DNA of 62,530 nt from NCBI GenBank assembly GCA_031081675.1, contig JAVHLZ010000007.1, forward strand, positions 1 through 62,530. Reading direction: 5' to 3'. Numbering within the stretch: the first letter of the stretch is position 1; every line of letters starts with the position of its first letter. This document shows, piece by piece, positions 1-62,530 of the stretch. Position numbers and translations under genes: made by a program. The notes beneath the pieces were generated by a model that did not search any database, was not told the origin of the DNA, and saw only the letters and a list, made by a program, of their open reading frames with translations. This DNA is from Armatimonadota bacterium. Its GTDB lineage: Bacteria; Sysuimicrobiota; Sysuimicrobiia; Sysuimicrobiales; Kaftiobacteriaceae.

Positions 1-267
<267 letters not shown>

Positions 268-281
268 GCTGCTGCACCCGT

Positions 282-310
282 ATTATAGGAGGAGGGTATA
301 CCCTTGGCAA
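282..310 (-). promoter_or_regulatory. Sigma-70-type promoter for tRNA-Thr and tuf
   Basis: On the minus strand, TTGCCA (305-310) and TATAAT (282-287) are separated by exactly 17 bp. The -10 lies 15 bp upstream of the first tRNA-Thr base. This is a near-consensus housekeeping promoter. Confidence 0.75.
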
Positions 311-349
311 GCCTGCGCGGCTGCGCCGCGCGGCGGGAAGGAGCGGGCC

Positions 350-412
350 GTGGACTGGGTGGGATGGCTGGTGGTCCTGCTGCTGATATACTTTCTCTTC
401 GTCCGCCAGTAG
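350..412 (+). CDS. Putative 20-residue single-span membrane microprotein
   Basis: A short frame starts with GTG at 350, preceded by AAGGAG at 337-342, and ends with TAG at 410-412. The predicted peptide VDWVGWLVVLLLIYFLFVRQ is almost entirely one hydrophobic helix ending in a basic residue, which would be a minimal transmembrane protein. It lies between two divergent tRNA units. The hairpin-forming stretch GGTCCGG...CCGGACC (411-444) follows its stop. I know of no family for it. A chance frame is possible, but the ribosome binding site and the unbroken hydrophobic composition argue for translation. Confidence 0.4.
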   Translation: MDWVGWLVVLLLIYFLFVRQ

Positions 413-425
413 GTCCGGGCGGGCC

Positions 426-454
426 TTTTGCGGGCCGCCGGACCCGTCTATAAT
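426..454 (+). promoter_or_regulatory. Promoter of the tRNA Gly-Cys-Leu operon
   Basis: TTTTGC (426-431) and a perfect TATAAT (449-454) are separated by 17 bp. Transcription would start about 30 bp before tRNA-Gly. The -35 lies in the loop of the GGTCCGG/CCGGACC hairpin. Confidence 0.65.
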
Positions 455-492
455 GGAGGCGCGGCCCGGGAGTGGGCTCCCGGGACCGGCGC

Positions 493-567
493 GCGGGAGT
501 AGCTCAGAGGTAGAGCGTCTCCTTGCCAAGGAGAAGGTCGCGGGTTCAAGTCCCGTCTCCCGCTCCA
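493..567 (+). tRNA. tRNA-Gly (anticodon GCC)
   Basis: Acceptor GCGGGAG/CTCCCGC; anticodon stem TCTCC/GGAGA around loop TTGCCAA (anticodon GCC); T arm with loop TTCAAGT; CCA encoded. It is the first of three tandem tRNA genes. The Gly-Cys-Leu(UAA) order matches the glyW-cysT-leuZ operon of E. coli. Confidence 0.97.
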
Positions 568-568
568 G

Positions 569-643
569 GGCGGCGTAGCCAAGAGGCAAGGCAGAGGTCT
601 GCAAAACCTCCATTCCCCGGTTCGAATCCGGGCGCCGCCTCCA
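569..643 (+). tRNA. tRNA-Cys (anticodon GCA)
   Basis: Acceptor GGCGGCG/CGCCGCC; anticodon stem GAGGT/ACCTC around CTGCAAA (anticodon GCA); T loop TTCGAAT; CCA encoded. It begins 2 bp after tRNA-Gly, so it is processed from the same transcript. Confidence 0.97.
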
Positions 644-670
644 CACCTGACCGACGAGCCGGTCCACCGC

Positions 671-759
671 GGGCGGGTGGCGAAACCGGCAAACGCGGGG
701 GCCTTAAAAGCCTCTGGTCCGCAGGGACCCTGGGGGTTCGACTCCCTCCCCGCCCACCA
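671..759 (+). tRNA. tRNA-Leu (anticodon UAA)
   Basis: Acceptor GGGCGGG/CCCGCCC; anticodon stem GGGGC/GCCTC around CTTAAAA (anticodon TAA). A long type II variable arm and an encoded ACCA end confirm leucine identity. It is the third gene of the tRNA operon. I see no clear terminator after it. Confidence 0.96.
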
Positions 760-814
760 TCCCCGGCAGACCGGGTTCCGGACGGTCCTGGCACGCGCCG
801 CCGGAGAGGCGGGT

Positions 815-1387
815 TTACGTCCGGTTGCGGCCCTCCACGATGGCGAAGAACTCGGCCCGGGTGCGGGGGTCCTCCCGGAAGATGCCACGGGTGGCGGAGG
901 TGACCACCTTGCTGCCGGGCTTGCGGACCCCCCGGGCGGTCATGCAGAGGTGCTCGGCCTCGATCACCACCCCCGAGCCCAGCGCGTTCAGGCCGCCCTG
1001 GCAGAGGAAGTCGGCGATCTGGCTGGTCAGCCGCTCCTGGACCTGGGGGCGGCGGGCCAGGATCTCCACCAGCCGCGCCACCTTGCTGACGCCCAGGATG
1101 CGCCCCTGGGGGATGTACCCGACGTGGGCCACGCCGTGGAAGGGCAGGAAGTGGTGCTCGCACATCGAGTAGAAGGGAATGTCCCGCACGATGACCATCT
1201 CATGGTGATCCTCGTCGTCGAACCACGTGTCCAGCAGCTCCCGCGGGTCTTCGGTCAGCCCGCTGAACAACTCCTCGTACATCTCGGCGATCCGCCGGGG
1301 TGTCTCCCGCAGGCCTTCCCGGGTCGGATCCTCGCCGATGGCCACGAGGATGCCCCGCACGGCCTGCTCGATGGCTGCCCTGTCCAC
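815..1387 (-). CDS. folE: GTP cyclohydrolase I
   Basis: Converts GTP to 7,8-dihydroneopterin triphosphate, the first step of tetrahydrofolate synthesis. The 190-residue protein has the full type I T-fold. The zinc ligands are Cys76 and His79 in SMCEHHF and Cys148 in HLCMTARGV. The latter stretch is followed by the conserved K-P-G-S and the SATRG..R loop. It starts with GTG at 1387, with an AAGGAGGGG ribosome binding site overlapping the end of folP. The 3-bp gap to folP shows that the two form an operon, folP first. Length and motifs are ordinary for the family. Confidence 0.96.
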
Positions 1388-1390
1388 GCC

Positions 1391-2608
1391 CTACCCCTCC
1401 TTGTCTGCCCGGCCCGAGCGGCCAGACGATCCCGCGGCCGCCGGGGCCGGGGACGCGTGGCCGCAGAAGAACTCCATCATGCGAGCCACCCGCGCCATCG
1501 CCCGCACGTCGTGGACCCGCAGCATGTTGGCGCCCTGGGCGATGGCAAACGCCACCGCCGCCGCGGTGCCCTCCAGCAGGTCGTCGGGCGGCAGGCCCAG
1601 CAGGTCGCGGATGTAGTCTTTGCGGGATGTGGCGACGAAGATCGGGTAGCCCAGGCTGCGCAGCTCCGGCAGCCGGACCATGAGCTCCAGATCCCGCGAC
1701 GGGTGCTTGCCGAAGTCGAGCCCCGGATCCACCAGGATCCGGTCCCGCGGGACGCCCGCCGCCACCAGCTCCTCGGTGCGCCGGAACAGGAAGGCCGCCA
1801 CCCAGTCCATCATGGACGGCACCTCCAGGTCCTGGTAGCGCTGGCGGGGGCGGCCGTGCAGGTGCATCACCACGATGCCCGCTTCGGCGGCGGCCACCAC
1901 GTCGGCCATCCGGGGGTCGGCGGCCCCGCTGATGTCGTTGACCAGGACCGCCCCCGCCTCCAGGGCGGCCCGCGCCACGTCGGGCTTGTAGGTGTCCACG
2001 GCCACCGGCAGGTCATAGCGGCGCACCAGTTCTTCCACCAGGGGCGCCACCCGCCGGATCTCCTCGTCCACGGGCACCGGCGGGCCTTCCTGGGCGGTCT
2101 CCCCGCCCACCTCGATCACGTCGGCCCCCTCCCGGACGATCTCCTCGGCCCGCGCCAGGGCCCGGTCCAGCCCGAAGTACCGGCCGCGGTCGTAGAAAGA
2201 ATCCGGGGTGTTGTTGAGGATGCCGGCGATGTAGACCCGGGAGCTGAAGTCCAGCCGGTGCCGGCCCGCCACCATCGCCGGCGGGGGCGCCTGGATGCGC
2301 GACAGGGTGGCACCCACCGCACGCGCCACCGGCTCGGGCACCGCAGGCAGCAGGCGCTGGTACTGCGCCAGGGTGGCGGCCAGCTCGATCTGCCGGTGCG
2401 CCTGCAGGGGCGGCGACGCCGCTGCGGGGCCGGAGGCCCACCCGCCCAGCCGGACCAGTTCGGCGGCCGTCTGGCGCAGGTCGGGCTCGGGAGCGATCAC
2501 CCGCAGGCGCTGGAAAGAGGCCTCGGGCGGGCCACCGCGCGGCGCGAGCGGCACCAGGGCCCATGCCCAGTACAGGGGGTCTGTCGCCATTGTGGCGGTT
2601 CCACGCAC
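1391..2608 (-). CDS. folP: Dihydropteroate synthase with an N-terminal extension
   Basis: Joins dihydropterin pyrophosphate to p-aminobenzoate. The catalytic TIM-barrel half (about residues 125-385) has the family motifs AGILNNTPDSFYD, GADVIEVGGET, VDTYKP, LVNDISG, DPGLDFGKH and TSRKDYI. The usual enzyme has about 280 residues. This one has 405, with about 120 extra N-terminal residues of unrecognised, mostly helical sequence and a Ser/Gly/Arg-rich tail. The start is GTG at 2608; an ATG six codons in (2590) is an alternative. It is followed directly by folE, so both folate steps are coupled. Confidence 0.93.
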   Translation of the reverse strand: MRGTATMATDPLYWAWALVPLAPRGGPPEASFQRLRVIAPEPDLRQTAAELVRLGGWASGPAAASPPLQAHRQIELAATLAQYQRLLPAVPEPVARAVGATLSRIQAPPPAMVAGRHRLDFSSRVYIAGILNNTPDSFYDRGRYFGLDRALARAEEIVREGADVIEVGGETAQEGPPVPVDEEIRRVAPLVEELVRRYDLPVAVDTYKPDVARAALEAGAVLVNDISGAADPRMADVVAAAEAGIVVMHLHGRPRQRYQDLEVPSMMDWVAAFLFRRTEELVAAGVPRDRILVDPGLDFGKHPSRDLELMVRLPELRSLGYPIFVATSRKDYIRDLLGLPPDDLLEGTAAAVAFAIAQGANMLRVHDVRAMARVARMMEFFCGHASPAPAAAGSSGRSGRADKEG

Positions 2609-2615
2609 TTTCTTT

Positions 2616-2648
2616 CAGTATACGTCCGCCAGGCCAGTATGCGTCCGC
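2616..2648 (-). promoter_or_regulatory. folP-folE promoter region with a 14-bp direct repeat
   Basis: A TATACT -10 box (minus strand, 2617-2622) lies just upstream of folP. It is part of CAGTATACGTCCGC (2616-2629), repeated with one change as CAGTATGCGTCCGC (2635-2648) at a 19-bp period. This could be a tandem operator over the promoter or two overlapping -10 elements. No good -35 is visible. Confidence 0.4.
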
Positions 2649-2729
2649 AGGCGCGCCCTCGGGCGGCAGGAGGGTGGAGACGCTGAGCCCGTCACCCGGC
2701 GACCGGCGGACCGCCCCCTGCCGCGCAGG

Positions 2730-3755
2730 TCACGGGTGCAGTCTCCGGCCGGTCAGCGCGAAGAAGACGTCTTCCAGGGAGGGCTCGACCACCTGCAGGC
2801 GGCGGATCCGCCCGGCGTGCCGGGCGACCTTCGCCGCCAGGGAGAGCGCCCGGCCGGGATCGGACAGGCGGGCCTCGATCTCCCACAGCCCGTCCGCCGC
2901 CGTCGGCCGCACGGACACCGCTGCCGCGCCGGGCAGGGTGTGCAGCGCATCGCCCACCGGCCCCTCCGCCACCAGCCGCAGGACGGGACCGCCCCCGTGC
3001 GCGCTCTTGAGGGCGGCCGGCGAGTCCAGAGCCGCCAGGCGGCCGCGGTCGAGGATTCCCACGCGGTCGGAGAGCCGGTCGGCCTCGTCCATCTGGTGGG
3101 TCGCCAGCAGCACCGTCTTGCCCTCCTGCCGGCACAGCCGGCCGATCAGGTCCCGCACCACGCGCGCGCCCGCCGGATCCAGCCCCGCCGTCGGCTCGTC
3201 CAGCAGCAGCACGGGGGGATCGTGCACCAGCGCCCGGGCCAGCGCCAGCCTCTGCCGCATTCCGGTGCTGTAGCGCTCCACCAGGTCATCGGCCCGCGGG
3301 GCCAGCCCCACCAGGTCCAGCAGAAAGGCGATCCGCTCCCGGGCCCGCGGCCGCGGGAGGCCGTGGAGGGCGGCCGCGTACTCCAGATTCTCCCGCCCGC
3401 TCAGGCGCCCGTAGACGGCCCGCGCGCCGCCCAGGACCACGCCGATGTGCCGGCGCACCTGGGCGCCGGCGGTCGCCACGTCATAGCCCCACACCCGGGC
3501 GGTGCCCGCCGTGGGCGCGAGCAGGGTCGCCAGCACCCGCAGGAGGGTGGTCTTGCCGGCTCCGTTGGGTCCCAGCAGGCTCAGCAGCTCGCCGCGGCGG
3601 ACCTGGAATGTCGCGTCCTCGACCGCGGCGATGGTCTGGGGAGCCGCCGGGCGGAGCCCCCCCGGGGGGCCGCCGTCGGTGATCCGGATGGCGAATCGTT
3701 TGGTCAGGCCCCGGACGTCGACGGCCACCTCCGGCGCCGCCGGCGCGACGCTCAC
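2730..3755 (-). CDS. ABC-2 type transporter ATP-binding protein (DrrA-like), no permease beside it
   Basis: ATPase subunit of an ABC-2 exporter of the kind that handles drugs, lipids or polysaccharide. Visible motifs are Walker A GPNGAGKT, signature YSTGMRQRLALARAL, Walker B PVLLLDEPTAGLDP and the switch histidine in LATHQMDEA. A C-terminal region of about 80 residues resembles the DUF4162-type tail of DrrA proteins. The GTG start overlaps the ogt stop by GTGA. No ABC-2 membrane subunit is encoded next to it, so its partner must be elsewhere or missing. The substrate cannot be told from sequence. Confidence 0.88.
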   Translation of the reverse strand: MSVAPAAPEVAVDVRGLTKRFAIRITDGGPPGGLRPAAPQTIAAVEDATFQVRRGELLSLLGPNGAGKTTLLRVLATLLAPTAGTARVWGYDVATAGAQVRRHIGVVLGGARAVYGRLSGRENLEYAAALHGLPRPRARERIAFLLDLVGLAPRADDLVERYSTGMRQRLALARALVHDPPVLLLDEPTAGLDPAGARVVRDLIGRLCRQEGKTVLLATHQMDEADRLSDRVGILDRGRLAALDSPAALKSAHGGGPVLRLVAEGPVGDALHTLPGAAAVSVRPTAADGLWEIEARLSDPGRALSLAAKVARHAGRIRRLQVVEPSLEDVFFALTGRRLHP

Positions 3756-4381
3756 CGCGCCCGCCCCCGGGCGGGGCGCCCGCCGAGGTCCACGCCCTCC
3801 CGGAGCAGCAGGCGGCGCTTGAGCGCCACCCCGCCCCGGAGAGAGTACCCGCCCGGCCGCCCGTCGCTGCGGATCACCCGGTGGCAGGGGATGATGAGGG
3901 GGACGGGGTTGCGGGCGCAGGCCTGTCCCACCGCCCGCGCCGCGCCGGGATAGCCCAGGGCCCGGGCGATGTCCCGATAGGTCCGCACCTCACCGCGGGG
4001 GATGGCGCGCAGCAGCTCCAGCACCCGGCGCTCGAACGGCCCCACCAGGCCCAGGTCCACGGGACCGTCGTAGCGCCCCAGGGACCGGAAGAACGCCCGC
4101 AGGCGGCGCACCAGGTCGCGGGGCGGACGCGGGTCGCGGGCCGCCGGCAGGCCGAACCGGCGGCGCAGGTGGCGGACAAAGGCGGCCTCGTCGGGTGCCA
4201 GGTCCACGGCGCACACGCCCCGCTCGGTGTAGGCGACGTACACGGTTCCGGGGAGGCCCCGCACCGAGGTGACCCGCAGCGCCGCCGGGCGCGCCGGCCG
4301 GGGCGCAGGGGCGTGGGCCAGCGCGTGGCGCACCAGCTCGTGGGCGCGGTTGTTCAGGTCCACCGCGTTGGCCACCCGCAC
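3752..4381 (-). CDS. ogt: Methylated-DNA-[protein]-cysteine S-methyltransferase
   Basis: Suicide repair protein that takes the methyl group from O6-methylguanine onto its own cysteine. The acceptor motif IPCHRVIRSDGRPGGYS is intact. The preceding winged-helix part has GEVRTYRDIARALGYPGAARAVGQA with the arginine finger. An N-terminal domain of about 95 residues is present, so this is the two-domain Ogt form (209 residues). The GTG start at 4381 is tentative, as no strong ribosome binding site is visible. It is translationally coupled to the downstream ABC ATPase and sits beside uvrC in a repair gene cluster. Confidence 0.93.
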   Translation of the reverse strand: MRVANAVDLNNRAHELVRHALAHAPAPRPARPAALRVTSVRGLPGTVYVAYTERGVCAVDLAPDEAAFVRHLRRRFGLPAARDPRPPRDLVRRLRAFFRSLGRYDGPVDLGLVGPFERRVLELLRAIPRGEVRTYRDIARALGYPGAARAVGQACARNPVPLIIPCHRVIRSDGRPGGYSLRGGVALKRRLLLREGVDLGGRPARGRAR

Positions 4382-4396
4382 GCACCCCGCCTCCCG

Positions 4397-4427
4397 GACC
4401 TCCGCCCGGGGCGGGCCGGGGGAGGTC
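4397..4427 (-). other. GC-rich hairpin between uvrC and ogt
   Basis: GACCTCC (4397-4403) pairs with GGAGGTC (4421-4427), and the interior is also self-complementary (CCCGG types). It sits 32 bp after the uvrC stop on the same strand and just before ogt. It could slow polymerase, but it has no T-run. Confidence 0.35.
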
Positions 4428-4463
4428 TCACATGGCTATTCTTCTGGCTCTGTTGTCCTCCCC

Positions 4464-6377
4464 CTATCCTGCGGGGGATGTCCCGTCCACGCGCACCGCC
4501 TCGTCCCGCACGGACACGTCGGGGTGCTCCCGGAGGAACTCGGCCACCCGGCGGGCCAGGCGGGGGCCCAGCACCTCCGCCAGCTGTTCTTCGGAGGCCT
4601 GCCGGATCTGCCGGACCGACCCGAAGCGGCGGATCAGCTCCCGCTTGCGCTTCTCGCCGATGCCGGGGATGTCGTCCAGCACCGAAAAGACGATCCGCCG
4701 CTCGCGCAGCTTCTGGTGATAGGCGTGGGCGAACCGGTGCGCCTCGTCCCGCACCCGCTGGAGCAGCTGCAGGGCCTGGGACTCCCGGGGCAGGACCAGG
4801 GGCTCGGCGGAGCCGGGAAGGAACAGGTGCTCCTCGCGCTTGGCCAGTCCGACGGCGGGCGCGGTCACGTTGTATTCGAAGAGCACCTCCAGGGCGGCGG
4901 ACAGCTGGCCGCGACCGCCGTCGATGAGGATCAGGTCCGGCATCACCGACCATCGGACGGGCACGGCCTCGTCGCGGTCCAGCTTCTCCTGCTCCTCCCG
5001 GCCCCGGGCGAACCGCCGCCGCAGCATCTCCTGCAGGGCCGCGTAGTCGTTGGGGCCGTCGGTCCACCGGATGCGGAACCTCCGGTAGGCGCTCTTGAGG
5101 GGGCGTCCGCCCTCGAACACCGCCAGCGACCCCACCGTCTCGCCCGCCTGGAAGTTGCTGACGTCGTAGGCCTCGATCCGGAAGGGCAGGGTCTCCAGAC
5201 CCAGGACCTCCTGCAGCTCCCGCAGGGCCGCCCCCTCCGCCCCGGCCACCCGCGCCCGCTCCTGGTGGAGGAACAGGGCGGCGTTCTCGGCGGCCATCTG
5301 GACCAGGCCGGCCCGCTCCCCCCGCTGGGGCACCACGATGCTCACCCGGCCGCCGCGGCGCTGGGCCAGCCACTCGGCGATGAGGTCACTGTCGGCCACC
5401 TCGTCCTGGAGCAGGATCTCCGGAGGCACCGAGGGCGCCTCCTGGTAGTACTGGGTCAGAAAAGCCCCGAGGATCTCGCCGCGGCTCAGACCGCGCACGC
5501 CCTCCAGCAGGAAGTGCTCCTGGCCCTGCAGCCGGCCGGCCCGCACGTAGAACATCTGCACGCACGCCGTGTTGCCGGCGTGGGCCACCGCCACCACGTC
5601 CCGGTCCTGCAGGTCCGCCCCCGCCGCCCGCTGCCGCTCGGCGATGGCCTCCAGGGCCTGCACCTGGTCCCGCAGCTGGGCGGCCCGCTCGAACTGGAGG
5701 GACTCGGCGGCGCGCCGCATCTCCTCCCGCAGCTCCTCCACCAGGGAGGCCTGCCGCCCCTCCAGGAACAGAACCGCCCGGCGGACCTGCTCGGCGTACT
5801 GCTCGGCGGTGGCCCCCCAGGCCACGCACGGCGCCGTGCACAGCCCCAGGTCGTAGTCCAGGCAGGGGCGGGGCAGGTCCCGGGTGATCTCGATGGCGCA
5901 GGACCGGAGCTTGAACAGCCGCCGGATGGTGCGGATGGTGCGGCGGACCAGTTTGGGCTCGTGGTACGGATACGGCCCGAAGTACTTGGCGCCGTCCCGC
6001 ACCACCTTGCGGGTCATCAGGATGCGCGGGAACGCCTCGTGGGTGATCTTCACGTACGGAAAGGCTTTGTCGTCGGCCATCCGCACGTTGTAGGGGGGCC
6101 GGTGCTGCTTGATGAGGTTGGTCTCCAGGATCAGCGCCTCCACCTCGGTGGCGCAGGCGATCACCTCGAAGTCGGCGATCTTGCCCACCAGGTGGCGGAT
6201 GCGCGGGCTGTCCGCGTGGGCGCTGTCCTGGAAATACTGGCGCACCCGGGCCCGCAGGGAGGCCGCCTTGCCCACGTAGATGACCCGTCCCTGGGCATCC
6301 CGGAACAGGTACACGCCGGGACGGGCGGGCAGGACCTTCAGCTTTTCCTCCAGGGCCGTCAGGTCGGCCGCGCTCAC
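4464..6377 (-). CDS. uvrC: UvrABC system protein C (excinuclease subunit)
   Basis: Makes both incisions around bulky DNA lesions after UvrA2B loading. In order: GIY-YIG nuclease (RPGVYLFRD...VIYVGKA, residues about 15-45); a cysteine-containing linker (CLDYDLGLCTAPC); UVR/UvrB-contact motif near 200-235; RNase H-like second nuclease with ISNFQ-type VSNFQAGETVGS and ILIDGGRGQL; C-terminal helix-hairpin-helix DDIPGIGEKRKRELI. The GTG start at 6377 was chosen because the GIY domain begins right after it and GGAAGG lies just upstream in the end of the aminotransferase gene, whose stop is 7 bp away. 637 residues, near the usual length. Confidence 0.96.
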   Translation of the reverse strand: MSAADLTALEEKLKVLPARPGVYLFRDAQGRVIYVGKAASLRARVRQYFQDSAHADSPRIRHLVGKIADFEVIACATEVEALILETNLIKQHRPPYNVRMADDKAFPYVKITHEAFPRILMTRKVVRDGAKYFGPYPYHEPKLVRRTIRTIRRLFKLRSCAIEITRDLPRPCLDYDLGLCTAPCVAWGATAEQYAEQVRRAVLFLEGRQASLVEELREEMRRAAESLQFERAAQLRDQVQALEAIAERQRAAGADLQDRDVVAVAHAGNTACVQMFYVRAGRLQGQEHFLLEGVRGLSRGEILGAFLTQYYQEAPSVPPEILLQDEVADSDLIAEWLAQRRGGRVSIVVPQRGERAGLVQMAAENAALFLHQERARVAGAEGAALRELQEVLGLETLPFRIEAYDVSNFQAGETVGSLAVFEGGRPLKSAYRRFRIRWTDGPNDYAALQEMLRRRFARGREEQEKLDRDEAVPVRWSVMPDLILIDGGRGQLSAALEVLFEYNVTAPAVGLAKREEHLFLPGSAEPLVLPRESQALQLLQRVRDEAHRFAHAYHQKLRERRIVFSVLDDIPGIGEKRKRELIRRFGSVRQIRQASEEQLAEVLGPRLARRVAEFLREHPDVSVRDEAVRVDGTSPAG

Positions 6378-6384
6378 GGCCAGA

Positions 6385-7503
6385 TCACCCTTCCACGGAG
6401 CGCAGGAACTCCCCCAGGCGCCGCAGCCCTTCCTGCAGCCGGCGCCCCTCCCCTCCGTAGCCGATGCGGATGTAGCCGTCCATCTGGAAGTGGTCGCCGG
6501 GCACCACCAGGACGTCGTGGGTCTGCCGCAGCCGGGTGGCGAGGTCCGTGGAGTTGATGGCCGGCTGGTAGCGCAGGAACGCCACCGCGCCGGCCCGGGG
6601 CGGCACCCAGCGGACCAGGCCGCCCAGGCCATCCACCCACTCCCGCAGCACGCCGAGGTTCTCGGTGAGGATCAGGCGGGTGCGGGTGGCCAGGCGGTGG
6701 TGGGCCCGGGGCCCCAGGGCGATCCGGGCCAGCTGGTCGCTGAGGGCAGAGGGGGCGATGGTGGTGTAGTCGTGGTACCCCCACAGGGTCTGCACCATCT
6801 CGGGGGAAGCCACCACCCACCCGATCCGCAGCCCCGGCAGCCCGAAGGCTTTGGACAGTCCTCCGGTGACGATGGTACGGGGGGAGCGGCCCCAGAAGGA
6901 CGGGGTCGGGTGACCATCCAGCTCGGCGCCCCGGTAGACTTCGTCGGCCACCACCCAGGCCCCCACCCGGGCGGCGGCGGCGCACACGGCGTTCATCGCC
7001 TCCGCCGACAGGACCGCGCCGGTGGGGTTGTTGGGGTTGCACACCACGATGGCCCGCGTGCGGTCGGTGACCAGGCGGGGCAGCTCCTCGGGGTCCGGCG
7101 CCCACTGCAGCGACTCCCGCAGCCACCACGGGCGCACCACCGCCCCCCACGACCGCGCCAGCAGGGGGATCTGCATGTAGGTGGGCTGCATCACCACCAC
7201 CTCGTCCCCGGGCTCCAGCAGGGCCCAGGTGACCAGGAAGTTGGCCTCGGCGCTGCCGGTGGTGACCAGGACGTGCTCGGGCCCCGCACCGTGGTACAGG
7301 CCGGCGATGGCCGCCCGCAGCTCCGGGCTGCCGTTGGTGTGCCCGTACCCGATCTGCTCCCGGGCCAGGACCTCGCGGATCCAGGAGTGGTCCACCAGAG
7401 CCGCCAGGGTCAGCGGGTGGACGCCGCTGTCGGCCAGGTTGTACTGGACCACCGGCTCCCAGGTCGACTGGTAGCGTTCCATCTCAAAACGCTCGACCTT
7501 CAT
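6385..7503 (-). CDS. PLP-dependent class I/II aminotransferase
   Basis: Fold-type I aminotransferase of 372 residues. Visible cofactor residues are CNPNNPTG (Asn157 region), Asp187 and Tyr190 in ADEVY, the Schiff-base lysine Lys218 in GGLSKAFGLPG, and Arg226 in RIGWV. The substrate cannot be assigned; the sequence resembles aspartate/capreomycidine-synthase-like enzymes. ATG start with GGAGG ten bases upstream. It lies between uvrA and uvrC, 15 bp from uvrA and 7 bp from uvrC, so it is co-transcribed with the excision-repair genes without an obvious functional reason. Confidence 0.88.
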   Translation of the reverse strand: MKVERFEMERYQSTWEPVVQYNLADSGVHPLTLAALVDHSWIREVLAREQIGYGHTNGSPELRAAIAGLYHGAGPEHVLVTTGSAEANFLVTWALLEPGDEVVVMQPTYMQIPLLARSWGAVVRPWWLRESLQWAPDPEELPRLVTDRTRAIVVCNPNNPTGAVLSAEAMNAVCAAAARVGAWVVADEVYRGAELDGHPTPSFWGRSPRTIVTGGLSKAFGLPGLRIGWVVASPEMVQTLWGYHDYTTIAPSALSDQLARIALGPRAHHRLATRTRLILTENLGVLREWVDGLGGLVRWVPPRAGAVAFLRYQPAINSTDLATRLRQTHDVLVVPGDHFQMDGYIRIGYGGEGRRLQEGLRRLGEFLRSVEG

Positions 7504-7518
7504 GGCGTCCTCCGGCGG

Positions 7519-10440
<2,922 letters not shown>

Positions 10441-10479
10441 CGGTGGATACGCTCCTCCCCGTCGGATCCGCCGCCCCCC

Positions 10480-12600
10480 TCAGCGCCGGCGGTGCCTTCC
10501 GCCCCGGCGGGCGCGCGCCCGTCCCCCGGGCCGGGCGCCGGCAAAGTAGGGCTCGCCCAGCCCCTTGCGCAGCTCGGCGATCTGGTCGCGCAGGACGGCA
10601 GCCTTTTCAAACTCCAGGTTGGCGGCGGCCCGCCGCATCTCCCGCTCCAGGGCCTCGATGGTCTGCTCCAGCTCCTGGGGCGACAGCATCAGCAGCCGGG
10701 CCACGTCCCAGGGGACCCGGGCCCGCTGCTGCTCCGCCAGGGCGATCAGTTCCCGGGCGGTGAGGATCTCGGTGGCCGGCTGGTAGCTCTCCACCTCCTC
10801 CGCCACCTGCTCCAGGTCGATCATGTCCCGGATGGGCTTGACCACCGACTGGGGGGTGATCCCGTGCTCTTCGTTGTACCGGAGCTGGATCTCCCGGCGG
10901 CGGTTGGTCTCCTCGATGGCCCGGCGCATGGAGTCGGTGACCTCGTCGGCGTAGAGGATCACCCGCCCGCTGATGTGCCGGGCGGCCCGCCCCATGGTCT
11001 GGATGAGGGCCGTCTCCGACCGCAGGTAGCCTTCCCGGTCGGCGTCCAGGATGGCCACCAGGGACACCTCCGGCAGGTCCAGCCCCTCCCGCAGCAGGTT
11101 GATCCCCACGATGACGTCATAGGTCCCCAGCCGCAGGTCCTTGAGGATCTGCACCCGCTGGAGGGTGTCGATCTCCGAGTGCAGATAGTGGACCCGCAGC
11201 CCCATCTCCTGGAGGTAGGCGGTCAGGTCCTCGGCCATGCGCTTGGTGAGGGTGGTCACCAGGGTGCGCTCGCCCCGCTCCACCTGGGCCCGGATCTCCG
11301 CGATCAGGTCATCCACCTGTCCCCGGGCCGGGCGCACCTCCACGTGGGGGTCCACCAGGCCCGTGGGGCGCACGATCTGCTCCACGATCTGCTGGCTCAC
11401 CTGCCGCTCGTACTCCCCGGGGGTGGCGGACACGAAGACGACCTGATGGATCAGGCTCTCGAACTCCTCCCACGACAGCGGGCGGTTGTCGTAGGCCGAC
11501 GGCAGGCGGAACCCGAAGTCCACGAGGTTCTTCTTCCGGGAGCGGTCGCCCTCCAGCATCCCGTGGATCTGGGGGACGGTCACGTGGCTCTCGTCGATGA
11601 ACATCAGGTAGTCCCGGGGGAAGTAATCCAGCAGGCACCCCGGCCGCTCGCCGGGCCGCCGGCCGTCCAGGTGGCGGGAGTAGTTCTCGATGCCCGGGCA
11701 GTACCCCACCTCCCGCAGGAGCTCCATGTCGTAGCGGGTGCGGAACTCCAGGCGCTGGGCCTCCAGCAGCCTGCCCTGGCTGCGGAACCACTCCACCCTC
11801 TCCCGCAGCTCCTCCTCGATGCTCCGCAGGGCGCGCTCCAGGCGGTCCTCGGTGGTGACCCAGTGCTTGGCGGGCCAGATGGCCACCGCCGCCTTCTCCT
11901 CCAGCACCTCTCCGGTCAGGGGGTGCAGCTCCAGGATCCGGTCCACCTCGTCCCCGAACAGCTCCACCCGCACCGCCCGCTCCTCGTAGGACGGCCACAC
12001 CTCGATCACGTCGCCCCGGACCCGGAACCGGCCGCGGGCGAAGTCCACGTCGTTGCGCTCGTACTGGATGTCCACCAGCCGCCGGAGGATGTCCTCGCGG
12101 GTGCGCCGCTCGCCCCGCCGGATCAGGAGCATGACCTCCTTGTAGTCCTCGGGCCGGCCCAGGCCGAAGATGCAGGAGACCGACGCCACCACGATCACGT
12201 CCCGGCGCTCCATCAGCGCCTTGGTGGCCGCGTGGCGCAGCCGGTCGATCTCGTCGTTGATGGACGCGTCCTTGCTGATGTACAGGTCCGTCTGCGGGAC
12301 GTAGGCCTCCGGCTGGTAGTAGTCGTAGTAGGAGACGAAGTAGCGGACCGCGTTGTGGGGGAAGAACTCCCGGAACTCGCCGTACAGCTGGGCCGCCAGG
12401 GTCTTGTTGTGGGCCAGGACCAGCGTGGGCCGCTGCACCGCCTCGATGACGCGCGCCATGGTGTAGGTCTTGCCGCTGCCGGTGACCCCCAGCAGGGTCT
12501 GGTAGCGGTACCCCCGGCGCAGCCCCTCCACCAGCTGGGCGATGGCCTTGGGCTGGTCGCCCCGCGGCTCCAGGTTGGTGACCATCCTGAACTCGGCCAT
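10480..12600 (-). CDS. uvrB: UvrABC system protein B
   Basis: Lesion-verifying helicase-like subunit that receives damage from UvrA and recruits UvrC. Motifs: Walker [11 protein letters not shown]; the beta-hairpin [16 protein letters not shown]-like [15 protein letters not shown]; motif [12 protein letters not shown]-terminal UVR coiled coil ([24 protein letters not shown]). 706 residues from the chosen ATG at 12600. The open frame runs further upstream, but a promoter -10 lies there, so the longer versions are not transcribed in full. The tail is Arg/Gly-rich. Confidence 0.96.
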
Positions 12601-12635
12601 GGGAACCCGCTCCGCCGCGCGCGGCGCATAAAAAA

Positions 12636-12644
12636 AGTATACCA
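12636..12644 (-). promoter_or_regulatory. Extended -10 promoter for uvrB
   Basis: The minus strand reads TGGTATACT (12644 to 12636), an extended -10 (TGn) with TATACT, followed by an A/T-rich initiation region. No -35 match is present at 17 bp, as expected for extended -10 promoters. It lies about 36 bp from the uvrB ATG and supports that start. Confidence 0.55.
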
Positions 12645-12694
12645 TCGGCCTCCGGACGGGGACCACGGGTCCGGTGCAGGGCCCCGGATGGGGG

Positions 12695-13297
12695 TCAGCC
12701 GGCCAGTTCCTGCCAGAGGATGTCCACCTGGCGGCGGGTGTCCTCCAGGGAGCCCCCGTTGTCGATGACCCAGTCGGCCTCGGCCTCCTTTTCGGCCACC
12801 GGCCGCTGGGCCGCCACCCGCCGTTCGGCCTCCTCCGGGGTGAGCCCGTCCCGGGCCACCAGCCGCCGGATCTGCTCCTCCCGGGGGGCGGTGACGACAA
12901 TCACCCCCTCCAGGTCGAACGCCTCCGGGCCGGTGGTGTCCAGCAGCAGCGGGATGTCGATGATGACCACCGCGTCCGGGGAGGCCTGACGGACCCGGGC
13001 GATCTCCTCCCGGATGCGGCGGCGGATCTCCGGATGGGTGATGGCGTTGAGGCGGCGGCGGGCGGCTTCGTCGGCGAACACCAGGCGGGCCAGCGCCCGG
13101 CGGTCCAGGCGGCCGTCGGGCTGCAGGATCCCCGGGCCGAAAGCCTCCACGATCTTGCGGTACGCCTCGGTGCCCGGCTCCACCACCTCCCGGGCGATCC
13201 GGTCGGCCTCAATGACCACCGCTCCCCGCTCGGCGAACATGCGGGCCACGGTGGTGACGCCGGTGGCGATACCGCCGGTGAGGCCGATGACCTTCAT
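12695..13297 (-). CDS. coaE: Dephospho-CoA kinase with a substituted P-loop lysine
   Basis: Catalyses the last step of coenzyme A synthesis. The 200-residue protein aligns with CoaE throughout: N-terminal [40 protein letters not shown] and the C-terminal [12 protein letters not shown]. The Walker A loop reads GGIATGVTT (residues 8-16) instead of the family GGIGSGKST or GGIATGKST, so the nucleotide-binding lysine is Val14. The codon is GTC, three changes from AAG, so a single base error does not explain it. ATG at 13297 with GGGAGG upstream. It lies downstream of polA, a common neighbourhood for coaE. Confidence 0.93.
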
Positions 13298-13404
13298 GCC
13301 GCCTCCCTCAATCCCCTGCTCCCGGCCTCGGGTCGGGACCGCGGGGAGCTGTTCCCGATCCCTGACCCCCGGCCTGGCCTGGACTCCGGACAGCGGCCGG
13401 AGGG

Positions 13405-16074
13405 TCAGGCCAGCGGCTCCATGTCCCGCCAGTTGGGGCCCGCTTTCAGGTCCACCCGCAGGGGCACCGCCAGAGGATACGTCCGCTCCATGACCTCCCG
13501 GACCTCCCGGGCGAGGCCCGGGACGTCGGCCGCCGGCGCTTCGAACAGCAGTTCGTCGTGGATCTGCAGGATCATCAGGGCGCCGGGGTAGCGGGGGAGC
13601 ACCTGGCGGAACAGGTCGACCATGGCCTTCTTGATGATGTCGGCGCTGCTGCCCTGGATGGGGGTGTTGATGGCCGTGCGCTCGGCGGCCTCGCGGATGG
13701 GCCGGTTGCGGGTGTGCACCTCGGGGATGTAGCGGCGGCGGCGGAGGAGGGTCGTGACGTACCCGTCCCGCCGCGCCTGCTCCACGATCTCCTGCATGTA
13801 CCGGCGGACGCCGGGATAGCGCTCGTAGTAGCGCTCGATGTAGGCCCGGGCTTCGGTCTTGCCGATCCCCAGCTGGGCGGCGACCCCGAACTCGCTCATG
13901 CCGTAGGCGACGCCGAAGACGATGGTCTTGGCCCGGCGGCGCAGGTCCGGGGTGACCCCCTCCCGGGGGACGCCGAACAGCTCGCTGGCGGTGACGGCGT
14001 GGATGTCGTCCCCGCGGGTGAAGGCGTCCACCAGGCCCGGGTCCCGGGTGATGTGGGCCAGGACCCGCAGGTCGATCTGGGAGTAGTCGGCGCCCAGCAG
14101 GAGCCGCCCCGGCTCGGCCACGATGGCCCGGCGGATCTTGCGCCCCTCGTCGGTCCGGATGGGCAGGTTCTGCAGGTTGGGATCGGTGGTGATGACCCGC
14201 CCGGTGGCCGCCACCGTCTGATTGAAGGTGGCGTGGACGCGCCCGGTGGCGGGGTGGACCATGGCCGGGAGCACGTCCACGTAGGTGGTCTTGAGCTTGG
14301 TGAGCTCCCGGTGGGCGACGATCTTGGCCACGATCTCGTGCTGGGGCGCCAGGTACTCCAGCACCTCGGCGTCGGTGGAGTAGCCGGTCTTGGTCTTCTT
14401 CACCGGAGGCAGCCGCAGCTTCTCGAACAGGACAAAGGCCAGCTGGCGGGGCGAGCTGATGTTGAACTCGGTCCCGGCCAGCCGGTAGATCTCGGCGGTC
14501 AGCTCCGCCAGGCGGCGCTCCAGTTCCGCCGACAGCTCCCGCAGGTAGGGAACGTCCACCGCCACTCCCGCCGCCTCCATCGCGGCCAGGACGGCCGCCA
14601 GGGGCATCTCGATCTGGGTGAACAGGTCGTAGACCTCCCGCTCCCGCATCCGCTCTTCCAGGAGCGGCCGCAGCCGCAGGAGCGCGTCGGCCGCCCGGCA
14701 GGCGTCGGCGGCCGGATCCCGGTCCAGGCCCAGCCCCCCGCCCTCGCCGGCCTCCTGCAGCCGCCAGCCCAGGAACTCCCAGGCGGCCGTCTCCAGGCTG
14801 TGGGTCCGCCGACCGGGGTTCAGCAGGTAGGAGGCGATGCCCACATCGAAGTCGAGCCCCCGGGGCGAGAGCCCCAGCCGCCGCAGGGTGTGCAGGTCCG
14901 CCTTCGCGTCGCCGCTCACCTTGCGCGCCGGACCCTCCAGCAGAGCTCGCACCTCCGCCGGGACGGCGTCGTCCACCGGCAGGTATACCGCCTGCCCGGG
15001 GGCCGCGCACACCGCCACGCCCACCAGGCGGGCCGTCAGGGGGTGGCCGGGCTCCCGGACCAGGTGCAGGCCCACCTCCGCCGCGCCGTTCACGGTGCGG
15101 GCGAGCGTGGCGGGGTCCACCTGGCGGTACTGCCCCGCCGGCGCCTCGGATACCGCCCCCAGCCGTTCCAGGAGGCTTTTGAACTCCAGGTCGGCCAGCA
15201 GGGCCTGCAGCCGCGCGCGGTCCGGCGGCCGCCGCCGCAGGTCGTCCCACGTCCACCGCACCGGCACGTCGGTGACGATGGTGGCCAGCCGGCGGCTTTC
15301 CCGCATCTGGTCGGCGTGGGCCCGCAGGACGTCCCGCAGCTTGGGAGGAGCCTGGTCCACCCGCGCCAGCAGCGCGTCCAGGGTGCCGAACCGCTGGATC
15401 AGCTGGCGGGCGGTTTTCTCTCCCACCCCCGGCACCCCGGGGAGGTTGTCGGTGGGATCGCCGGTCAGCCCCTTGTAATCGGGCAGCCGGGCGGGCTCGA
15501 ACCCGAAGCGCGCCCGGAACGCCTCCGCATCGTAGACGGTGGTGTCGGTGATGCCGCGGCTGGTGACCATTACCCGGATGCGGTCGTCCACCAGCTGCAG
15601 CACGTCCAGGTCCCCGGTCACGATGAGCACGTCCGCGCCGTCGGCCGCCGCCTGCCGGGCGATGGTGCCCAGCACGTCGTCGGCTTCGTAGCCGTCCACC
15701 TCGAAGATGGGCACGGCCAGGGCCTGCAGGATCTCCTTGGCCAGGGCCAGCTGGGGGCGCAGGTCGTCGGGCATCCGCTGGCGGGTCGCCTTGTACTCCC
15801 GGTACTGGACGTGGCGGAACGTGGGGGCCGCCCGGTCGAAGGCGGCGGCCACATAGTCGGGCCGCACCTCGTCCAGGATCTTCAGCACCATGGTGGTGAA
15901 CCCGTAGACGGCATTGGTGGGGCGCCCGTCGCTGGTGGTGAAGTAGGGCAGCGCGAAGAAGGCCCGGTAGACCAGCCCGTTGGCGTCGATGAGGACCACG
16001 GTGGGCCGGCGTTCCTGTTCCTCCGCCTGCGGGACGGTTTCGCGTGGTCGCTCGGCGGTCTCGGTCCGGGTCAT
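13405..16074 (-). CDS. polA: DNA polymerase I, proofreading domain apparently inactive
   Basis: Gap-filling repair polymerase, 889 residues. The N-terminal 5' nuclease/FEN domain (about 25-300) has VLIDANGLVYRAFFALP, EADDVLGTIA and GVPGVGEKTA. The middle 3'-5' exonuclease-like domain (about 310-480) lacks the DxE of ExoI: the region reads HLVREPGHPL where DTET is expected, as in Thermus-type enzymes. The polymerase domain is intact: motif A LGADYSQIDLRVLAHI, motif B RRRAKTIVFGVAYGM, motif C QIHDELLFE (His near 839). The ATG at 16074 adds about 22 charged residues before the FEN domain; a later start is possible. Confidence 0.95.
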   Translation of the reverse strand: MTRTETAERPRETVPQAEEQERRPTVVLIDANGLVYRAFFALPYFTTSDGRPTNAVYGFTTMVLKILDEVRPDYVAAAFDRAAPTFRHVQYREYKATRQRMPDDLRPQLALAKEILQALAVPIFEVDGYEADDVLGTIARQAAADGADVLIVTGDLDVLQLVDDRIRVMVTSRGITDTTVYDAEAFRARFGFEPARLPDYKGLTGDPTDNLPGVPGVGEKTARQLIQRFGTLDALLARVDQAPPKLRDVLRAHADQMRESRRLATIVTDVPVRWTWDDLRRRPPDRARLQALLADLEFKSLLERLGAVSEAPAGQYRQVDPATLARTVNGAAEVGLHLVREPGHPLTARLVGVAVCAAPGQAVYLPVDDAVPAEVRALLEGPARKVSGDAKADLHTLRRLGLSPRGLDFDVGIASYLLNPGRRTHSLETAAWEFLGWRLQEAGEGGGLGLDRDPAADACRAADALLRLRPLLEERMREREVYDLFTQIEMPLAAVLAAMEAAGVAVDVPYLRELSAELERRLAELTAEIYRLAGTEFNISSPRQLAFVLFEKLRLPPVKKTKTGYSTDAEVLEYLAPQHEIVAKIVAHRELTKLKTTYVDVLPAMVHPATGRVHATFNQTVAATGRVITTDPNLQNLPIRTDEGRKIRRAIVAEPGRLLLGADYSQIDLRVLAHITRDPGLVDAFTRGDDIHAVTASELFGVPREGVTPDLRRRAKTIVFGVAYGMSEFGVAAQLGIGKTEARAYIERYYERYPGVRRYMQEIVEQARRDGYVTTLLRRRRYIPEVHTRNRPIREAAERTAINTPIQGSSADIIKKAMVDLFRQVLPRYPGALMILQIHDELLFEAPAADVPGLAREVREVMERTYPLAVPLRVDLKAGPNWRDMEPLA

Positions 16075-16263
16075 GGCCCAGGTGGTCTTCGCCCCCGGCG
16101 GAGTCCGCCCCTACGCTCCCCCGCGGGCCCGGCCGCGCCCGGACGGGCCGACGGCACCGGGACGGCGCGCCCCCGCCTCGGGCCGACAGGGGGTGGCGCT
16201 GGCGGGATGCCGGCCGCCAGGGGTCGGGCAAAGGTCGCGCTGCGTGCGCAGGTCCACCGCCGC

Positions 16264-16352
16264 TGGTGCCGGGGGTGGGAGTCGAACCCACACGGGCTGT
16301 TCAGCCCGACAGATTTTGAGTCTGCCGCGTCTGCCAGTTCCGCCACCCCGGC
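16264..16352 (-). tRNA. tRNA-Leu (anticodon CAA)
   Basis: Acceptor GCCGGGG/CCCCGGC; anticodon stem GCAGA/TCTGT around CTCAAAA (anticodon CAA, reading UUG). A long variable arm (GGGCTGAACAGCCC hairpin), T loop TTCGACT and encoded ACCA identify a type II leucine tRNA. It lies between polA and the divergent thiolase gene. Confidence 0.96.
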
Positions 16353-16364
16353 GCCTGCACCGCT

Positions 16365-16370
16365 ATTATA
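16365..16370 (-). promoter_or_regulatory. -10 box of tRNA-Leu(CAA)
   Basis: A perfect TATAAT on the minus strand lies 12 bp upstream of the tRNA 5' end. The -35 region is a poor match. Confidence 0.55.
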
Positions 16371-16422
16371 CGGCCCGCGGTCCGGGGGGCTCCACGGCCG
16401 CCGCGGGCCCTGCGGGCGCGCC

Positions 16423-16451
16423 TTGCCCGGGCCGACGGCGCCCCCTATGAT
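16423..16451 (+). promoter_or_regulatory. Promoter of the tRNA thiolase gene
   Basis: TTGCCC (16423-16428) and TATGAT (16446-16451) with exactly 17 bp between. It faces away from the tRNA-Leu promoter and would give a leader of about 55 nt before the ATG at 16514. Confidence 0.6.
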
Positions 16452-16513
16452 GACCCTGGATGGCGCGGGCTGCGGGCCCGCGCGGGCGGACGGCGGACCC
16501 TCGGAGGTGCGCC

Positions 16514-17662
16514 ATGAAGGTCAGGATTCGCCACCAGCGGCGGGATGTGGAACTCCCCGACGCCGGACGGGTGCGGGACATCCTGACCCGGCTGGGGATC
16601 AACCCCGAAAGCGTCCTGGTCATCCGCAACGACACCCTGCTGCCCCTCGACGCCGAGGTGGGCCCCGACGACACCCTGGAGATCCGGCCGGTGGTCTCCG
16701 GAGGCGCCCTCCGCTGCGACCGGTGCGGGGAGCCCGCCGCCGTCGACGTGCGCCGGCACCGGACCACCCTCTGCGGGCCGCACTTCGTCGAGTGGTTCGA
16801 GCGGCAGGTGCAGCGGGCCGTGACCTCCGAGCGGATGTTCACCCCGCAGGACCGGGTCCTGGTGGCGGTGTCGGGGGGCAAGGACAGCCTGGCCCTGTGG
16901 GATGCGTTGTTGCGGCTGGGCTACCAGGCCACCGGGCTGCACATCCACCTGGGGCTGGGCGGGTACTCGGACGCCTCCCAGCGCGCCTGCGAGGCCTTCG
17001 CCCGCGCCCGCGGGGCGCCGCTGCTGGTCGCCCACCTGCCGACGGTGGCCGGGGCGGGGGTGGAGGACCTGGCGCGGGCGACCGGGCGGGCTCCCTGCTC
17101 CGCGTGCGGGCTGTCCAAGCGCTACCTGTTCAACAAGATCGCCCTTGACCAGGGTTTTGACGTGGTCGCCACCGCCCACAACCTGGACGACGAGGCGGCC
17201 CTGCTGCTGGGCAACCTCATCGCCGGCCAGCCGGACGCCCTGGCGCGGATGGCTCCCGTCCTGGAGGCGGGCCCGGGGCTGGTGCGCAAGGTGAAGCCCC
17301 TGTACCGGATCGCCGAGCGGGAGACGGCCGCCTACTGCGTCCTCCGCGGCATCGACTACATCCTGGAGGAGTGCCCCCGCAGCGTCGGCGCGCGCCAGCT
17401 GCTGATCAAGGAGGCCCTGAACCTGATCGAGGCGAACGCTCCGGGAAGCAAGCAGGCCCTGTACTGGAACTTCCTCGAACACGTCCGGCCGGCGCTGGAG
17501 CGGCAGCGTCCGCCGGTGACCCTGCGGGCCTGCGCGCACTGCGGCCAGCCCACGACCGCCGAGGTGTGCGCGTTCTGCCGCATGACCGAACGGGCCGCCC
17601 GCCGGCTGCGCGTCCGCGCGGTGGCGGCCGCGCCGGACACCGCGCAGCCCGCGCCGGCGTAG
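16514..17662 (+). CDS. Fusion of a ThiS/MoaD/TtuB-like sulfur carrier to a TtuA-type tRNA 2-thiolase
   Basis: Residues 1-64 form a beta-grasp ubiquitin-like domain ending in Gly63-Gly64, the C-terminal mark of TtuB/ThiS/MoaD carriers. A TtuA/Ncs6-class enzyme follows: N-terminal zinc site Cys68, Cys71, Cys87, His90; PP-loop VSGGKDS (Ser120-Ser125); Cys195, Cys198 (PCSAC) and Cys287 (EECP) matching the three iron-sulfur ligands of TtuA; C-terminal zinc finger Cys340, Cys343, Cys352, Cys355. TtuA makes 2-thioribothymidine at tRNA position 54, a thermostabilising change. In known systems TtuB is separate and its free C-terminus is thiocarboxylated; here the Gly-Gly is followed directly by Ala-Leu-Arg. 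ATG 16514 has GGAGGTG upstream. The substrate position is inferred. Confidence 0.88.
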   Translation: MKVRIRHQRRDVELPDAGRVRDILTRLGINPESVLVIRNDTLLPLDAEVGPDDTLEIRPVVSGGALRCDRCGEPAAVDVRRHRTTLCGPHFVEWFERQVQRAVTSERMFTPQDRVLVAVSGGKDSLALWDALLRLGYQATGLHIHLGLGGYSDASQRACEAFARARGAPLLVAHLPTVAGAGVEDLARATGRAPCSACGLSKRYLFNKIALDQGFDVVATAHNLDDEAALLLGNLIAGQPDALARMAPVLEAGPGLVRKVKPLYRIAERETAAYCVLRGIDYILEECPRSVGARQLLIKEALNLIEANAPGSKQALYWNFLEHVRPALERQRPPVTLRACAHCGQPTTAEVCAFCRMTERAARRLRVRAVAAAPDTAQPAPA

Positions 17663-17672
17663 CCTCGCCGGC

Positions 17673-18761
17673 CTACCGGAAGATCTCCAGGTACCGGCGC
17701 AGGAGGAACGTCCGCGCGGGGGGCCTGCCCGCCAGGGCGGCAGCCGCCGCCAGAAGGCCGGGCGGCAGGGCGATGACCACGTTGTTCAGCCACCGCAGGG
17801 CCCGGAAAGACCGGCGGGAGGAGAGCACGTAGGAGCGGTAGGCCCGCCGCGCCTCCTCCGCGGACAGCCGTCCCCGGGCGGCCTCGGCCACGAGGGAGCC
17901 GCACGTCCATCCGGCCAGCAGGGCGGTCCGGATGCCCTCCCCCGTCAGGGGCAGGCAGTGGCCCCCGGCGTCGCCGACGACGAACACCCCGTCCCGCACC
18001 GGCTCGTCCGGCCCCCCGGCCAGGAATCCGCCGTGGAATCCCCGGGCGCGGAGTCCCCACCGCGCCAGGAACCGCTCCAGGGCGCCGCGCAGGGAGCTGC
18101 GGCCGCGGTAGCTGAGAATCCCCACCCGCACCCGCCCGCCGCAGGGGAACACCCAGGCGTACCCGTCGGGGGCCTCCGGCACAAAGTGGAAGTGCAGCCC
18201 GGGATCCGCCTGCCCGTCCACCTCGGTCTCCAGGCCGAACGCCCGCCACCGCGGCGCCCGCGGAGATCCCGCCAGCGCCGCCCGCCAGCCGGAGGCGTCG
18301 ATGAGGAAGCGCGCCCGCACCTCCCCGCCCGACGTGCGCACCGCGCCCGCGTCCCGGCCCCGCACGGCCGCGCGCACCACCGACGCCGACGTCCGATCCA
18401 GGGCCAGGGAGCAGAACCGGCGGTAGTCAAACGTGCAGAACGGCTCGGGAAGAGGCCACCGCCAGGCGCGGGTGCCGATGTGGATGACCAGGTCGTGGTG
18501 GACCTGCTGGATCGCCCCGGCGGCGCCGGCGGCCTCGATCAGGCGAACCGGGGCCGCGCAGGCCGACGTCACGCCCTCGCCCACCGGCTGCGGGTCCACC
18601 AGGGCCACCCGCAGGGAGCCGTCCCCGGCGGGAGCCAGGCGCTGGGCGGCGGCGAGGCCCCCGAAGCTGGCCCCGGCGACGAGCACGTCCACCTGCCGCG
18701 GAATCGGCGCGGGAGCGCCGTCCGCGGCACCGTCCCGCCTTCCCGCCTGCCCGGGGTCCAT
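17673..18761 (-). CDS. FAD-dependent oxidoreductase of the geranylgeranyl-reductase-like family
   Basis: 362-residue flavoprotein. The N-terminal Rossmann motif DVLVAGASFGGLAAAQRL binds ADP. The second FAD motif VFVVGDAGGHCLPLTGEGIRTALLAG is the hallmark of the geranylgeranyl reductase/halogenase-like group of p-hydroxybenzoate hydroxylase folds. A C-terminal hydrophobic segment (NNVVIALPPGLLAAAAALAG) may touch the membrane. The substrate is unknown; prenyl-lipid saturation is one possibility. The start is uncertain: ATG 18761, or GTG 18785, which overlaps the upstream DUF881 stop by GTGA. It converges on the thiolase gene with a 10-bp gap. Confidence 0.8.
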   Translation of the reverse strand: MDPGQAGRRDGAADGAPAPIPRQVDVLVAGASFGGLAAAQRLAPAGDGSLRVALVDPQPVGEGVTSACAAPVRLIEAAGAAGAIQQVHHDLVIHIGTRAWRWPLPEPFCTFDYRRFCSLALDRTSASVVRAAVRGRDAGAVRTSGGEVRARFLIDASGWRAALAGSPRAPRWRAFGLETEVDGQADPGLHFHFVPEAPDGYAWVFPCGGRVRVGILSYRGRSSLRGALERFLARWGLRARGFHGGFLAGGPDEPVRDGVFVVGDAGGHCLPLTGEGIRTALLAGWTCGSLVAEAARGRLSAEEARRAYRSYVLSSRRSFRALRWLNNVVIALPPGLLAAAAALAGRPPARTFLLRRYLEIFR

Positions 18762-18781
18762 CGTGCGCGGCCGCGCCTCGG

Positions 18782-19492
18782 TCACTCCACCGGACGGGCG
18801 TGCTCGAAGGTGAAGGTCCCCTTGTAGGCCGGGACCACCAGGGCATCCTTGCGGGTGATGGTGATCTGCAGTCCCAGCGCCCGCAGCCCCTCCACCAGGC
18901 CGCCGCGGATGGTCAGCGCTCCCTCCAGGGTGTTGGGGTCCCCCAGGGCCACGATGACGAACGGCCCCGTCAGGCGCTGCAGGTTCACCACCACGGTGCC
19001 GCCCACCTGGCTGATCCCGGTCGTGGCTGTGACCCGCTGGCCGTTGACGGCCACCGCCTCGGCCCCGGCCGCCCACAGCTCATTGATCACCGCCACCAGG
19101 TCCTGGTAGGTGACCACCACCGGCCCGCCCTTGGGCTGCTCCGGCGGATCCGCCAGGCGCACCACAACCCCGGGCCCCCGCATCGCCTTCAGCCCCAGGG
19201 CCACCCGCAGCGTCTCCAGTTCGCGGCCCATGGCCTCGGCGAGGCTGCGCCCCTCACTGGCGGCCCTCTCGTAGGTCTCCAGGCGGCGCCGCAGGTCCGT
19301 CACCTGGGCCTCCAGGGCGCGCCGGGCCGTCTGCTCTTCCCGCAGGAGCGTGGCCAGGGCGTACACGTTGCGGGTGGGGATCTCCGGCTGCTGGGACAGC
19401 GCGCGGCTGGCCCGCAGGTGGGCGACCACCAGAAAGCCCATGGCCGCCAGGGTGACGGTGATCAGCAGGTACGGCCCCCACGGACGCCGCAC
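18782..19492 (-). CDS. DUF881 family membrane-anchored protein
   Basis: Resembles the YlxW/YlxX family of Gram-positive division-region genes. One N-terminal transmembrane helix (about residues 6-25) is followed by a coiled coil (LREEQTARRALEAQVTDLRRRLETYER) and the DUF881 fold with GPGVVVRL, VVTYQDLVAVINELWAAGAEAVAVNGQRV and YKGTFTFEH. GTG at 19492 was chosen because AGGAG lies 7 bp upstream, inside the end of dnaE; a longer start at 19513 lacks this. The function is unknown in any organism; the helix suggests the domain faces outward. It is co-transcribed with dnaE. Confidence 0.85.
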   Translation of the reverse strand: MRRPWGPYLLITVTLAAMGFLVVAHLRASRALSQQPEIPTRNVYALATLLREEQTARRALEAQVTDLRRRLETYERAASEGRSLAEAMGRELETLRVALGLKAMRGPGVVVRLADPPEQPKGGPVVVTYQDLVAVINELWAAGAEAVAVNGQRVTATTGISQVGGTVVVNLQRLTGPFVIVALGDPNTLEGALTIRGGLVEGLRALGLQITITRKDALVVPAYKGTFTFEHARPVE

Positions 19493-19496
19493 GGCA

Positions 19497-22400
19497 TCAC
19501 TCCTGCCAGACACTGCCGGCGCCCAGCAGCTGTTCGATCTCGGCCTGCAGGTCGGCGGAGGGGTGAACCTGCAGGTCGCGGGCGTTCATCACCACTTCCC
19601 GCCCGCCGGTGATCAGGTGCAGGAACACCGGGGCGGGCCCGCGCCGCCGGCTCAGGACCTCCCGCAGTCGCAGCAGCCCGTCCTCGCCGCACCGGCGGGT
19701 GTCCACCCGGACGTGCAGGGCGGCCGGCCGCGCGGGCTCCGCGCCGTTCCCGTCGGCCTCCGGGACCCCGCCGGACGGGAGCAGGGGCTCCACCTCCTCG
19801 GCCTCCTCCAGGGGCACCACCCGGTCGGCCAGGACCTTGGCCTGCTGCTCGGTCACGTCCACCCGCCCGCGCACCACCACCACCGCGTCCCGCTTGAGCA
19901 CCAGGTGCGCCTGCTCGTAGGTCTTGGGGAAGACGATCACCTCACAGGTGCCGGTGAGATCCTCCAGGGTCACGAAGGCCATGGCCGCGCCGCTGCGCGT
20001 GGTGGTCCGCTTCACGGACGTGATCAGACCGCCCACCGCCACCGCCGTCTTGTCCGGCAGCTCTCCCAGCTGGCTCAGGGCCACCGACGTCCGGGCGGCC
20101 AGCCGGGCGTGGGCGTGCCGGAGGGGGTGATCGGAGATGTACAGGCCGAGCATCTCCTTCTCCATGGCCAGCAGCTCGTCCCGGGAGAACTCGTCCACCG
20201 CCACGGCCTCCGGCTCGGGCCGCGGATCCCCGGCCAGCTCGAACAGCCCCGTCTGCCCCGACGCCCGCGCCCGCTGCACCCGCTGGGCCGCCTCCAGGGT
20301 GGCGTCCAGGGCCTGGAGCATCTGGGCGCGCCCCGCCCCCAGGGAGTCCAGGGCTCCCGCCTTGATCAGGCTCTCCAGCACCCGCTTGTTCACCACCCGG
20401 GGGTCCACCCGCTCCACCAGGTTGGCCAGGGAGGTGAACGGGCCGCCCTGCCGGCGGGCCTGGAGGATGGCCTCCACCGCTCCGGCCCCCACATTTTTGA
20501 TGGCCGTCAGCCCGAACCGGATGGCGTCGGGTCCCACGACGGTGAAGGACTCCCCGGACTCGTTGACGTCGGGGGGCAGGACCCGAATGCCCATGCGCAG
20601 GCACTCGGCCACCGCGGCGGCCACCTTCTCGGTGTTGCCCGCCTCGCTGGTCAGCACCGCCGCCATGTACTCGGCGGGATAGTTGGCCTTGAGGTAGGCG
20701 GTGTAGTAGGCGATGAGCCCGTAGCAGGCGGCGTGGGCCCGGTTGAAGCCGTAGCGGGCGAAGGGCTCAAACTGCTCGAAGATCTGCTCCGCGACCTCGA
20801 GGGGGACTCCCCGCTCCACGCAGCCCGCCAGGAACTTGGCCCGCTGCTGCTGCAGGCGGTCGCGGATCTTCTTGCCGATGGCGTACCGCAGGACGTCCGC
20901 CTCGGCCGGCGTGAACCCGGCCACGGCCTGGGCCACGGCCATGACGTCCTCCTGGTAGACCATCACCCCGTAGGTCTCCCGGAGGACCGGCTCCAGGGAC
21001 GGGTGCAGGTAGGTGATGGGCTCCAGGCCGTGCTTGCGCCGGATGTAGGTGGGGATACTGGCCATGGGGCCGGGGCGGAACAGCGCCACCATGGCCATGA
21101 TGTCCTGGATGGTGGACGGCCGCAGCTCCTTGAGGTACCGGGTCATGCCGGCGCCCTCCAGCTGGAACACGCCCACGGTCTCGCCGGCCGAGAGCAGCTG
21201 GTAGGTGCGGGGGTCGTCCAGGGGGATCCGGGCCAGGTCGATGCGCACGCCCCGGGTGGACTCGATGATCTTCAGGGCGGTGTCCAGGATGGTGAGGTTG
21301 GCCAGCCCCAGAAAGTCCATCTTGAGCAGGCCGATCTTCTCCACCGCCGTCATGTCGTACTGGGTCATCACCAGGTCGCCCCGGGTGGCTTTCTGCAGGG
21401 GCACGTGCTCGATGAGGGGGTCCCGGGAGATGATGAGGCCGGCGGCGTGGGTGCTGGCGTGGCGGGCCACCCCCTCCAGCTTGCGGGCCAGCTCCAGCAG
21501 GCGCCGGACCTGGGGGTTGGCCTCCGCCTGGCGCTGCAGTTCCGGCTCGCTGCGCAGAGCCTCGTCCAGGGTAGCGTTGAACGGGATGAGCTTGGCGATG
21601 CGGTCCACGTCCCCGTAGGACATCCCCATGACCCGCCCCACGTCCCGCACCGCCTGGCGCGCCCCCATGGTGCCGAAGGTGATGATCTGGGCCACATGAT
21701 CGGCCCCGTAGGTGGCGATCACGTAGCGGATGACCTCGTCCCGCCGGCTGTCCATGAAGTCCACGTCGATGTCCGGCAGGGTGTAGCGCTGAGGGTTGAG
21801 GAAGCGCTCGAAGGGCAGCCGGTATTGCAGGGGATCCACGTCGGTCACGCCCAGGGCGTACAGGACCAGGCTGCCCGCCGCTGACCCCCGCACGGTGGTG
21901 AGGATCCCGCGGCTCTTGGCGAACCGGACAAAGTCCTGGACGATCAGGAAGTACGGCGCATATCCCATGCGGGCGATGATGCCCAGTTCGTAGTCCAGGC
22001 GCTGCCGGGCCTCGGGGGTGATCCGGCCGTAGATCCGCCGCAGGCCCTGTTCGCACAGCGCCCGCAGGTACGAGTCGGGAGTCTCCCCCTCCGGAACCGG
22101 GAAGTGGGGCAGCTTCACCTCGCCCAGGTCCAGCTCCACGGACACCCGCTCGGCGATCTCCCGGGTGCTGGCCAGGGCCTCGGGCAGGTCGGCGAACAGG
22201 CGCGCCATCTCCTCCGAGGACTTGAGGTAGAACTCGGGGGTCTGGCCCATGCGGGGCTTGTCGACGGCATCCAGGTTCACGTTCATCTGGATGCACATGA
22301 GGGCGTCCTGGGCGTCGGCGTCCTCCCGCATGACGTAGTGGACGTCGTTGGTGGCCACCAGGGGCAGCCCCAGGTCCCGGGCCAGCTGGCGCATGCCCGC

Positions 22401-22976
22401 AATGTTCTCGCGCTGCTCGGGCAGGCCGTGGTCCTGAACCTCCAGGTAGAAGTTGCCGGGGCCGAAGATGTCCCGGTACTGGGCGGCCAGCTCCCGCGCC
22501 TGGGTCAGGTCGCCCCGCAGGATCGCCTGGGTGATCTCGCCCTTCAGGCAGCCGGACAACCCCACCAGGCCGCGGCTGTGGCGGGCGAGCAGCTCCTTGT
22601 CGATGCGGGGCTTGTAGTAGAACCCGTCCAGGTGGGCCGCGGTGGTCAGGCGGATCAGGTTGCGGTACCCCTCCAGGGTGGTGGCCAGCAGGACCAGGTG
22701 GAAGGTGGTGGCGTCCAGGCGGGGGTCGCGGTCGGTCATGCGCCGGGGGGCCACGTAGGCCTCCACGCCGATGATGGGGGTGATGCCGGCGTCTTTGGCC
22801 CGCAGGTAGAACTCCACGACGCCATACATGGCGCCGTGGTCGGTGATCGCCAGGGCCGGCAGACCCAGCTGCACCGCCCGCGCCACCAGGGAGCTGATGC
22901 GACTGTGTCCGTCCAGCAGGCTGTACTCGGTGTGCAGGTGCAGGTGGACGAAGGGGTCCGCCATCCTGCCGGCCAT
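19497..22976 (-). CDS. dnaE: DNA polymerase III subunit alpha
   Basis: Replicative polymerase, 1159 residues. PHP domain with HLHTEYSLLDG (13-23) and ITDHGAMYG. The polymerase palm has RGSAAGSLVLYALG (363-376) and the catalytic PDIDVDFMDSRRDEV (401-415). C-terminal helix-hairpin-helix and OB-fold (VGGLITSVKRTTTRSGAAMAFVTLEDLTG) follow, then a tau-binding-like tail. This is the DnaE type with no inserted exonuclease. ATG 22976; a second ATG at 22964 is possible. The region upstream is a 9-bp repeat array, so the ribosome binding site lies in or next to repeat DNA. Downstream DUF881 is coupled. Confidence 0.97.
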   Translation of the reverse strand: MAGRMADPFVHLHLHTEYSLLDGHSRISSLVARAVQLGLPALAITDHGAMYGVVEFYLRAKDAGITPIIGVEAYVAPRRMTDRDPRLDATTFHLVLLATTLEGYRNLIRLTTAAHLDGFYYKPRIDKELLARHSRGLVGLSGCLKGEITQAILRGDLTQARELAAQYRDIFGPGNFYLEVQDHGLPEQRENIAGMRQLARDLGLPLVATNDVHYVMREDADAQDALMCIQMNVNLDAVDKPRMGQTPEFYLKSSEEMARLFADLPEALASTREIAERVSVELDLGEVKLPHFPVPEGETPDSYLRALCEQGLRRIYGRITPEARQRLDYELGIIARMGYAPYFLIVQDFVRFAKSRGILTTVRGSAAGSLVLYALGVTDVDPLQYRLPFERFLNPQRYTLPDIDVDFMDSRRDEVIRYVIATYGADHVAQIITFGTMGARQAVRDVGRVMGMSYGDVDRIAKLIPFNATLDEALRSEPELQRQAEANPQVRRLLELARKLEGVARHASTHAAGLIISRDPLIEHVPLQKATRGDLVMTQYDMTAVEKIGLLKMDFLGLANLTILDTALKIIESTRGVRIDLARIPLDDPRTYQLLSAGETVGVFQLEGAGMTRYLKELRPSTIQDIMAMVALFRPGPMASIPTYIRRKHGLEPITYLHPSLEPVLRETYGVMVYQEDVMAVAQAVAGFTPAEADVLRYAIGKKIRDRLQQQRAKFLAGCVERGVPLEVAEQIFEQFEPFARYGFNRAHAACYGLIAYYTAYLKANYPAEYMAAVLTSEAGNTEKVAAAVAECLRMGIRVLPPDVNESGESFTVVGPDAIRFGLTAIKNVGAGAVEAILQARRQGGPFTSLANLVERVDPRVVNKRVLESLIKAGALDSLGAGRAQMLQALDATLEAAQRVQRARASGQTGLFELAGDPRPEPEAVAVDEFSRDELLAMEKEMLGLYISDHPLRHAHARLAARTSVALSQLGELPDKTAVAVGGLITSVKRTTTRSGAAMAFVTLEDLTGTCEVIVFPKTYEQAHLVLKRDAVVVVRGRVDVTEQQAKVLADRVVPLEEAEEVEPLLPSGGVPEADGNGAEPARPAALHVRVDTRRCGEDGLLRLREVLSRRRGPAPVFLHLITGGREVVMNARDLQVHPSADLQAEIEQLLGAGSVWQE

Positions 22977-22981
22977 TGTAA

Positions 22982-23086
22982 CTCAATCTACTCGATCTAC
23001 TCAATCTACGCGATCTCCGCGATCTGCGCGATCTGCGCAATCGGATTGAGCAGATTGCGTAGATTGAGGAGATTGCGCAGATTGAG
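22982..23086 (-). repeat. 9-bp tandem repeat array in inverted-repeat arrangement (copy 1)
   Basis: Seven forward units of CKCRATCTN type (for example CTCAATCTA, CGCGATCTG) run without a slip from 22982 to 23044. Five units in the opposite orientation (ATTGAGCAG, ATTGCGTAG and so on) follow to 23086. The centre CAATCGGATTG is a perfect palindrome. The whole block could fold into one long hairpin. It occupies the dnaE 5' leader and extends into the aminotransferase reading frame. Confidence 0.9.
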
Positions 23087-24395
23087 ACACCTCCAGCACG
23101 CACTCCTCCAGCACGTCCAGGGCCTGGTCCAGCAGGTCGTCGGGAATGACCAGCGGCGTCAGGATGCGGATCACGTTGTTGTACAGCCCCGCCCGCAGCA
23201 CCAGGACGCCGCGGGAGGCGGCGCGGCGGGTCACCTCAAGGGTTTCCCGCGGGGCCGGCTCGCGGGTGGCGCGATCCCGCACCAGCTCCATGGCCACCAT
23301 CGCGCCCAGCCCCCGCACGTCGCCCACCAGGGGCACCCGGGCGGCCAGGGCGCGGAACCGCTCCAGCATCCGCGCGCCCAGGGCGGCGGCGCGGTCGGTC
23401 AGGCGCTGCGCTTCCATCACCTCCAGGACCGCCAGCGCCGCGGCGCACGCCACGGGGTTGCCCACATAGGTGCCGCCCAGGGACCCTTCCGGCAGCGCGT
23501 CCATGATCTCCCGCGCGCCCACCACCGCCGAGAGGGGCAGGCCCGCCGCCAGGGACTTGGCGACCGTCATCAGGTCGGGCTCCACCCCCCAGTGCTCGAT
23601 GGCGAACATCCGCCCGGTGCGGCCGAACCCGGTCTGGATCTCGTCCACGATGAGCAGGATGCCGTGGCGGTCGGCCAGGGCCCGCAGCTGGGGGAAGAAG
23701 TCGGGAGGGGGGACCACGAATCCGCCCTCGCCCAGGACCGGCTCCACCACGAAGGCCGCCACCCGGTCGGCCTGCACGTGGGCGGTGAACAGGTCCTCCA
23801 GGCGCCGCAGGACCGTGCGGGTGGCGTCGGGGAGGCGGTAGGGGTCGGGATACGGCACCCGGTAGACCTCGGGCATGAACGGGCCGAAGTTGCGCTTGTA
23901 GGGATCGATCTTGCTGGTCAGGGACAGGCTCATGTAGGTGCGGCCGTGGAACGCTCCCTCAAACGCCACCAGGGCGGGCCGCCCGGTGACGGCGCGGGCG
24001 ATCTTGACGGCGTTTTCCACCGCCTCGGTGCCCGAGTTGAGCAGCAGGGCCTTCTTGGGCCGCGGGCCCGGGGCCAGCTGGCACAGGCGGCGGCACAGCC
24101 GGATGTAGCCCTCGTAGGGAGCCACGCTGAAGTCGGTGTGGGTGAACCTGCCAACCTGCTCCACCACCGCGGCGACCACCGCGGGGTGGGAGTGGCCCAC
24201 GTTCATGCATCCCACCCCGCCGGCCAGGTCGATGAAGGTGTGCCCGTCCAGGTCCTGCAGGATCGCGCCCTCGGCCCGCGCGACGACGGCAGGCAGGTGG
24301 ATGCCGATGGCGCGGGCGACCCACCGGTCCTTCTCCTCCAGCCAGGCGGCCGACTGCGGGCCGGGCAGCGTGTCATGCGGGGACGCGCGCGTCAT
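23001..24395 (-). CDS. Class III aminotransferase (4-aminobutyrate aminotransferase-like)
   Basis: PLP enzyme of the acetylornithine/GABA/ornithine aminotransferase family, 464 residues. Motifs: NSGTEAVENAVKIAR, the aromatic loop FEGAFHGRTYMSLSLT, VVEPVLGEGG, the cofactor aspartate in LIVDEIQTGFGRTG, and the Schiff-base lysine in VAKSLAAGLPLSAVVGA. ATG 24395 has GGGAGGA seven bases upstream. The last 28 or so residues (from SQSAQSPQS to ADRGDRVD) are encoded by the 9-bp repeat array, so the natural C-terminus has been replaced or lengthened by repeat translation. GABA is the likeliest amine, but substrate choice is inferred. Confidence 0.88.
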   Translation of the reverse strand: MTRASPHDTLPGPQSAAWLEEKDRWVARAIGIHLPAVVARAEGAILQDLDGHTFIDLAGGVGCMNVGHSHPAVVAAVVEQVGRFTHTDFSVAPYEGYIRLCRRLCQLAPGPRPKKALLLNSGTEAVENAVKIARAVTGRPALVAFEGAFHGRTYMSLSLTSKIDPYKRNFGPFMPEVYRVPYPDPYRLPDATRTVLRRLEDLFTAHVQADRVAAFVVEPVLGEGGFVVPPPDFFPQLRALADRHGILLIVDEIQTGFGRTGRMFAIEHWGVEPDLMTVAKSLAAGLPLSAVVGAREIMDALPEGSLGGTYVGNPVACAAALAVLEVMEAQRLTDRAAALGARMLERFRALAARVPLVGDVRGLGAMVAMELVRDRATREPAPRETLEVTRRAASRGVLVLRAGLYNNVIRILTPLVIPDDLLDQALDVLEECVLEVSQSAQSPQSTQSAQSDCADRADRGDRVD

Positions 24396-24474
24396 GGGTT
24401 CCTCCCGGGACTGGTGTGACGTCGGAGGGACGAAGGAAGTAAGGAAGAGGGGATTCGCCAACCCCGGTGGCAGC

Positions 24475-24516
24475 TTTCCCCCTCTTCCCTCTTCCCTCTT
24501 CCTTCTTCCTTCCTCA
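24475..24516 (-). repeat. CTCTTCC-type pyrimidine tandem repeat (copy A)
   Basis: Imperfect tandem CTCTTCC/TTCTTCC heptamers between the TrmA-like gene and the aminotransferase. On the minus-strand transcript it is a purine tract of GGAAGAG units. Similar tracts occur at 36390-36430 and 61037-61089. Confidence 0.75.
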
Positions 24517-26007
24517 CTCACGCCTCAGGGCCACCACGGCGTGGATGCGGCTGGTCTGGGGCAGCAGGTCCACCGGCTGGACCTCCACCGGCACGAACCC
24601 GCACTGCCGGGCCGCCGCCACGTCCCGGGCCAGCAGGGTCAGCGAGTGGCTGGCGCAGGCCAGGCGGCGGGCGCCGGCCCGGGCCGCCTCGGCGAAGACC
24701 TCCGGCGCCGTGGGCTCGCCGCGGGCCGTGGCCACCACGGCATCCACCGCCTCCCCCCGCTCCCGGAGCTTGCGCAGGACGCCGGCGGGCGATCGCGTGT
24801 AGAAGACGCAGTTGCGGATGCCGTTGAGGTCGGCGTTCTCCCACGCCCGGTGCATCGCGTCGCGGTCCGGGGCCACCCCCACCGCCCGGGACGCCCGGGA
24901 GGACAGCGCCAGCGGCACCAGCCCCTCCTCGCAGGCGACGTCCACCACAACCCCGGCGCCGGCGACCGCCCGGCCGATGGCCTCCAGGTAGAGGGGCACC
25001 GCCCGCGGGTTGGGAGGCACGGCGGCGGTGGCGTACAGGCGCAGGCGCAGGCCGGCGATCACGTCCTCGATGTAGGGGCGGCCCCACAGCAGCCGCACCG
25101 ACCCCAGCATCTCGGGCGTCCGCGCGGGCTGCACCGACAGCTGCACGGACACCAGGCCGGGCACGCGGCCCACCAGGGCGCGCACCAGCGCCATCCGGTC
25201 GGGCACCTCTCGGGTGGCGCACAGGATGACCATGACCTCGCCGGTGTGGAACCCCACCTGTCCCACCACCCCGCGGACCAGCCCCGCGCCGGTGGTCCGG
25301 TCGTACACCGGCCACCCCAGAACGGCCACCGCGTCGCGCACGGCGTGGAGCAGCCGGACGTTGACCTCGGGCTGGATGGGGCACTCCTGGACGTTGATCA
25401 CCCGCAACTCCCCCGCGCGGGCGTAGTAGCCGGCCACCACCCGGTCGCGGCGCAGGCCGACGGCGGCCTGCACCCGCTGGCGGTACGCCCACGGATCGGC
25501 GCCCACGGCCTCGCGGACCACGGCTCCCGTGCCGTCCAGGACCGGGCGCAACGCCTCCCTGACCAGGGCCGTCTTGTAGGCCAGCTGGGCCGGGTACGCG
25601 GCGTGCTGCCACTGGCAGCCTCCACAGGCGCCGAAGTGCCGGCAGCGGGGTGGGATGCTGTCGGCCGACCGGCGCACCAGCGCCACGATCGTCCCCTCCG
25701 CCCGCCGCCCGGCGCGGGTGATCTCCACCACGGCTTCTTCCCCGGGCAGGGCGAAGGGCACGGCCACCCGCCGGGCGCCCACCGCCCCCACCCCGTCGCC
25801 CTCGAGGTTCACGCTCTGGACGGCGACGGTGACCTTCATGCCCACCCGCAGGGTCGCCGGAGCACGCGGGCGGGGGGCAGGCCGCCCCCGCCCCGGAGGG
25901 ATGCGCCCGGGCGCGGCGGGCGCTCCGCGGTCGCGCCGCGTCGCGCGTTCCCGCATCGCCGCGCCCTGCCTGTCCCGCGCTCCCGGGTGGCCGCGCTCTT
26001 CCCTCAT
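24514..26007 (-). CDS. TrmA/RlmD-family protein with degenerate catalytic motifs
   Basis: Architecture of an RNA uracil-5 methyltransferase, 497 residues. An Arg-rich N-terminal tail of about 55 residues is followed by a TRAM domain and iron-sulfur ligands Cys122, Cys128, Cys131 and Cys209. The C-terminal Rossmann domain is unusual. The FxQxN region reads AAVPPNP, the SAM loop is DVACEEG instead of DLYCGxG, the DPPRxG motif is ATARGE (425-430), the SCNP catalytic loop is ACASH (450-454), and the general-base Glu in PHTxHxE is replaced (PQTSRIH). A cysteine (451) remains. It may bind RNA without methylating, or catalyse something else. The ATG overlaps the gatB stop (ATGA). Confidence 0.8.
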
Positions 26008-27467
26008 GCCCCCAGCCGCTCCCGCAGCAGCCGGTTCACCAGCTCGGGGTTGGCCCGCCCGCGGGTGCGGCGCATCACCTGGCCCACCAGGAACGTGAGC
26101 GCCTGGACCTTGCCGGCGCGGTACTCGGATGCCGCCCCCGGGTGCTCGGCCAGGACCTGGTCCACCACGGCCGCCAGGGCGGCCTCGTCGCTGATCTGCA
26201 CCAGCCCGCGCTCCTCCACCACCGCCCGGGGGCGGGCGCCCCGCAGGACGTCGGGCAGGATCTCCTTGGCGATGCGGCCGCTGATGGTCCCCGCCTCGAT
26301 GAGGGACAGCATCTCGGCGAGGTGGTCCGGCGTCACCGGCAGCTCGTCCAGCTCCACACCCTCGGCGTGGCAGAAGGCGGCCACGTCCCCCGTCAGCCAG
26401 TTGCACACCACCTTGGGCTGAGGATACAGCCGCACCGTCTCCTCGAAGAACCGGGCCAGGGCGGCCGACGACGTCAGCAGGTCGGCGTCGTACTCGGACA
26501 GGCCGAAGGTCTCCACGTAGCGCCGGCGCCGGGCGTCGGGCAGCTCGGGCAGCGTGGCCCGGATCTCCTCCAGCCAGCGGGCGTCCACCACGATGGGGAC
26601 AAGGTCGGGTTCGGGGAAGTACCGGTAGTCCTGGGCCTCCTCCTTGGCCCGGGAGGCGAAGGTGACCTCCCGCCGCTCATCCCAGTGCCGGGTCTCCTGC
26701 TCCACCGCCTCCCCCCGCTCCAGCAGCGCCCGCTGGCGGTCCACCTCGTAGGTCAGGGCCCGCTCCACCGCCCGCAGGGAGTTCATGTTCTTGACCTCGG
26801 TGCGCGTGCCCAGGGCGTCCCCGGGGCGGCGCAGCGACACGTTGGCGTCGCAGCGCAGGCTGCCTTCCTCCATCCGTCCGGTGCTGACCTCCAGGGCCTG
26901 CAGGACCGCCCGCAACCGGCTGAGAAACACCCGGGCCTCCTGGGGGGAGCGCAGGTCGGGCTCGGTGACGATCTCCATCAGGGGCACGCCGCTGCGGTTG
27001 TAGTCCACCAGGCTGTGGGTCACGCGCCCGTCCCGCACGGCGTGCACCAGCCGCCCCGTGTCCTCCTCCAGGTGGACCCGCCGGATACCGATGGCCCGCC
27101 GGCCGTCGGGGGTGGGGATCTCCAGGACGCCGTCGGTGGCCAGGGGCGGGTGGACTTTGTAGCGGTACTGGGTGATCTGGTAGTTCTTGGGCAGGTCGGG
27201 ATAGTAGTAGTTCTTGCGGTGGAACTGGCTGGCGGGGTGGACGGTGCAGTTCAGCGCCACCGCCGTTCGCAGCCCGAGCTCCACTGCCCGGCGGTTGATC
27301 ACCGGCAGCGAGCCCGGCAGTCCCAGGCACACGGGGCAGGTCAGGGTGTTGGGAGGCGCCCCGAAGGCCACCGGGCACGCACAGAACATCTTGGTGCGGG
27401 TCAGCATCTGGACGTGAATCTCCAGCCCGATGACCACCTCGTAGCCCACCGCCACGCCCCGCGCCAC
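26004..27467 (-). CDS. gatB: Aspartyl/glutamyl-tRNA amidotransferase subunit B
   Basis: Kinase/tRNA-binding subunit of GatCAB, which converts Glu-tRNA-Gln and Asp-tRNA-Asn to the amides. Motifs: [12 protein letters not shown], zinc ligands in FCACPVAFG and [39 protein letters not shown] and [13 protein letters not shown]. The C-terminal helical and YqeY-like tail domains are present. 487 residues, normal length. GTG at 27467 with AGGAGG about 9 bp upstream, in the end of gatA. Gene order gatC-gatA-gatB is an intact operon. Confidence 0.97.
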
Positions 27468-27470
27468 CGC

Positions 27471-28979
27471 CTAGGCCCCTCCTCCCCGCAGCGTCTCCAC
27501 CAGGGGCGGCCGCCGCCGGTGCCAGTCGGTGGCCTGCTCGTAGGCCCGGGCCACCTTCAGGACCGTGGCCTCGTCAAACGGCCGCCCGATCAGCTGCAGG
27601 CCCACGGGCAGCTCGGCGCCCCCGGCGTCGGGGCGCGCGAACCCGCAGGGCACCGAGATCCCCGGCAATCCCGCCAGATTCACGGGGATCGTGTAGACGT
27701 CGGCCAGGTACATCTGCAGGGGATCCTCCACCCGCTCGCCCAGGCGGAACGCCACCGTCGGCGACACCGGCATCAGGACCAGGTCCACGGCGTCCAGCAC
27801 CCGGGCGAAGTCCCGCCGGATCAGGGTCCGCACCCGCTGGGCCTTCAGGAAGAACCCTTCGTAGTATCCCGCCGACAGGGCGTAGGTGCCCAGCATGATC
27901 CGCCGCTTCACCTCGGCCCCGAACCCCTCCCGCCGGGTGCGGGCGTACATGGTGTCGGGGTCGGGTCCCGGGACCCGCAGGCCGTACTGCACGCCGTCGT
28001 AGCGCGCCAGGTTGGCGCTGGCCTCGGAGGTGGCCAGAAGGTAGTAGGTCGGCAGGGCGTAGTCCAGCGTGGGCAGGGAGACCTCCTCCACCACCGCCCC
28101 CAGGCCCTCCAGGACCGCCGCCGCCGCCAGGACAGTGTCCCGCACCCCCGGCTGGATGCCCGCCCCGAACGCCTCCCGGACCAGTCCCAGGCGGATGCCC
28201 CGGATCTCACCTTCCAGGGCTGCCCGGTAGTCGGGAACGTCCCGGGGGACCGACGTGGAGTCGCGGGGATCCCACCCGGCGATCACCTGGAGAAGGAGGG
28301 CCGCATCGCCCACGGTGCGGGTCATGGGACCGATCTGGTCCAGAGACGACGCGAACGCCACCAGGCCGTAGCGGGAGACCCGGCCGTAGGTGGGCTTGAG
28401 GCCCACGGTGCCGGTCAGCCCGGCGGGCTGGCGGATCGACCCGCCGGTGTCGGTGCCCAGGGCCAGAGGCGCCAGCCCCGCGGCCACGGCCGCCGCCGAC
28501 CCTCCGCTGCTGCCTCCGGGGACCCGCTCCAGGTCCCAGGGGTTGCGGGTCGGCCCGAACGCCGAGTTCTCGGTGGACGAGCCCATGGCGAACTCGTCCA
28601 GGTTGGTCTTGCCCAGGACGATGGCGCCGGCTCTGCGCAGCCGCTCGATCACGGTGGCGTCGTACGGCGGCACCCACCCCGCCAGGATCCGGGATCCGGC
28701 GGTGGTGGGCATCCCGGCGGTGCAGATGATGTCCTTGACGGCCACCGGCAGCCCGGCCAGGGGCGGGAGATCCTCGCCGCGGGCATAGCGATCGTCCCAC
28801 TCCCGCGCCGCCCGCAGCGCGCCGTCGGCGTCGACGTGCAGGAAGGCGTGCAGGAGGCCGTCCAGGCGCTGGATCCGGTCCAGGCACGCCCGGACCAGCT
28901 CGCTGGGGGCCATCTCGCCCCGGCGCAGATCTCTCAGCAGGTCGGTGGCGGGGGCGTCGATCAGGGCTGCGGCTCCCAC
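27471..28979 (-). CDS. gatA: Aspartyl/glutamyl-tRNA amidotransferase subunit A
   Basis: Glutaminase of the amidase-signature family that supplies ammonia to GatB. The Ser-cisSer-Lys triad is visible: Lys in AVKDII, the two serines in [14 protein letters not shown] and [12 protein letters not shown]. 502 residues. The GTG start at 28979 overlaps the end of gatC by 19 bp; no later ATG preserves the N-terminal helix, so this start is preferred. Presence of gatCAB suggests that glutaminyl- and/or asparaginyl-tRNA are made by transamidation here. Confidence 0.96.
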
Positions 28980-29263
28980 TCCAGGATGGGGGGGACCTTG
29001 AAGAACCCGTCCTCGTGCTCCGGCGCCGACGCCAGGACGACCTCCCGGGGCAGCGGCGTGCCGGGGACGTCGTCCCGGAACACGTTGCTCATCTCCACCA
29101 CGTGGGACGTCGGCTCCACGCCCTCGGTGTCCAGCCGGTCCAGGCGGGCGAAGTACTCCAGGATGTGGCTGAGCTGCCGGGCCAGGCGCGCCCGTTCGTC
29201 CGCGGTCAGCTCCAGGCGCGCCAGCCGCGCCACGTGGTCCACCACCGAGGGGTCAATGGCCAT
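28961..29263 (-). CDS. gatC: Aspartyl/glutamyl-tRNA amidotransferase subunit C
   Basis: Small scaffold subunit of GatCAB, 100 residues. Family features: [47 protein letters not shown]-type helical N-terminus (quoted here only as a pattern of alternating Leu/Ala/Arg), the conserved R-D-D-V and the C-terminal GFFKVPPIL, which wraps around GatA. First gene of the gat operon. The leader upstream holds a 9-bp repeat array (29306-29381). Confidence 0.94.
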
Positions 29264-29305
29264 GCGGACTCACCCGGGGAACATCCTAACACAGGAGGGG
29301 AGGAA

Positions 29306-29381
29306 CTCAATCTACCCGATCTCCTCAATCTACCCGATCTCCTCAATCGGCCCGATCGGGGGGAGTGGGGAGATTGGGGAG
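29306..29381 (-). repeat. 9-bp tandem repeat array (copy 2)
   Basis: Six contiguous 9-mers (CTCAATCTA, CCCGATCTC, CTCAATCTA, CCCGATCTC, CTCAATCGG, CCCGATCGG) run from 29306 to 29359. Degenerate units in the opposite orientation (AGTGGGGAG, ATTGGGGAG) follow to 29381. It has the same design as copy 1, with C replacing G/T at the second position in half of the units. It fills the gap between gatC and the gene at 29393. Confidence 0.85.
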
Positions 29382-29392
29382 AGGGCGCAGCC

Positions 29393-30238
29393 TCACCTCA
29401 CCTCCACCGTCAGCACGAACTCCTGCGAGCGGGGGGCCAGGGGCATGCGCACCCGGATCGTGTACGTCCCCGGGCGCCGCGCCCGGTAGCCCTGCTCGAC
29501 GAGGTCCAACCGGGAATCCGGCACCACCAGCGCCGAGACTCCCCCGCGGCCTCCCACCACCCGCAGCGGCTGGCGGAGGTGCAGGATCACCCGGTCCGTG
29601 GCGGCCACCACCGCGTCCCCGCGGAAGCCGTAGTGCCAGCTGACGGCCGGCCACGGCCCGGACGCATCCGCCGGCGGCGGGCGCCGGCGGAACGCGCGCC
29701 CGTCCCACGCCCACGCGGTGTCCGTGGATTCGATGATCCACCGGCCGTCCACCCGCAGCCGGTCCGGGGTGCGGCCCTCGCGCAGCACCGACACCCGCCC
29801 CCGGGTCACGCCGACCACCCGGTAGGCGGTGACGCCGTCCTCGCCCCGCCCGCTGAAGACCGCCGCCTCCCGCCCGGCTCCCAGGTCCACGGCGTCCGCC
29901 GACAGGGGCAGCGGAGCCGGCAGGAGGTCGCGGTACAGCACCGCGGGGCGGCGGCGCAGGCGGCCGGATCCCACCAGCAGGGCCACGTGGGTCACCGTGC
30001 GGCTGCCGGGAGCGGTGGGGATGGCGGCGACCACGGCCGCCTCCTGGGGAGCCCCGCCGTCCAGCTCCAGGCGCACCACGCTGTGGATGCTGGCCCCGCG
30101 GGGGAGCAGGTCCAGGATCGCCCCCGTGGAGACGGCGGGGACCGGCACCGCCAGCCAGGCCGCGCCGGCGGCCAGGGCCGACGCCGCCCCGAGGGCCAGG
30201 GCGGACGCCGCGGCCCGCCGCGCCCGGCCCCACCCCAC
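29393..30238 (-). CDS. Exported protein of unknown function, last gene of a peptide-transporter operon
   Basis: 281 residues from GTG 30238, which lies 3 bp after the stop of the upstream permease. The first 35 residues look like a signal peptide or anchor (RARR, then an Ala/Leu-rich stretch ending AVPVPAVS). The rest is predicted beta-rich, with no motif I recognise. The C-terminal 80 residues (RPGTYTIRVRMPLAPRSQEFVLTVEV) resemble an Ig/FN3-like strand pattern. Tight linkage to the permease suggests an extracytoplasmic accessory of the importer, but this is guesswork. Confidence 0.6.
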   Translation of the reverse strand: MGWGRARRAAASALALGAASALAAGAAWLAVPVPAVSTGAILDLLPRGASIHSVVRLELDGGAPQEAAVVAAIPTAPGSRTVTHVALLVGSGRLRRRPAVLYRDLLPAPLPLSADAVDLGAGREAAVFSGRGEDGVTAYRVVGVTRGRVSVLREGRTPDRLRVDGRWIIESTDTAWAWDGRAFRRRPPPADASGPWPAVSWHYGFRGDAVVAATDRVILHLRQPLRVVGGRGGVSALVVPDSRLDLVEQGYRARRPGTYTIRVRMPLAPRSQEFVLTVEVR

Positions 30239-30240
30239 CG

Positions 30241-31200
30241 CTACCGGGACCCGCGCAGCCGCGGGTCCAGGATGTCCCGGAACGCGTCGCCGAGCAGGTT
30301 CCACCCCAGCACGAACAGGGAGATGGCCGCACCCGGGAAGACGAAGGTGAACCAGTACTCCAGGGCGTGTCCCGGGCTGCCGATGATCCACGACCGGGAC
30401 AGGTTGATCAGCATGCCCCAGTCGGCGTAGCCCACCTCGGCCCCCAGGCCCAGGAAGGAGAGGGCGGCGGCGGAGATCACCACGCTGGCCATGTCCAGCG
30501 ACCCGTACACCACCACCGGGTAGATGGTGTTGGGGATGATGTGCCGGACGAAGATGCGCAGGTCGCCGGCCCCCAGCGCCCGGGCCGCCTCCACGAAGTC
30601 GCGCTGGCGGATGGACAGGATCTCGCCCCGCAGCAGCCGGGCGTAGGTGGGCCAGGAGACCAGGGAGAGGGCGATGAGGACCTTGTCCAGCCCCTTGCCC
30701 AGGATGGCCACGATCACCACGGCCAGAATCAGCCCCGGGAAGGCCAGGAAAATGTCCGTCAGCCGCATGAACACCTCGTCCACCCGCCCCCCGCGGTAGC
30801 CGGCCAGCCCGCCCACCACCAGGCCGATGGCCACCGAGATGCCGATGACCGTCAGGGACACCCGGAAGGCGGTGCGGGTGCCCCACACGATGCCGTAGTA
30901 CAGGTCAAACTGCTCGGTGGTGGTGCCGAAGGGGTGCCCCGGGTGGGGCGGCCGCGGGTCGGGGGCGAACGACTCGTGGGGGATCTGGTACGGATCCCGG
31001 TGGCCGGGAGGGGGCGGGGCCAGGACGGGCGCCAGGAGGGCCACCAGCACGAAGAAGGTGATCAGCCCCACCCCCGCCAGCGACAGGGGGTTGCGCCGCA
31101 GCCGGCGCAGCAGGTCCAGGGTGCCGCTGCGCCAGGCCGCCATCCGGGTCGGGGCCGGCAGGGTGAGGGTCGAGGTGGTGGTGGCGCGCACGTCGGGCAT
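30241..31200 (-). CDS. ABC peptide/nickel transporter permease, DppC type (system 1)
   Basis: Second membrane subunit of a peptide/nickel-type importer. It has an N-terminal cytoplasmic tail, TM1 (AGVGLITFFVLVALLAPVLA), then the BPD_transp_1 core with GTRTAFRVSLTVIG and the EAA loop EAARALGAGDLRIFVRHIIPN, which docks to the ATPase. It ends DILDPRLRGSR, as is typical of the family. 319 residues. ATG 31200 lies 2 bp after the DppB stop. It works with 31203-32225 and probably the ATPases at 34186-36344. Confidence 0.92.
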   Translation of the reverse strand: MPDVRATTTSTLTLPAPTRMAAWRSGTLDLLRRLRRNPLSLAGVGLITFFVLVALLAPVLAPPPPGHRDPYQIPHESFAPDPRPPHPGHPFGTTTEQFDLYYGIVWGTRTAFRVSLTVIGISVAIGLVVGGLAGYRGGRVDEVFMRLTDIFLAFPGLILAVVIVAILGKGLDKVLIALSLVSWPTYARLLRGEILSIRQRDFVEAARALGAGDLRIFVRHIIPNTIYPVVVYGSLDMASVVISAAALSFLGLGAEVGYADWGMLINLSRSWIIGSPGHALEYWFTFVFPGAAISLFVLGWNLLGDAFRDILDPRLRGSR

Positions 31201-31202
31201 GG

Positions 31203-32225
31203 TCAGTAGCGGATCCGCGGGTCCACCAGGGCGTACAGGATGTCGGCGGCCATGTTGCCCAGGACGGTGAGGACCGCCACGAACAGCGCAAACCCCGTCA
31301 CCGCGGCGATGTCCAGCTGGGCGGCCGCCTGGGCCCCCCACCGCCCGATGCCGGGCAGGTCGAAGATCGTCTCGGTGATGACCGCCCCCGACAGCAGCCC
31401 GACCAGGACCAGGCTGCTGAGGGTGATCACCGGAATCAGGGCGTTGCGGCGGGCGTGCTTGCGGATCACCGTGCGCTCGTCCAGCCCCTTGGCCCGGGCA
31501 GTGCGCACGTAGTCCTGCCGCAGGGTCTCCAGCATGGACGACCGGGTCACCCGGACCAGGACCGCCGCGATGAAGTAGGCCAGGGTGAGGGACGGCAGGA
31601 CCAGGTGGCGCAGGGCGTCCCAGAAGATCCACCACTGGCGGTTCAGCAGCGCGTCCACCGTCATCATGCCCGTGTAGCGGCGGAACTGGTCCGAGTGGAC
31701 GAACAGGTCGGCCTCCAGGGACAGCCGGCCCGGCGGGAACCACGGCAGGATGCCGTAGAACACCAGCAGCAGCGCCAGCCCCCACACAAAGGTGGGCAGC
31801 CCGGTGCCGGCGATGGACAGGACCCGGGAGAAGTGGTCGATCCAGCGGTCCTTGTGCACCGCCGACAGGGTCCCCAGCCAGATGCCCACCCCCACGATCA
31901 GGCCGAAGGACAGGACCGTCAGTTCCACCGTCATGGGGAAGTAGCCCCGGATGGCCTCGGCCACCGTCTGGCGGGCCACGAAGGAGTAGCCCAGGTCCCC
32001 CCGCAGCACCCCCCGCAGCCACGTCCAGTACTGCTCGTAGAAGGGCCGGTCCAGCCCGTACTTGCGGATGATGGCCGGCAGATCCCGCATCTGGTTGGCA
32101 TCGCGGACGAACAGGCTGGCCCGCATGGCCGGGGAGAGCAGCTGGGTGAGGGCGAAGATGAGGATGGTCGTCCCCAGGACCACCAGGGGGAGCAGCAGCA
32201 GCCGGCGGAGGATGAAGGTCAGCAC
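31203..32225 (-). CDS. ABC peptide/nickel transporter permease, DppB type (system 1)
   Basis: First membrane subunit. N-terminal MLTFILRRLLLLPLVVLGTT helix, the periplasmic loop with YGLDRPFYEQYWTWLRGVLRGDLGYSF, EAA loop RTARAKGLDERTVIRKHARRNALIPV, and the family C-terminus DILYALVDPRIRY. 340 residues. GTG start. Gene order binding protein, DppB, DppC is standard. Confidence 0.93.
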   Translation of the reverse strand: MLTFILRRLLLLPLVVLGTTILIFALTQLLSPAMRASLFVRDANQMRDLPAIIRKYGLDRPFYEQYWTWLRGVLRGDLGYSFVARQTVAEAIRGYFPMTVELTVLSFGLIVGVGIWLGTLSAVHKDRWIDHFSRVLSIAGTGLPTFVWGLALLLVFYGILPWFPPGRLSLEADLFVHSDQFRRYTGMMTVDALLNRQWWIFWDALRHLVLPSLTLAYFIAAVLVRVTRSSMLETLRQDYVRTARAKGLDERTVIRKHARRNALIPVITLSSLVLVGLLSGAVITETIFDLPGIGRWGAQAAAQLDIAAVTGFALFVAVLTVLGNMAADILYALVDPRIRY

Positions 32226-32300
32226 GGCGGGCAGTCAGGGCGGGGAGGCGGTGTGCGCCGCCTCCCCGCCGGGAACGTCAGGCGTCCCTCCCCGGGGCGG

Positions 32301-34082
32301 TCACTGCCCCTTGCTCAGGGTGTACAGGTACCCGGTGGGGACGAAGAAGATCGGGTTCCAGTACCAGCCCCGCACCCACGTGCGCATCACCGTAAAGCCC
32401 GTCGGGTAGCCCAGGTAGATGGTCGGCACGTCGCTGTAGGCGATCTCCTGCAGCCGGAAGTAGATCTGCCGGCGGCGCTCCGGGTTGGCGGTGCGCTGGG
32501 CCTCCTCGATCAGCCGGTCCACCTCGGGGTTCTTGTAGGACTGGGCGCCGGTGAAGGTGCCGTTGCTGTGCATGAACGGGTAGACGAAGTTGTCCGGGTC
32601 GGCGTAGTCGGCGGCCCACCCCAAAAAGTAGATGGGCAGCTTGCCCTCGTTCTCCTGGGCCAGGTAGGTGGACCAGGCCAGCCCCTGGGTCTCCACCTTG
32701 AACTTGGGGTTGAGGGCCTCCAGGTTGCTCTTGAGGATCTGGGAGGCGATGCGGCGGGCCGTGTTGCCGCTGTTGAACAGGACCGTCATCTTGAAGCCCT
32801 GGTCCCACACCCGGCCGCCCCAGGCCTCCCGCCACTCGGCGATGGCCCGGTCGCGGTTGGTGGTGTACCACTGGCCCCGCGGGTTGTAGCCGAACATGCC
32901 CCGGGGGATGGGCCCGTTGCCCAGGGTGATCTTGCCCCGGTAGGCGTCCCGGGCGAACGTGGCGTAGTCGAACGAGTAGGCGATGGCCCGGCGCACGTGC
33001 ACGTCGCTGAAGAAGTCGGGCGGGATGCCGTTGCCGTCCAGCTTCCCGCTGCCGATGTAGGGGTTGCCCTCGGCGCTGATCTTCAGGTTCATGAACAGGG
33101 CCTGGGTGACGAAGGTGGCCAGGTCGTCCACGATCCGCACGCCGGCCAGCCCCTCCACCTGGGACTGCTCGGCCCGTCCCACATCAATGACGTCCGCGTC
33201 GCCCTGCTGCAGCATCAGCCGGCGGGTGGCGAACTCCTCCACGGTGCGGAAGATGACCCGGCGCAGCGCCGGCGGGGTGCCGCGCCAGTAGCGGTCGTTG
33301 CGGACCAGGACCACGGTCTTGTTCTGCCGGTCCCACCGCTCGATGACGAACGGCCCGGAGCCGATGGCGCCGTCAAACAACTTGGTGTCCGAGTTGGTCT
33401 TGGGGTTGTTCAGCTGGGCCACCGTGGCCTTGGTGCCGTCCCAGTCGCCCTTGGCGATGGCCGCCCGCTTGCTGATCACCATGGACCAGCTGGCCATGAT
33501 GTTCAGGAAGGGCGCATAGGGCCGGTGCAGGGTGATGACCACGTTGTTGCCCCGCACCTGGATGGCCCGGTTGACCTTGTCGTAGATGTCGGGCTTGAGG
33601 TTGCCGTCCTTGTCCCGGGTGGTGTCCTCCCCGATGATGGTGGACAGCAGGATCCACGACGGCCCCCCATCCCGGTCCATGAGCATGAAGCGCATCAGGG
33701 AGTACTTCACGTCCTCGGCGGTCACGGGCGTCCCGTCGCTGAACCGCGCCCGCTCGTCGATGGGGAAGGTAAAGGTGCGGGCGTCGGCCGAGATCAACCC
33801 GTTCTGCAGGCTGGGCACCTGCTTGGCCAGCAGCGGCACGTAGTCGCCCACCGAGATCCCCCGGAAGAAGATCAGGGTCTCGTAGACGTTCCACAGGGTC
33901 GTCCCGCTGCTGAGGGTGTCGTACTGCCACGCCGGGTCCAGGGAGTCGTGGTCGCCGGCGTGGGCGTAGATGAGCGTGTCGGGGTTCTTGACCGCCTGGC
34001 CCTGGGCGACCCCGGGCACGCCCACCAGGGCCAGCGCCAGGAGCAGGATCAGGTACAGCAGCCACCGTCGCGTTCCGCTCAT
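32301..34082 (-). CDS. Peptide-type ABC substrate-binding protein, SBP_bac_5 family (system 1)
   Basis: 593 residues. Sec signal peptide (about 1-28, ending VAQGQA) without a lipobox cysteine, so it is predicted to be free in a periplasm. Canonical family order: N-lobe IYAHAGDHDSLDPAWQYD, ARFSDGTPVTAEDVKYS, GSGPFVIERWD, then VRRAIAYSFDYATFARDAYRG and the C-lobe GWAADYADPDNFVYP. GGAGG lies about 9 bp upstream of ATG 34082. The ligand is probably an oligopeptide, but the family also binds nickel chelates, sugars and opines. Confidence 0.93.
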   Translation of the reverse strand: MSGTRRWLLYLILLLALALVGVPGVAQGQAVKNPDTLIYAHAGDHDSLDPAWQYDTLSSGTTLWNVYETLIFFRGISVGDYVPLLAKQVPSLQNGLISADARTFTFPIDERARFSDGTPVTAEDVKYSLMRFMLMDRDGGPSWILLSTIIGEDTTRDKDGNLKPDIYDKVNRAIQVRGNNVVITLHRPYAPFLNIMASWSMVISKRAAIAKGDWDGTKATVAQLNNPKTNSDTKLFDGAIGSGPFVIERWDRQNKTVVLVRNDRYWRGTPPALRRVIFRTVEEFATRRLMLQQGDADVIDVGRAEQSQVEGLAGVRIVDDLATFVTQALFMNLKISAEGNPYIGSGKLDGNGIPPDFFSDVHVRRAIAYSFDYATFARDAYRGKITLGNGPIPRGMFGYNPRGQWYTTNRDRAIAEWREAWGGRVWDQGFKMTVLFNSGNTARRIASQILKSNLEALNPKFKVETQGLAWSTYLAQENEGKLPIYFLGWAADYADPDNFVYPFMHSNGTFTGAQSYKNPEVDRLIEEAQRTANPERRRQIYFRLQEIAYSDVPTIYLGYPTGFTVMRTWVRGWYWNPIFFVPTGYLYTLSKGQ

Positions 34083-34185
34083 GCTTCCGGCCTCCTTCGT
34101 CTGTCCCGTGGCATTGTGATCTGCCGTCGCCCCGCGTGGTGCGCCCTCGTCCGCTCCTCCGGCCACCACCCCCTCTCCCCCCGCC

Positions 34186-35220
34186 TCAGGATGCCGGCTG
34201 CTTCAGCACCGCCGCCTTGCTGCGCTGGTGGCGGAACGGCTGCACCTCGCAGGCCACATAGTGTCCGGTGCCGGTGACGTCCACCAGGTGCTGCTCGTTG
34301 ACCCGGCAGCTCTCCCGGGCGTACAGGCAGCGGGTATGGAAGCGGCAGCCCGACGGGGGGTTCACCGGGCTGGGGACGTCGCCGGGCAGGATGACCCGCT
34401 CCCGCCGCAGGCCCGGATGCGGAATGGGCACGGCCGACAGCAGCGCCTCGGTGTACGGGTGCTGGGGGTTGCTGAACAGTTCGTCGGCGTCGGCGATTTC
34501 CACGATCTTGCCCAGGTACATGACGGCGATGCGGTCGCTGATGTGCTTGACCACCGACAGGTCGTGGGCGATGAACAGGTAGGTCAGCCCGAACTCCTTC
34601 TGCAGTTCCTCCAGCAGGTTGAGGACCTGGGCCTGAATGCTCACGTCCAGGGCCGAGACGGGCTCGTCGCAGATGATCAGCTTGGGGTTGACCGCCAGGG
34701 CCCGGGCGATGCCGATGCGCTGCCGCTGGCCGCCGCTGAACTCGTGGGGGTAGCGGTTCATGTGGTAGGGCGACAGCCCCACCACCTCCAGCAGCTCCTG
34801 GACCCGGCGGACCTTCTCCTTGCCCCGGGCCAGGTTGTGGATCTCCAGGGGCTCCCCGACGATGTCCCCCACCGTCATGCGGGGGTTCAGGGACGAGTAG
34901 GGGTCCTGGAAGATGATCTGCATGTTGCGCCGCATCCGGCGCAGTTCTTCCTTGCTGAGGGTGAAGATGTTGCGGCCCTCGAAGTACGCCTCGCCGCTGG
35001 TCGGCTCCATCAGGCGCAGGATGACCCGCCCCAGCGTGGTCTTGCCGCAGCCCGACTCCCCCACCAGGCCCAGGGTTTCCCCCCGGCGGATGGTGAACGA
35101 CACCCCGTCGACCGCTTTGACGGCTCCCACCTGCCGCTGGAAGATGAACCCCTTGGTGACGGGAAAGTGCTTGACCAGATTGCGGACGTCCAGGATGACG
35201 TCGTTGCCCGTGGTGCTCAC
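34186..35220 (-). CDS. Peptide/nickel ABC transporter ATPase, DppF/OppF type (system 1)
   Basis: Walker [11 protein letters not shown]-loop [15 protein letters not shown], signature [15 protein letters not shown], Walker [15 protein letters not shown], switch His in IAHDLSVV. The C-terminal oligopeptide-transporter extension carries cysteines ([15 protein letters not shown]) that in relatives bind an iron-sulfur cluster. 344 residues. GTG 35220 with GGGAGG 5 bp upstream. Pairs with the DppD type upstream as the heterodimeric motor. Confidence 0.94.
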
Positions 35221-35309
35221 GCGTCCCTCCCCGATGGCGGCGCCGGCTCGCGCCTCTTCTCTATCATACAGGGAAATGTCACACCCATGGGAACGCCCGG
35301 CCCGCCCCG

Positions 35310-36344
35310 TCACCGGTAGCGGGAGGCGGCCAGGCCCGCGGCGGCCGCCGCCTTCTTCTCCTCCTCGGTGGCGTGCTCGCTGTGCAGGTAGCACCGGGAC
35401 GTGTGGTCCGGCCCCACCGGGTACTCGGGGGGATCGGCCTTCACGCAGATCTCCATGGCGAACGGGCACCGGGGAGCGAACGCGCATCCCGGCGGCAGGT
35501 CGATCAGGCTGGGCGGCTGGCCCTCGATGGGGATCAGCCGCTCCTTGCGCTCGTAGAGCTTGGGGATGGAGTGCAGCAGCCCCCAGGTGTACGGGTGCTG
35601 GGGGTTGTTGAAGATCTCCTCCACCGGCGCCCGCTCCACCGGCCGCCCGGCGTACATCACCACCACGTCGTCGCACATCTCGGCGACCACGCCCAGGTTG
35701 TGGGTGATCAGGATCACCGACATGTGGAACTCCTGCTGCAGCTCGCGGATCAGGTCCAGGATCTGGGCCTGGATGGTCACGTCCAGGGCCGTGGTGGGCT
35801 CGTCGGCGATGAGGATGCTGGGATTGCAGGACAGCGCCATGGCGATCATGACCCGCTGGCGCATCCCGCCGCTGAACTGGTGAGGATAGTCCCGCACCCG
35901 CTCCCGGGCCAGGGGGATGCGCACCTTCTCCAGCATCTCCACCGCCCGATCCCAGGCGTCCTTCTTGGACAGGCCCTGGTGCAGCATCACCGCCTCGGCG
36001 ATCTGCTCGCCGATGGTCAGGACCGGGTTGAGGGACGTCATGGGCTCCTGGAAGATCATGGCGATCCGGTTGCCGCGGATGCGCCGCATCTCCTCTTCGG
36101 ACAGGCGCAGCAGGTCCCGGCCCTCGAACAGGACCTGGCCCTCCACGATCTTGCCGGGCGGCTGGGGAATCAGGCGCATGATGGAAAGGGCGTGCACGCT
36201 CTTGCCGCACCCCGACTCGCCCACGATCCCCAGGGTCTCCCCCTTGCGCAGGTCGTAGGAGAGACCGTCCACCGCCTTGACCACACCTTCGTCGGTGTAG
36301 AAGTAGGTCTTCAGGTTGCGCACCGACAGCAGGACATCCGCCAT
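35310..36344 (-). CDS. Peptide/nickel ABC transporter ATPase, DppD/OppD type (system 1)
   Basis: Walker [11 protein letters not shown]-loop [15 protein letters not shown], signature [15 protein letters not shown], Walker [15 protein letters not shown], switch His in ITHNLGVV; C-terminal cysteines in [15 protein letters not shown]. 344 residues. ATG 36344 with GGGAGG upstream; the longer open frame above it is pyrimidine-repeat DNA and is not coding. The region holds three permease pairs and three binding proteins per such ATPase pair, so this motor may be shared. Confidence 0.94.
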
Positions 36345-36389
36345 CCGGTCCTCCCCGCGCTCACCGCATCGCTGACGCACCCGAGCGCG

Positions 36390-36430
36390 TTCCTTTCCTT
36401 CTTCCCTCGTCCTTCTTCCCTCTTCCTTCT
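36390..36430 (-). repeat. CTCTTCC-type pyrimidine tandem repeat (copy B)
   Basis: Imperfect TTCTTCC/CTCTTCC units in the 204-bp gap between the DppD-type gene and the binding protein at 36549. Nothing else of note is visible in this gap. Confidence 0.7.
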
Positions 36431-36548
36431 GTGGATCGTTGCACCGGTGAAATGTTGACCGGGGGTGCCGGACCGCCGACCCCCAGCCGATCCGGTCGCC
36501 AGACCCCGGACGCATCCTTTTTCGCCAGCGCGCCCCCTCTCCCTCCCC

Positions 36549-38207
36549 TCAACGGTCGGCCCACGCCCACTCCCAGGCGTTCCAGGGCAGGAAGGAGCCC
36601 ACCAGCCCCGTGGGGCGGATCCCCCGGATCTCCCGCCGGGCCGCGGTCAGCGACAGGCCGAAGTACAGGGGCAGGGACGGCAGGTCCTCGGCAAACACCT
36701 CCTGGTGCCGCCGCAGCAGGGCGGTCCGGCGGTCGGGGTCCAGCTCGGCGACCAGCTGTTCCATCAGCCGGTCGCTGTCGGGGTTGCGCCAGCCGGTCCG
36801 GTTGTTGCCCTCCCAGTTGTTGGCCGCCGAGGGGATCTGGCTGCTGTGGAACCGGTCGAAGGCGGTGGACTCGGGCGAAAAGACGCTGGTGTACATGGCC
36901 AGATGGGGGAACTGCCGGCGGGGGACGATGGTACCCAGGAAGACCGACGACGGCCGGTTGTCGATCCGCACCTCCACCCCCACCGCCCGCAGCTGCTCCC
37001 GGATCAGCTGCTGGACCTGCTCGCGGGCGGCGTGGCCGGCGGTGGTCATGAACACCAGTTCCAGCCGCCGCCCCTGGCCGTCCCGCAGGACGCCGTCCGG
37101 CCCGGGGGTGAACCCCGCCTCGGCCAGCAGGGCCCGGGCGCGCGCGGGGTCGTAGGGGTAGCGGCGGACCCGGGGGTTGTGGGCCGGGTGGCGGGGCGGC
37201 AGCCAGGAGTGGGCCACCGGCTGGCGGCCCCCGAACAGGGCGGCGGCGATCCCCTCCCGGTCGACGGCGTAGGCCAGCGCCTGGCGGACCCGCCGGTCGC
37301 GCAGCCACTCGTCGTCCAGGTTGAAGTCAATGCGCTCCCACCGCAGGGACTCGGTGTAGTGGGCCGCCATCCAGGGCGCCCGGCGCTCGACCTCGGCCAT
37401 CTGCTCCAGGCTGAGGTTGCCGATCTCGACGGCGTCCACCTGGCCGGCCAGGACGTTGGCCAGCAGGACGCTGCTGTCCAGGATGAACCGGAACACCAGG
37501 CGGCGGATCCGCGGGCGGCCGAGGGGCCAGCGGTCGGAGGCCTCCACCGTGATGTGGCTGCCGGGCACCCACTCCACGAACCGGTAGGGCCCGTTACCCA
37601 CCGGCGCCCGCCAGTACGGGTGCGCCCGCAGGGCCGCGGGGTCCTTCAGGTAGGCCGCCTCCAGCAGGTGGCGCGGGTAGACCACGTCGGTGCCGAAGGG
37701 CGACGAGCCGGCAAACGGCCACGGCTCGTTCCACGTGACCACCAGGGTGTACGGGTCGGCCGGGGTGGGGACCAGGACGTTGTCCACCTTGCGCAGGATG
37801 AACCGGCTGACCTGCGGCGTGCGGGGGTGGCGCAGCATCCCGTAGGTGAACCGGAAATCCAGGGCCGTCACGGGGCGGCCGTCGTGCCAGGTGAAGCCGC
37901 GGCGCAGCCGCCAGGTCACCCGCATCCGGCCGCCCGGCAGGACCTCCCAGTCGCCGTCCCCCACCCGGGGCAGCTTCTCCACCAGCACCGGCATCCGGAC
38001 CCACCGGTCGGTAAAAGGCGCCACGGCGGCCCACAGGACGTTGCCCACCACCGCCGAGGCGGACATGATGGAAAACTCCCCCAGCACGTCCGGCTCCTGG
38101 CCCATGCCGATGACCACCGTGTCGCGCGCCGGCGCGGCGGCTGCCCCCCCGAGGACGGCCGAGATCCCCAGCACCAGGACCCCGCACCCGCAGGCCACCT
38201 TCCTCAC
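36549..38207 (-). CDS. Peptide-type ABC substrate-binding protein, SBP_bac_5 family (system 2)
   Basis: 552 residues from GTG 38207, chosen because GGAGG lies 9 bp upstream and the signal peptide (VRKVACGCGVLVLGISAVLGG, cleaved near AAAAPA) starts there. No lipobox. Canonical motif order: RDTVVIGMGQEPDVL, RGFTWHDGRPVTALDFRFTYG, GNGPYRFVEW, VRQALAYAVDREGIAAALFGG, ARALLAEAGFTPG. Closely similar to the system 3 protein (RDTVVIGIQQEPDFL, same PYDPARARALL stretch), so the two are recent paralogues. The ligand is unknown. Confidence 0.92.
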   Translation of the reverse strand: MRKVACGCGVLVLGISAVLGGAAAAPARDTVVIGMGQEPDVLGEFSIMSASAVVGNVLWAAVAPFTDRWVRMPVLVEKLPRVGDGDWEVLPGGRMRVTWRLRRGFTWHDGRPVTALDFRFTYGMLRHPRTPQVSRFILRKVDNVLVPTPADPYTLVVTWNEPWPFAGSSPFGTDVVYPRHLLEAAYLKDPAALRAHPYWRAPVGNGPYRFVEWVPGSHITVEASDRWPLGRPRIRRLVFRFILDSSVLLANVLAGQVDAVEIGNLSLEQMAEVERRAPWMAAHYTESLRWERIDFNLDDEWLRDRRVRQALAYAVDREGIAAALFGGRQPVAHSWLPPRHPAHNPRVRRYPYDPARARALLAEAGFTPGPDGVLRDGQGRRLELVFMTTAGHAAREQVQQLIREQLRAVGVEVRIDNRPSSVFLGTIVPRRQFPHLAMYTSVFSPESTAFDRFHSSQIPSAANNWEGNNRTGWRNPDSDRLMEQLVAELDPDRRTALLRRHQEVFAEDLPSLPLYFGLSLTAARREIRGIRPTGLVGSFLPWNAWEWAWADR

Positions 38208-38230
38208 CCTGTCCCACCTCCACTCCTCGC

Positions 38231-38278
38231 CATCAACGCTCCCGCGCTCCAACGTTTCAACGCTTCACGTTCCTAACG
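38231..38278 (-). repeat. Low-complexity CAACGYTTC-like repeat upstream of binding protein 2
   Basis: Related units CATCAACGCT, CCAACGTTT, CAACGCTTC, CACGTTCCTAACG follow one another. On the transcript strand they read GCGTTGAAACGTTGG. It lies just upstream of the binding protein's ribosome binding site. It looks like a third, more degenerate short tandem repeat type. Confidence 0.4.
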
Positions 38279-38314
38279 CCCCGCCTTGACTGTGAACCTT
38301 CAACCCCCAACGGC

Positions 38315-39292
38315 CTACCGGTGCCACCGCGGGTCCAGGGCATCCCGCAGCCCGTCTCCCAGCAGGTTCAGACCCAGCACCGCCAGGGCGATGGCGCACC
38401 CGGGCGCCACCGCCAGCCAGGGGGCGGTCCACAGGGCGTCCTGGGCCCGCTGCAGCATGTTGCCCCACGACGCGGTCGGCGGAGCGATCCCCAGGCCCAG
38501 GTAGCTGAGGGCCGACTCGCTGAGGATGGCGTGGGCGGCCGCCAGGGTCGCCGCCACCGCCACGGGCCCGGCGGCGTGGGGCAGGACGTGGCGCATCAGC
38601 ACCCGCCCATCCGAGGCGCCCGACGCCCGCGCCGCTTCCACAAACGTCTCCTCCCGCACGGTCAGGACCTGCGCCCGCACCAGGCGGGCCACCGGGGGCC
38701 AGCCGAACGCGGCCAGGATCAGGACGACCTGGCCGGGCCCGCCTCCGGGCAGGAGAGCCGCCAGGATCAGGTACAGGGGGAGGGTCGGGATGGCCAGAAG
38801 GACGTCCACGGCCCGCATCAGGACCGCGTCCACCGCCCCCCCGTGGAAGGCCGCCAGCGCCCCCACGGCCGTGCCCGCCGCCGCAACGAGCAGCGCCACC
38901 CCATAGCCGACAGCGAGGGAGATCCGGCCGGCGTACAGCAGCCGGGACAGGACGTCCCGGCCCAGCTCGTCCGTTCCCAGCGGATGCCCCGGGCCCGGCG
39001 GCATCCACCGCTCGGGCAGCCGGGACCGGTCGGGAGGGGCCGGCGCCACCCAGGGGGCCAGCAGGGCCAGCGCCGTCAGCGCTCCCGCCACCACAGCCCC
39101 CGTCACCGCCAGGCGGTGGCGGCGCAGGCGGCGCAGCGCGAGCCGCCACGGAGGCGTCACACCCACCTGGCGCACCACGGGAGCGGGAGACCGGACGTGC
39201 CCGGGACGGAAGACCTGCGGCCCTCGGGTGCGCGGGGACGCCTCCCCGTTCTTCCACTCCACCGTGCCCACGGTCCCGCGCTCCACCATCAT
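38315..39292 (-). CDS. ABC peptide/nickel transporter permease, DppC type (system 2)
   Basis: 325 residues with a 50-residue cytoplasmic N-tail before TM1 (AVTGAVVAGALTALALLAPWVA). Core motifs GTDELGRDVLSRLLYAGRISL, EAARASGASDGRVLMRHVLPHAAGPV (EAA loop) and the end DALDPRWHR. ATG 39292 (ATGATG) follows the DppB stop by 6 bp. The gene lies between DppB type 2 and binding protein 2, all on one strand. Confidence 0.92.
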   Translation of the reverse strand: MMVERGTVGTVEWKNGEASPRTRGPQVFRPGHVRSPAPVVRQVGVTPPWRLALRRLRRHRLAVTGAVVAGALTALALLAPWVAPAPPDRSRLPERWMPPGPGHPLGTDELGRDVLSRLLYAGRISLAVGYGVALLVAAAGTAVGALAAFHGGAVDAVLMRAVDVLLAIPTLPLYLILAALLPGGGPGQVVLILAAFGWPPVARLVRAQVLTVREETFVEAARASGASDGRVLMRHVLPHAAGPVAVAATLAAAHAILSESALSYLGLGIAPPTASWGNMLQRAQDALWTAPWLAVAPGCAIALAVLGLNLLGDGLRDALDPRWHR

Positions 39293-39298
39293 CGGCGC

Positions 39299-40264
39299 TC
39301 ATCCGTACCGGATTCGCGGGTCCACCGCGGCGTAGGCCACGTCGGCGGCCAGGTTGGCGAGGACCGTGACCGCCGCCAGCAGCATCAGGACCGCCATGGC
39401 CACCGGGTAGTCGTGGCCCAGCACCGCCTGGTACAGCAGCAGTCCCATCCCCGGCCAGCTGAAGACCGTCTCGGCCACCACCGCCCCGTCCAGCAGACGC
39501 GGCACGGCCAGCGCCGCCAGGGTCACCAGCGGCAGCAGCGCATTGCGCAGGGCGTGGCGGCGCATCACCGCGCCGTCTGCCACCCCCTTGGCCCGGGCGG
39601 TGCGGATGTAGTCCTGCCCCAGAGCCTCCAGCACCCCGGCGCGGGTGTAGCGCGCCCACGCCGCCATCCCGCCGGCGGCCAGGACGACCGTGGGCAGGAC
39701 CAGGTGCCGCGCCCGGTCCGCCAGCGCCGGCAGGCCCGCCTCGACCCCCGGGGTCATCATCCCCCCGGCCGGCAGCCAGCGCAGCCACACCGCGAACGCC
39801 AGGATGGCCACGATCCCCAGCCAGAACACGGGAACGGAGAGGCCCGCCACCGACAGGCCGGTGGCGGCGTAGTCCCACGCCGAGCGCGGCCGGGCGGCGG
39901 CCAGAATCCCCAGCACCACGCCCCCCAGCACCCCCAGGGCGAACGCCGCCCCGGCCAGCTGCATGGTGGCCCCCAGGCGGCGGGCCACCAGGGTCGCCAC
40001 CGGCTCGCTGTAGGTCCGCGAGTATCCCAGGTCGCCCCTCACCACGCTGCGCAGCCACTTCAGGTAGCGCACCGGCAGAGGATCGTCCAACCCGTACTGG
40101 GCGCGCAACCGGGCCACGTCCTCGGGCAGCAGGTCCGGCCGCTGGGAGGCCAGGACCTCCAGCGGGTCTCCCGGCGTCGCCGCCAGGAGGGCGAAGAACA
40201 CCACCGACAGGCCCGCCAGGACCACCAGGCTCTGGACGAGGCGCCGGATGAGGTAGGAGATCAT
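39299..40264 (-). CDS. ABC peptide/nickel transporter permease, DppB type (system 2)
   Basis: 321 residues. MISYLIRRLVQSLVVLAGLSVVFF helix, LRAQYGLDDPLPVRYLKWLRSVVRGDLGYS-type loop, EAA loop RTARAKGVADGAVMRRHALRN, end DVAYAAVDPRIRYG. The sequence is close to the system 3 DppB type. Together with the similar binding proteins this points to tandem duplication of a cassette. Confidence 0.93.
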   Translation of the reverse strand: MISYLIRRLVQSLVVLAGLSVVFFALLAATPGDPLEVLASQRPDLLPEDVARLRAQYGLDDPLPVRYLKWLRSVVRGDLGYSRTYSEPVATLVARRLGATMQLAGAAFALGVLGGVVLGILAAARPRSAWDYAATGLSVAGLSVPVFWLGIVAILAFAVWLRWLPAGGMMTPGVEAGLPALADRARHLVLPTVVLAAGGMAAWARYTRAGVLEALGQDYIRTARAKGVADGAVMRRHALRNALLPLVTLAALAVPRLLDGAVVAETVFSWPGMGLLLYQAVLGHDYPVAMAVLMLLAAVTVLANLAADVAYAAVDPRIRYG

Positions 40265-40343
40265 GCCTCACTCACGGGGTTCGGGAACGCCGCGGCCGCC
40301 GTCCTCCTGCGCTCCCCCGGCCTGTGGTCCCGGGCGCCGCCCG

Positions 40344-41249
40344 TCAGATCTTCAGCCGGGGGTCGAGGGCGTCGCGCAGGCCGTCGCCGAAGAAGTTGAA
40401 GCACAGGACCGTGAGGAAGATCATCAGGCCGGGCCAGAAGGCCAGCCAGGGGTCGGTCCACAGGTAGCTCTGGGCGTTCTGCAGCATGTTGCCCCAGGAG
40501 GGGATGGGCGGCTGGATGCCCACCCCGAAGTAGGAGAGGGCGGCCTCGGTCAGGATGGCGCCCCCCACATCCAGGGTGGCGGCCACGATGATGGGCGCCA
40601 TGGCGTTGGGCAGCAGGTGGCGGAAGATGATGCGGGTCTCGCTGGCGCCCAGGGCCCGGGCGGCGTCGGCGAAGTCCTGGGTCTTCAGACGCAGGATTTC
40701 CCCCCGCACCAGCCGCGCCGCCACCGTCCACCCGAACAGGCCGATGATGACCACGATGGGCAGGATGCCTCCGCCAAAGTAGCGCCCCAGCAGCAGCAGG
40801 ACGCCGAAGACGGGGAGGGTGAGCACGATGTCGGTCAGGCGCATCAGGACGTTGTCCAGCAGGCCGCCGTAGTAGCCGGCCACCACCCCCACCAGGGTGC
40901 CCAGCGCCACCGCCGAGAAAGCCGCCGCGAACCCCACCACCAGCGACACCCGCCCGGCGTACAGCAGCCGGGTGAAGACGTCGTGGCCCAGGTCGTCGGT
41001 GCCCAACCAGTGCCGGCCGACAAACGGGGGGGCGAACCTGTTGGTGAGGTCGATCTGCTCGAACCGGTACGGCGCGATCCACGGGGCGAAGACGGCCGCC
41101 AGGATCAGCAGAGCGATGACCGCCAGCCCCCCCATGGCCAGCCGGTGGCGGCGCAGTCGCCGCCAGGCGATCTGCCAGTAGCCTTCGCCGGCGCGGGCGG
41201 CCTCAGCCGCGGCGGCCGCGGGCGCAAGGGTGACCGCGGGGCGGGCCAT
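40344..41249 (-). CDS. ABC peptide/nickel transporter permease, DppC type (system 3)
   Basis: 301 residues. TM1 MGGLAVIALLILAAVFAPWIA, GTDDLGHDVFTRLLYAGRVSLVV, EAA loop DAARALGASETRIIFRHLLPNAMAPI, end DALDPRLKI. ATG 41249 with GAGG a few bases before. 86 bp separate it from DppB type 3; I see no terminator in that gap. Confidence 0.93.
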   Translation of the reverse strand: MARPAVTLAPAAAAAEAARAGEGYWQIAWRRLRRHRLAMGGLAVIALLILAAVFAPWIAPYRFEQIDLTNRFAPPFVGRHWLGTDDLGHDVFTRLLYAGRVSLVVGFAAAFSAVALGTLVGVVAGYYGGLLDNVLMRLTDIVLTLPVFGVLLLLGRYFGGGILPIVVIIGLFGWTVAARLVRGEILRLKTQDFADAARALGASETRIIFRHLLPNAMAPIIVAATLDVGGAILTEAALSYFGVGIQPPIPSWGNMLQNAQSYLWTDPWLAFWPGLMIFLTVLCFNFFGDGLRDALDPRLKI

Positions 41250-41335
41250 GCCTCTACCCCCGTCCCGCCGGGGCGCGAGGGTGGGGAGGCCGGGACGGCA
41301 GGGACGGCTGCCGGACCCCGAGCGCCCACCCCCGG

Positions 41336-42331
41336 TCAGTCATACCGGATCCTCGGGTCGAGCACCGCATACGCCACGTCGGCCAGCAGGTTGAACACGA
41401 GGACCAGGACCGCCAGGAACATGAGCACGGCCTGGGCAGCCACGTAATCGCCGTTGAGGACCGACTCCACCAGCAGCCGCCCCACCCCGGGCCAGGCGAA
41501 CACGGTCTCGGTGATGGGGGCGCCGGCGAAGAGGTTGGCGATGGACAGGGCGATGATGGTGACCAGAGGGATCAGGGCGTTGCGCAGGGCGTGCTTGTTG
41601 ATCACCACCGGCTCCGCCAGTCCCTTGGCCCGGGCCGTCCGCACGTAGTCCTGGCGGATGACCTCCAGCATGCTGGACCGGGTGTAGCGGGTGTAGGTGG
41701 CCATGGACAGCAGCGCCAGCACGATGGACGGGAGGATCATGTAGCGCAGGCGGTCCAGGATGAACGGCAGCCCCGGCGGCACGCCCGGGGTGCTGATGCC
41801 GCCGGGCGGCAGCACCAGCCAGCCCAGCCCCGGGATGGCCGTCCAGGGGTGCCAGACGGCGAACACGTAGATGGCCATGATCCCGAACCAGAACACCGGG
41901 ATGCTGACCCCGAAGAACGTGAACGTGGTCGCCACGTAGTCCAAGAGGGAGTACTGGTGCAGGGCGGAGTAGATGCCCACCGGCACCGCCACGGTCACCG
42001 CCAGCACGAACGCCGTCACCGTCAGCCACAGGCTGTTGGCGATCCGGTCCCGCAGCAGGTCGGTCACCGGCTGCTTGTAGGTCCGGGAGAAGCCCAGATC
42101 GCCCTGCAGGGTGCGGCCCAGCCACTTCAGGTAGCGCACGTGGATGGGCTGGTCCAGGCCGTACAGGCGCTTCAGGCGCGCCACGTCCTCGGGCCGGACC
42201 CGGGGGTCGGAGGCGATCAGCAGGTCCACCGGATCCCCCGGCGCCAGGGTCAGCAGGGTGAACAGCAGCACGGAGATCCCCAGGGCGATGGGGACCATCT
42301 GGAGGATGCGCCGGAGGATGTACCGCTGCAC
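41336..42331 (-). CDS. ABC peptide/nickel transporter permease, DppB type (system 3)
   Basis: 331 residues. MQRYILRRILQMVPIALGISVLLF helix, LKRLYGLDQPIHVRYLKWLGRTLQGDLGFS-type loop, EAA loop RTARAKGLAEPVVINKHALRN, end DVAYAVLDPRIRYD. GTG start at 42331 without a clear ribosome binding site. Follows binding protein 3 by 56 bp. Confidence 0.93.
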   Translation of the reverse strand: MQRYILRRILQMVPIALGISVLLFTLLTLAPGDPVDLLIASDPRVRPEDVARLKRLYGLDQPIHVRYLKWLGRTLQGDLGFSRTYKQPVTDLLRDRIANSLWLTVTAFVLAVTVAVPVGIYSALHQYSLLDYVATTFTFFGVSIPVFWFGIMAIYVFAVWHPWTAIPGLGWLVLPPGGISTPGVPPGLPFILDRLRYMILPSIVLALLSMATYTRYTRSSMLEVIRQDYVRTARAKGLAEPVVINKHALRNALIPLVTIIALSIANLFAGAPITETVFAWPGVGRLLVESVLNGDYVAAQAVLMFLAVLVLVFNLLADVAYAVLDPRIRYD

Positions 42332-42387
42332 GGAGGATCACGGGGCCGGGGCGGGAGATCGAATCCCCCGCCCCGGCACCCCTCAGG

Positions 42388-44067
42388 TCACTGCCAGAAC
42401 CACCGGTGGGCGTTCCACGTCTCGTAGGTGCCGCTCAGCTGCACGGCGGTGAAGCCCTGCAGCCCCACCTTGGCGGCGGCGACCGACGCCCGGACGTACA
42501 GCGGCAGGGCCGGCAGGTCCCGGGCGAAGATCTGGGCGCTCTGCTGCAGCAGCCGGTTCCGGGCCGCCTCGTCCACCTCGCGGCTGGCGGCCTTGCACAC
42601 CCGGTCCATCTCGGGGTTCTTGTAGCCCGGGTAGTTCTGCCCGGCCCACCCGTTGGCCTCGGTGGGGATGCCGTCGGAGGTGTACAGCTGGTCGCAGTCG
42701 GAGGTGGGCGACATCACCCACGCGTACATGGCCAGGGCCTTGAACTTGCGCTGGTTGGTGATCTCGCCGAACAGGACCCGGGCCGGGAAGTTCTGGATGG
42801 TGATCTCGATGCCGACCTCCCGCAGGTTCTGCTGGATGATCTGCTCCACCTGCTCCCGCACCCGGTTGCCGGCGGTGGTGTTGATCTCCAAGGACAGGCG
42901 CTGGCCGGCGGCGTTGCGCATGATCCCGTCGGGGCCGGGGGTGAAGCCGGCCTCCTGGAGCAGCGCCCGGGCCCGCGCCGGGTCGTAGGGGTACTTCTGC
43001 ACGTTGTCGGTGTAGCCGGGGTGCCGCGGCGGCAGGTAGGTGTGGGAGACGGGCTGCTTGCCCTCAAACAGCTGCTGGGAGATGGCCTCCCGGTTGATGC
43101 CGTGGGCGATGGCCCGGCGCACCCGCACGTCCTGCAGCAGCGGGTTGTCCAGGTTGAAGTCGATGTGCTCCCAGATCAGGCCCGGCTCGAAGAACACCCG
43201 GAACCGGCCGGCGGCCTGCTTCTCCAGCTGCACCGCCTGGTCGAAGGAGATCCCGATGGTGCTGATGGCGTCGATGGCCCCCGACAGCATGTTGGCCACC
43301 AGGGCGTTGGTGTCGGGGATGAAGCGCCAGATGATGCGCCGGATCCGCGGCGTCCCGAAGAGGGGGTGGTTGGGCACCGCCTCCACCGTCAGGGACGCCC
43401 CCTTGCGCCACTCCACCAGCCGGTAGGCGCCGTCGCCGACGGTGATCCGGGGGTCGTTGCCGTACGGCGCCTCGTTGAGCTTGCTGGGGTTCTCCCGGTA
43501 GTACCGCTCCACCACGTGCCGGGGCAGGGCGCCGTACTCGGTGATGGTCAGGTTGGCGTAGGCGTAGCGCTCTTTCCAGTTCACCTGGATGTCCAGCCCC
43601 TCGGCGCCGCGGGTGCACAGGACGTTGGCGATGCGGTTGGTCAGGTCCCGCACCACCACCGGCACGTTCACGTTGCGGGCCACCGTGTGGCCGAAGACGT
43701 AGTCGGCGCAGGTCACGGGGCGCCCGTCATGCCAGTTGCGGGCCTTGAGCTTCCAGGTGAGGGTCATCCGGTCGCCGTCCAGCTTCCAGGTGCCGTCCCG
43801 GAGGTTGGGGATGTACTGGACGCCCTGGGCGAACAGCTTCCAGGTGTTGTCCCGCTCCACGTCGCTGACGAAGATGGTGTCCATGACGGAGACCGCCGCC
43901 GCCATCTCCGCGAACAGCGGGTTGAGGAAGTCGGGCTCCTGCTGGATACCGATGACGACGGTGTCCCGCCCGGCCGCCGGCTGCTGGGCCTGCACGGCCC
44001 CCGCCGGCCACAGGGTGATGGCTACCGCCGCCAGCAACAGGACCGCCTGCTGCCATCGCGCGCGCAT
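42388..44067 (-). CDS. Peptide-type ABC substrate-binding protein, SBP_bac_5 family (system 3)
   Basis: 559 residues. Signal peptide ending GAVQAQQ, no lipobox. Canonical order: [121 protein letters not shown] precedes ATG 44067. First transporter gene after the HTH regulator, 87 bp downstream of it, with a strong palindrome between. Confidence 0.93.
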   Translation of the reverse strand: MRARWQQAVLLLAAVAITLWPAGAVQAQQPAAGRDTVVIGIQQEPDFLNPLFAEMAAAVSVMDTIFVSDVERDNTWKLFAQGVQYIPNLRDGTWKLDGDRMTLTWKLKARNWHDGRPVTCADYVFGHTVARNVNVPVVVRDLTNRIANVLCTRGAEGLDIQVNWKERYAYANLTITEYGALPRHVVERYYRENPSKLNEAPYGNDPRITVGDGAYRLVEWRKGASLTVEAVPNHPLFGTPRIRRIIWRFIPDTNALVANMLSGAIDAISTIGISFDQAVQLEKQAAGRFRVFFEPGLIWEHIDFNLDNPLLQDVRVRRAIAHGINREAISQQLFEGKQPVSHTYLPPRHPGYTDNVQKYPYDPARARALLQEAGFTPGPDGIMRNAAGQRLSLEINTTAGNRVREQVEQIIQQNLREVGIEITIQNFPARVLFGEITNQRKFKALAMYAWVMSPTSDCDQLYTSDGIPTEANGWAGQNYPGYKNPEMDRVCKAASREVDEAARNRLLQQSAQIFARDLPALPLYVRASVAAAKVGLQGFTAVQLSGTYETWNAHRWFWQ

Positions 44068-44092
44068 CTCACTCCCCCTCCGTGTCCAGAGT

Positions 44093-44113
44093 CTCGGGAC
44101 AGTCCGTCCCGAG
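44093..44113 (-). promoter_or_regulatory. Palindrome between the HTH gene and binding protein 3
   Basis: CTCGGGAC (44093-44100) and GTCCCGAG (44106-44113) are perfect reverse complements with a 5-nt spacer. It could be an operator for the transporter genes or an RNA hairpin in their leader. It has no T-run, so terminator activity is unlikely. Confidence 0.45.
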
Positions 44114-44154
44114 TGTCGCGTGCTCGCTCGCGTCCACGCACCCCCTCCCGCGCC

Positions 44155-44496
44155 CTAGTGCAGGCTGTGCAGGACCCACTCCAGCGGGTTGAGGCTGAAC
44201 AGCATCCGGTCCCGGACGGGCAGGCGGGGCGGCTGTCCCCCGGCCGGATCCCCGGACGGTGTGACAGCGGCGTCCGACCGCCGCGGGGGCACCGGAGAGG
44301 CCCCGGGCACCCGGTGCCTGTCCAGGAACGCCTCCAGGTCCGCCCGGCGTACCCGGTAGACCCTGCCCACCCTGGCCGCCGGCAGCCGCCCGGACCGGAT
44401 GTACCTGTACACGGTCATCCGGTGCACCTGGAGGTAGGCCGCGACCTGTTCCACCGTCATCAGGTCCGGCCACCGCTCGGCCGGCTCGCCAGACAC
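44155..44496 (-). CDS. Excisionase/MerR-type helix-turn-helix regulator
   Basis: Small DNA-binding protein. The winged helix LMTVEQVAAYLQVHRMTVYRYIRSGRLPAARVGRVYRVRRADLEAFL-type core (HTH_17/excisionase family) is complete. It is followed by a Pro/Arg/Ser-rich linker and the C-terminus MLFSLNPLEWVLHSLH, which may contact a partner. GTG 44496 (GGGAGG 5 bp upstream) is preferred; GTG 44514 is an alternative. No integrase or phage genes are nearby, so a regulatory role for the adjacent peptide transporters is more likely than excision. A palindrome just upstream suggests autoregulation. Confidence 0.8.
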   Translation of the reverse strand: MSGEPAERWPDLMTVEQVAAYLQVHRMTVYRYIRSGRLPAARVGRVYRVRRADLEAFLDRHRVPGASPVPPRRSDAAVTPSGDPAGGQPPRLPVRDRMLFSLNPLEWVLHSLH

Positions 44497-44528
44497 CTTC
44501 GCCTCCCTGCTCACGGAAGCATACTATT

Positions 44529-44544
44529 GTTACGCCAAGGTAAC
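44529..44544 (-). promoter_or_regulatory. Likely operator upstream of the HTH gene
   Basis: GTTACGCCAAGGTAAC contains 5-bp arms (GTTAC/GTAAC) around 6 bp, next to the TAGTAT -10-like sequence (44521-44526, minus strand). Position and symmetry fit a site for the HTH protein itself. Confidence 0.4.
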
Positions 44545-44614
44545 GCAGTTCCCCTGTCGGAAGTTCTCCCCCGGCGCTCCGACCGGCCACCCCGGTCCAC
44601 ACTCCCGGGACCTG

Positions 44615-44818
44615 CTACGGCCCCAGCCGGCGCCTGAGCAGCCCGGCGGCTCCCACCATACCCACCGCCAGTCCCGCCACCGCGACCCCGTAGGCCGCCA
44701 GGCCAAGTCCCAGGGAGGGGGGGATCCAGCGGAGGACCATCGCGAAGACCGTCACCCAGCCGACCGCCAGCAGCGCGGCTCCCGCAGCCACGAGGCGATG
44801 TGGGCGCTCCAGCCTCAC
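44615..44818 (-). CDS. Small two-helix membrane protein coupled to transporter system 4
   Basis: 67 residues, GTG at 44818 overlapping the stop of the DppF-type gene by GTGA. Two hydrophobic segments (about 10-32, LVAAGAALLAVGWVTVFAMVL; and 38-58, LGLAAYGVAVAGLAVGMVGAA) with a basic end LLRRRLGP. The length, stop overlap and clean hydrophobic pattern support a real gene. I recognise no family; an accessory of the importer is possible. Confidence 0.55.
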   Translation of the reverse strand: MRLERPHRLVAAGAALLAVGWVTVFAMVLRWIPPSLGLGLAAYGVAVAGLAVGMVGAAGLLRRRLGP

Positions 44819-45849
44819 CCCGTCCGATCCCCATCCCGGCGGCCGGGCACCGGAGCGGCAGGCACCGGCGCCACGGCGGGGGCGTACAGCCAGCAGGCGA
44901 CCCGGTGGGCGGGGTCGGGCTCCCAGAAGGCGGGGTCGCGGACCTCGCACACGCCCCGCACGATGCGGGGGCAGCGGGGGTGAAACCGGCAGCCCGCGGG
45001 AGGAGCCAGCAGGCTGGGAGGCTCCCCCGGCGGCACGTCCCGGAACCGGGCGGCGTTGTCCGGGTCGGGGTCGGGGATGGCCGCCAGCAGGGCCTGGGTA
45101 TAGGGATGCCGGGGCGACCGGATGAGCCGGTCCACCGGGGCGTCCTCCACGATCCGGCCCGCGTACATGACCAGCACCCTCTCGCAGAAGTACCGCACCG
45201 TGGACAGGTCGTGGGTGATGTAGATCACCCCCAGCCGGTAGCGGGCCTGCAGGGCCCGCAGCAGCTGCAGGATCTCCACCCGCACCGAGGCGTCCAGCAT
45301 GGAGACGGGCTCGTCGGCGACGAGCAGGTCCGGCCGCAGGATCAGCGCCCGCGCCACCACCAGCCGCTGCTGCTGCCCGCCGCTGAGCATGTGGGGGTAG
45401 CGGGGGAGAAAGTCGTCCACGGGGGTGAGCCCCACGTCCTCCAGGACCGTCCGCACCCGCTCCAGGCGCTCGCGGGCGGACGCCACGCCGTTGACCAGGA
45501 GCGGCTCTTCCAGAATCCGCCGGGCGGTCATGAACGGCGGCAGCGCCCCGTAGGGGTCCTGCTGGACGTACCCCACCCGCGCCCGGTACCACCGCAGGGC
45601 GGTGCCGTCCAGGGCGCGGCCGTCGAAGACGATCTCGCCCCGGGTGGGCGGGTGCAGGCCCAGCAGGGTGCGGGCCAGGGTGCTCTTGCCGCACCCGCTT
45701 TCGCCGACGATGGCCACCGCCTCGCCCCGGCGCAGCTCGAAGCTCACCCCGTCAACCGCCCGCACCACCCCGGCGCGCAGAAACCCCCACCGGCGCAGCT
45801 CGAACCACGTGTGCAGATCCCGGACCGACAGCAGCACGTTGTCGGACAT
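44815..45849 (-). CDS. Peptide/nickel ABC transporter ATPase, DppF/OppF type (system 4)
   Basis: 344 residues. Walker [11 protein letters not shown]-loop VGYVQQDPYGALPPFM, signature LSGGQQQRLVVARAL, Walker B LLVADEPVSMLDAS, His in ITHDLSTV; C-terminal cysteines GCRFHPRCPRIVRGVC. ATG 45849 with GAGGGG upstream; an ATG five codons earlier overlaps the DppD gene. Sequence differs clearly from the system 1 ATPase. Confidence 0.93.
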   Translation of the reverse strand: MSDNVLLSVRDLHTWFELRRWGFLRAGVVRAVDGVSFELRRGEAVAIVGESGCGKSTLARTLLGLHPPTRGEIVFDGRALDGTALRWYRARVGYVQQDPYGALPPFMTARRILEEPLLVNGVASARERLERVRTVLEDVGLTPVDDFLPRYPHMLSGGQQQRLVVARALILRPDLLVADEPVSMLDASVRVEILQLLRALQARYRLGVIYITHDLSTVRYFCERVLVMYAGRIVEDAPVDRLIRSPRHPYTQALLAAIPDPDPDNAARFRDVPPGEPPSLLAPPAGCRFHPRCPRIVRGVCEVRDPAFWEPDPAHRVACWLYAPAVAPVPAAPVPGRRDGDRTG

Positions 45850-45856
45850 GGCCCCC

Positions 45857-46849
45857 TCACGCATACAGCCAGCACCGGACCTGCCGGCCGTCCACCTGCA
45901 GCAGCGGCGGTTCCTCGCTGCACCGGCCGAACCGCGCCGGGCAGCGGTCGGCGAACCGGCAGCCGGCCGGCGGACGGACCAGGCTGGGGGGTCGGCCGGG
46001 AATGGCCGCCAGGGCCTTCTCCTCCCGCAGGGCGGGGACGCTGGTCATCAACGCCCGGCTGTAGGGGTGCAGCGGCTCCCGGTAGAACTGGCCCGCGGTG
46101 CTGACCTCCACCACCTGGCCGGCGTACATGACCGCGGCGTCGTCGGCCAGCTCGCTGCTGGTGGCGATGTCGTGGGTCACCAGCAGGAAGGTCACGCCCA
46201 TCTCCTTCTTGACGGCCTTCAGCACGTTCAGCACCGCCGCCTGGGTCAGCACGTCCAGCGCCGAGGTGGGCTCGTCCAGGATGATCAGGTCGGGCACCAT
46301 GATCAGGGCCATGGCCAGGGCCACCCGCTGGCGCATGCCCCCGCTGAGCTCGAAGGGATACCGCTCCACGAAGTCCAGCGGCACCCCCACCTGCCGGAAG
46401 ACGTCCAGGACCGCCCGGCGGGCGTCGGCGGCCGTCTTCGCCCGGCCGTGCACCAGCAGGGGCTCGGCCACCTGGTCTCCCACCGGCAGGACGGGGTTGA
46501 GGGCGTTCATGGCCGCCTGGGGGACCAGGGCGATCCGGACCCACCGGATCTCCCGGCGGAACTGGTCCTCGGGCAGCGCCATGATGTCCTGACCGTCCAG
46601 CCACACCCGCCCCGCATAGGTGTGGACGTTGCGGGGCAGCAGGCGCAGGATGGCCCGCACCAGCGAGGACTTGCCGCACCCGCTCTCTCCCACGATGACC
46701 AGGCTGCGGCCCCGCCGGACCACCAGGTCCACTCCGTCCACCGCCTGCACCGGCCCCCGGTGGGTGCGGAAGTACAGCCGCAGGTCCTCGGTGCGCAGCA
46801 GCGACGGGACGGACGGGGCGGTCGGAGGTCTGCGCTCGTCCACGGTCAC
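45857..46849 (-). CDS. Peptide/nickel ABC transporter ATPase, DppD/OppD type (system 4)
   Basis: 330 residues. Walker [11 protein letters not shown]-loop IALVPQAAMNALNPVL, signature [15 protein letters not shown], Walker B LIILDEPTSALDVL, His in VTHDIATS; C-terminal cysteines GCRFADRCPARFGRC. The GTG start overlaps the permease stop by GTGA. Confidence 0.93.
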   Translation of the reverse strand: MTVDERRPPTAPSVPSLLRTEDLRLYFRTHRGPVQAVDGVDLVVRRGRSLVIVGESGCGKSSLVRAILRLLPRNVHTYAGRVWLDGQDIMALPEDQFRREIRWVRIALVPQAAMNALNPVLPVGDQVAEPLLVHGRAKTAADARRAVLDVFRQVGVPLDFVERYPFELSGGMRQRVALAMALIMVPDLIILDEPTSALDVLTQAAVLNVLKAVKKEMGVTFLLVTHDIATSSELADDAAVMYAGQVVEVSTAGQFYREPLHPYSRALMTSVPALREEKALAAIPGRPPSLVRPPAGCRFADRCPARFGRCSEEPPLLQVDGRQVRCWLYA

Positions 46850-48174
46850 ATCTCCCGCAGGCGCGGGTTGAAGATGCGGTCCAGGGCGTAGCCCAGCATG
46901 GTGAACGCCAGGCCGCTGAGCATGAGCAGCGCCGCCGGCTGCAGGACCCAGTAGTAGTGGCCCGTGTACAGGGCTCCCTGGCGGTAGGCGTCCTCCAGGA
47001 CCTTGCCCCAGGTGGGCAGGACCGGGTCGCCCAGGCCCAGCACCGCCAGGGTCGCCTCCAGGAAGACGAACGCGGGAATCAGGGTGACGAACTGGGGGAT
47101 CAGCACGGGGATGGCCCGGGGGATCATGTAGGTGAACACCATGCGCAGGCCCCGGACCCCGTAGGCGCGGGCGGCCTCAATGTAGGGAGTCTCCTTCACC
47201 TGCAGGAACAGGGCCCGGTAGGTCTTGATCCCCGCTCCGAACACCCCCAGCAGGATCACCGCGCCCAGGATGGCCCAGATGCTGCGGGAGTACAGGGTCC
47301 CGATCATGATGAGGATGGGCAGCACCGGCAGGATCAGGTTCACCTCGGTGATCCGCTGGATCAGCCCGTCCACCCACCCCCCGTACCACACGCCGACGGC
47401 GGCGATGATGAGGGTGCTGACCGTGGACCCCACCGCCGCCAGCAGCCCGAACGCCAGGGCGACGGGTGTGCCCCACAGCAGCGCCACCGTCAGGTCGCGG
47501 CGCTGGTGGTCGGTGCCGGCGATCCCGTAGACCTCCCCGTAGACCACCAGCCGCGCGTCCAGCCGCGCCTCCGGCTCGAACAGGAAGGCGCTGACCTCCA
47601 ACGCGTAGCGCCCGGGCCGGGCCTGGCCCGGGCGGGCGGGGTCGGCAAAGAGCACCGCCTCCGGGGGACCGCCCAGCTGCTGGCGCAGGTCCGGGGTGGC
47701 CGACATGCGGTAGGCGTACCGCCGGCGGTCCACGGTGAGCTCCGCCAGGGGGATCTGCCGGCCGTCGGGGAACCGCCAGGCCAGGGCCACGTGGGGAGCG
47801 CGCTCGCTGAACTCCGCCTCCAGGAATGCCGACAGCTCCGGCGGCGGGGTCTGGTAGGGATACGCGAAGGCCAGATCGGCGGTCATTTGGCGGACGCCGC
47901 CGCCCAGGTCGTCCTGGCGGCGCAACGCCCGGCGGCTGTCCACCACGATGGTGGCCGCCCGCCGGCGCGTCCCGGGAATCCAGTTGGTCCACGCCGGCCA
48001 GGCGTTGCGGGGGACGTCCAGCCACAGGTCCTCCCCGCCCTGCCACAGGCGGACCGCCTCGGGCAGAGGCAGCCGGACCGCCGCGTACACCGACAGCAGC
48101 ACCAGCAGCCCGATGATGGCCAGGCCGGCCACCGCCGCGGGGATGCGGCGGATCTCGGCCAGAGCGTCCCTCAC
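46846..48174 (-). CDS. DppC-type permease with a large extracytoplasmic insertion (system 4)
   Basis: 442 residues, about 140 more than the usual DppC. After TM1 (about 13-33) comes a soluble stretch of roughly 195 residues (about 35-228) before the BPD_transp_1 core begins at LTVALLWGTPVALAFGLLAAVG. The core has the EAA loop EAARAYGVRGLRMVFTYMIPRAIPV and the end DRIFNPRLREM. The insertion faces outward, contains YAYRMSATPDLRQQL and RYALEVSAFLFEPEARL, and is unlike the short loop of relatives. GTG start overlaps the DppB stop (GTGA). It could interact with the atypical binding protein at 49374-51872. Confidence 0.88.
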   Translation of the reverse strand: MRDALAEIRRIPAAVAGLAIIGLLVLLSVYAAVRLPLPEAVRLWQGGEDLWLDVPRNAWPAWTNWIPGTRRRAATIVVDSRRALRRQDDLGGGVRQMTADLAFAYPYQTPPPELSAFLEAEFSERAPHVALAWRFPDGRQIPLAELTVDRRRYAYRMSATPDLRQQLGGPPEAVLFADPARPGQARPGRYALEVSAFLFEPEARLDARLVVYGEVYGIAGTDHQRRDLTVALLWGTPVALAFGLLAAVGSTVSTLIIAAVGVWYGGWVDGLIQRITEVNLILPVLPILIMIGTLYSRSIWAILGAVILLGVFGAGIKTYRALFLQVKETPYIEAARAYGVRGLRMVFTYMIPRAIPVLIPQFVTLIPAFVFLEATLAVLGLGDPVLPTWGKVLEDAYRQGALYTGHYYWVLQPAALLMLSGLAFTMLGYALDRIFNPRLREM

Positions 48175-49289
48175 CGCCGCTCCTCCCCGCCCACCTTCAC
48201 CCGGGGGTCCACCACCGCGTAGACGATGTCCAGGACAAAGACGGTCAGGGCCAGCAGGTAGGCGTAGATGATGGTGACCCCCACGATGACCGGGGTGTCA
48301 AACGCCCCGATGGCCTGGTACAGGGCCCGGCCCAGCCCCGGCCAGGTGAACACCGTCTCCAGGACGATGGCGCCGGTCCACGCGCCGATCAGGCCCAGGG
48401 CGAAGCTGGTGATGATGGTGGGCAGAGTGGGGCGCAGGATGTACCGGCGCTCGATCATCGCGGGCGGCAGCCCCTTGGCCTGGGCCATCTCCACGTAGTC
48501 TTCGCTGCTGAAGATGAGGAAGAACGTCCGCCACGAGTACACCGCCAGAAAGATGGTGCTGGCCCACAGGGCGGCGGTGGGAAGGATCATGTGCTTGAGC
48601 ACGCTGAGCGCGTAGCGCACCGGGTGCTCGGGTGGCGGGGCGTCCACCATGCCGCCGAACGGCAGCACCCGCAGCAGGGCGGCGAAGATGAGGATGAGGA
48701 AGATGCCGTAAAACCACGCCGGGGCCGCCGAGGTGGGCGCCAGGGCGATGATCAGCCGGTCCGCCCGGCTGCCGTACCGGCGGGACAGCGACAGCGCCGC
48801 CACGACCGACGTGACGAACAGGAGGACCTGGGCCGTGACGAACAGCAGCAGGGTCGGCGGCAGCCGGTCCAGGATGATGTTGCGGACCAGGCGCGAGCCG
48901 GTGTCGCTGGTGGTGTGCTCGGCGAACCCCAGCCGCAGCAGCAGCGCCTCCCGCAGGAAGGTCACGCTGCGCACCAGGAACGGCCGGTCCAGCCCCAGCC
49001 GCTGCTCCTCCAGCCGCACCAGCTGCTCGACAAGCCGCTGGCGTTCTTCCGGAGGCCGCATCCGCATCTGGGGGTCCAGCAGCACCTGCAGGGAGACCTG
49101 CTCGCGGATCTCGGCGCGCTTGATCCGGTCCACGTACCCGCCCATGTTGGCCACCAGGATCGTCAGGTAGACGCCGGCCACCACCGTCAGGAACAGGGCC
49201 AGCAGGCGGGTGCCCGCATAGGTGGCCACCCGCGCCAGGGTGCCGGCCGCCCTCGTCCTGGGGACCGCGGGAACGACGGCCTGGGCCAT
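48171..49289 (-). CDS. DppB-type permease with extended first periplasmic loop (system 4)
   Basis: 372 residues. A 27-residue N-tail precedes TM1 (LLALFLTVVAGVYLTILVANMG). The first outer loop is enlarged (about 50-150), with a charged coiled-coil-like part (EERQRLVEQLVRLEEQRLG) before the usual LDRPFLVR. Core EAA-like loop EMAQAKGLPPAMIERRYILRPTLPTI and end DIVYAVVDPRVKVGG are conserved. ATG 49289. Confidence 0.9.
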   Translation of the reverse strand: MAQAVVPAVPRTRAAGTLARVATYAGTRLLALFLTVVAGVYLTILVANMGGYVDRIKRAEIREQVSLQVLLDPQMRMRPPEERQRLVEQLVRLEEQRLGLDRPFLVRSVTFLREALLLRLGFAEHTTSDTGSRLVRNIILDRLPPTLLLFVTAQVLLFVTSVVAALSLSRRYGSRADRLIIALAPTSAAPAWFYGIFLILIFAALLRVLPFGGMVDAPPPEHPVRYALSVLKHMILPTAALWASTIFLAVYSWRTFFLIFSSEDYVEMAQAKGLPPAMIERRYILRPTLPTIITSFALGLIGAWTGAIVLETVFTWPGLGRALYQAIGAFDTPVIVGVTIIYAYLLALTVFVLDIVYAVVDPRVKVGGEERR

Positions 49290-49373
49290 AGGGGTCCGCG
49301 CAGGCGGGAGGGGGCGCCCGGCAGCGCCCCCTCCGCCTGCGCGCTGCTTTCTATCCTACATGACCCGGCCGGG

Positions 49374-51872
49374 TCACGGCAGGGTGGTGAAGCTCAGGCT
49401 GCTGAAGGCGGGGATGCTCACCACCTTGGAGACCACCACCACCTCCAGGCGGTTGGAGCCCGGGGCCAACCGGGCCGTGGTGGCGGCGGGCAGGACCACC
49501 CTCCACAGGTCCCCCGCCCGCTGGGCGGCCCCCTGGGCCGCCAGCTGTCCCCGGGCGTCGAACAGCAGGTACTTGACCTCGTCGATCTCCGCCGCCGGGT
49601 AGGGCTGGTCCCGGAAGGTGATGCGCACCTCAAACGCCGCCTCGGTGCCCACCTTCACCGAGCGCGGACCGCTGGTGGACACCACCGGGATCTTGGGCTC
49701 GCCAAAACGCAGCCACTTGGTGGAGGGGTCGGGGAAGCGCGGGAACCGCCGCAGCTCCACGATCTTCTCCACCGGGGACACCCGCTGGATCTGGAACGGC
49801 CCCATCCCCACCCAGAAGTGGCCGCGGCCGGTGCGCCAGTGGGTCAGGAAGGTGTACCGCTGCCGGGCCTCCTCCGGGCTGATCACCGCCCCCAGGGTGG
49901 GCGCGTAGGGAATGTAGTTTTCGGCCCGGGCGGCTTCCAGCTGCCGGTCCAGGACCGCCAGCGTGGGCCCGGCCACGTAGTTGAGGTGCTCCACCTTCCG
50001 CTTGGTGGACTTGTCCCGGCTGAACGCGGCCTGGCCGGCCGCCTCGGCCCGGATCCCCAGGCCCACCGCATGCCAGGCGCCGGGGCCGAAGCCGTAGTTG
50101 GGCATGAAAGCCTCGGCGGCAGTGGAGGCGACCAGCTCGGCGTCGATCTGCCAGGTGTCGGTGTAGTACTCGGCCACCAGCGGGTCCTTCGAGACGATGC
50201 GGAACCCGCGGAAGGTCTCCTGGAACGACTCAAACGAGGGCACCACCGACTCGTCGAAGATGGCGCTCTCCTTCTTGGCCCGGTCAAAGCCCAGGATCAT
50301 CCCCAGCATGATGTCGCCGAGGGACAGGCGGCTGCCGTCGTGCCACTGGACCTTGCGGAACAGGTCCCGTTCGAAGTACACGACCGTCTTCACGTTGGCC
50401 GCCAGGCCCTGGGGGTGCTTCTCGCCCACCGTGATCCACCGCTGGGCCCGGGCATCCCAGTCGATGTAGGCGTCGGGGGGTACGGGGATCCGCGGCGCGA
50501 ACCGCAGGGTCACCCAGTCCAGCGTCCTGGTGACCGGCAGGCCCTGGCGGACGGTCACCTCCGCCCGCTCCACCCGCTGGGGGTGGAACAGGCCGGTGTA
50601 GGGGTCGGGGATGGTGGCCCAGTCCTGGGTGGCGCGGATCAGCGCCTGGTCGAAGATCCAGTTGGACCCGCCCACCGGGTTCCAGGGCTGGGTGAGGATG
50701 CTGGGGAGGGCGATCTTCATCGTCCCGCCGACCCGGTCCCGGTAGCGGAGGGTGTACGGCCACAGCCGCGCCCCCGAGTACCCCGCCGACAGGTCGGCCA
50801 CCAGCTCCACCTCCGCCCGCCGCGGCCAGATGGAGGTCCGGGTGACCAGCCACACCCGCACCGAGTCCTTCAGGGCCAGCTCCAGCGCCGTGGCCATCAT
50901 CCGCCGGCGCTCCTCCACCGAGCGGAACTTGCGCTGGGCCAGCGCCTCGGCGATGCGGTCGAACTCGGGGTCGGGCTTGTAGGCCTGCCACAGGGGCTCG
51001 GTCAGGCCGCGCCTGGTGTAGAAGAAGTCGAAGTTGTCGGCCTCGTCCCGGCTGATGAGGGTGGTGATCCACCCGCCGGTGTACAGGTGCCAGCGTCCCT
51101 CGGCGGGGTCCCCGCCGATCCACAGGGGCGCCAGGTCCCGGGAGGTCCCGTAGCGGCGCTCCACGGTGAACCCCAGGCCCTCCAGCAGCCCGGCGATGTA
51201 GTCGCCGATCCGGCGGCGCTCGTCCTCGGTGCGGATCAGGAAGGTCAGGGTCACCGGCGCTCCCCGGAACTGCCACTTGCCGCCCACCAGCGTGGCGCCC
51301 AGCTTCTGCATCTCCTCGGTGATGACGGCGCGGGCGCGCTCGGGGTTGGGCGCGTACGCCAGCTCCAGCCGCCGGGCGACGTCGGCCAGGCGGGCGTAGT
51401 CGGGGAAGACGGTGGCGATGGGGAAATACCGGGGCGAGCCCAGACCGCCCATGATCTCGCTGGCGATGTACCGGCGGTCAATGAGCCAGTTCAGCGCCTC
51501 CCGGATCCGGGGCACGGCGAACGGGTTGAGCCTGTCGGTGTTGGGAAAGACCGGGCCCACCGGGTTGAGGGTCAGTTCGTGGTAGAGGCCGTAGGAGGTC
51601 GCCGACGTCAGCCCCCGCAGACGCTCCAGGCGCGTCCGCTGCTCGGGGTTGGAGGTGCCGGAAAACCACGCCTGGATGTCGTTGGCCTCCAGCCGGGTGA
51701 TGGCCGAGGCGTCGCTGGGCTCCTCCACCGCCAGGACCACGTCCACCCACGCCCCCACCCGGGCCTGGGCGCCGGTCCCGGCCGGCAGGGTGGCCACCAG
51801 GACCAGGGCCGCCAGCGCGGCCGGGAGGGCCCGGAGGAACGGGACGGCATCCCTGCGCGTCCGAACGACCAT
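49374..51872 (-). CDS. Circularly permuted SBP_bac_5-type substrate-binding protein (system 4)
   Basis: 832 residues; relatives have 500-600. Signal peptide about 1-36 (no lipobox). Residues 44-380 match what is normally the later part of the fold: VDVVLAVEEPSDASAITRLEAND, RIREALNWLIDRRYIASEIMGG (122-143), NPERARAVITEEMQKLGA (176-193) and GGWITTLISRDEADNF. Residues about 383-722 then match the normal start: TMKIALPSILTQPWNPVG, VQWHDGSRLSLGDIMLG (508-524) and GMGPFQIQRVSPVEKIV (689-705). The last 100 residues look like an Ig-type beta-sandwich. The junction falls between the GPF strand and the following strand of the canonical fold, so this is a permutation and not a scrambled fusion. GGAGG precedes ATG 51872. 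The ligand is unknown. Confidence 0.85.
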   Translation of the reverse strand: MVVRTRRDAVPFLRALPAALAALVLVATLPAGTGAQARVGAWVDVVLAVEEPSDASAITRLEANDIQAWFSGTSNPEQRTRLERLRGLTSATSYGLYHELTLNPVGPVFPNTDRLNPFAVPRIREALNWLIDRRYIASEIMGGLGSPRYFPIATVFPDYARLADVARRLELAYAPNPERARAVITEEMQKLGATLVGGKWQFRGAPVTLTFLIRTEDERRRIGDYIAGLLEGLGFTVERRYGTSRDLAPLWIGGDPAEGRWHLYTGGWITTLISRDEADNFDFFYTRRGLTEPLWQAYKPDPEFDRIAEALAQRKFRSVEERRRMMATALELALKDSVRVWLVTRTSIWPRRAEVELVADLSAGYSGARLWPYTLRYRDRVGGTMKIALPSILTQPWNPVGGSNWIFDQALIRATQDWATIPDPYTGLFHPQRVERAEVTVRQGLPVTRTLDWVTLRFAPRIPVPPDAYIDWDARAQRWITVGEKHPQGLAANVKTVVYFERDLFRKVQWHDGSRLSLGDIMLGMILGFDRAKKESAIFDESVVPSFESFQETFRGFRIVSKDPLVAEYYTDTWQIDAELVASTAAEAFMPNYGFGPGAWHAVGLGIRAEAAGQAAFSRDKSTKRKVEHLNYVAGPTLAVLDRQLEAARAENYIPYAPTLGAVISPEEARQRYTFLTHWRTGRGHFWVGMGPFQIQRVSPVEKIVELRRFPRFPDPSTKWLRFGEPKIPVVSTSGPRSVKVGTEAAFEVRITFRDQPYPAAEIDEVKYLLFDARGQLAAQGAAQRAGDLWRVVLPAATTARLAPGSNRLEVVVVSKVVSIPAFSSLSFTTLP

Positions 51873-52042
51873 GTCTCTCCCTCCTCGCTCCGGGGCCCGA
51901 TCGCCACTGTGCCGGGCTCCCCGGACATGGCTACCGCACACGGGTCACGGGAGTATCATTCACCGATTTTGGCGGACGCCGGGGGCGACTCCTGCCCGGG
52001 GGGCGCCTGCCGCCGCGCCGGCGGATCCCCTCAGACAACCAC

Positions 52043-54226
52043 CTACTTCGGCAGGACCTCCAGCGGCGCGTAACCCACCGCCAGCCGCTTGACGCCCTGG
52101 GCGAACTGCACGGTGATCACCGCCCGGGCCCCCTCCCCCTCGACCTCCAGGACGCGCCCCTCGCCGAAGTGGGCGTGGCGCACCCGGTCCCCCACCGAGG
52201 GGACGGACACGTCCCGGTCGAGGTCCACCTCGGCCGGCGCCGGCGGCACCTGGAGGGGGACCAGCAGGTCCGGGGGAATTTCGTCCAGGAAGCGCGACGG
52301 CACCCCGGGCAGGGCGCTGCCGAAGGCGGCGCGCATGCGGGCATGGGTGAGGTACAGACGGCGGCGGGCCCGGGTCATGCCCACGTAGCACAGACGCCGC
52401 TCTTCCTCCAGCCCGCCCTCCTCTTCCAGCGCCCGGGCGTGGGGGAACAGCCCCTCTTCCAGCCCCACCAGGAACACCACCGTGAACTCCAGCCCCTTGG
52501 CCGCGTGCAGGGTCATCAGGGTGACCCGGTCGACCTCCTGCGTCCAGGTGTCCACGTCGGTGATCAGGGCCACGTGCTGCAGGAACGCCTCCAGGCTGTC
52601 CTCCCCCGACACCTCCTGGAACTCCCGGGCGACGGTGACCAGCTCCCGGAGGTTTTCCAGCCGGCTGTGGGCCTCGTCGGTCCCCTCGGCCTCCAGCATG
52701 GCCTGGTAGCCGGTCTCGGCCAGGGCGATCTCGATCAGGTCGGCAGGCGGGACCCGGCGCGCCCGGTCGGCCAGCCGGGCCATCAGGGCGGCGAAGTCGG
52801 CGGCCGCGGCGCGGGCCGGCCGCGGCAGGTCCTCCAGGGCGTCGGGGCGGCCCATGGCCTCCAGCAGCGCGATCCCGTGGGCGCGGGCGTAGGCCTCCAG
52901 CCGCTGCACGCTGACCTCGCCGATGCCGCGGCGGGGCACGTTGAGGACCCGCCGCAGGCTGTCGTCGTCGGCAGGGGTCAGGGCCAGCCGCAGGTAGGCG
53001 AGGATGTCGCGGATTTCCTTGCGCTCGTAAAAGCGCAGCCCGCCCACGATGGTGTAGGGGATGCCTGAGCGCAGGAACTGCTCCTCGAACAGGCGCGACT
53101 GGGCGTTGGTCCGGTACAGGACCGCCACGTCCCGGTAGCGCAGGCCGTCGGACCGCACCAGGCGCAGGATCTCGTCGGCCACAAAGCGCGCCTCGTCGTG
53201 GCCGTCCCGGGCTTCGTAGCGCACCACCGGGTCTCCGGGGGGATTGGCCGTCCACAGGACCTTGCGGTGGCGGTGGGGGTTGCGCGCGATGACCTCCCCC
53301 GCCACCCGGAGGATGGCCTGGGTGGACCGGTAGTTCTGTTCCAGGGTGATGACGGTGGCGTCGGGGTAGTCGCGCTCGAACTCCAGGATGTTGCGCACGT
53401 CGGCCCCCCGCCAGCGGTAGATGGCCTGGTCGTCGTCACCCACCACGCACAGGTTGCGGTGCCGGGCGGCCAGGGTCCGGATGAGGAGGTACTGGGCGTG
53501 GTTGGTGTCCTGGTACTCGTCCACCAGGATGTGGAGGAAGCGCTCCTGGTACTCCTGGAGGACGTCGGGCGCCTCCTCGAACAGGCGCAGCGTCTGCAGG
53601 AGCAGGTCGTCGAAGTCCAGCGCGTTGCGCTCGGCCAGGGCCTTCTGGTAGGCCTGGTAGACGCGGGCCACGGTCTCCTCGTACCACCCCGATGCCCGCC
53701 GGGCGAACGCCAGGTGGTCCAGGGCCTCGTTCTTGGCCCGGTCGATCAGGGCCAGCACCACCCCGGGCGGGAACCGCCGCTCGTCCAGGCCCAGGTCCCG
53801 CAGGCACTGGCGCACCACCGCCCGCTGGTCGTCCTCGTCGTAGATGAGGAAGTCCCGCGCCACCCCCACCCGCTCCCCGTGGCGGCGCAGGATCCGGCTG
53901 CAGATGTGGTGGAAGGTGCCGATCCACGCCGCCCGGGCCACCGCCGCGCCCAGCAGCCGGTCCACCCGCTCCCGCATCTCGCCGGCGGCCTTGTTGGTGA
54001 ACGTCACCGCCAGGATGCGGGAGGGCGGGACGCCCTGGTGGCGCACCAGGTACGCCAGGCGGTAGGCCAGGACCCGGGTTTTGCCGCTGCCGGCGCCGGC
54101 CAGGATCAACAAGGGGCCGCCCGGGTGCAGGACGGCCCGCCGCTGCGGTTCGTTGAGGTCAGCCAGGAGATCCACCGACGACAAATCTACGCGATCTACG
54201 CGATCTGCGCAATCTGCGCGATCCAC
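52043..54226 (-). CDS. pcrA: UvrD/PcrA-type 3'-5' DNA helicase
   Basis: Superfamily 1A helicase of repair and replication restart, 727 residues. Motifs: Q motif LNEPQRRAV, I AGAGSGKTRVL, Ia VTFTNKAAGEM, II VDEYQDTN, III GDDDQAIYRWRGA, IV LEQNYRST, V TLMTLHAAKGLEF, VI RRLCYVGMTRARRRLY. The C-terminal Tudor-like domain ends in VKRLAVGYAPLEVLPK. The open frame begins at GTG 54226, but its first 14 residues (VDRADCADRVDRVD) are encoded by a 9-bp repeat array and the ribosome binding site is too close. GTG 54175, before DLLADLNEPQ, may be the true start. Confidence 0.94.
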   Translation of the reverse strand: MDRADCADRVDRVDLSSVDLLADLNEPQRRAVLHPGGPLLILAGAGSGKTRVLAYRLAYLVRHQGVPPSRILAVTFTNKAAGEMRERVDRLLGAAVARAAWIGTFHHICSRILRRHGERVGVARDFLIYDEDDQRAVVRQCLRDLGLDERRFPPGVVLALIDRAKNEALDHLAFARRASGWYEETVARVYQAYQKALAERNALDFDDLLLQTLRLFEEAPDVLQEYQERFLHILVDEYQDTNHAQYLLIRTLAARHRNLCVVGDDDQAIYRWRGADVRNILEFERDYPDATVITLEQNYRSTQAILRVAGEVIARNPHRHRKVLWTANPPGDPVVRYEARDGHDEARFVADEILRLVRSDGLRYRDVAVLYRTNAQSRLFEEQFLRSGIPYTIVGGLRFYERKEIRDILAYLRLALTPADDDSLRRVLNVPRRGIGEVSVQRLEAYARAHGIALLEAMGRPDALEDLPRPARAAAADFAALMARLADRARRVPPADLIEIALAETGYQAMLEAEGTDEAHSRLENLRELVTVAREFQEVSGEDSLEAFLQHVALITDVDTWTQEVDRVTLMTLHAAKGLEFTVVFLVGLEEGLFPHARALEEEGGLEEERRLCYVGMTRARRRLYLTHARMRAAFGSALPGVPSRFLDEIPPDLLVPLQVPPAPAEVDLDRDVSVPSVGDRVRHAHFGEGRVLEVEGEGARAVITVQFAQGVKRLAVGYAPLEVLPK

Positions 54227-54228
54227 AC
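54184..54228 (-). repeat. 9-bp tandem repeat array (copy 3), left flank of the S23-type gene
   Basis: Units AATCTACGC, GATCTACGC, GATCTGCGC, AATCTGCGC and a degenerate GATCCACAC run in phase. On the minus strand they encode the N-terminal residues of the helicase reading frame. Copy 4 lies 514 bp away on the other side of the gene at 54360. Confidence 0.85.
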
Positions 54229-54359
54229 CTCCGTTGGGGGGCGAGGCATGTGAGCGTGAGCGTCAATTCCTGAGCATCGATTCCGCGAGACGGCTGACGG
54301 CCATTGGCCCATGACGGCCATGGCGCCGGGCGAAGGCCCCGCTAGACAATAGAGGCGCC

Positions 54360-54737
54360 ATGACCTACAAGCGGTTTGAGGACCTACCCGTATGGCAAGC
54401 GGCCCGGAGACTTGTGCGGGCTGTCTACGAGGTCACGTCCGCGGGCTGGGACCGCAGCCTGCGAGATCAAATCCGACGGGCAGCGCTTTCGACGATGGCC
54501 AACGTCGCCGAGGGATTCTCCCGCCGGTCAGACAGAGAGTTCCTACAGTACCTGTTCACGGCCAAGGCGTCCGCAGCCGAAGTGCAGAGCCACCTGTACG
54601 TGTCCCTCGACCTCGCCCATATTGACGCATCCACCTTCCACTCCCTGTTTCGCTGCACAGAGGATTTCAAAAAACAGGCGTCTGGACTCATTGCCTACCT
54701 GGCCCGGGAGCGAGCGCGCAAGCGGCACCGGCCGTGA
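54360..54737 (+). CDS. Four-helix-bundle protein, S23/IVS-encoded family
   Basis: 125 residues with the family signature FEDLPVWQAARRL at the N-terminus and LRDQIRRAALSTMANVAEGFSR-like central helix followed by REFLQYLFTAKASAAEVQSHLYV. Relatives were first seen as proteins encoded in 23S rRNA intervening sequences and resemble the Avd accessory protein of diversity-generating retroelements. The biochemical role is unknown. It is the only plus-strand gene between 17662 and 61336. It has arrays of the 9-bp repeat on both sides and codon use somewhat less GC-rich than its neighbours (AAGCGGTTTGAG, ACAGAGGATTTC). No rRNA or reverse transcriptase lies in the window. These features suggest that the gene plus repeats moved in together. 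Confidence 0.85.
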   Translation: MTYKRFEDLPVWQAARRLVRAVYEVTSAGWDRSLRDQIRRAALSTMANVAEGFSRRSDREFLQYLFTAKASAAEVQSHLYVSLDLAHIDASTFHSLFRCTEDFKKQASGLIAYLARERARKRHRP

Positions 54738-54741
54738 GGGC

Positions 54742-54839
54742 GATGTGCGTAATCTACGCGATCTGCGCCATCGGCGCAATCGCGCAATTCAACAGGCCTC
54801 CGATTGCGTAGATCGCGCGATCGCGTAGATCGCGCAGAT
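54742..54839 (+). repeat. 9-bp tandem repeat array in inverted arrangement (copy 4), right flank of the S23-type gene
   Basis: Forward units AATCTACGC, GATCTGCGC and CATCGGCGC (54751-54777) are followed, after a short degenerate centre, by opposite-orientation units GATTGCGTA, GATCGCGCGATCGCGTA and GATCGCGCA up to 54839. It ends 5 bp before the guaA stop codon, in the convergent gap between the S23-type gene and guaA, where it could fold into a long hairpin. Confidence 0.85.
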
Positions 54840-54844
54840 GCCCG

Positions 54845-56371
54845 TCACTCCCACTCAATCGTCGCCGGGGGTTTGGAGGTGACGTCGTACAGGACGCGGG
54901 TGACGGCGGGGACCTCGCGGGTGAGCCGCGACGCGATGCGCTCCAGCAGGTCGTCGGGCAGCCGGGCCCAGTCGGCGGTCATGCCGTCCTCGCTGGTGAC
55001 GGCGCGGATCACCACCGTGTGGCCGTAGGCGCGGGCGTCGCCCTTCACCCCCACCGACGGCACCGGCAGCAGGACGGCGAACGCCTGCCACAGCTGCCGC
55101 ATCAGGCCGGCGTCCTGCAGTTCCTCGATCAGGATGGCGTCGGCGGCCCGGGCCAGCTCCAGGCGCTCGGGCGTCACCTCCCCCACCACCCGGATGGCCA
55201 GACCCGGGCCCGGGAACGGGTGGCGCCACACCAGGGCGTCGGGCAGGCCCAGCTGGCGGGCCACCTCCCGCACCTCGTCCTTGAACAGCTCCCGGAACGG
55301 CTCCACCAGGCGGAACGGGAGGTCGGCCGGCAGCCCGCCCACGTTGTGGTGGGTCTTGATGCGCGCGGCGGTGCGGGTGCCGCTCTCGATGACGTCGGGA
55401 TACAGGGTCCCCTGCACCAGGAACTGCACGTCGCCCAGGCGGCGGGCCTGCTCGCGGAAGACGGCGATGAACTCCTCGCCGATCAGCCGCCGCTTGGCCT
55501 CGGGGTCGGCGACCCCGGCCAGCCGGGCCAGAAAGCGCTCCCGGGCGTCCACGTGGACCAGGGGAACCCGGAAGTGGTCCCGGAACGTCGTGACCACCTG
55601 CTCGGCCTCTCCCCGGCGCAGCAGGCCGTGGTCCACGAAGATGCAGGTGAGCCGGTCGCCGATGGCGCGGTGCACCAGCGCGGCGGCCGCGGCCGAGTCC
55701 ACGCCCCCGGACAGGGCGGCCACCGCCCGGCCGTCACCCACCTGGTCCCGGACGGCCGCCACCTGGGTGTCGATGAACGACGCCATGGTCCACTGGGGGC
55801 GGCAGCCGCAGACCGCGTACAGGAAATTCTGCAGGACCTGCCGGCCCCAGGGCGTGTGGGTGACCTCGGGGTGGAACTGGACCCCGAAGCGCCGGCGATC
55901 GCGGTCGGCCATGGCGGCCACGGGGTTGTGGTCGGTGCGGGCCAGGGACACAAACCCCGGCGGCAGCTCCACCACCGAGTCCCCGTGGCTCATCCAGCAC
56001 ATCAGCCGCGCTTCCAGCCCGCTGAACAGGTCGGCCCGGTCGTCCACGAACAGCCGGGTCCGGCCGTACTCCCGCCTGCCCGCGGCGGCGGTGCGGCCCC
56101 CCAGGACGTGGGCCATCAGCTGCATCCCGTAGCAGATGCCCAGCACCGGCAGCGCGCCGTCGAAGATCCGCGGGTCGCACCGGGGCGCCCCGGGTTCGTA
56201 CACGCTGGCCGGCCCGCCCGAGAGGATCAGTCCGCGGGGACGCAGGGCCAGGATCTCCTCGTAGGAAGTGTCGTGGGGCACGATCAGGCTGCGCACCCGG
56301 CACTCGCGCACCCGGCGGGCGATGAGCTGGGCGTACTGGGCGCCGAAGTCGACCACAAGGACGGTGTCCAC
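54845..56371 (-). CDS. guaA: GMP synthase (glutamine-hydrolysing)
   Basis: Aminates XMP to GMP. Class I glutamine amidotransferase domain with Cys80 in GICYGMQ and His/Glu in [15 protein letters not shown] pyrophosphatase P-loop [14 protein letters not shown]; dimerisation domain ending [11 protein letters not shown]. 508 residues from GTG 56371, where homology begins ([16 protein letters not shown]). No good ribosome binding site lies before it, and an in-frame ATG at 56533 would add 54 Pro/Arg/Gly-rich residues. The 295 bp between guaB and guaA hold short GGTTCGGAGGTCG-like repeats and no other gene. Confidence 0.95.
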
Positions 56372-56666
56372 GGAACTGACGGGATGGGGGGTTCGGAGGT
56401 CGGGATCCGGGGCGGGCGAGGCCGGAGTCGAGCGTTCGAGCCGCGCCGGGCTCACGGGAGCGGCCGCACCCCCGCGGCCGGCGCGGGGAGCCTCCGGCCG
56501 ATCCGCCTGTGTGCCGCGTCCGGTTCCGTCCATCCGTCCACGCTCAGGTACCCCCGGGATCCCCCTCAACGACGGCACCGCTTTCGCGGCCTGAGGGCCA
56601 CGGACCGCAGTGCAGACGCGCCCCGGACGCCGGCTCCCCGGTGCCGGACCCCGTCGCTGTGTTCCC

Positions 56667-57824
56667 TCACCGCCCCTGCCCCACGCCCTGGGCGAACTGC
56701 CAGCCCTTGCCCTCGGTGGCCAGCGACGGGGCCAGGACGATCTCGGCCTGGTGCATCTCGACGACGGTGCGCGCCCCGCACATGCCCATGGCCGTGCGCA
56801 GGGCCTCGGCCAGGTTCTGGGTGCCGTCGTCGGTCCGCGCCGGCCCCAGCAGGATCTGCCGGAGGGTGCCCGCGGTCCCCACGCGGATGCGGGTCCCCCG
56901 GGGCAGCGCCGGATGCGGCGTGGCCATCCCCCAGTGGTACCCTCGCCCCGGCGCCTCCTCGGCCCGCGCCAGGGCCGATCCCAGCATGACCGCATCGGCG
57001 CCGCAGGCGATGGCCTTGGCCACGTCGCCCCCGGTGGCGATGCCGCCGTCGGCGATCACCGGCGCGGAGCGGCCGGTCCGGCGGGCGTGGGCGTCCCGGG
57101 CCGCCGCCACGTCGGCGATGGCGGTGGCCTGGGGCACGCCCACCCCCAGCACCCGGCGGCTGGTGCACGCCGCCCCGGGCCCGACGCCCACCAGCAGGCC
57201 GGCGGCCCCCGCCTCCAGCAGGCTCAGGGCCGCCTCGTAGCCGACGCAGTTGCCCACCAGGACCGGTACGTCGGTGCGGGAGATCAGGTCGCGCAGGGAC
57301 ACCGCCCGCCCGCGGGACGACAGGTGCCGGTCGGTCACCACGGTGGACTGGATCACCATCACGTGGGCGCCCGCCTCCACCGCCACCGGGAGCAGCCGCG
57401 GCGCGGCCGCAGGGGTGACGGCACCGCAGGCCACGGCCCCGGCGGAGCTGATGGCGCGAATCCGCTCCGCCACCAGGTCTTCCCGGACCGGCGCCTGGTA
57501 CACCCGCTGCAGGACCGCCACGACCTCCTCCGGAGCGGCGGCCGTGATCTCCTCCAGGGGCTCCTCCGGATCCGGGTAGCGGGTGCTGAGGCCTTCCAGG
57601 TTCAGCACGCCCAGGCCGCCCAGTTCCGACAGGGCCACCGCGGTCCGCACGTCCACCACGCTGTCCATGGCGGCGGCTACGAAGGGCAGGGTAAATCGCC
57701 GTTCACCCACGGACCAGGACAGGTCCACGTCGGCGGGGTCGACGGTGACGGCGGCGGGGGCGAGGGCGACCTCGTCCAGACTGTAGGTGCGCCTGACGGT
57801 GCGGTTCCGCCCCAGGAACAGCAT
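56667..57824 (-). CDS. guaB3: GuaB3-type IMP dehydrogenase-family protein without CBS domains
   Basis: 385 residues. The (beta/alpha)8 barrel has [29 protein letters not shown], the catalytic Cys220 in [20 protein letters not shown], and [27 protein letters not shown]. The inserted CBS pair of ordinary IMPDH is absent and the C-terminal flap ([22 protein letters not shown]) is of the GuaB3 type known from actinobacteria and cyanobacteria, reported to have IMPDH-like activity. It shares one base with the end of hpt (TGATG) and precedes guaA, so it probably supplies XMP. No second guaB is in the window. Confidence 0.9.
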
Positions 57825-58420
57825 CAGCGTCCGGGGGTGACGGCTCCGGCCGGGCGGACCAGCGCCTCCGGCGGCTTCTGGCCGTACACCTCGGGCTTGA
57901 GCACGCAGATGAAGGGCAGGTTGCGGTACCGGCCGGCGTAGTCCAGGCCGTAGCCCACCACGAACCGGTCGGGGATCTCAAACCCCCGGTAGTCGATGGG
58001 CACGGGGCGCAGGCGGCGGGGGACCTTGTCCAGCAGCGCGCAGACCTTCAGGCTGGCCGGATAGCGGGCCTTGAGGGTCTCCAGCAGGTAGTCCATGGTC
58101 AGGCCGGTGTCGATGATGTCGTCCACGATCAGCACGTGGCGGCCCTCGATGGACTGGTCCAGGTCCTTGAGGATGCGCACGATGCCCGAGCTGTCGGTGC
58201 CGTTGCCGTAGGAACTGGTGGCCATGAAGTCCAGCTGGCAGGGGATGGTGATGTGCCGGAGCAGGTCGGAGACAAACAACACCGCTCCGGTCAGGATCCC
58301 GACCAGGAGCGGCTCTTTCCCGTTGTAGTCCCGGCTGATGGCCTGTCCGAGCTCCCGGATGCGGGCCGCCAGCGCCGCCTCCGGGATGAGGATTTCGTCG
58401 ATATCGTCCAGGAGCGCCAG
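57824..58420 (-). CDS. hpt: Hypoxanthine phosphoribosyltransferase, non-canonical start codon
   Basis: Purine salvage enzyme. PRPP motif HVLIVDDIIDTGLTMDYL, SSYGNGTDSSG loop and the C-terminal DRFVVGYGLDYAGRYRNLPFI are complete. The conserved N-terminal part (DDIDEILIPEAALAARIRELG, then ISRDYNGKEPLLVGILTGAV) is encoded upstream of the first GTG, yet the frame back to the in-frame TGA at 58427-58429 has no ATG, GTG or TTG. CTG at 58420 has AGGTGA six bases before it, so a CTG start is the best reading (198 residues). The alternative is a one-base sequence error joining ATG 58482. First gene of the hpt-guaB3-guaA operon. Confidence 0.9.
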   Translation of the reverse strand: MALLDDIDEILIPEAALAARIRELGQAISRDYNGKEPLLVGILTGAVLFVSDLLRHITIPCQLDFMATSSYGNGTDSSGIVRILKDLDQSIEGRHVLIVDDIIDTGLTMDYLLETLKARYPASLKVCALLDKVPRRLRPVPIDYRGFEIPDRFVVGYGLDYAGRYRNLPFICVLKPEVYGQKPPEALVRPAGAVTPGR

Positions 58421-58495
58421 AGCCGTTCACCTGCGCCGGCCAGGTCCGGGCCGCGGCGGAACATCCGACCCGGTCCGGCCATCGAATGTGGCTCG

Positions 58496-58525
58496 ATTAT
58501 AGGGGCCGCCCGGCGCCTCTGTCAA
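58496..58525 (-). promoter_or_regulatory. Near-perfect sigma-70-type promoter for hpt-guaB3-guaA
   Basis: On the minus strand, TTGACA (58520-58525) and TATAAT (58496-58501) are both consensus and separated by 18 bp. The predicted leader to the hpt start is about 70 nt. It is the best promoter in the window. Confidence 0.85.
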
Positions 58526-58599
58526 CGAACGCCCCCGCCACCCGTGGCCAGAATGTTCGTGTTTCGCTCACGCCGCGAGAAAGCGCGCCGGCGGCCGCG

Positions 58600-59187
58600 C
58601 TAGCCCACCGCGGCCGGCCAGCTGCGGCTGCCGGGCTTGACCAGGGGAACGCCCTCGCGGCACAGGTCGCACAGAGACGGGATGTAGGCGGGGGCCTCGA
58701 TGGCCGCCAGGGCCTCAACGGGACAGTCAAACCGCAGCGGGACGGCGCTGCGGTCCACGATGGCGCCCACCCCGACCACGACGCCGCCCAGACGCTCCAC
58801 CAGGCGCGCCACCTCCCGGGTGGCGGCGCCGGTGGTCACCACGTCCTCCACCACCAGCACCCGCTCGCCGGGCGCGATGGCGAACGAGCGCCGCAGCTCG
58901 AACTTGCCCTCCACCCTCTCGGCGAACAGCGACCGCGCGCCGAGGGCGCGGGCCACCTCGTGGGCGATGATCATCCCGCCGTAGGCCGGTCCGATGACCG
59001 CCTGGGGGCGGCTCGCGCGGAACCGGTCGGCCAGCGCCGCGCCCACCCGCGCGGCGTGCTCGGGGTACTGGAGCAGCAGCGCGCACTGGATGTACTGGGG
59101 GCTGTGCATGCCCGAACTGAGCAGAAAGTGACCGGTCTGAAACGCCCCGGTCTGCCGCAGCAGCGCGATCACGTCGTCCGCCCGCAT
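58600..59187 (-). CDS. pyrE: Orotate phosphoribosyltransferase
   Basis: Makes OMP from orotate and PRPP. 195 residues from ATG 59187 (GTG 59196 possible). FQTGHFLLSSGMHSPQYIQCALLLQYP is typical of the family, with GPAYGGMIIAHEVARALG and the PRPP loop VLVVEDVVTTGAATREVARL. A C-terminal CDLCREGVPLVKPGSR tail is usual in bacterial PyrE of this group. Transcribed after pyrF with a 26-bp gap. Confidence 0.95.
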   Translation of the reverse strand: MRADDVIALLRQTGAFQTGHFLLSSGMHSPQYIQCALLLQYPEHAARVGAALADRFRASRPQAVIGPAYGGMIIAHEVARALGARSLFAERVEGKFELRRSFAIAPGERVLVVEDVVTTGAATREVARLVERLGGVVVGVGAIVDRSAVPLRFDCPVEALAAIEAPAYIPSLCDLCREGVPLVKPGSRSWPAAVG

Positions 59188-59213
59188 CGCCACCACCCCG
59201 CACCCGGCCCGGT

Positions 59214-60014
59214 CTACACCTTCCGCGGCGGGGCGTCGCCCTCCTGGCGTAACGCCGCCTCGATCTCCTCCAGGATGCTGCCGGCTGCCTCCCGCGGATC
59301 CGGCGCCTCGAGGATCGGCCGGCCGACCACCAGGTAGTCGGCTCCGGCCCGGACCGCATCCCGGGGGGTGGCGGTGCGGGCCTGGTCCCCCTCGTCGGTC
59401 CCCGCCGGCCGGATGCCGGGGGTGACGATGATGAAGTCACTCCCGCACACCTGGCGGATCGCCGCCGCCTCGCCCGCCGCCGCCACCACCCCGTCCAGGC
59501 CGCACCGGCGGGACAGCAGCGCGGCCTCCACGATCTGTCCGGACGTGCCAGACGTGGCGGGCTCGCTGGTCAGGCGCGTCACGCCCACCAGGAGGGGACG
59601 CGCGGACACGCGGTCGGACAGCCTCCCCGGAGGATCGCGGCGGGTCCGGAGGGCCCGGGCGGACCGCGTGAGGGCCTCGTCGCCGGCGGCCACGTGCACG
59701 GTCATCATGGATACCCCCAGGTCGGCGGCCGCCCGGACGGCGGCGGCCACGGTGCGGGGGATGTCGTGGAACTTCAGGTCGAGGAACACCTGTCCCCCGC
59801 GGTCGAGGACGGCCCGCACGGCCGCCGGCCCGGCGGCGGTGAACAGTTCCGACCCGACCTTGAACCACGACACGAGCCCACACAGGCGATCCACCAGATC
59901 TTCCGCCTCCGCCAGCGTGGGCACGTCCAGCGCAACGACGAGGACGGAATCGCGGGATCGCGGGACCGCGGGAGCGCGACCGGACGTCGGGTCCGGGGCA
60001 TCACGCGTGTTCAC
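59214..60014 (-). CDS. pyrF: Orotidine 5'-phosphate decarboxylase
   Basis: Converts OMP to UMP, 266 residues. VVALDVPTLAEAEDLVDRL, the catalytic tetrad region FLDLKFHDIPRTVA, and the phosphate-binding TPGIRPAGTDEGDQARTATPRDAVRAGADYLVVGRPI are intact. Slightly long because of an N-terminal tail of about 22 residues and an inserted Arg-rich stretch (RTRRDPPGRLSDRVSARPLL). GTG 60014 overlaps the end of pyrD by 14 bp, with AGG before it. Confidence 0.95.
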   Translation of the reverse strand: MNTRDAPDPTSGRAPAVPRSRDSVLVVALDVPTLAEAEDLVDRLCGLVSWFKVGSELFTAAGPAAVRAVLDRGGQVFLDLKFHDIPRTVAAAVRAAADLGVSMMTVHVAAGDEALTRSARALRTRRDPPGRLSDRVSARPLLVGVTRLTSEPATSGTSGQIVEAALLSRRCGLDGVVAAAGEAAAIRQVCGSDFIIVTPGIRPAGTDEGDQARTATPRDAVRAGADYLVVGRPILEAPDPREAAGSILEEIEAALRQEGDAPPRKV

Positions 60015-61092
60015 GGGGGACCTCCAGGGAGCCGATGATCTGGCCGATGTCGGTCAGGCCGCACGCGGCCAGGTAGCGTTCCAGCCCCAGCCGGATCTCC
60101 GTCGCGACGGCCGGGGCATCCAGCACGGCCGAGCCCACCGCCACCGCGCGGGCGCCGGCGATCAGGAATTCCAGGGCGTCTGAGGCCGCGGCGATCCCGC
60201 CCATGCCGATGACCGGGATCCGACACGCCCGGGCCACCTCCCACACCACGCGCACGGCCACGGCCCGCACGGCCGGCCCCGACAGGCCCCCCGTGACACC
60301 CCCCAGAGCCGGGCGGCGGGTGGAGACGTCGACAACCATCCCCAGCAGGGTGTTGATCGCCGACAGCCCGTCGGCGCCGGCGTCCTCGGCGGCCCGGGCG
60401 ACCGCCACGACGTCGGTCGCATGGGGGGTCAGCTTCACCAGAAGGGGGCGCGGGAAGACGCGGCGGACGGCGCCCGCGAGTTCGGCGGTCAGGACCGGAT
60501 CCACCCCGAAGACCATCCCGCGGTCCACGTTGGGGCAGGAGACATTCAGTTCGACGGCAGCCACGCCGTCTTCGTCGGCCAGGACCTCCGCCATGGTCAC
60601 GTACTGGTCTATGGACTCGCCGGCCAGGCTCACGATGACGGGGATGCCCAGGGTCCGGAGGAACGGCAGCTCGCGGGTGAGAAAGCCGGCCAGGCCGGGG
60701 TTGGGCAGGCCCAGGGAGTTCAGCCACCCCGCCGGGGTGCGGACCACCTGGGGGCGCGGGTGGCCGGGGCGCGGGTCAACGGTGACCGACTTGGTGATGA
60801 AGCCGGCGAAGGAGCGGAGGTCGACGACGCTCTGGACCTCGCGCCCGAAGCCCAGCGGGCCTGGCGCGGCCAGAACCGGGTGGGCGAACCGGATGCCGGC
60901 GACCTCGACGGCGAGGGACGGCGACCCAGGGTGCCGCGGTTCGGTGTTCGATATCCGAGCTTCGAGGCTGGGGAAGCGGGGTGTGAGGTTCAGAGGTTCG
61001 CAAGTCGGGGCCGAAGCCGCATCCGAAGACCACGGCTTTCCCTCTTGCCCTTTCCCTCTTCCCTTTTCCCTCTTCCCTCTTCCCTTTTGCAT
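60001..61092 (-). CDS. pyrD: Dihydroorotate dehydrogenase (class 1B-like) with a repeat-derived N-terminus
   Basis: FMN enzyme oxidising dihydroorotate. Conserved parts: FAHPVLAAPGPLGFG, ELNVSCPNVDRGMVFGVDP with the class 1 catalytic cysteine, LLVKLTPHATDVVAVARAAEDAGADGLSAINTL and IPVIGMGGIAAASDALEFLIAGARAVAVGS. The fold begins near residue 61. The first 60 residues come from CTCTTCC-type and GAACCTC-type repeats (MQKGRGKREKGRGKGQEGK), and no other in-frame ATG, GTG or TTG is seen before the fold, so ATG 61092 (GGGAAGG just upstream) is the only canonical start. The pyrK electron-transfer partner is not adjacent. Confidence 0.92.
   Translation of the reverse strand: MQKGRGKREKGRGKGQEGKPWSSDAASAPTCEPLNLTPRFPSLEARISNTEPRHPGSPSLAVEVAGIRFAHPVLAAPGPLGFGREVQSVVDLRSFAGFITKSVTVDPRPGHPRPQVVRTPAGWLNSLGLPNPGLAGFLTRELPFLRTLGIPVIVSLAGESIDQYVTMAEVLADEDGVAAVELNVSCPNVDRGMVFGVDPVLTAELAGAVRRVFPRPLLVKLTPHATDVVAVARAAEDAGADGLSAINTLLGMVVDVSTRRPALGGVTGGLSGPAVRAVAVRVVWEVARACRIPVIGMGGIAAASDALEFLIAGARAVAVGSAVLDAPAVATEIRLGLERYLAACGLTDIGQIIGSLEVPREHA
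61037..61089 (-). repeat. CTCTTCC-type pyrimidine tandem repeat (copy C) inside pyrD
   Basis: About seven imperfect (C)CCTCTT units. On the coding strand this purine tract is translated as Lys/Arg/Glu/Gly-rich sequence at the PyrD N-terminus. Related copies lie at 24475-24516 and 36390-36430, and a fragment at 61160-61180. Confidence 0.8.
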
Positions 61093-61335
61093 GCCTTCCC
61101 GGCCTCACGGGACCGGCTTAAAGGACACCACCTGCTGTCTGCGGGCACTGTAGCACGGTTAGAGGGAGGAGGGAAGAGGGGAACGACATGGCGGCGGCGG
61201 CAACGCGGGGCGGGAGAGACGCGGAATCTGGCTGTGAGCGGAGGAAATGCGGGGGGGCCGTCTAATGTGTGCGGCCGAGAGGGCATGCTCTGTAGCGCGC
61301 GTTCAATCCTGCCCCTGAAGGAGGGAGCGCACACG

Positions 61336-61887
61336 ATGAAACGTCTGTCAGTCGTCGCCCTCACAGTCACAGCGGCTCTGGCTGTCGGAGCCTGGATGCC
61401 GGCGCCGGCCGCGGCGCAGCTGGCGACCCAGCGGGGCAACTCCGTGAGCGCCCGGCTGGTCAGCATCGGCGGGACCACCGACTGGGTGCTGGGGGTCGCC
61501 TACCGGATCAACCCCACGCTGGACGCGGCGTTCGCCTACAGCACCATCCCGCCGTTTGACAGCGAGATCGACCTGGGGGTGCGGCTGCACTTCCCGGCCC
61601 GGACGCCGGGGATCGACCCGTTCGTGGGGGCCGGGATCGCCTTCACCAACGTGGCGGGGACCAGCGGGTCGGGCGTCTTCATTCAGGGAGGCGCGGCTCT
61701 CACCCTGGCCCCCCGGTGGCAGGGGTTTGCGGCGATCCACTACGTCTCGTCGTCGGGGCTGACGGCCACCATCTACGACGTGGGCGTGCAGTACCAGTTC
61801 ACCAGCCAGACGTCGGGGGTACTGGGCTTTACGGGGTCCAGCGCCGGCAACGGGGTCTACGTGGGGGTGAGCTTCAACCTCCGCTGA
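61336..61887 (+). CDS. Small exported beta-barrel-like protein
   Basis: 183 residues. Clear signal peptide (MKRLSVVALTVTAALAVGAW, cleaved near PAAAAQL). The mature part alternates polar and hydrophobic residues in 8 or so strands (SARLVSIGG, WVLGVAYRI, EIDLGVRLHF, PFVGAGIAF, QGGAALTL, GFAAIHYVS, YDVGVQYQF) and ends GVYVGVSFNLR, much like outer-membrane barrels, although the last residue is Arg, not Phe. GAAGGAGGGAG lies 9 bp upstream of the ATG. A strong terminator follows. The 243 bp between it and pyrD hold only purine-repeat fragments. No precise family; it supports a diderm envelope. Confidence 0.75.
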   Translation: MKRLSVVALTVTAALAVGAWMPAPAAAQLATQRGNSVSARLVSIGGTTDWVLGVAYRINPTLDAAFAYSTIPPFDSEIDLGVRLHFPARTPGIDPFVGAGIAFTNVAGTSGSGVFIQGGAALTLAPRWQGFAAIHYVSSSGLTATIYDVGVQYQFTSQTSGVLGFTGSSAGNGVYVGVSFNLR

Positions 61888-61917
61888 CGGCCGGCCGGGC
61901 GGGCGGGAATCCGGGGA

Positions 61918-61950
61918 GGGGGCGGACCAGCGTCCGCCCCCTCGCCTTTT
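61918..61950 (+). terminator. Intrinsic terminator after the beta-barrel gene
   Basis: GGGGGCGGAC (61918-61927) and GTCCGCCCCC (61932-61941) form a perfect 10-bp stem with a 4-nt loop, followed by TCGCCTTTT. It lies 30 bp after the stop codon. Confidence 0.85.
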
Positions 61951-61983
61951 AGCCCCCCTCATCGCCAAGCCCTGCGGAATTTT

Positions 61984-62068
61984 GGGGTCAGACCCCTCGA
62001 TCTCGATTCAGGCTCGGAATTCCGCGCGAAATTTTGGGGTCAGACCCCTCATTTTGGGGTCAGACCCC
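61984..62068. repeat. Three copies of a GGGGTCAGACCCC palindrome
   Basis: The 13-bp palindrome occurs at 61984-61996, 62036-62048 and 62056-62068, each preceded by ATTTT and followed by C/T-rich sequence. AATTCCG-type sequence lies between and after. It looks like a REP-type intergenic element. No transposase is nearby. Confidence 0.85.
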
Positions 62069-62113
62069 CAGCGTCGAAATTCCGGGGCCGCGTCGAGGCG
62101 CGCGCCGCGCCCC

Positions 62114-62404
62114 TTACGTCGTCACCACTGGTGGTGCCGTCCGGGAACCCGACGCCTTGCGGACGATGATCCACTGGCCGTTCTCGTACTTGACGAGGTC
62201 TCCCACCTGGACTTCGCGGTAGAAGTCCCAGGGGACGATGTATTCGGCGGCCTGGATGACGATGGCGGGTTTGCCGGCCCCCATCCCGGTGCTGACGATG
62301 TACTTGTCCTCCACGAAGCCGACGAGGGGACCTCGATCCTCCTGCTCGCAGGAGGGCACCTGGGCGATGACGGCCAGCAAGGCGACGGCCAACAGGACCT
62401 TCAC
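62114..62404 (-). CDS. Small putative lipoprotein
   Basis: 96 residues from GTG 62404 with GGAGGAG 4-5 bp upstream. The N-terminal hydrophobic stretch MKVLLAVALLAVIAQVPSCEQ ends in a cysteine at 19, an imperfect lipobox (VPSC). The mature part is short and hydrophilic with ENGQWIIVRKASG at the C-terminus. It resembles no family I can name. It may be membrane-attached. Its 126-bp upstream region to the window edge shows no clear promoter. Confidence 0.65.
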   Translation of the reverse strand: MKVLLAVALLAVIAQVPSCEQEDRGPLVGFVEDKYIVSTGMGAGKPAIVIQAAEYIVPWDFYREVQVGDLVKYENGQWIIVRKASGSRTAPPVVTT

Positions 62405-62530
62405 GGTCTCCTCCTCATGGTCGGACGGTCCGCCTGAGTGGGCGGCGGTACACTAACCTAAACGATTCGAGCCGGGGACGGAGTTCTCCCGTTCCCCCTT
62501 CACCCTCACCCTCTCCACCGCCTCTCCCAA

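Follow-up and report, generated by a model that had tools for sequence, protein, structure and literature searches.

A TtuB–TtuA fusion with an internal Gly-Gly, a predicted MoaX-like proprotein for tRNA thiolation

In the window (the entire 62,530-nt stretch of DNA analysed here) a sulfur carrier of the TtuB type is fused to TtuA, and its Gly-Gly lies inside the chain. Thermus thermophilus has the same two proteins with the same catalytic residues (PDB 5gha and 5ztb), but there TtuB is a protein of its own with Gly-Gly as its last residues. Judged from its sequence and by analogy, the fused chain is probably a proprotein of the MoaX kind, predicted to be cut after Gly64 by a JAMM protease to give native TtuB and TtuA. 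The sequence-only reading had left three possibilities: a protease cut after the Gly-Gly, sulfur moving by another route, or a domain that serves for docking alone. The first is favoured because the Gly-Gly is constant among the fusions, the search of the genome turned up no second TtuB, its MoaD–MoaE fusion belongs to a type for which cutting is known, and its JAMM protease is intact; there is also an E1 and the precedent of MoaX, and from these we infer the cut.

A carrier fused to its acceptor and cut at Gly-Gly is a theme already known from MoaX, the fused MoaD–MoaE of Mycobacterium tuberculosis, in which a cut after Gly82 is needed for activity (extract of PMC4326299). In Deinococcus a JAMM protease cuts a MoaD–MoaE fusion at Gly-Gly (extract of PMC8832034). 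Like the window fusion, both place a carrier with internal Gly-Gly ahead of a sulfur-using enzyme, but they belong to the molybdopterin pathway rather than to tRNA, and the cut demonstrated there is predicted here. ThiS–ThiG and MoaD–MoaE fusions, with the same carrier–acceptor theme, were listed by Iyer and others in 2006; the extract of PMC1779556 names no fusion to TtuA. No description of a TtuB–TtuA fusion was found in the open-licence literature. The window fusion would carry the proprotein principle seen in MoaX over to tRNA thiolation.

The fused gene and its two halves

The features of the locus are itemized in Table 1. The fusion of carrier and TtuA that had been claimed from the sequence is borne out, with both halves matched by profiles and by PDB entries within one frame. 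The promoter with 17-bp spacing is also present as a consensus match (mean 0.0 in 50 shuffles), a match of this kind being no proof of function. A tRNA-Leu (caa) gene (16264–16352, minus strand) lies directly upstream and is divergent from the fused gene. The DNA repeat pattern searched for gave 0 matches in the window.

Table 1. Features of the fused ttuB–ttuA locus (window coordinates)
Feature	Position	Strand	Basis or remark
Sigma-70-like promoter match, TTGCCC-17-TATGAT	16423..16451	+	9/12 consensus positions
Shine-Dalgarno-like GGAGGT	16503..16508	+	5 nt ahead of ATG
Fused ttuB–ttuA gene, 382 aa	16514..17662	+	single unbroken frame
TtuB/ThiS/SAMP2-type beta-grasp carrier, residues 1–64, ending SGG	16514..16705	+	Pfam, PDB matches
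Gly63-Gly64, internal; predicted cut after Gly64	16700..16705	+	conserved in 36/36 distinct fusions
Junction Ala65-Leu66-Arg67, Gly-Gly to first zinc-ribbon Cys	16706..16714	+	
TtuA N-terminal LIM/zinc ribbon, Cys68, Cys71 onward	16712..16789	+	PF22082
PP-loop SGGKDS, residues 120–125	16871..16888	+	protein alignment
[4Fe-4S] ligands Cys195, Cys198	17096..17107	+	invariant in alignment; aligned with Thermus TtuA
Lys202, aligned with Thermus Lys137 at the active site	17117..17119	+	
[4Fe-4S] ligand Cys287	17372..17374	+	invariant; aligned with Thermus TtuA
C-terminal zinc ribbon, Cys340–Cys355	17531..17578	+	alignment

Taken alone, residues 1–64 score as Pfam ThiS (PF02597, 32.6 bits against a cut-off of 22.5, E 1.2e-7) and as SAMP2 (PF21965, 31.1 bits against 27, E 3.1e-7), and residues 7–64 match Thermus TtuB in the PDB (5ztb_E, E 7.8e-9). 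The arrangement of Gly63-Gly64 followed by Cys68 of the zinc ribbon is as the sequence-only reading gave it, with three residues in between. The encoded chain runs 318 residues beyond the Gly-Gly and so lacks the C-terminal Gly-Gly of a TtuB/ThiS-type carrier; the carrier half is called a relative and not a free-standing TtuB. A C-terminal Gly-Gly does not define the encoded TtuB family, because 58 of 84 distinct separate TtuBs also carry residues past it; these too would often need trimming. In an AlphaFold2 model (88 rows; mean pLDDT 94.5, pTM 0.84) the sole segment below a pLDDT of 50 is residues 62–64, at the Gly-Gly joint.

From Cys68 onward the chain is a predicted complete TtuA. Residues 67–92 match TtuA_LIM_N (PF22082, 34.9 bits, cut-off 27) and residues 68–370 match Thermus TtuA (5gha_A, E 2.6e-105). 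Structural alignment of this half with Thermus TtuA 5ztb_B gives Z = 40.8 and rmsd = 1.8 over 300 residues with 54% identity; the rows of the structure look-up mostly cover residues 67–348, i.e. the TtuA half and not the carrier half. All three cluster cysteines that had been named are present and, together with the PP-loop and Lys202, they are invariant across 11 aligned proteins of the phylum. Cys195, Cys198, Cys287 and Lys202 correspond to Thermus residues 130, 133, 222 and 137 respectively (offset 65); the role of Thermus Lys137 is treated in extracts of PMC7138817 and PMC3980101. The half scores 63.8 with NCBIfam TIGR00269 (cut-off 62.75) and 245 bits with NF049949 (TtuA, Pyrococcus-type by its name; cut-off 450). 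With zinc ribbon, PP-loop and the three cluster cysteines present, it is a predicted [4Fe-4S] PP-loop enzyme of tRNA 2-thiolation.

Single-base changes were scanned over 13 junction positions (104 substitutions, insertions and deletions in all). None of them split the frame into two intact genes, which required TtuB to end at a stop within 60 codons and TtuA to have a start of its own. Sequencing error was rejected on this result. An assembly error of the draft genome would have some room in that no second genome of the genus was among those searched, and yet it merits almost no credence, given the same scan and the occurrence of similar fusions outside this phylum, where many genomes of one other phylum have them and some lie on contigs >2 Mb (e.g. 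G128:C1).

Occurrence, origins and conservation of the fusion

TtuA is present in 22 of the 43 genomes searched in the phylum; the other nine genomes of the window's family gave no TtuA-level match in this search. One locus (L023) is cut by a contig end and was left out. Among the remaining 21 readable loci the window gene is the only fusion, and in the other 20 genomes (L003–L022) a separate TtuB lies upstream of TtuA. Two of these 20 TtuBs end exactly at the Gly-Gly, and 18 extend 2 to 54 residues past it.

Further fusions were found in a scan of named genomes. Of the 80 best-matching TtuA loci, out of at least 572 relatives, 73 have TtuB next to TtuA and in 7 of these the two are fused; the 7 loci without an adjacent TtuB by profile were excluded from the tail counts. 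The class of one fused locus was then covered in 66 genomes, which include those of two loci titled Nitriliruptoraceae. A match was obtained in 51, and all 30 loci that were read are fused, while at least three unread members (G113, G114 and G117) look separate in the match table. Among the loci read, the fusion is common in Nitriliruptoria-type actinobacteria. The small class of L055 (5 genomes) contains two further distinct fusions (L233 and L235). The genome of L055 itself carries a fused ttuB–ttuA together with a separate ttuB, ending Gly-Gly-Ser-Val, and a separate ttuA (L234, L238, L241). In the Thermus phylum 72 of 111 genomes have a match; ten loci were fetched and three read (L243, L244 and L245), and each runs TtuB-GlyGly-TAG-ATG-TtuA in one frame, a single stop codon away from a fusion.

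In a tree of 118 TtuA rows the window protein falls inside its own phylum, among rows with a separate TtuB, and the second fused group is a 33-row actinobacterial clade. The fused state requires two changes on this tree, both forced by the starred branches, which points to two independent origins, one for the window gene and one for the actinobacterial group. The window fusion may have arisen through loss of the stop/start overlap between two neighbouring genes, in a lineage whose carriers often already had residues after the Gly-Gly, and would fix one-to-one synthesis of the TtuB/TtuA pair. L073 and L109, titled as metagenome-assembled genomes of Bifidobacterium breve, fall among acidimicrobial TtuA rows of the tree; these titles are probably wrong.

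Across the two origins the Gly-Gly is kept in all 36 distinct fusions (34 + 2 after removal of repeats), standing directly before the acceptor enzyme in each, as in MoaX. Both glycines show synonymous codon change among the fusions. Directly after the Gly-Gly stands Ala (33 fusions) or Ser (3 fusions), with an entropy of 0.43 bits at this position against 1.67–2.69 at the following linker positions (34 fusions). Ala or Ser stands there in 28 of the 58 tailed separate TtuBs, against every one of the fusions (p = 2e-8); the fusions comprise a single clade and one more, and neither the counts nor this p-value therefore represents that many independent events. The sequence-only reading had asked for the conservation of the Gly-Gly, and had named a separate intact TtuB combined with loss of the Gly-Gly in homologues as the mark of a relic; this combination was not found. 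A relic or docking-only domain is disfavoured because the Gly-Gly is constant, and was rejected as first choice.

Proposed maturation of the fused chain

Thiocarboxylation requires a C-terminus that is free. In the crystal structure from Thermus the free end of TtuB binds the iron of the cluster through its two oxygens (extract of PMC7138817), and therefore an amide at this point should not work. From these two points it follows that the carrier of an uncut chain would be idle. In the proposed scheme the JAMM metalloprotease of the genome would cut the fused chain after Gly64, although a different protease is possible. The cut would free TtuB with a C-terminal Gly-Gly and leave TtuA beginning Ala-Leu-Arg-Cys. 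This is near a normal TtuA start; the Thermus protein begins Met-Val-Cys, and the predicted product likewise starts just ahead of the first Cys, by three residues. The single MoeB/MoeZ-type E1–rhodanese would adenylate and thiocarboxylate the released TtuB, whose -COSH form would bind the [4Fe-4S] cluster of TtuA at its open iron, the sulfur then passing to tRNA (at U54 in Thermus).

It is unlikely that the uncut chain works as it stands, with the carrier docked on TtuA in cis or in trans as a scaffold and sulfide reaching the cluster otherwise, as free sulfide or persulfide. Archaeal TtuA/NcsA accept free sulfide in vitro, and one fused genome (L060) and three with tailed carriers have no strong JAMM, perhaps because these assemblies are incomplete. 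Yet the Gly-Gly would then be free to change, and it has not done so in any fusion; moreover just residues 65–67 separate Gly64 from the zinc ribbon, and it is the Gly-Gly carboxylate that binds the cluster in Thermus (extract of PMC7138817).

In extracts of PMC3980101, Thermus TtuB is covalently attached to lysines of TtuA, including the active-site Lys137, and deletion of JAMM gives aberrant TtuB conjugates and ~50% less thiouridine. The linear fusion might by this token be a standing, regulated TtuB–TtuA conjugate, mostly uncut and inactive until a protease releases it on demand. That the cutting of MoaX is incomplete in cells (extract of PMC4326299) agrees with such control, but no sign of control was seen at the locus, where a tRNA-Leu gene lies upstream, and we consider the idea rather improbable.

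The codon of Val60 is GTG (16691–16693) with GGAG 9 nt upstream, and therefore some TtuA could also start internally. That TtuA is made alone in this way, the fused chain being a minor product or its TtuB part spare, is nevertheless very improbable. TtuB would not be released by it and the genome has no other TtuB that was found. A start codon between the Gly-Gly and the first Cys is absent in 33 of 34 distinct fusions, and 10 of the 34 have no in-frame start codon in either the last 12 carrier codons or that stretch.

Sulfur carriers and JAMM proteases

The genome had been suggested as the place to look for a separate TtuB and a TtuC. With the ThiS profile it yields four carriers, namely the ttuB–ttuA fusion, a MoaD–MoaE fusion and two CysO-like proteins, and no separate TtuB at E up to 1. 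One MoeB/MoeZ-type E1 with a rhodanese domain is present and would be a shared equivalent of TtuC. All four carriers have residues after the Gly-Gly, and two of them are fused to a sulfur acceptor. The two CysO/SAMP1-like proteins, one of which scored as SAMP1, extend 13 and 20 residues past the Gly-Gly. The MoaD–linker–MoaE protein matches Pfam ThiS and MoaE. It is encoded at G000:C1 (L041:2560–3552, plus strand), and its linker of roughly 120 residues is made up of palindromic DNA repeats lying in frame, namely GGGGACAGTCCCC and a palindrome of the CCCTCTCCCC/GGGGAGAGGG type.

The genome has one JAMM metalloprotease with an intact metal site (PF14464, 97 bits). The site comprises a Glu and an HSHx7SxxD pattern, HSHTHTPAYPSTTD; the JAMM/desampylase metal-site motif is Glu with HxHx7SxxD. 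A second, weak match looks by eye like RadC. The protein scores 98.9 bits with the NCBIfam desampylase model NF041370, under the equivalog cut-off of 130, and is therefore called desampylase-like only; it is a relative of HvJAMM1 and PfJAMM1, and the fused chain is its predicted substrate. It resembles PfJAMM1, whose structure was solved with SAMP2; the window carrier lies above the SAMP2 cut-off.

Within the phylum JAMM cannot discriminate because it is found in 41 of 43 genomes; in 31 of these 41 its gene is ≤10 kb from a gene for a ThiS-fold carrier. Among the named loci (7/7 fused, 24/24 exact and 19/40 extended entered; JAMM counted present at E below 1e-10), a strong JAMM is found in 6/7 fused, 16/19 extended and 18/24 exact genomes. 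There is no link between JAMM and a buried Gly-Gly in this set (free 18/24 versus buried 22/26 genomes, Fisher p = 0.49). The predicted cut would give JAMM proteases a testable role in maturation. More tentatively, every sulfur carrier of this genome may be an inactive proprotein, with the one JAMM controlling entry to tRNA thiolation and to the synthesis of molybdopterin and cysteine alike, and the TtuB–TtuA chain may be an encoded head-to-tail version of the Thermus TtuB–TtuA conjugate; we hold this to be possible, if somewhat doubtful.

Bacterial sulfur carriers commonly have a buried Gly-Gly. Apart from TtuB, 49 carriers of the phylum were read (the best match in each of 30 genomes and a hand-picked further set; 30 + 17 + 2 from the window's genome): the Gly-Gly is terminal in 8 and followed by a short tail in 23, and the other 18 continue into a further domain. 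In ten actinobacterial genomes 12 of the 30 carriers read end in Gly-Gly. In the phylum MoaE and ThiG are among the domains that follow, as is a CysM-like enzyme in three relatives. Four of these proteins were checked with Pfam, namely the MoaE of the window's genome, one ThiG and two CysM-like enzymes; the remaining MoaE, ThiG and CysM partners are named from sequence only. The Gly-Gly is internal in the CysO–CysM-like fusions, of which two are from relatives in the same family (ThiS + PALP + CBS; L183:1186–2877 and L184:2474–4210, both minus strand) and a third, partial one is at L191.

Follow-up and report, generated by a model that had tools for sequence, protein, structure and literature searches.

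The window, by which we mean the whole stretch of 62,530 nucleotides that was analysed, carries on its minus strand the gene of what we interpret as a circularly permuted substrate-binding protein (hereafter cpSBP), with homologues of OppB, OppC, OppD and OppF downstream of it on the same strand. The features on which the argument rests are these:

51880..51885 (-): ribosome-binding site AGGAGG, 7 nt before the cpSBP ATG (ATG at 51872), read directly
49374..51872 (-): cpSBP gene, 832 aa + stop, assigned from its translation, PF00496 and orthologues
51762..51872 (-): predicted Sec signal peptide, residues 1-37, judged by eye (charged start, hydrophobic core, AQA end)
50730..51761 (-): residues 38-381, the canonical second half (end of lobe I, lobe II, return), now N-terminal
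51471..51509 (-): motif RIREALNWLIDRR, residues 122-134 (canonical RxALxxAIDR), motif read
51030..51077 (-): motif GGWITTLISRDEADNF, residues 266-281 (canonical GWxxDYxDPxNF), motif read
49704..50729 (-): residues 382-723, the canonical first half (N-terminal strand, WHDG, GPF), now C-terminal
50670..50723 (-): TMKIALPSILTQPWNPVG, residues 384-401, the former N-terminal strand, motif read
50307..50351 (-): VQWHDGSRLSLGDIM, residues 508-522, the WHDG motif, motif read
49779..49808 (-): GMGPFQIQRV, residues 689-698, the GPF motif, motif read
49377..49703 (-): accessory C-terminal beta domain, residues 724-832, from AF2 strands and its absence from many orthologues
48171..49289 (-): OppB-type permease, 372 aa (PF00528)
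46846..48174 (-): OppC-type permease, 442 aa (PF00528 at 256-440), its permease domain preceded by an additional stretch of about 150 residues
45857..46849 (-): OppD-type ATPase (PF00005 and PF08352)
44815..45864 (-): OppF-type ATPase (PF00005 and PF08352)

Three canonical SBP_bac_5 genes adjoin this operon (32301-34169, 36549-38252 and 42388-44067, in the region 32301-44067 on the minus strand), with further Opp-type permeases beside them, and across the 2.3 Mb of the source genome there are 13 matches to canonical SBP_bac_5.

The canonical order of this family, from N- to C-terminus, is WHDG, GPF, IDR, GW..NF. This order is not that of the cpSBP, in which IDR and GW..NF come before WHDG and GPF, and because the motif order differs we read the protein as a permuted SBP_bac_5 variant and not as a canonical member. 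The earlier note had proposed as much, and on reading the sequence again we found all five of its elements (IDR, GW..NF, the start-of-fold strand, WHDG and GPF) in the order it gave. Four of them, including the start-of-fold segment at 384-401, lie exactly where it had put them, whereas GGWITTLISRDEADNF occupies residues 266-281, not 267-282, an error of one residue. In the region of this last motif, G230, W231, R238, D239, N243 and F244 are invariant in a profile of nine orthologues (A1). The TMKIALPSILTQPWNPVG strand is now joined to the former C-terminus, with the join at mature residue 344. Analysis of the sequence confirms the predicted product as an exported SBP_bac_5 (OppA/DppA-type) protein with its two halves in swapped order. 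A lipobox was read at the position of the signal peptide in the orthologue at locus L016 and in other cpSBP orthologues.

A search with PF00496 had been suggested as a check. In the window protein it matched the N-terminal half alone (residues 52-272 against profile positions 157-350 of 368, 65 bits with a cut-off of 32.4), and because only the second half of the family is covered in this way, the first half was to be expected either absent or elsewhere. In L016, by contrast, both halves were found swapped within one frame (148-362, then 26-151), as they are in a paralogue from the same genome. Rotation in silico merges the PF00496 pieces into a single match (26-361 in L016, 27-351 in the orthologue L013) with a gain of 9-11 bits, and extends the match of the window protein (P0001) across the join to 114-350.

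A PDB search with the single window sequence matched the archaeal OppA 7FI3 as two swapped pieces. When profiles were used, A1 aligned with 7FI3 as 420-680 to 64-311 and 66-235 to 390-570 (E=1.4e-43), and the A1 family rotated at the proposed join (A3) gave a single collinear match, 80-576 to 68-570, running through the artificial junction (E=2e-46). Homology thus extends across both halves of the SBP_bac_5 fold, A3 spanning about 500 residues of 7FI3. A profile of the C-terminal half (A2) had 7FI3 as its sole significant PDB match (residues 63-309, E=1.6e-16). The assignment of residues 38-381 rests on the PF00496 positions 157-350 and on 7FI3 358-570 in the PDB search, and this segment aligns with residues 235-519 of canonical paralogues with an hhalign probability of 99.4-99.6. 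As a control, hhalign comparisons with canonical paralogues were repeated for re-cuts of the profile at 17 regularly spaced positions. The best score, 239, was obtained for cuts at 320-440, which bracket residue 344; the native order scored 183 and the worst re-cut 138. All full-length orthologues gave either one match to the native profile or two swapped matches to the rotated one, and nearly all canonical paralogues scored better with the rotated than with the native model. Every order-sensitive test (profiles, Pfam, rotation, re-cutting) therefore supports the circular permutation inferred earlier, and all of them place the breakpoint where it had been predicted, directly after the GPF/DYW strand of lobe I. 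Two other candidates were rejected: a tandem duplication of complete lobes, since every segment is present once, and a chance order of short motifs, which the profile tests rule out.

The AF2 model of the mature protein, built with nine sequences, is of middling confidence (pLDDT 69, pTM 0.65). Its best Foldseek matches are 7FI3 (the OppA of Thermococcus kodakarensis, TkOppA), then OppA, NikA and DppA chains, each over about half of the length (TMq 0.28); the matches are of half length because the aligner keeps chain order and sees only about half the fold at once. Modelled on its own, the C-terminal half has 7FI3 as its only significant fold match (E=5.4e-8, TMq 0.53; next E 0.06). The best matches by fold and by sequence are cluster C chains, and not chains of the Type I / cluster B sugar-binding fold. 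According to the earlier note, the permutation would be refuted by two complete canonical lobes or by the lack of an SBP_bac_5 fold; neither is the case, as the segments are single and the top structural matches, TkOppA first, are of the SBP_bac_5 class. The C-terminal beta domain that it had postulated is also predicted by AF2, all-beta and with good confidence (strands at 684-793, pLDDT mostly 84-92), and residues 724-832 matched no Pfam family. Many Bipolaricaulota orthologues of 716-745 aa lack this domain, ending at about profile position 682, where it would start, so we consider it an optional accessory outside the core.

The genomic context meets the expectation for an SBP_bac_5 protein, with an export signal (by eye) and an OppBCDF-type operon of two BPD permeases and two oligo_HPY ATPases. 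OppB is syntenic with the cpSBP in L009-L011 and L013-L016, and the order cpSBP-OppB-OppC-OppD-OppF is retained across phyla in the loci that extend far enough. OppC is unusually built: its residue 219 aligns with DppC residue 64, frames of similar length (446-503 aa) occur in the other cpSBP operons examined, and a PDB search returned only ordinary DppC/OppC permeases, leaving the insert of about 150 residues unmatched. The permuted SBP may dock on this insert (in 46846-48174, minus strand).

Homologues of the same order are not confined to this genome. They were found as orthologues in 11 of 43 genomes of the window's own phylum (E<=1e-30). With A1, homologues were detected in the phyla to which L013 and L016 belong: in 61 of 100 genomes for the former, labelled Bipolaricaulota (E<=1e-12), and in 22 of 251 for the latter, labelled Chloroflexota (E<=1e-15). 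The labels of these two whole samples rest on the L013 and L016 records. The cpSBPs of the window's phylum form one clade, and since the whole tree follows phyla with few exceptions, the permutation appears to be old. One exception is L014, from a Thermoanaerobaculia metagenome-assembled genome, which falls within the Bipolaricaulota clade and is absent from the other genomes of a 99-genome sample; it was probably mis-binned or transferred. No cpSBP homologue was found on plasmids or viral contigs. We infer that the change went from the canonical order to the first permuted order (cp1), because the canonical order is widely spread. Canonical-order close relatives were sought as recent ancestors with the rotated profile in 400 Chloroflexota and 100 Bipolaricaulota genomes; this gave only split (permuted) matches and one twice-permuted protein, in genome G654, to which we return below. 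Some cpSBPs of 975-984 aa (L098 in G331; G604:C4:9578-11944) have an insert of about 90 aa near profile position 453. The locus L110 has two tandem copies, and a Chloroflexota genome (G064) has three tandem cpSBP genes (L103:3984-15408, minus strand). In genome G094 the cpSBP lies in two overlapping frames before OppBCDF (L104:2686-4179 and 4043-5149, plus strand; profile 3-442 and 439-792), which could be a frameshift, a sequencing error or a true fission.

A second, divergent family occurs in relatives of the window's phylum (L047:7047-9773 and L048:7273-10833, both plus strand; L049, L050 and L051). The two members tested had no Pfam match. The family is collinear with the cpSBP over 659 columns (hhalign probability 100) and has the permutation in common with it. 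Its lobe II is shortened, and it adjoins other ATPases and not an obvious Opp operon. In L108:3981-7226 (minus strand) a matrixin-like peptidase domain (M10, HEIGHTLGLDD; PF00413, 26.2 bits, cut-off 24) precedes a cpSBP in the same chain, giving an exported peptidase/binding-protein fusion.

The G654 protein was flagged by its long continuous match to the rotated profile, and proved to be permuted again. The proteins with this order (cp2) are located as follows:

L107:6858-9122 (+): cp2 protein P0002, genome G654
L112, L119, L123:7726-10116 (-), L115: further cp2 relatives; with L107, mostly in OppBCDF operons

P0002 consists of a signal peptide and lipobox, then cp-profile positions 167-682, then 3-160 and the stop, and its gene is followed by OppB, OppC, OppD and OppF. 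Homologues of cp2 order, 38-46% identical to P0002, are present in three further genomes: G671 (two, one of them incomplete), G685 and G686. The second break is observed within the lobe-II beta-hairpin, at GKWxY|GxPVxL, so that the N-terminus, in several proteins with a lipid anchor, is attached to lobe II. In cp1 proteins the PF00496 match starts near profile position 149, at the N-terminus; in cp2 proteins it is C-terminal and runs from position 100-115 across the cp1 break to end at 274-278. These limits support both breaks independently.

The cp2 group had been defined from gene order in advance of the trees. In these its members are placed among cp1 proteins, with well-supported branches that force at least three changes. 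A single cp2 clade is rejected by the AU test for the whole protein (p=1e-57), the moved segment (p=0.019) and the rest (p=1e-4), and the trees of moved segment and remainder agree on the pairings L110/L113 and L109/L115. The clearest pair is formed by the cp2 protein of L123 (whose gene is also that of L113) and the cp1 protein of L110: although their circular order differs, they share 53-54% identity over each of the two segments, as against only 36-40% between L123 and the other cp2 proteins. Trees and identities together point to a repeated second re-cutting (or reversal) at the same loop. We lean, with some reserve, towards the view that circular permutation is recurrent in this family, one old lobe-I rotation over at least three phyla having been followed by at least three changes to the same lobe-II break in one Chloroflexota order, and, as part of the same view, that through these changes the N-terminal anchor, once on lobe I, comes to sit on lobe II, with operon and partners unchanged.

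As for function, we think that the cpSBP serves a type I ABC importer of five parts as its secreted binding protein, with a circularly permuted cluster C fold (probability about 0.88). Most likely it is a working Venus-flytrap binding protein for the OppBCDF importer, its structure, ligand binding and transport being inferred. The ligand is probably a peptide, which is our best guess by inference, favoured by the pentapeptide bound in 7FI3, the OppBCDF set and the peptidase fusion of L108. In canonical OppA/DppA an aspartate forms a salt bridge with the N-terminus of the peptide. This residue, of the D436 type, is one that we take to follow the GW motif normally in DppA/OppA. It is not at its usual place in the cpSBP (GWITT...), and because it is missing from there the ligand may not be a peptide; in DppA, D436 pairs with the amino end of the peptide (PMC12136057).

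Other readings have to be weighed against this one. The cpSBP could be a secreted SBP-derived protein that no longer takes part in transport, a sensor or receptor, in spite of its operon. The divergent second family, in which little of the SBP signal is left and no obvious Opp operon surrounds the gene, lends this some colour, but OppB, OppC, OppD and OppF are tightly kept beside the cpSBP in L009-L011, L013, L015, L104 and L105, and we regard the idea as unlikely. We are slightly more sceptical of domain shuffling, that is, a fusion of halves from two different binding-protein genes without any rotation. The much greater divergence of the C-terminal half from canonical bacterial SBPs could be cited in its favour; however, each half alone picks 7FI3 as its nearest solved relative, far ahead of others and with the long pre-WHDG insert included, and together the halves rebuild most of 7FI3 in one collinear match. 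Finally, nearly all cpSBP sequences come from metagenome-assembled genomes, and L014, lone among the 99 genomes searched, is probably mis-binned, so that an assembly, binning or frame artefact has to be considered. The same rotated order is nevertheless kept in more than 60 homologous proteins from three phyla, mostly with signal peptide, stop and operon. With same-order orthologues in three phyla and a recurrent operon, assembly error is excluded for the family, and we give an artefact virtually no weight.

If the cpSBP is indeed a permuted importer component, its origin and action may be pictured as follows. A short linker at roughly mature residue 344 would have connected the old N- and C-termini, and the chain would have been opened anew in lobe I, behind the GPF...DYW strand. 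The signal peptide, in whose place relatives have a lipobox or a membrane anchor, would be attached at the new N-terminal site, and the beta domain placed at the new C-terminus in some lineages. The lobes would close on the ligand, most likely a peptide, as in an ordinary Venus flytrap; the protein would dock on OppBC, and on ATP binding by OppDF the ligand would be set free to enter the channel. As for origin, which is likewise inferred, the gene was probably duplicated in tandem and fused in frame, after which copy one lost its first half and copy two its second. In this way the gene may later have been re-cut several times at the lobe-II hairpin in one Chloroflexota order. The tandem copies of L110 and L103 would be raw material for such duplication and trimming; neither remnants of duplicated halves around cp2 genes nor fused-dimer intermediates were found.

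Beyond the earlier note, the permutation turns out to be widespread, conserved with its operon and re-permuted in relatives, the beta domain to be optional, and a divergent family to exist. It explains why annotation finds only half of the cpSBPs and nothing in the divergent family. Since native homologues exist in each of three circular orders (canonical, cp1 and cp2), this large and old family, linked to its operon, permits direct tests of how permutation arises, which loops accept new termini and whether the place of the tether affects docking; natural cut points in an OppA-type scaffold should also be useful for sensor design.

Among known systems, the nearest by sequence and fold is TkOppA (7FI3), which has the same fold segments, the long pre-WHDG insert and the GKWxFNGxPV hairpin; unlike the cpSBP, it is archaeal, has the canonical chain order and, from its PDB title, was crystallised with a bound pentapeptide. 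With the OppA/DppA/NikA family at large (PF00496, cluster C) the cpSBP shares the IDR, GW...NF, WHDG and GPF motifs, the OppBCDF operon and the signal peptide, and it differs in its rotated order, long inserts, extra C-terminal beta domain and longer OppC. A literature search, mostly without subscription papers, yielded no published case of a permuted OppA-class protein, and on the evidence of the chain order as read from the genes the cpSBP is a new circularly permuted variant of SBP_bac_5. The literature searched offers very few natural permutations of ABC binding proteins, the one clear structural case being in another fold class: TpMglB-2 (Tp0684) of Treponema pallidum, a circularly permuted cluster B glucose-binding lipoprotein that still binds ligand and closes (PMC4990184). 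Like the cpSBP, it is an ABC binding protein that has been circularly permuted in nature, with the cut in the N-lobe, and domain shuffling has been raised as an alternative there too; unlike the cpSBP it has a Type I / cluster B sugar fold, another cut site and an unrelated sequence. We know of no report of a second permutation in TpMglB-2. The cpSBP family, in comparison, is a cluster C family that occurs in several phyla, and it has been re-permuted.
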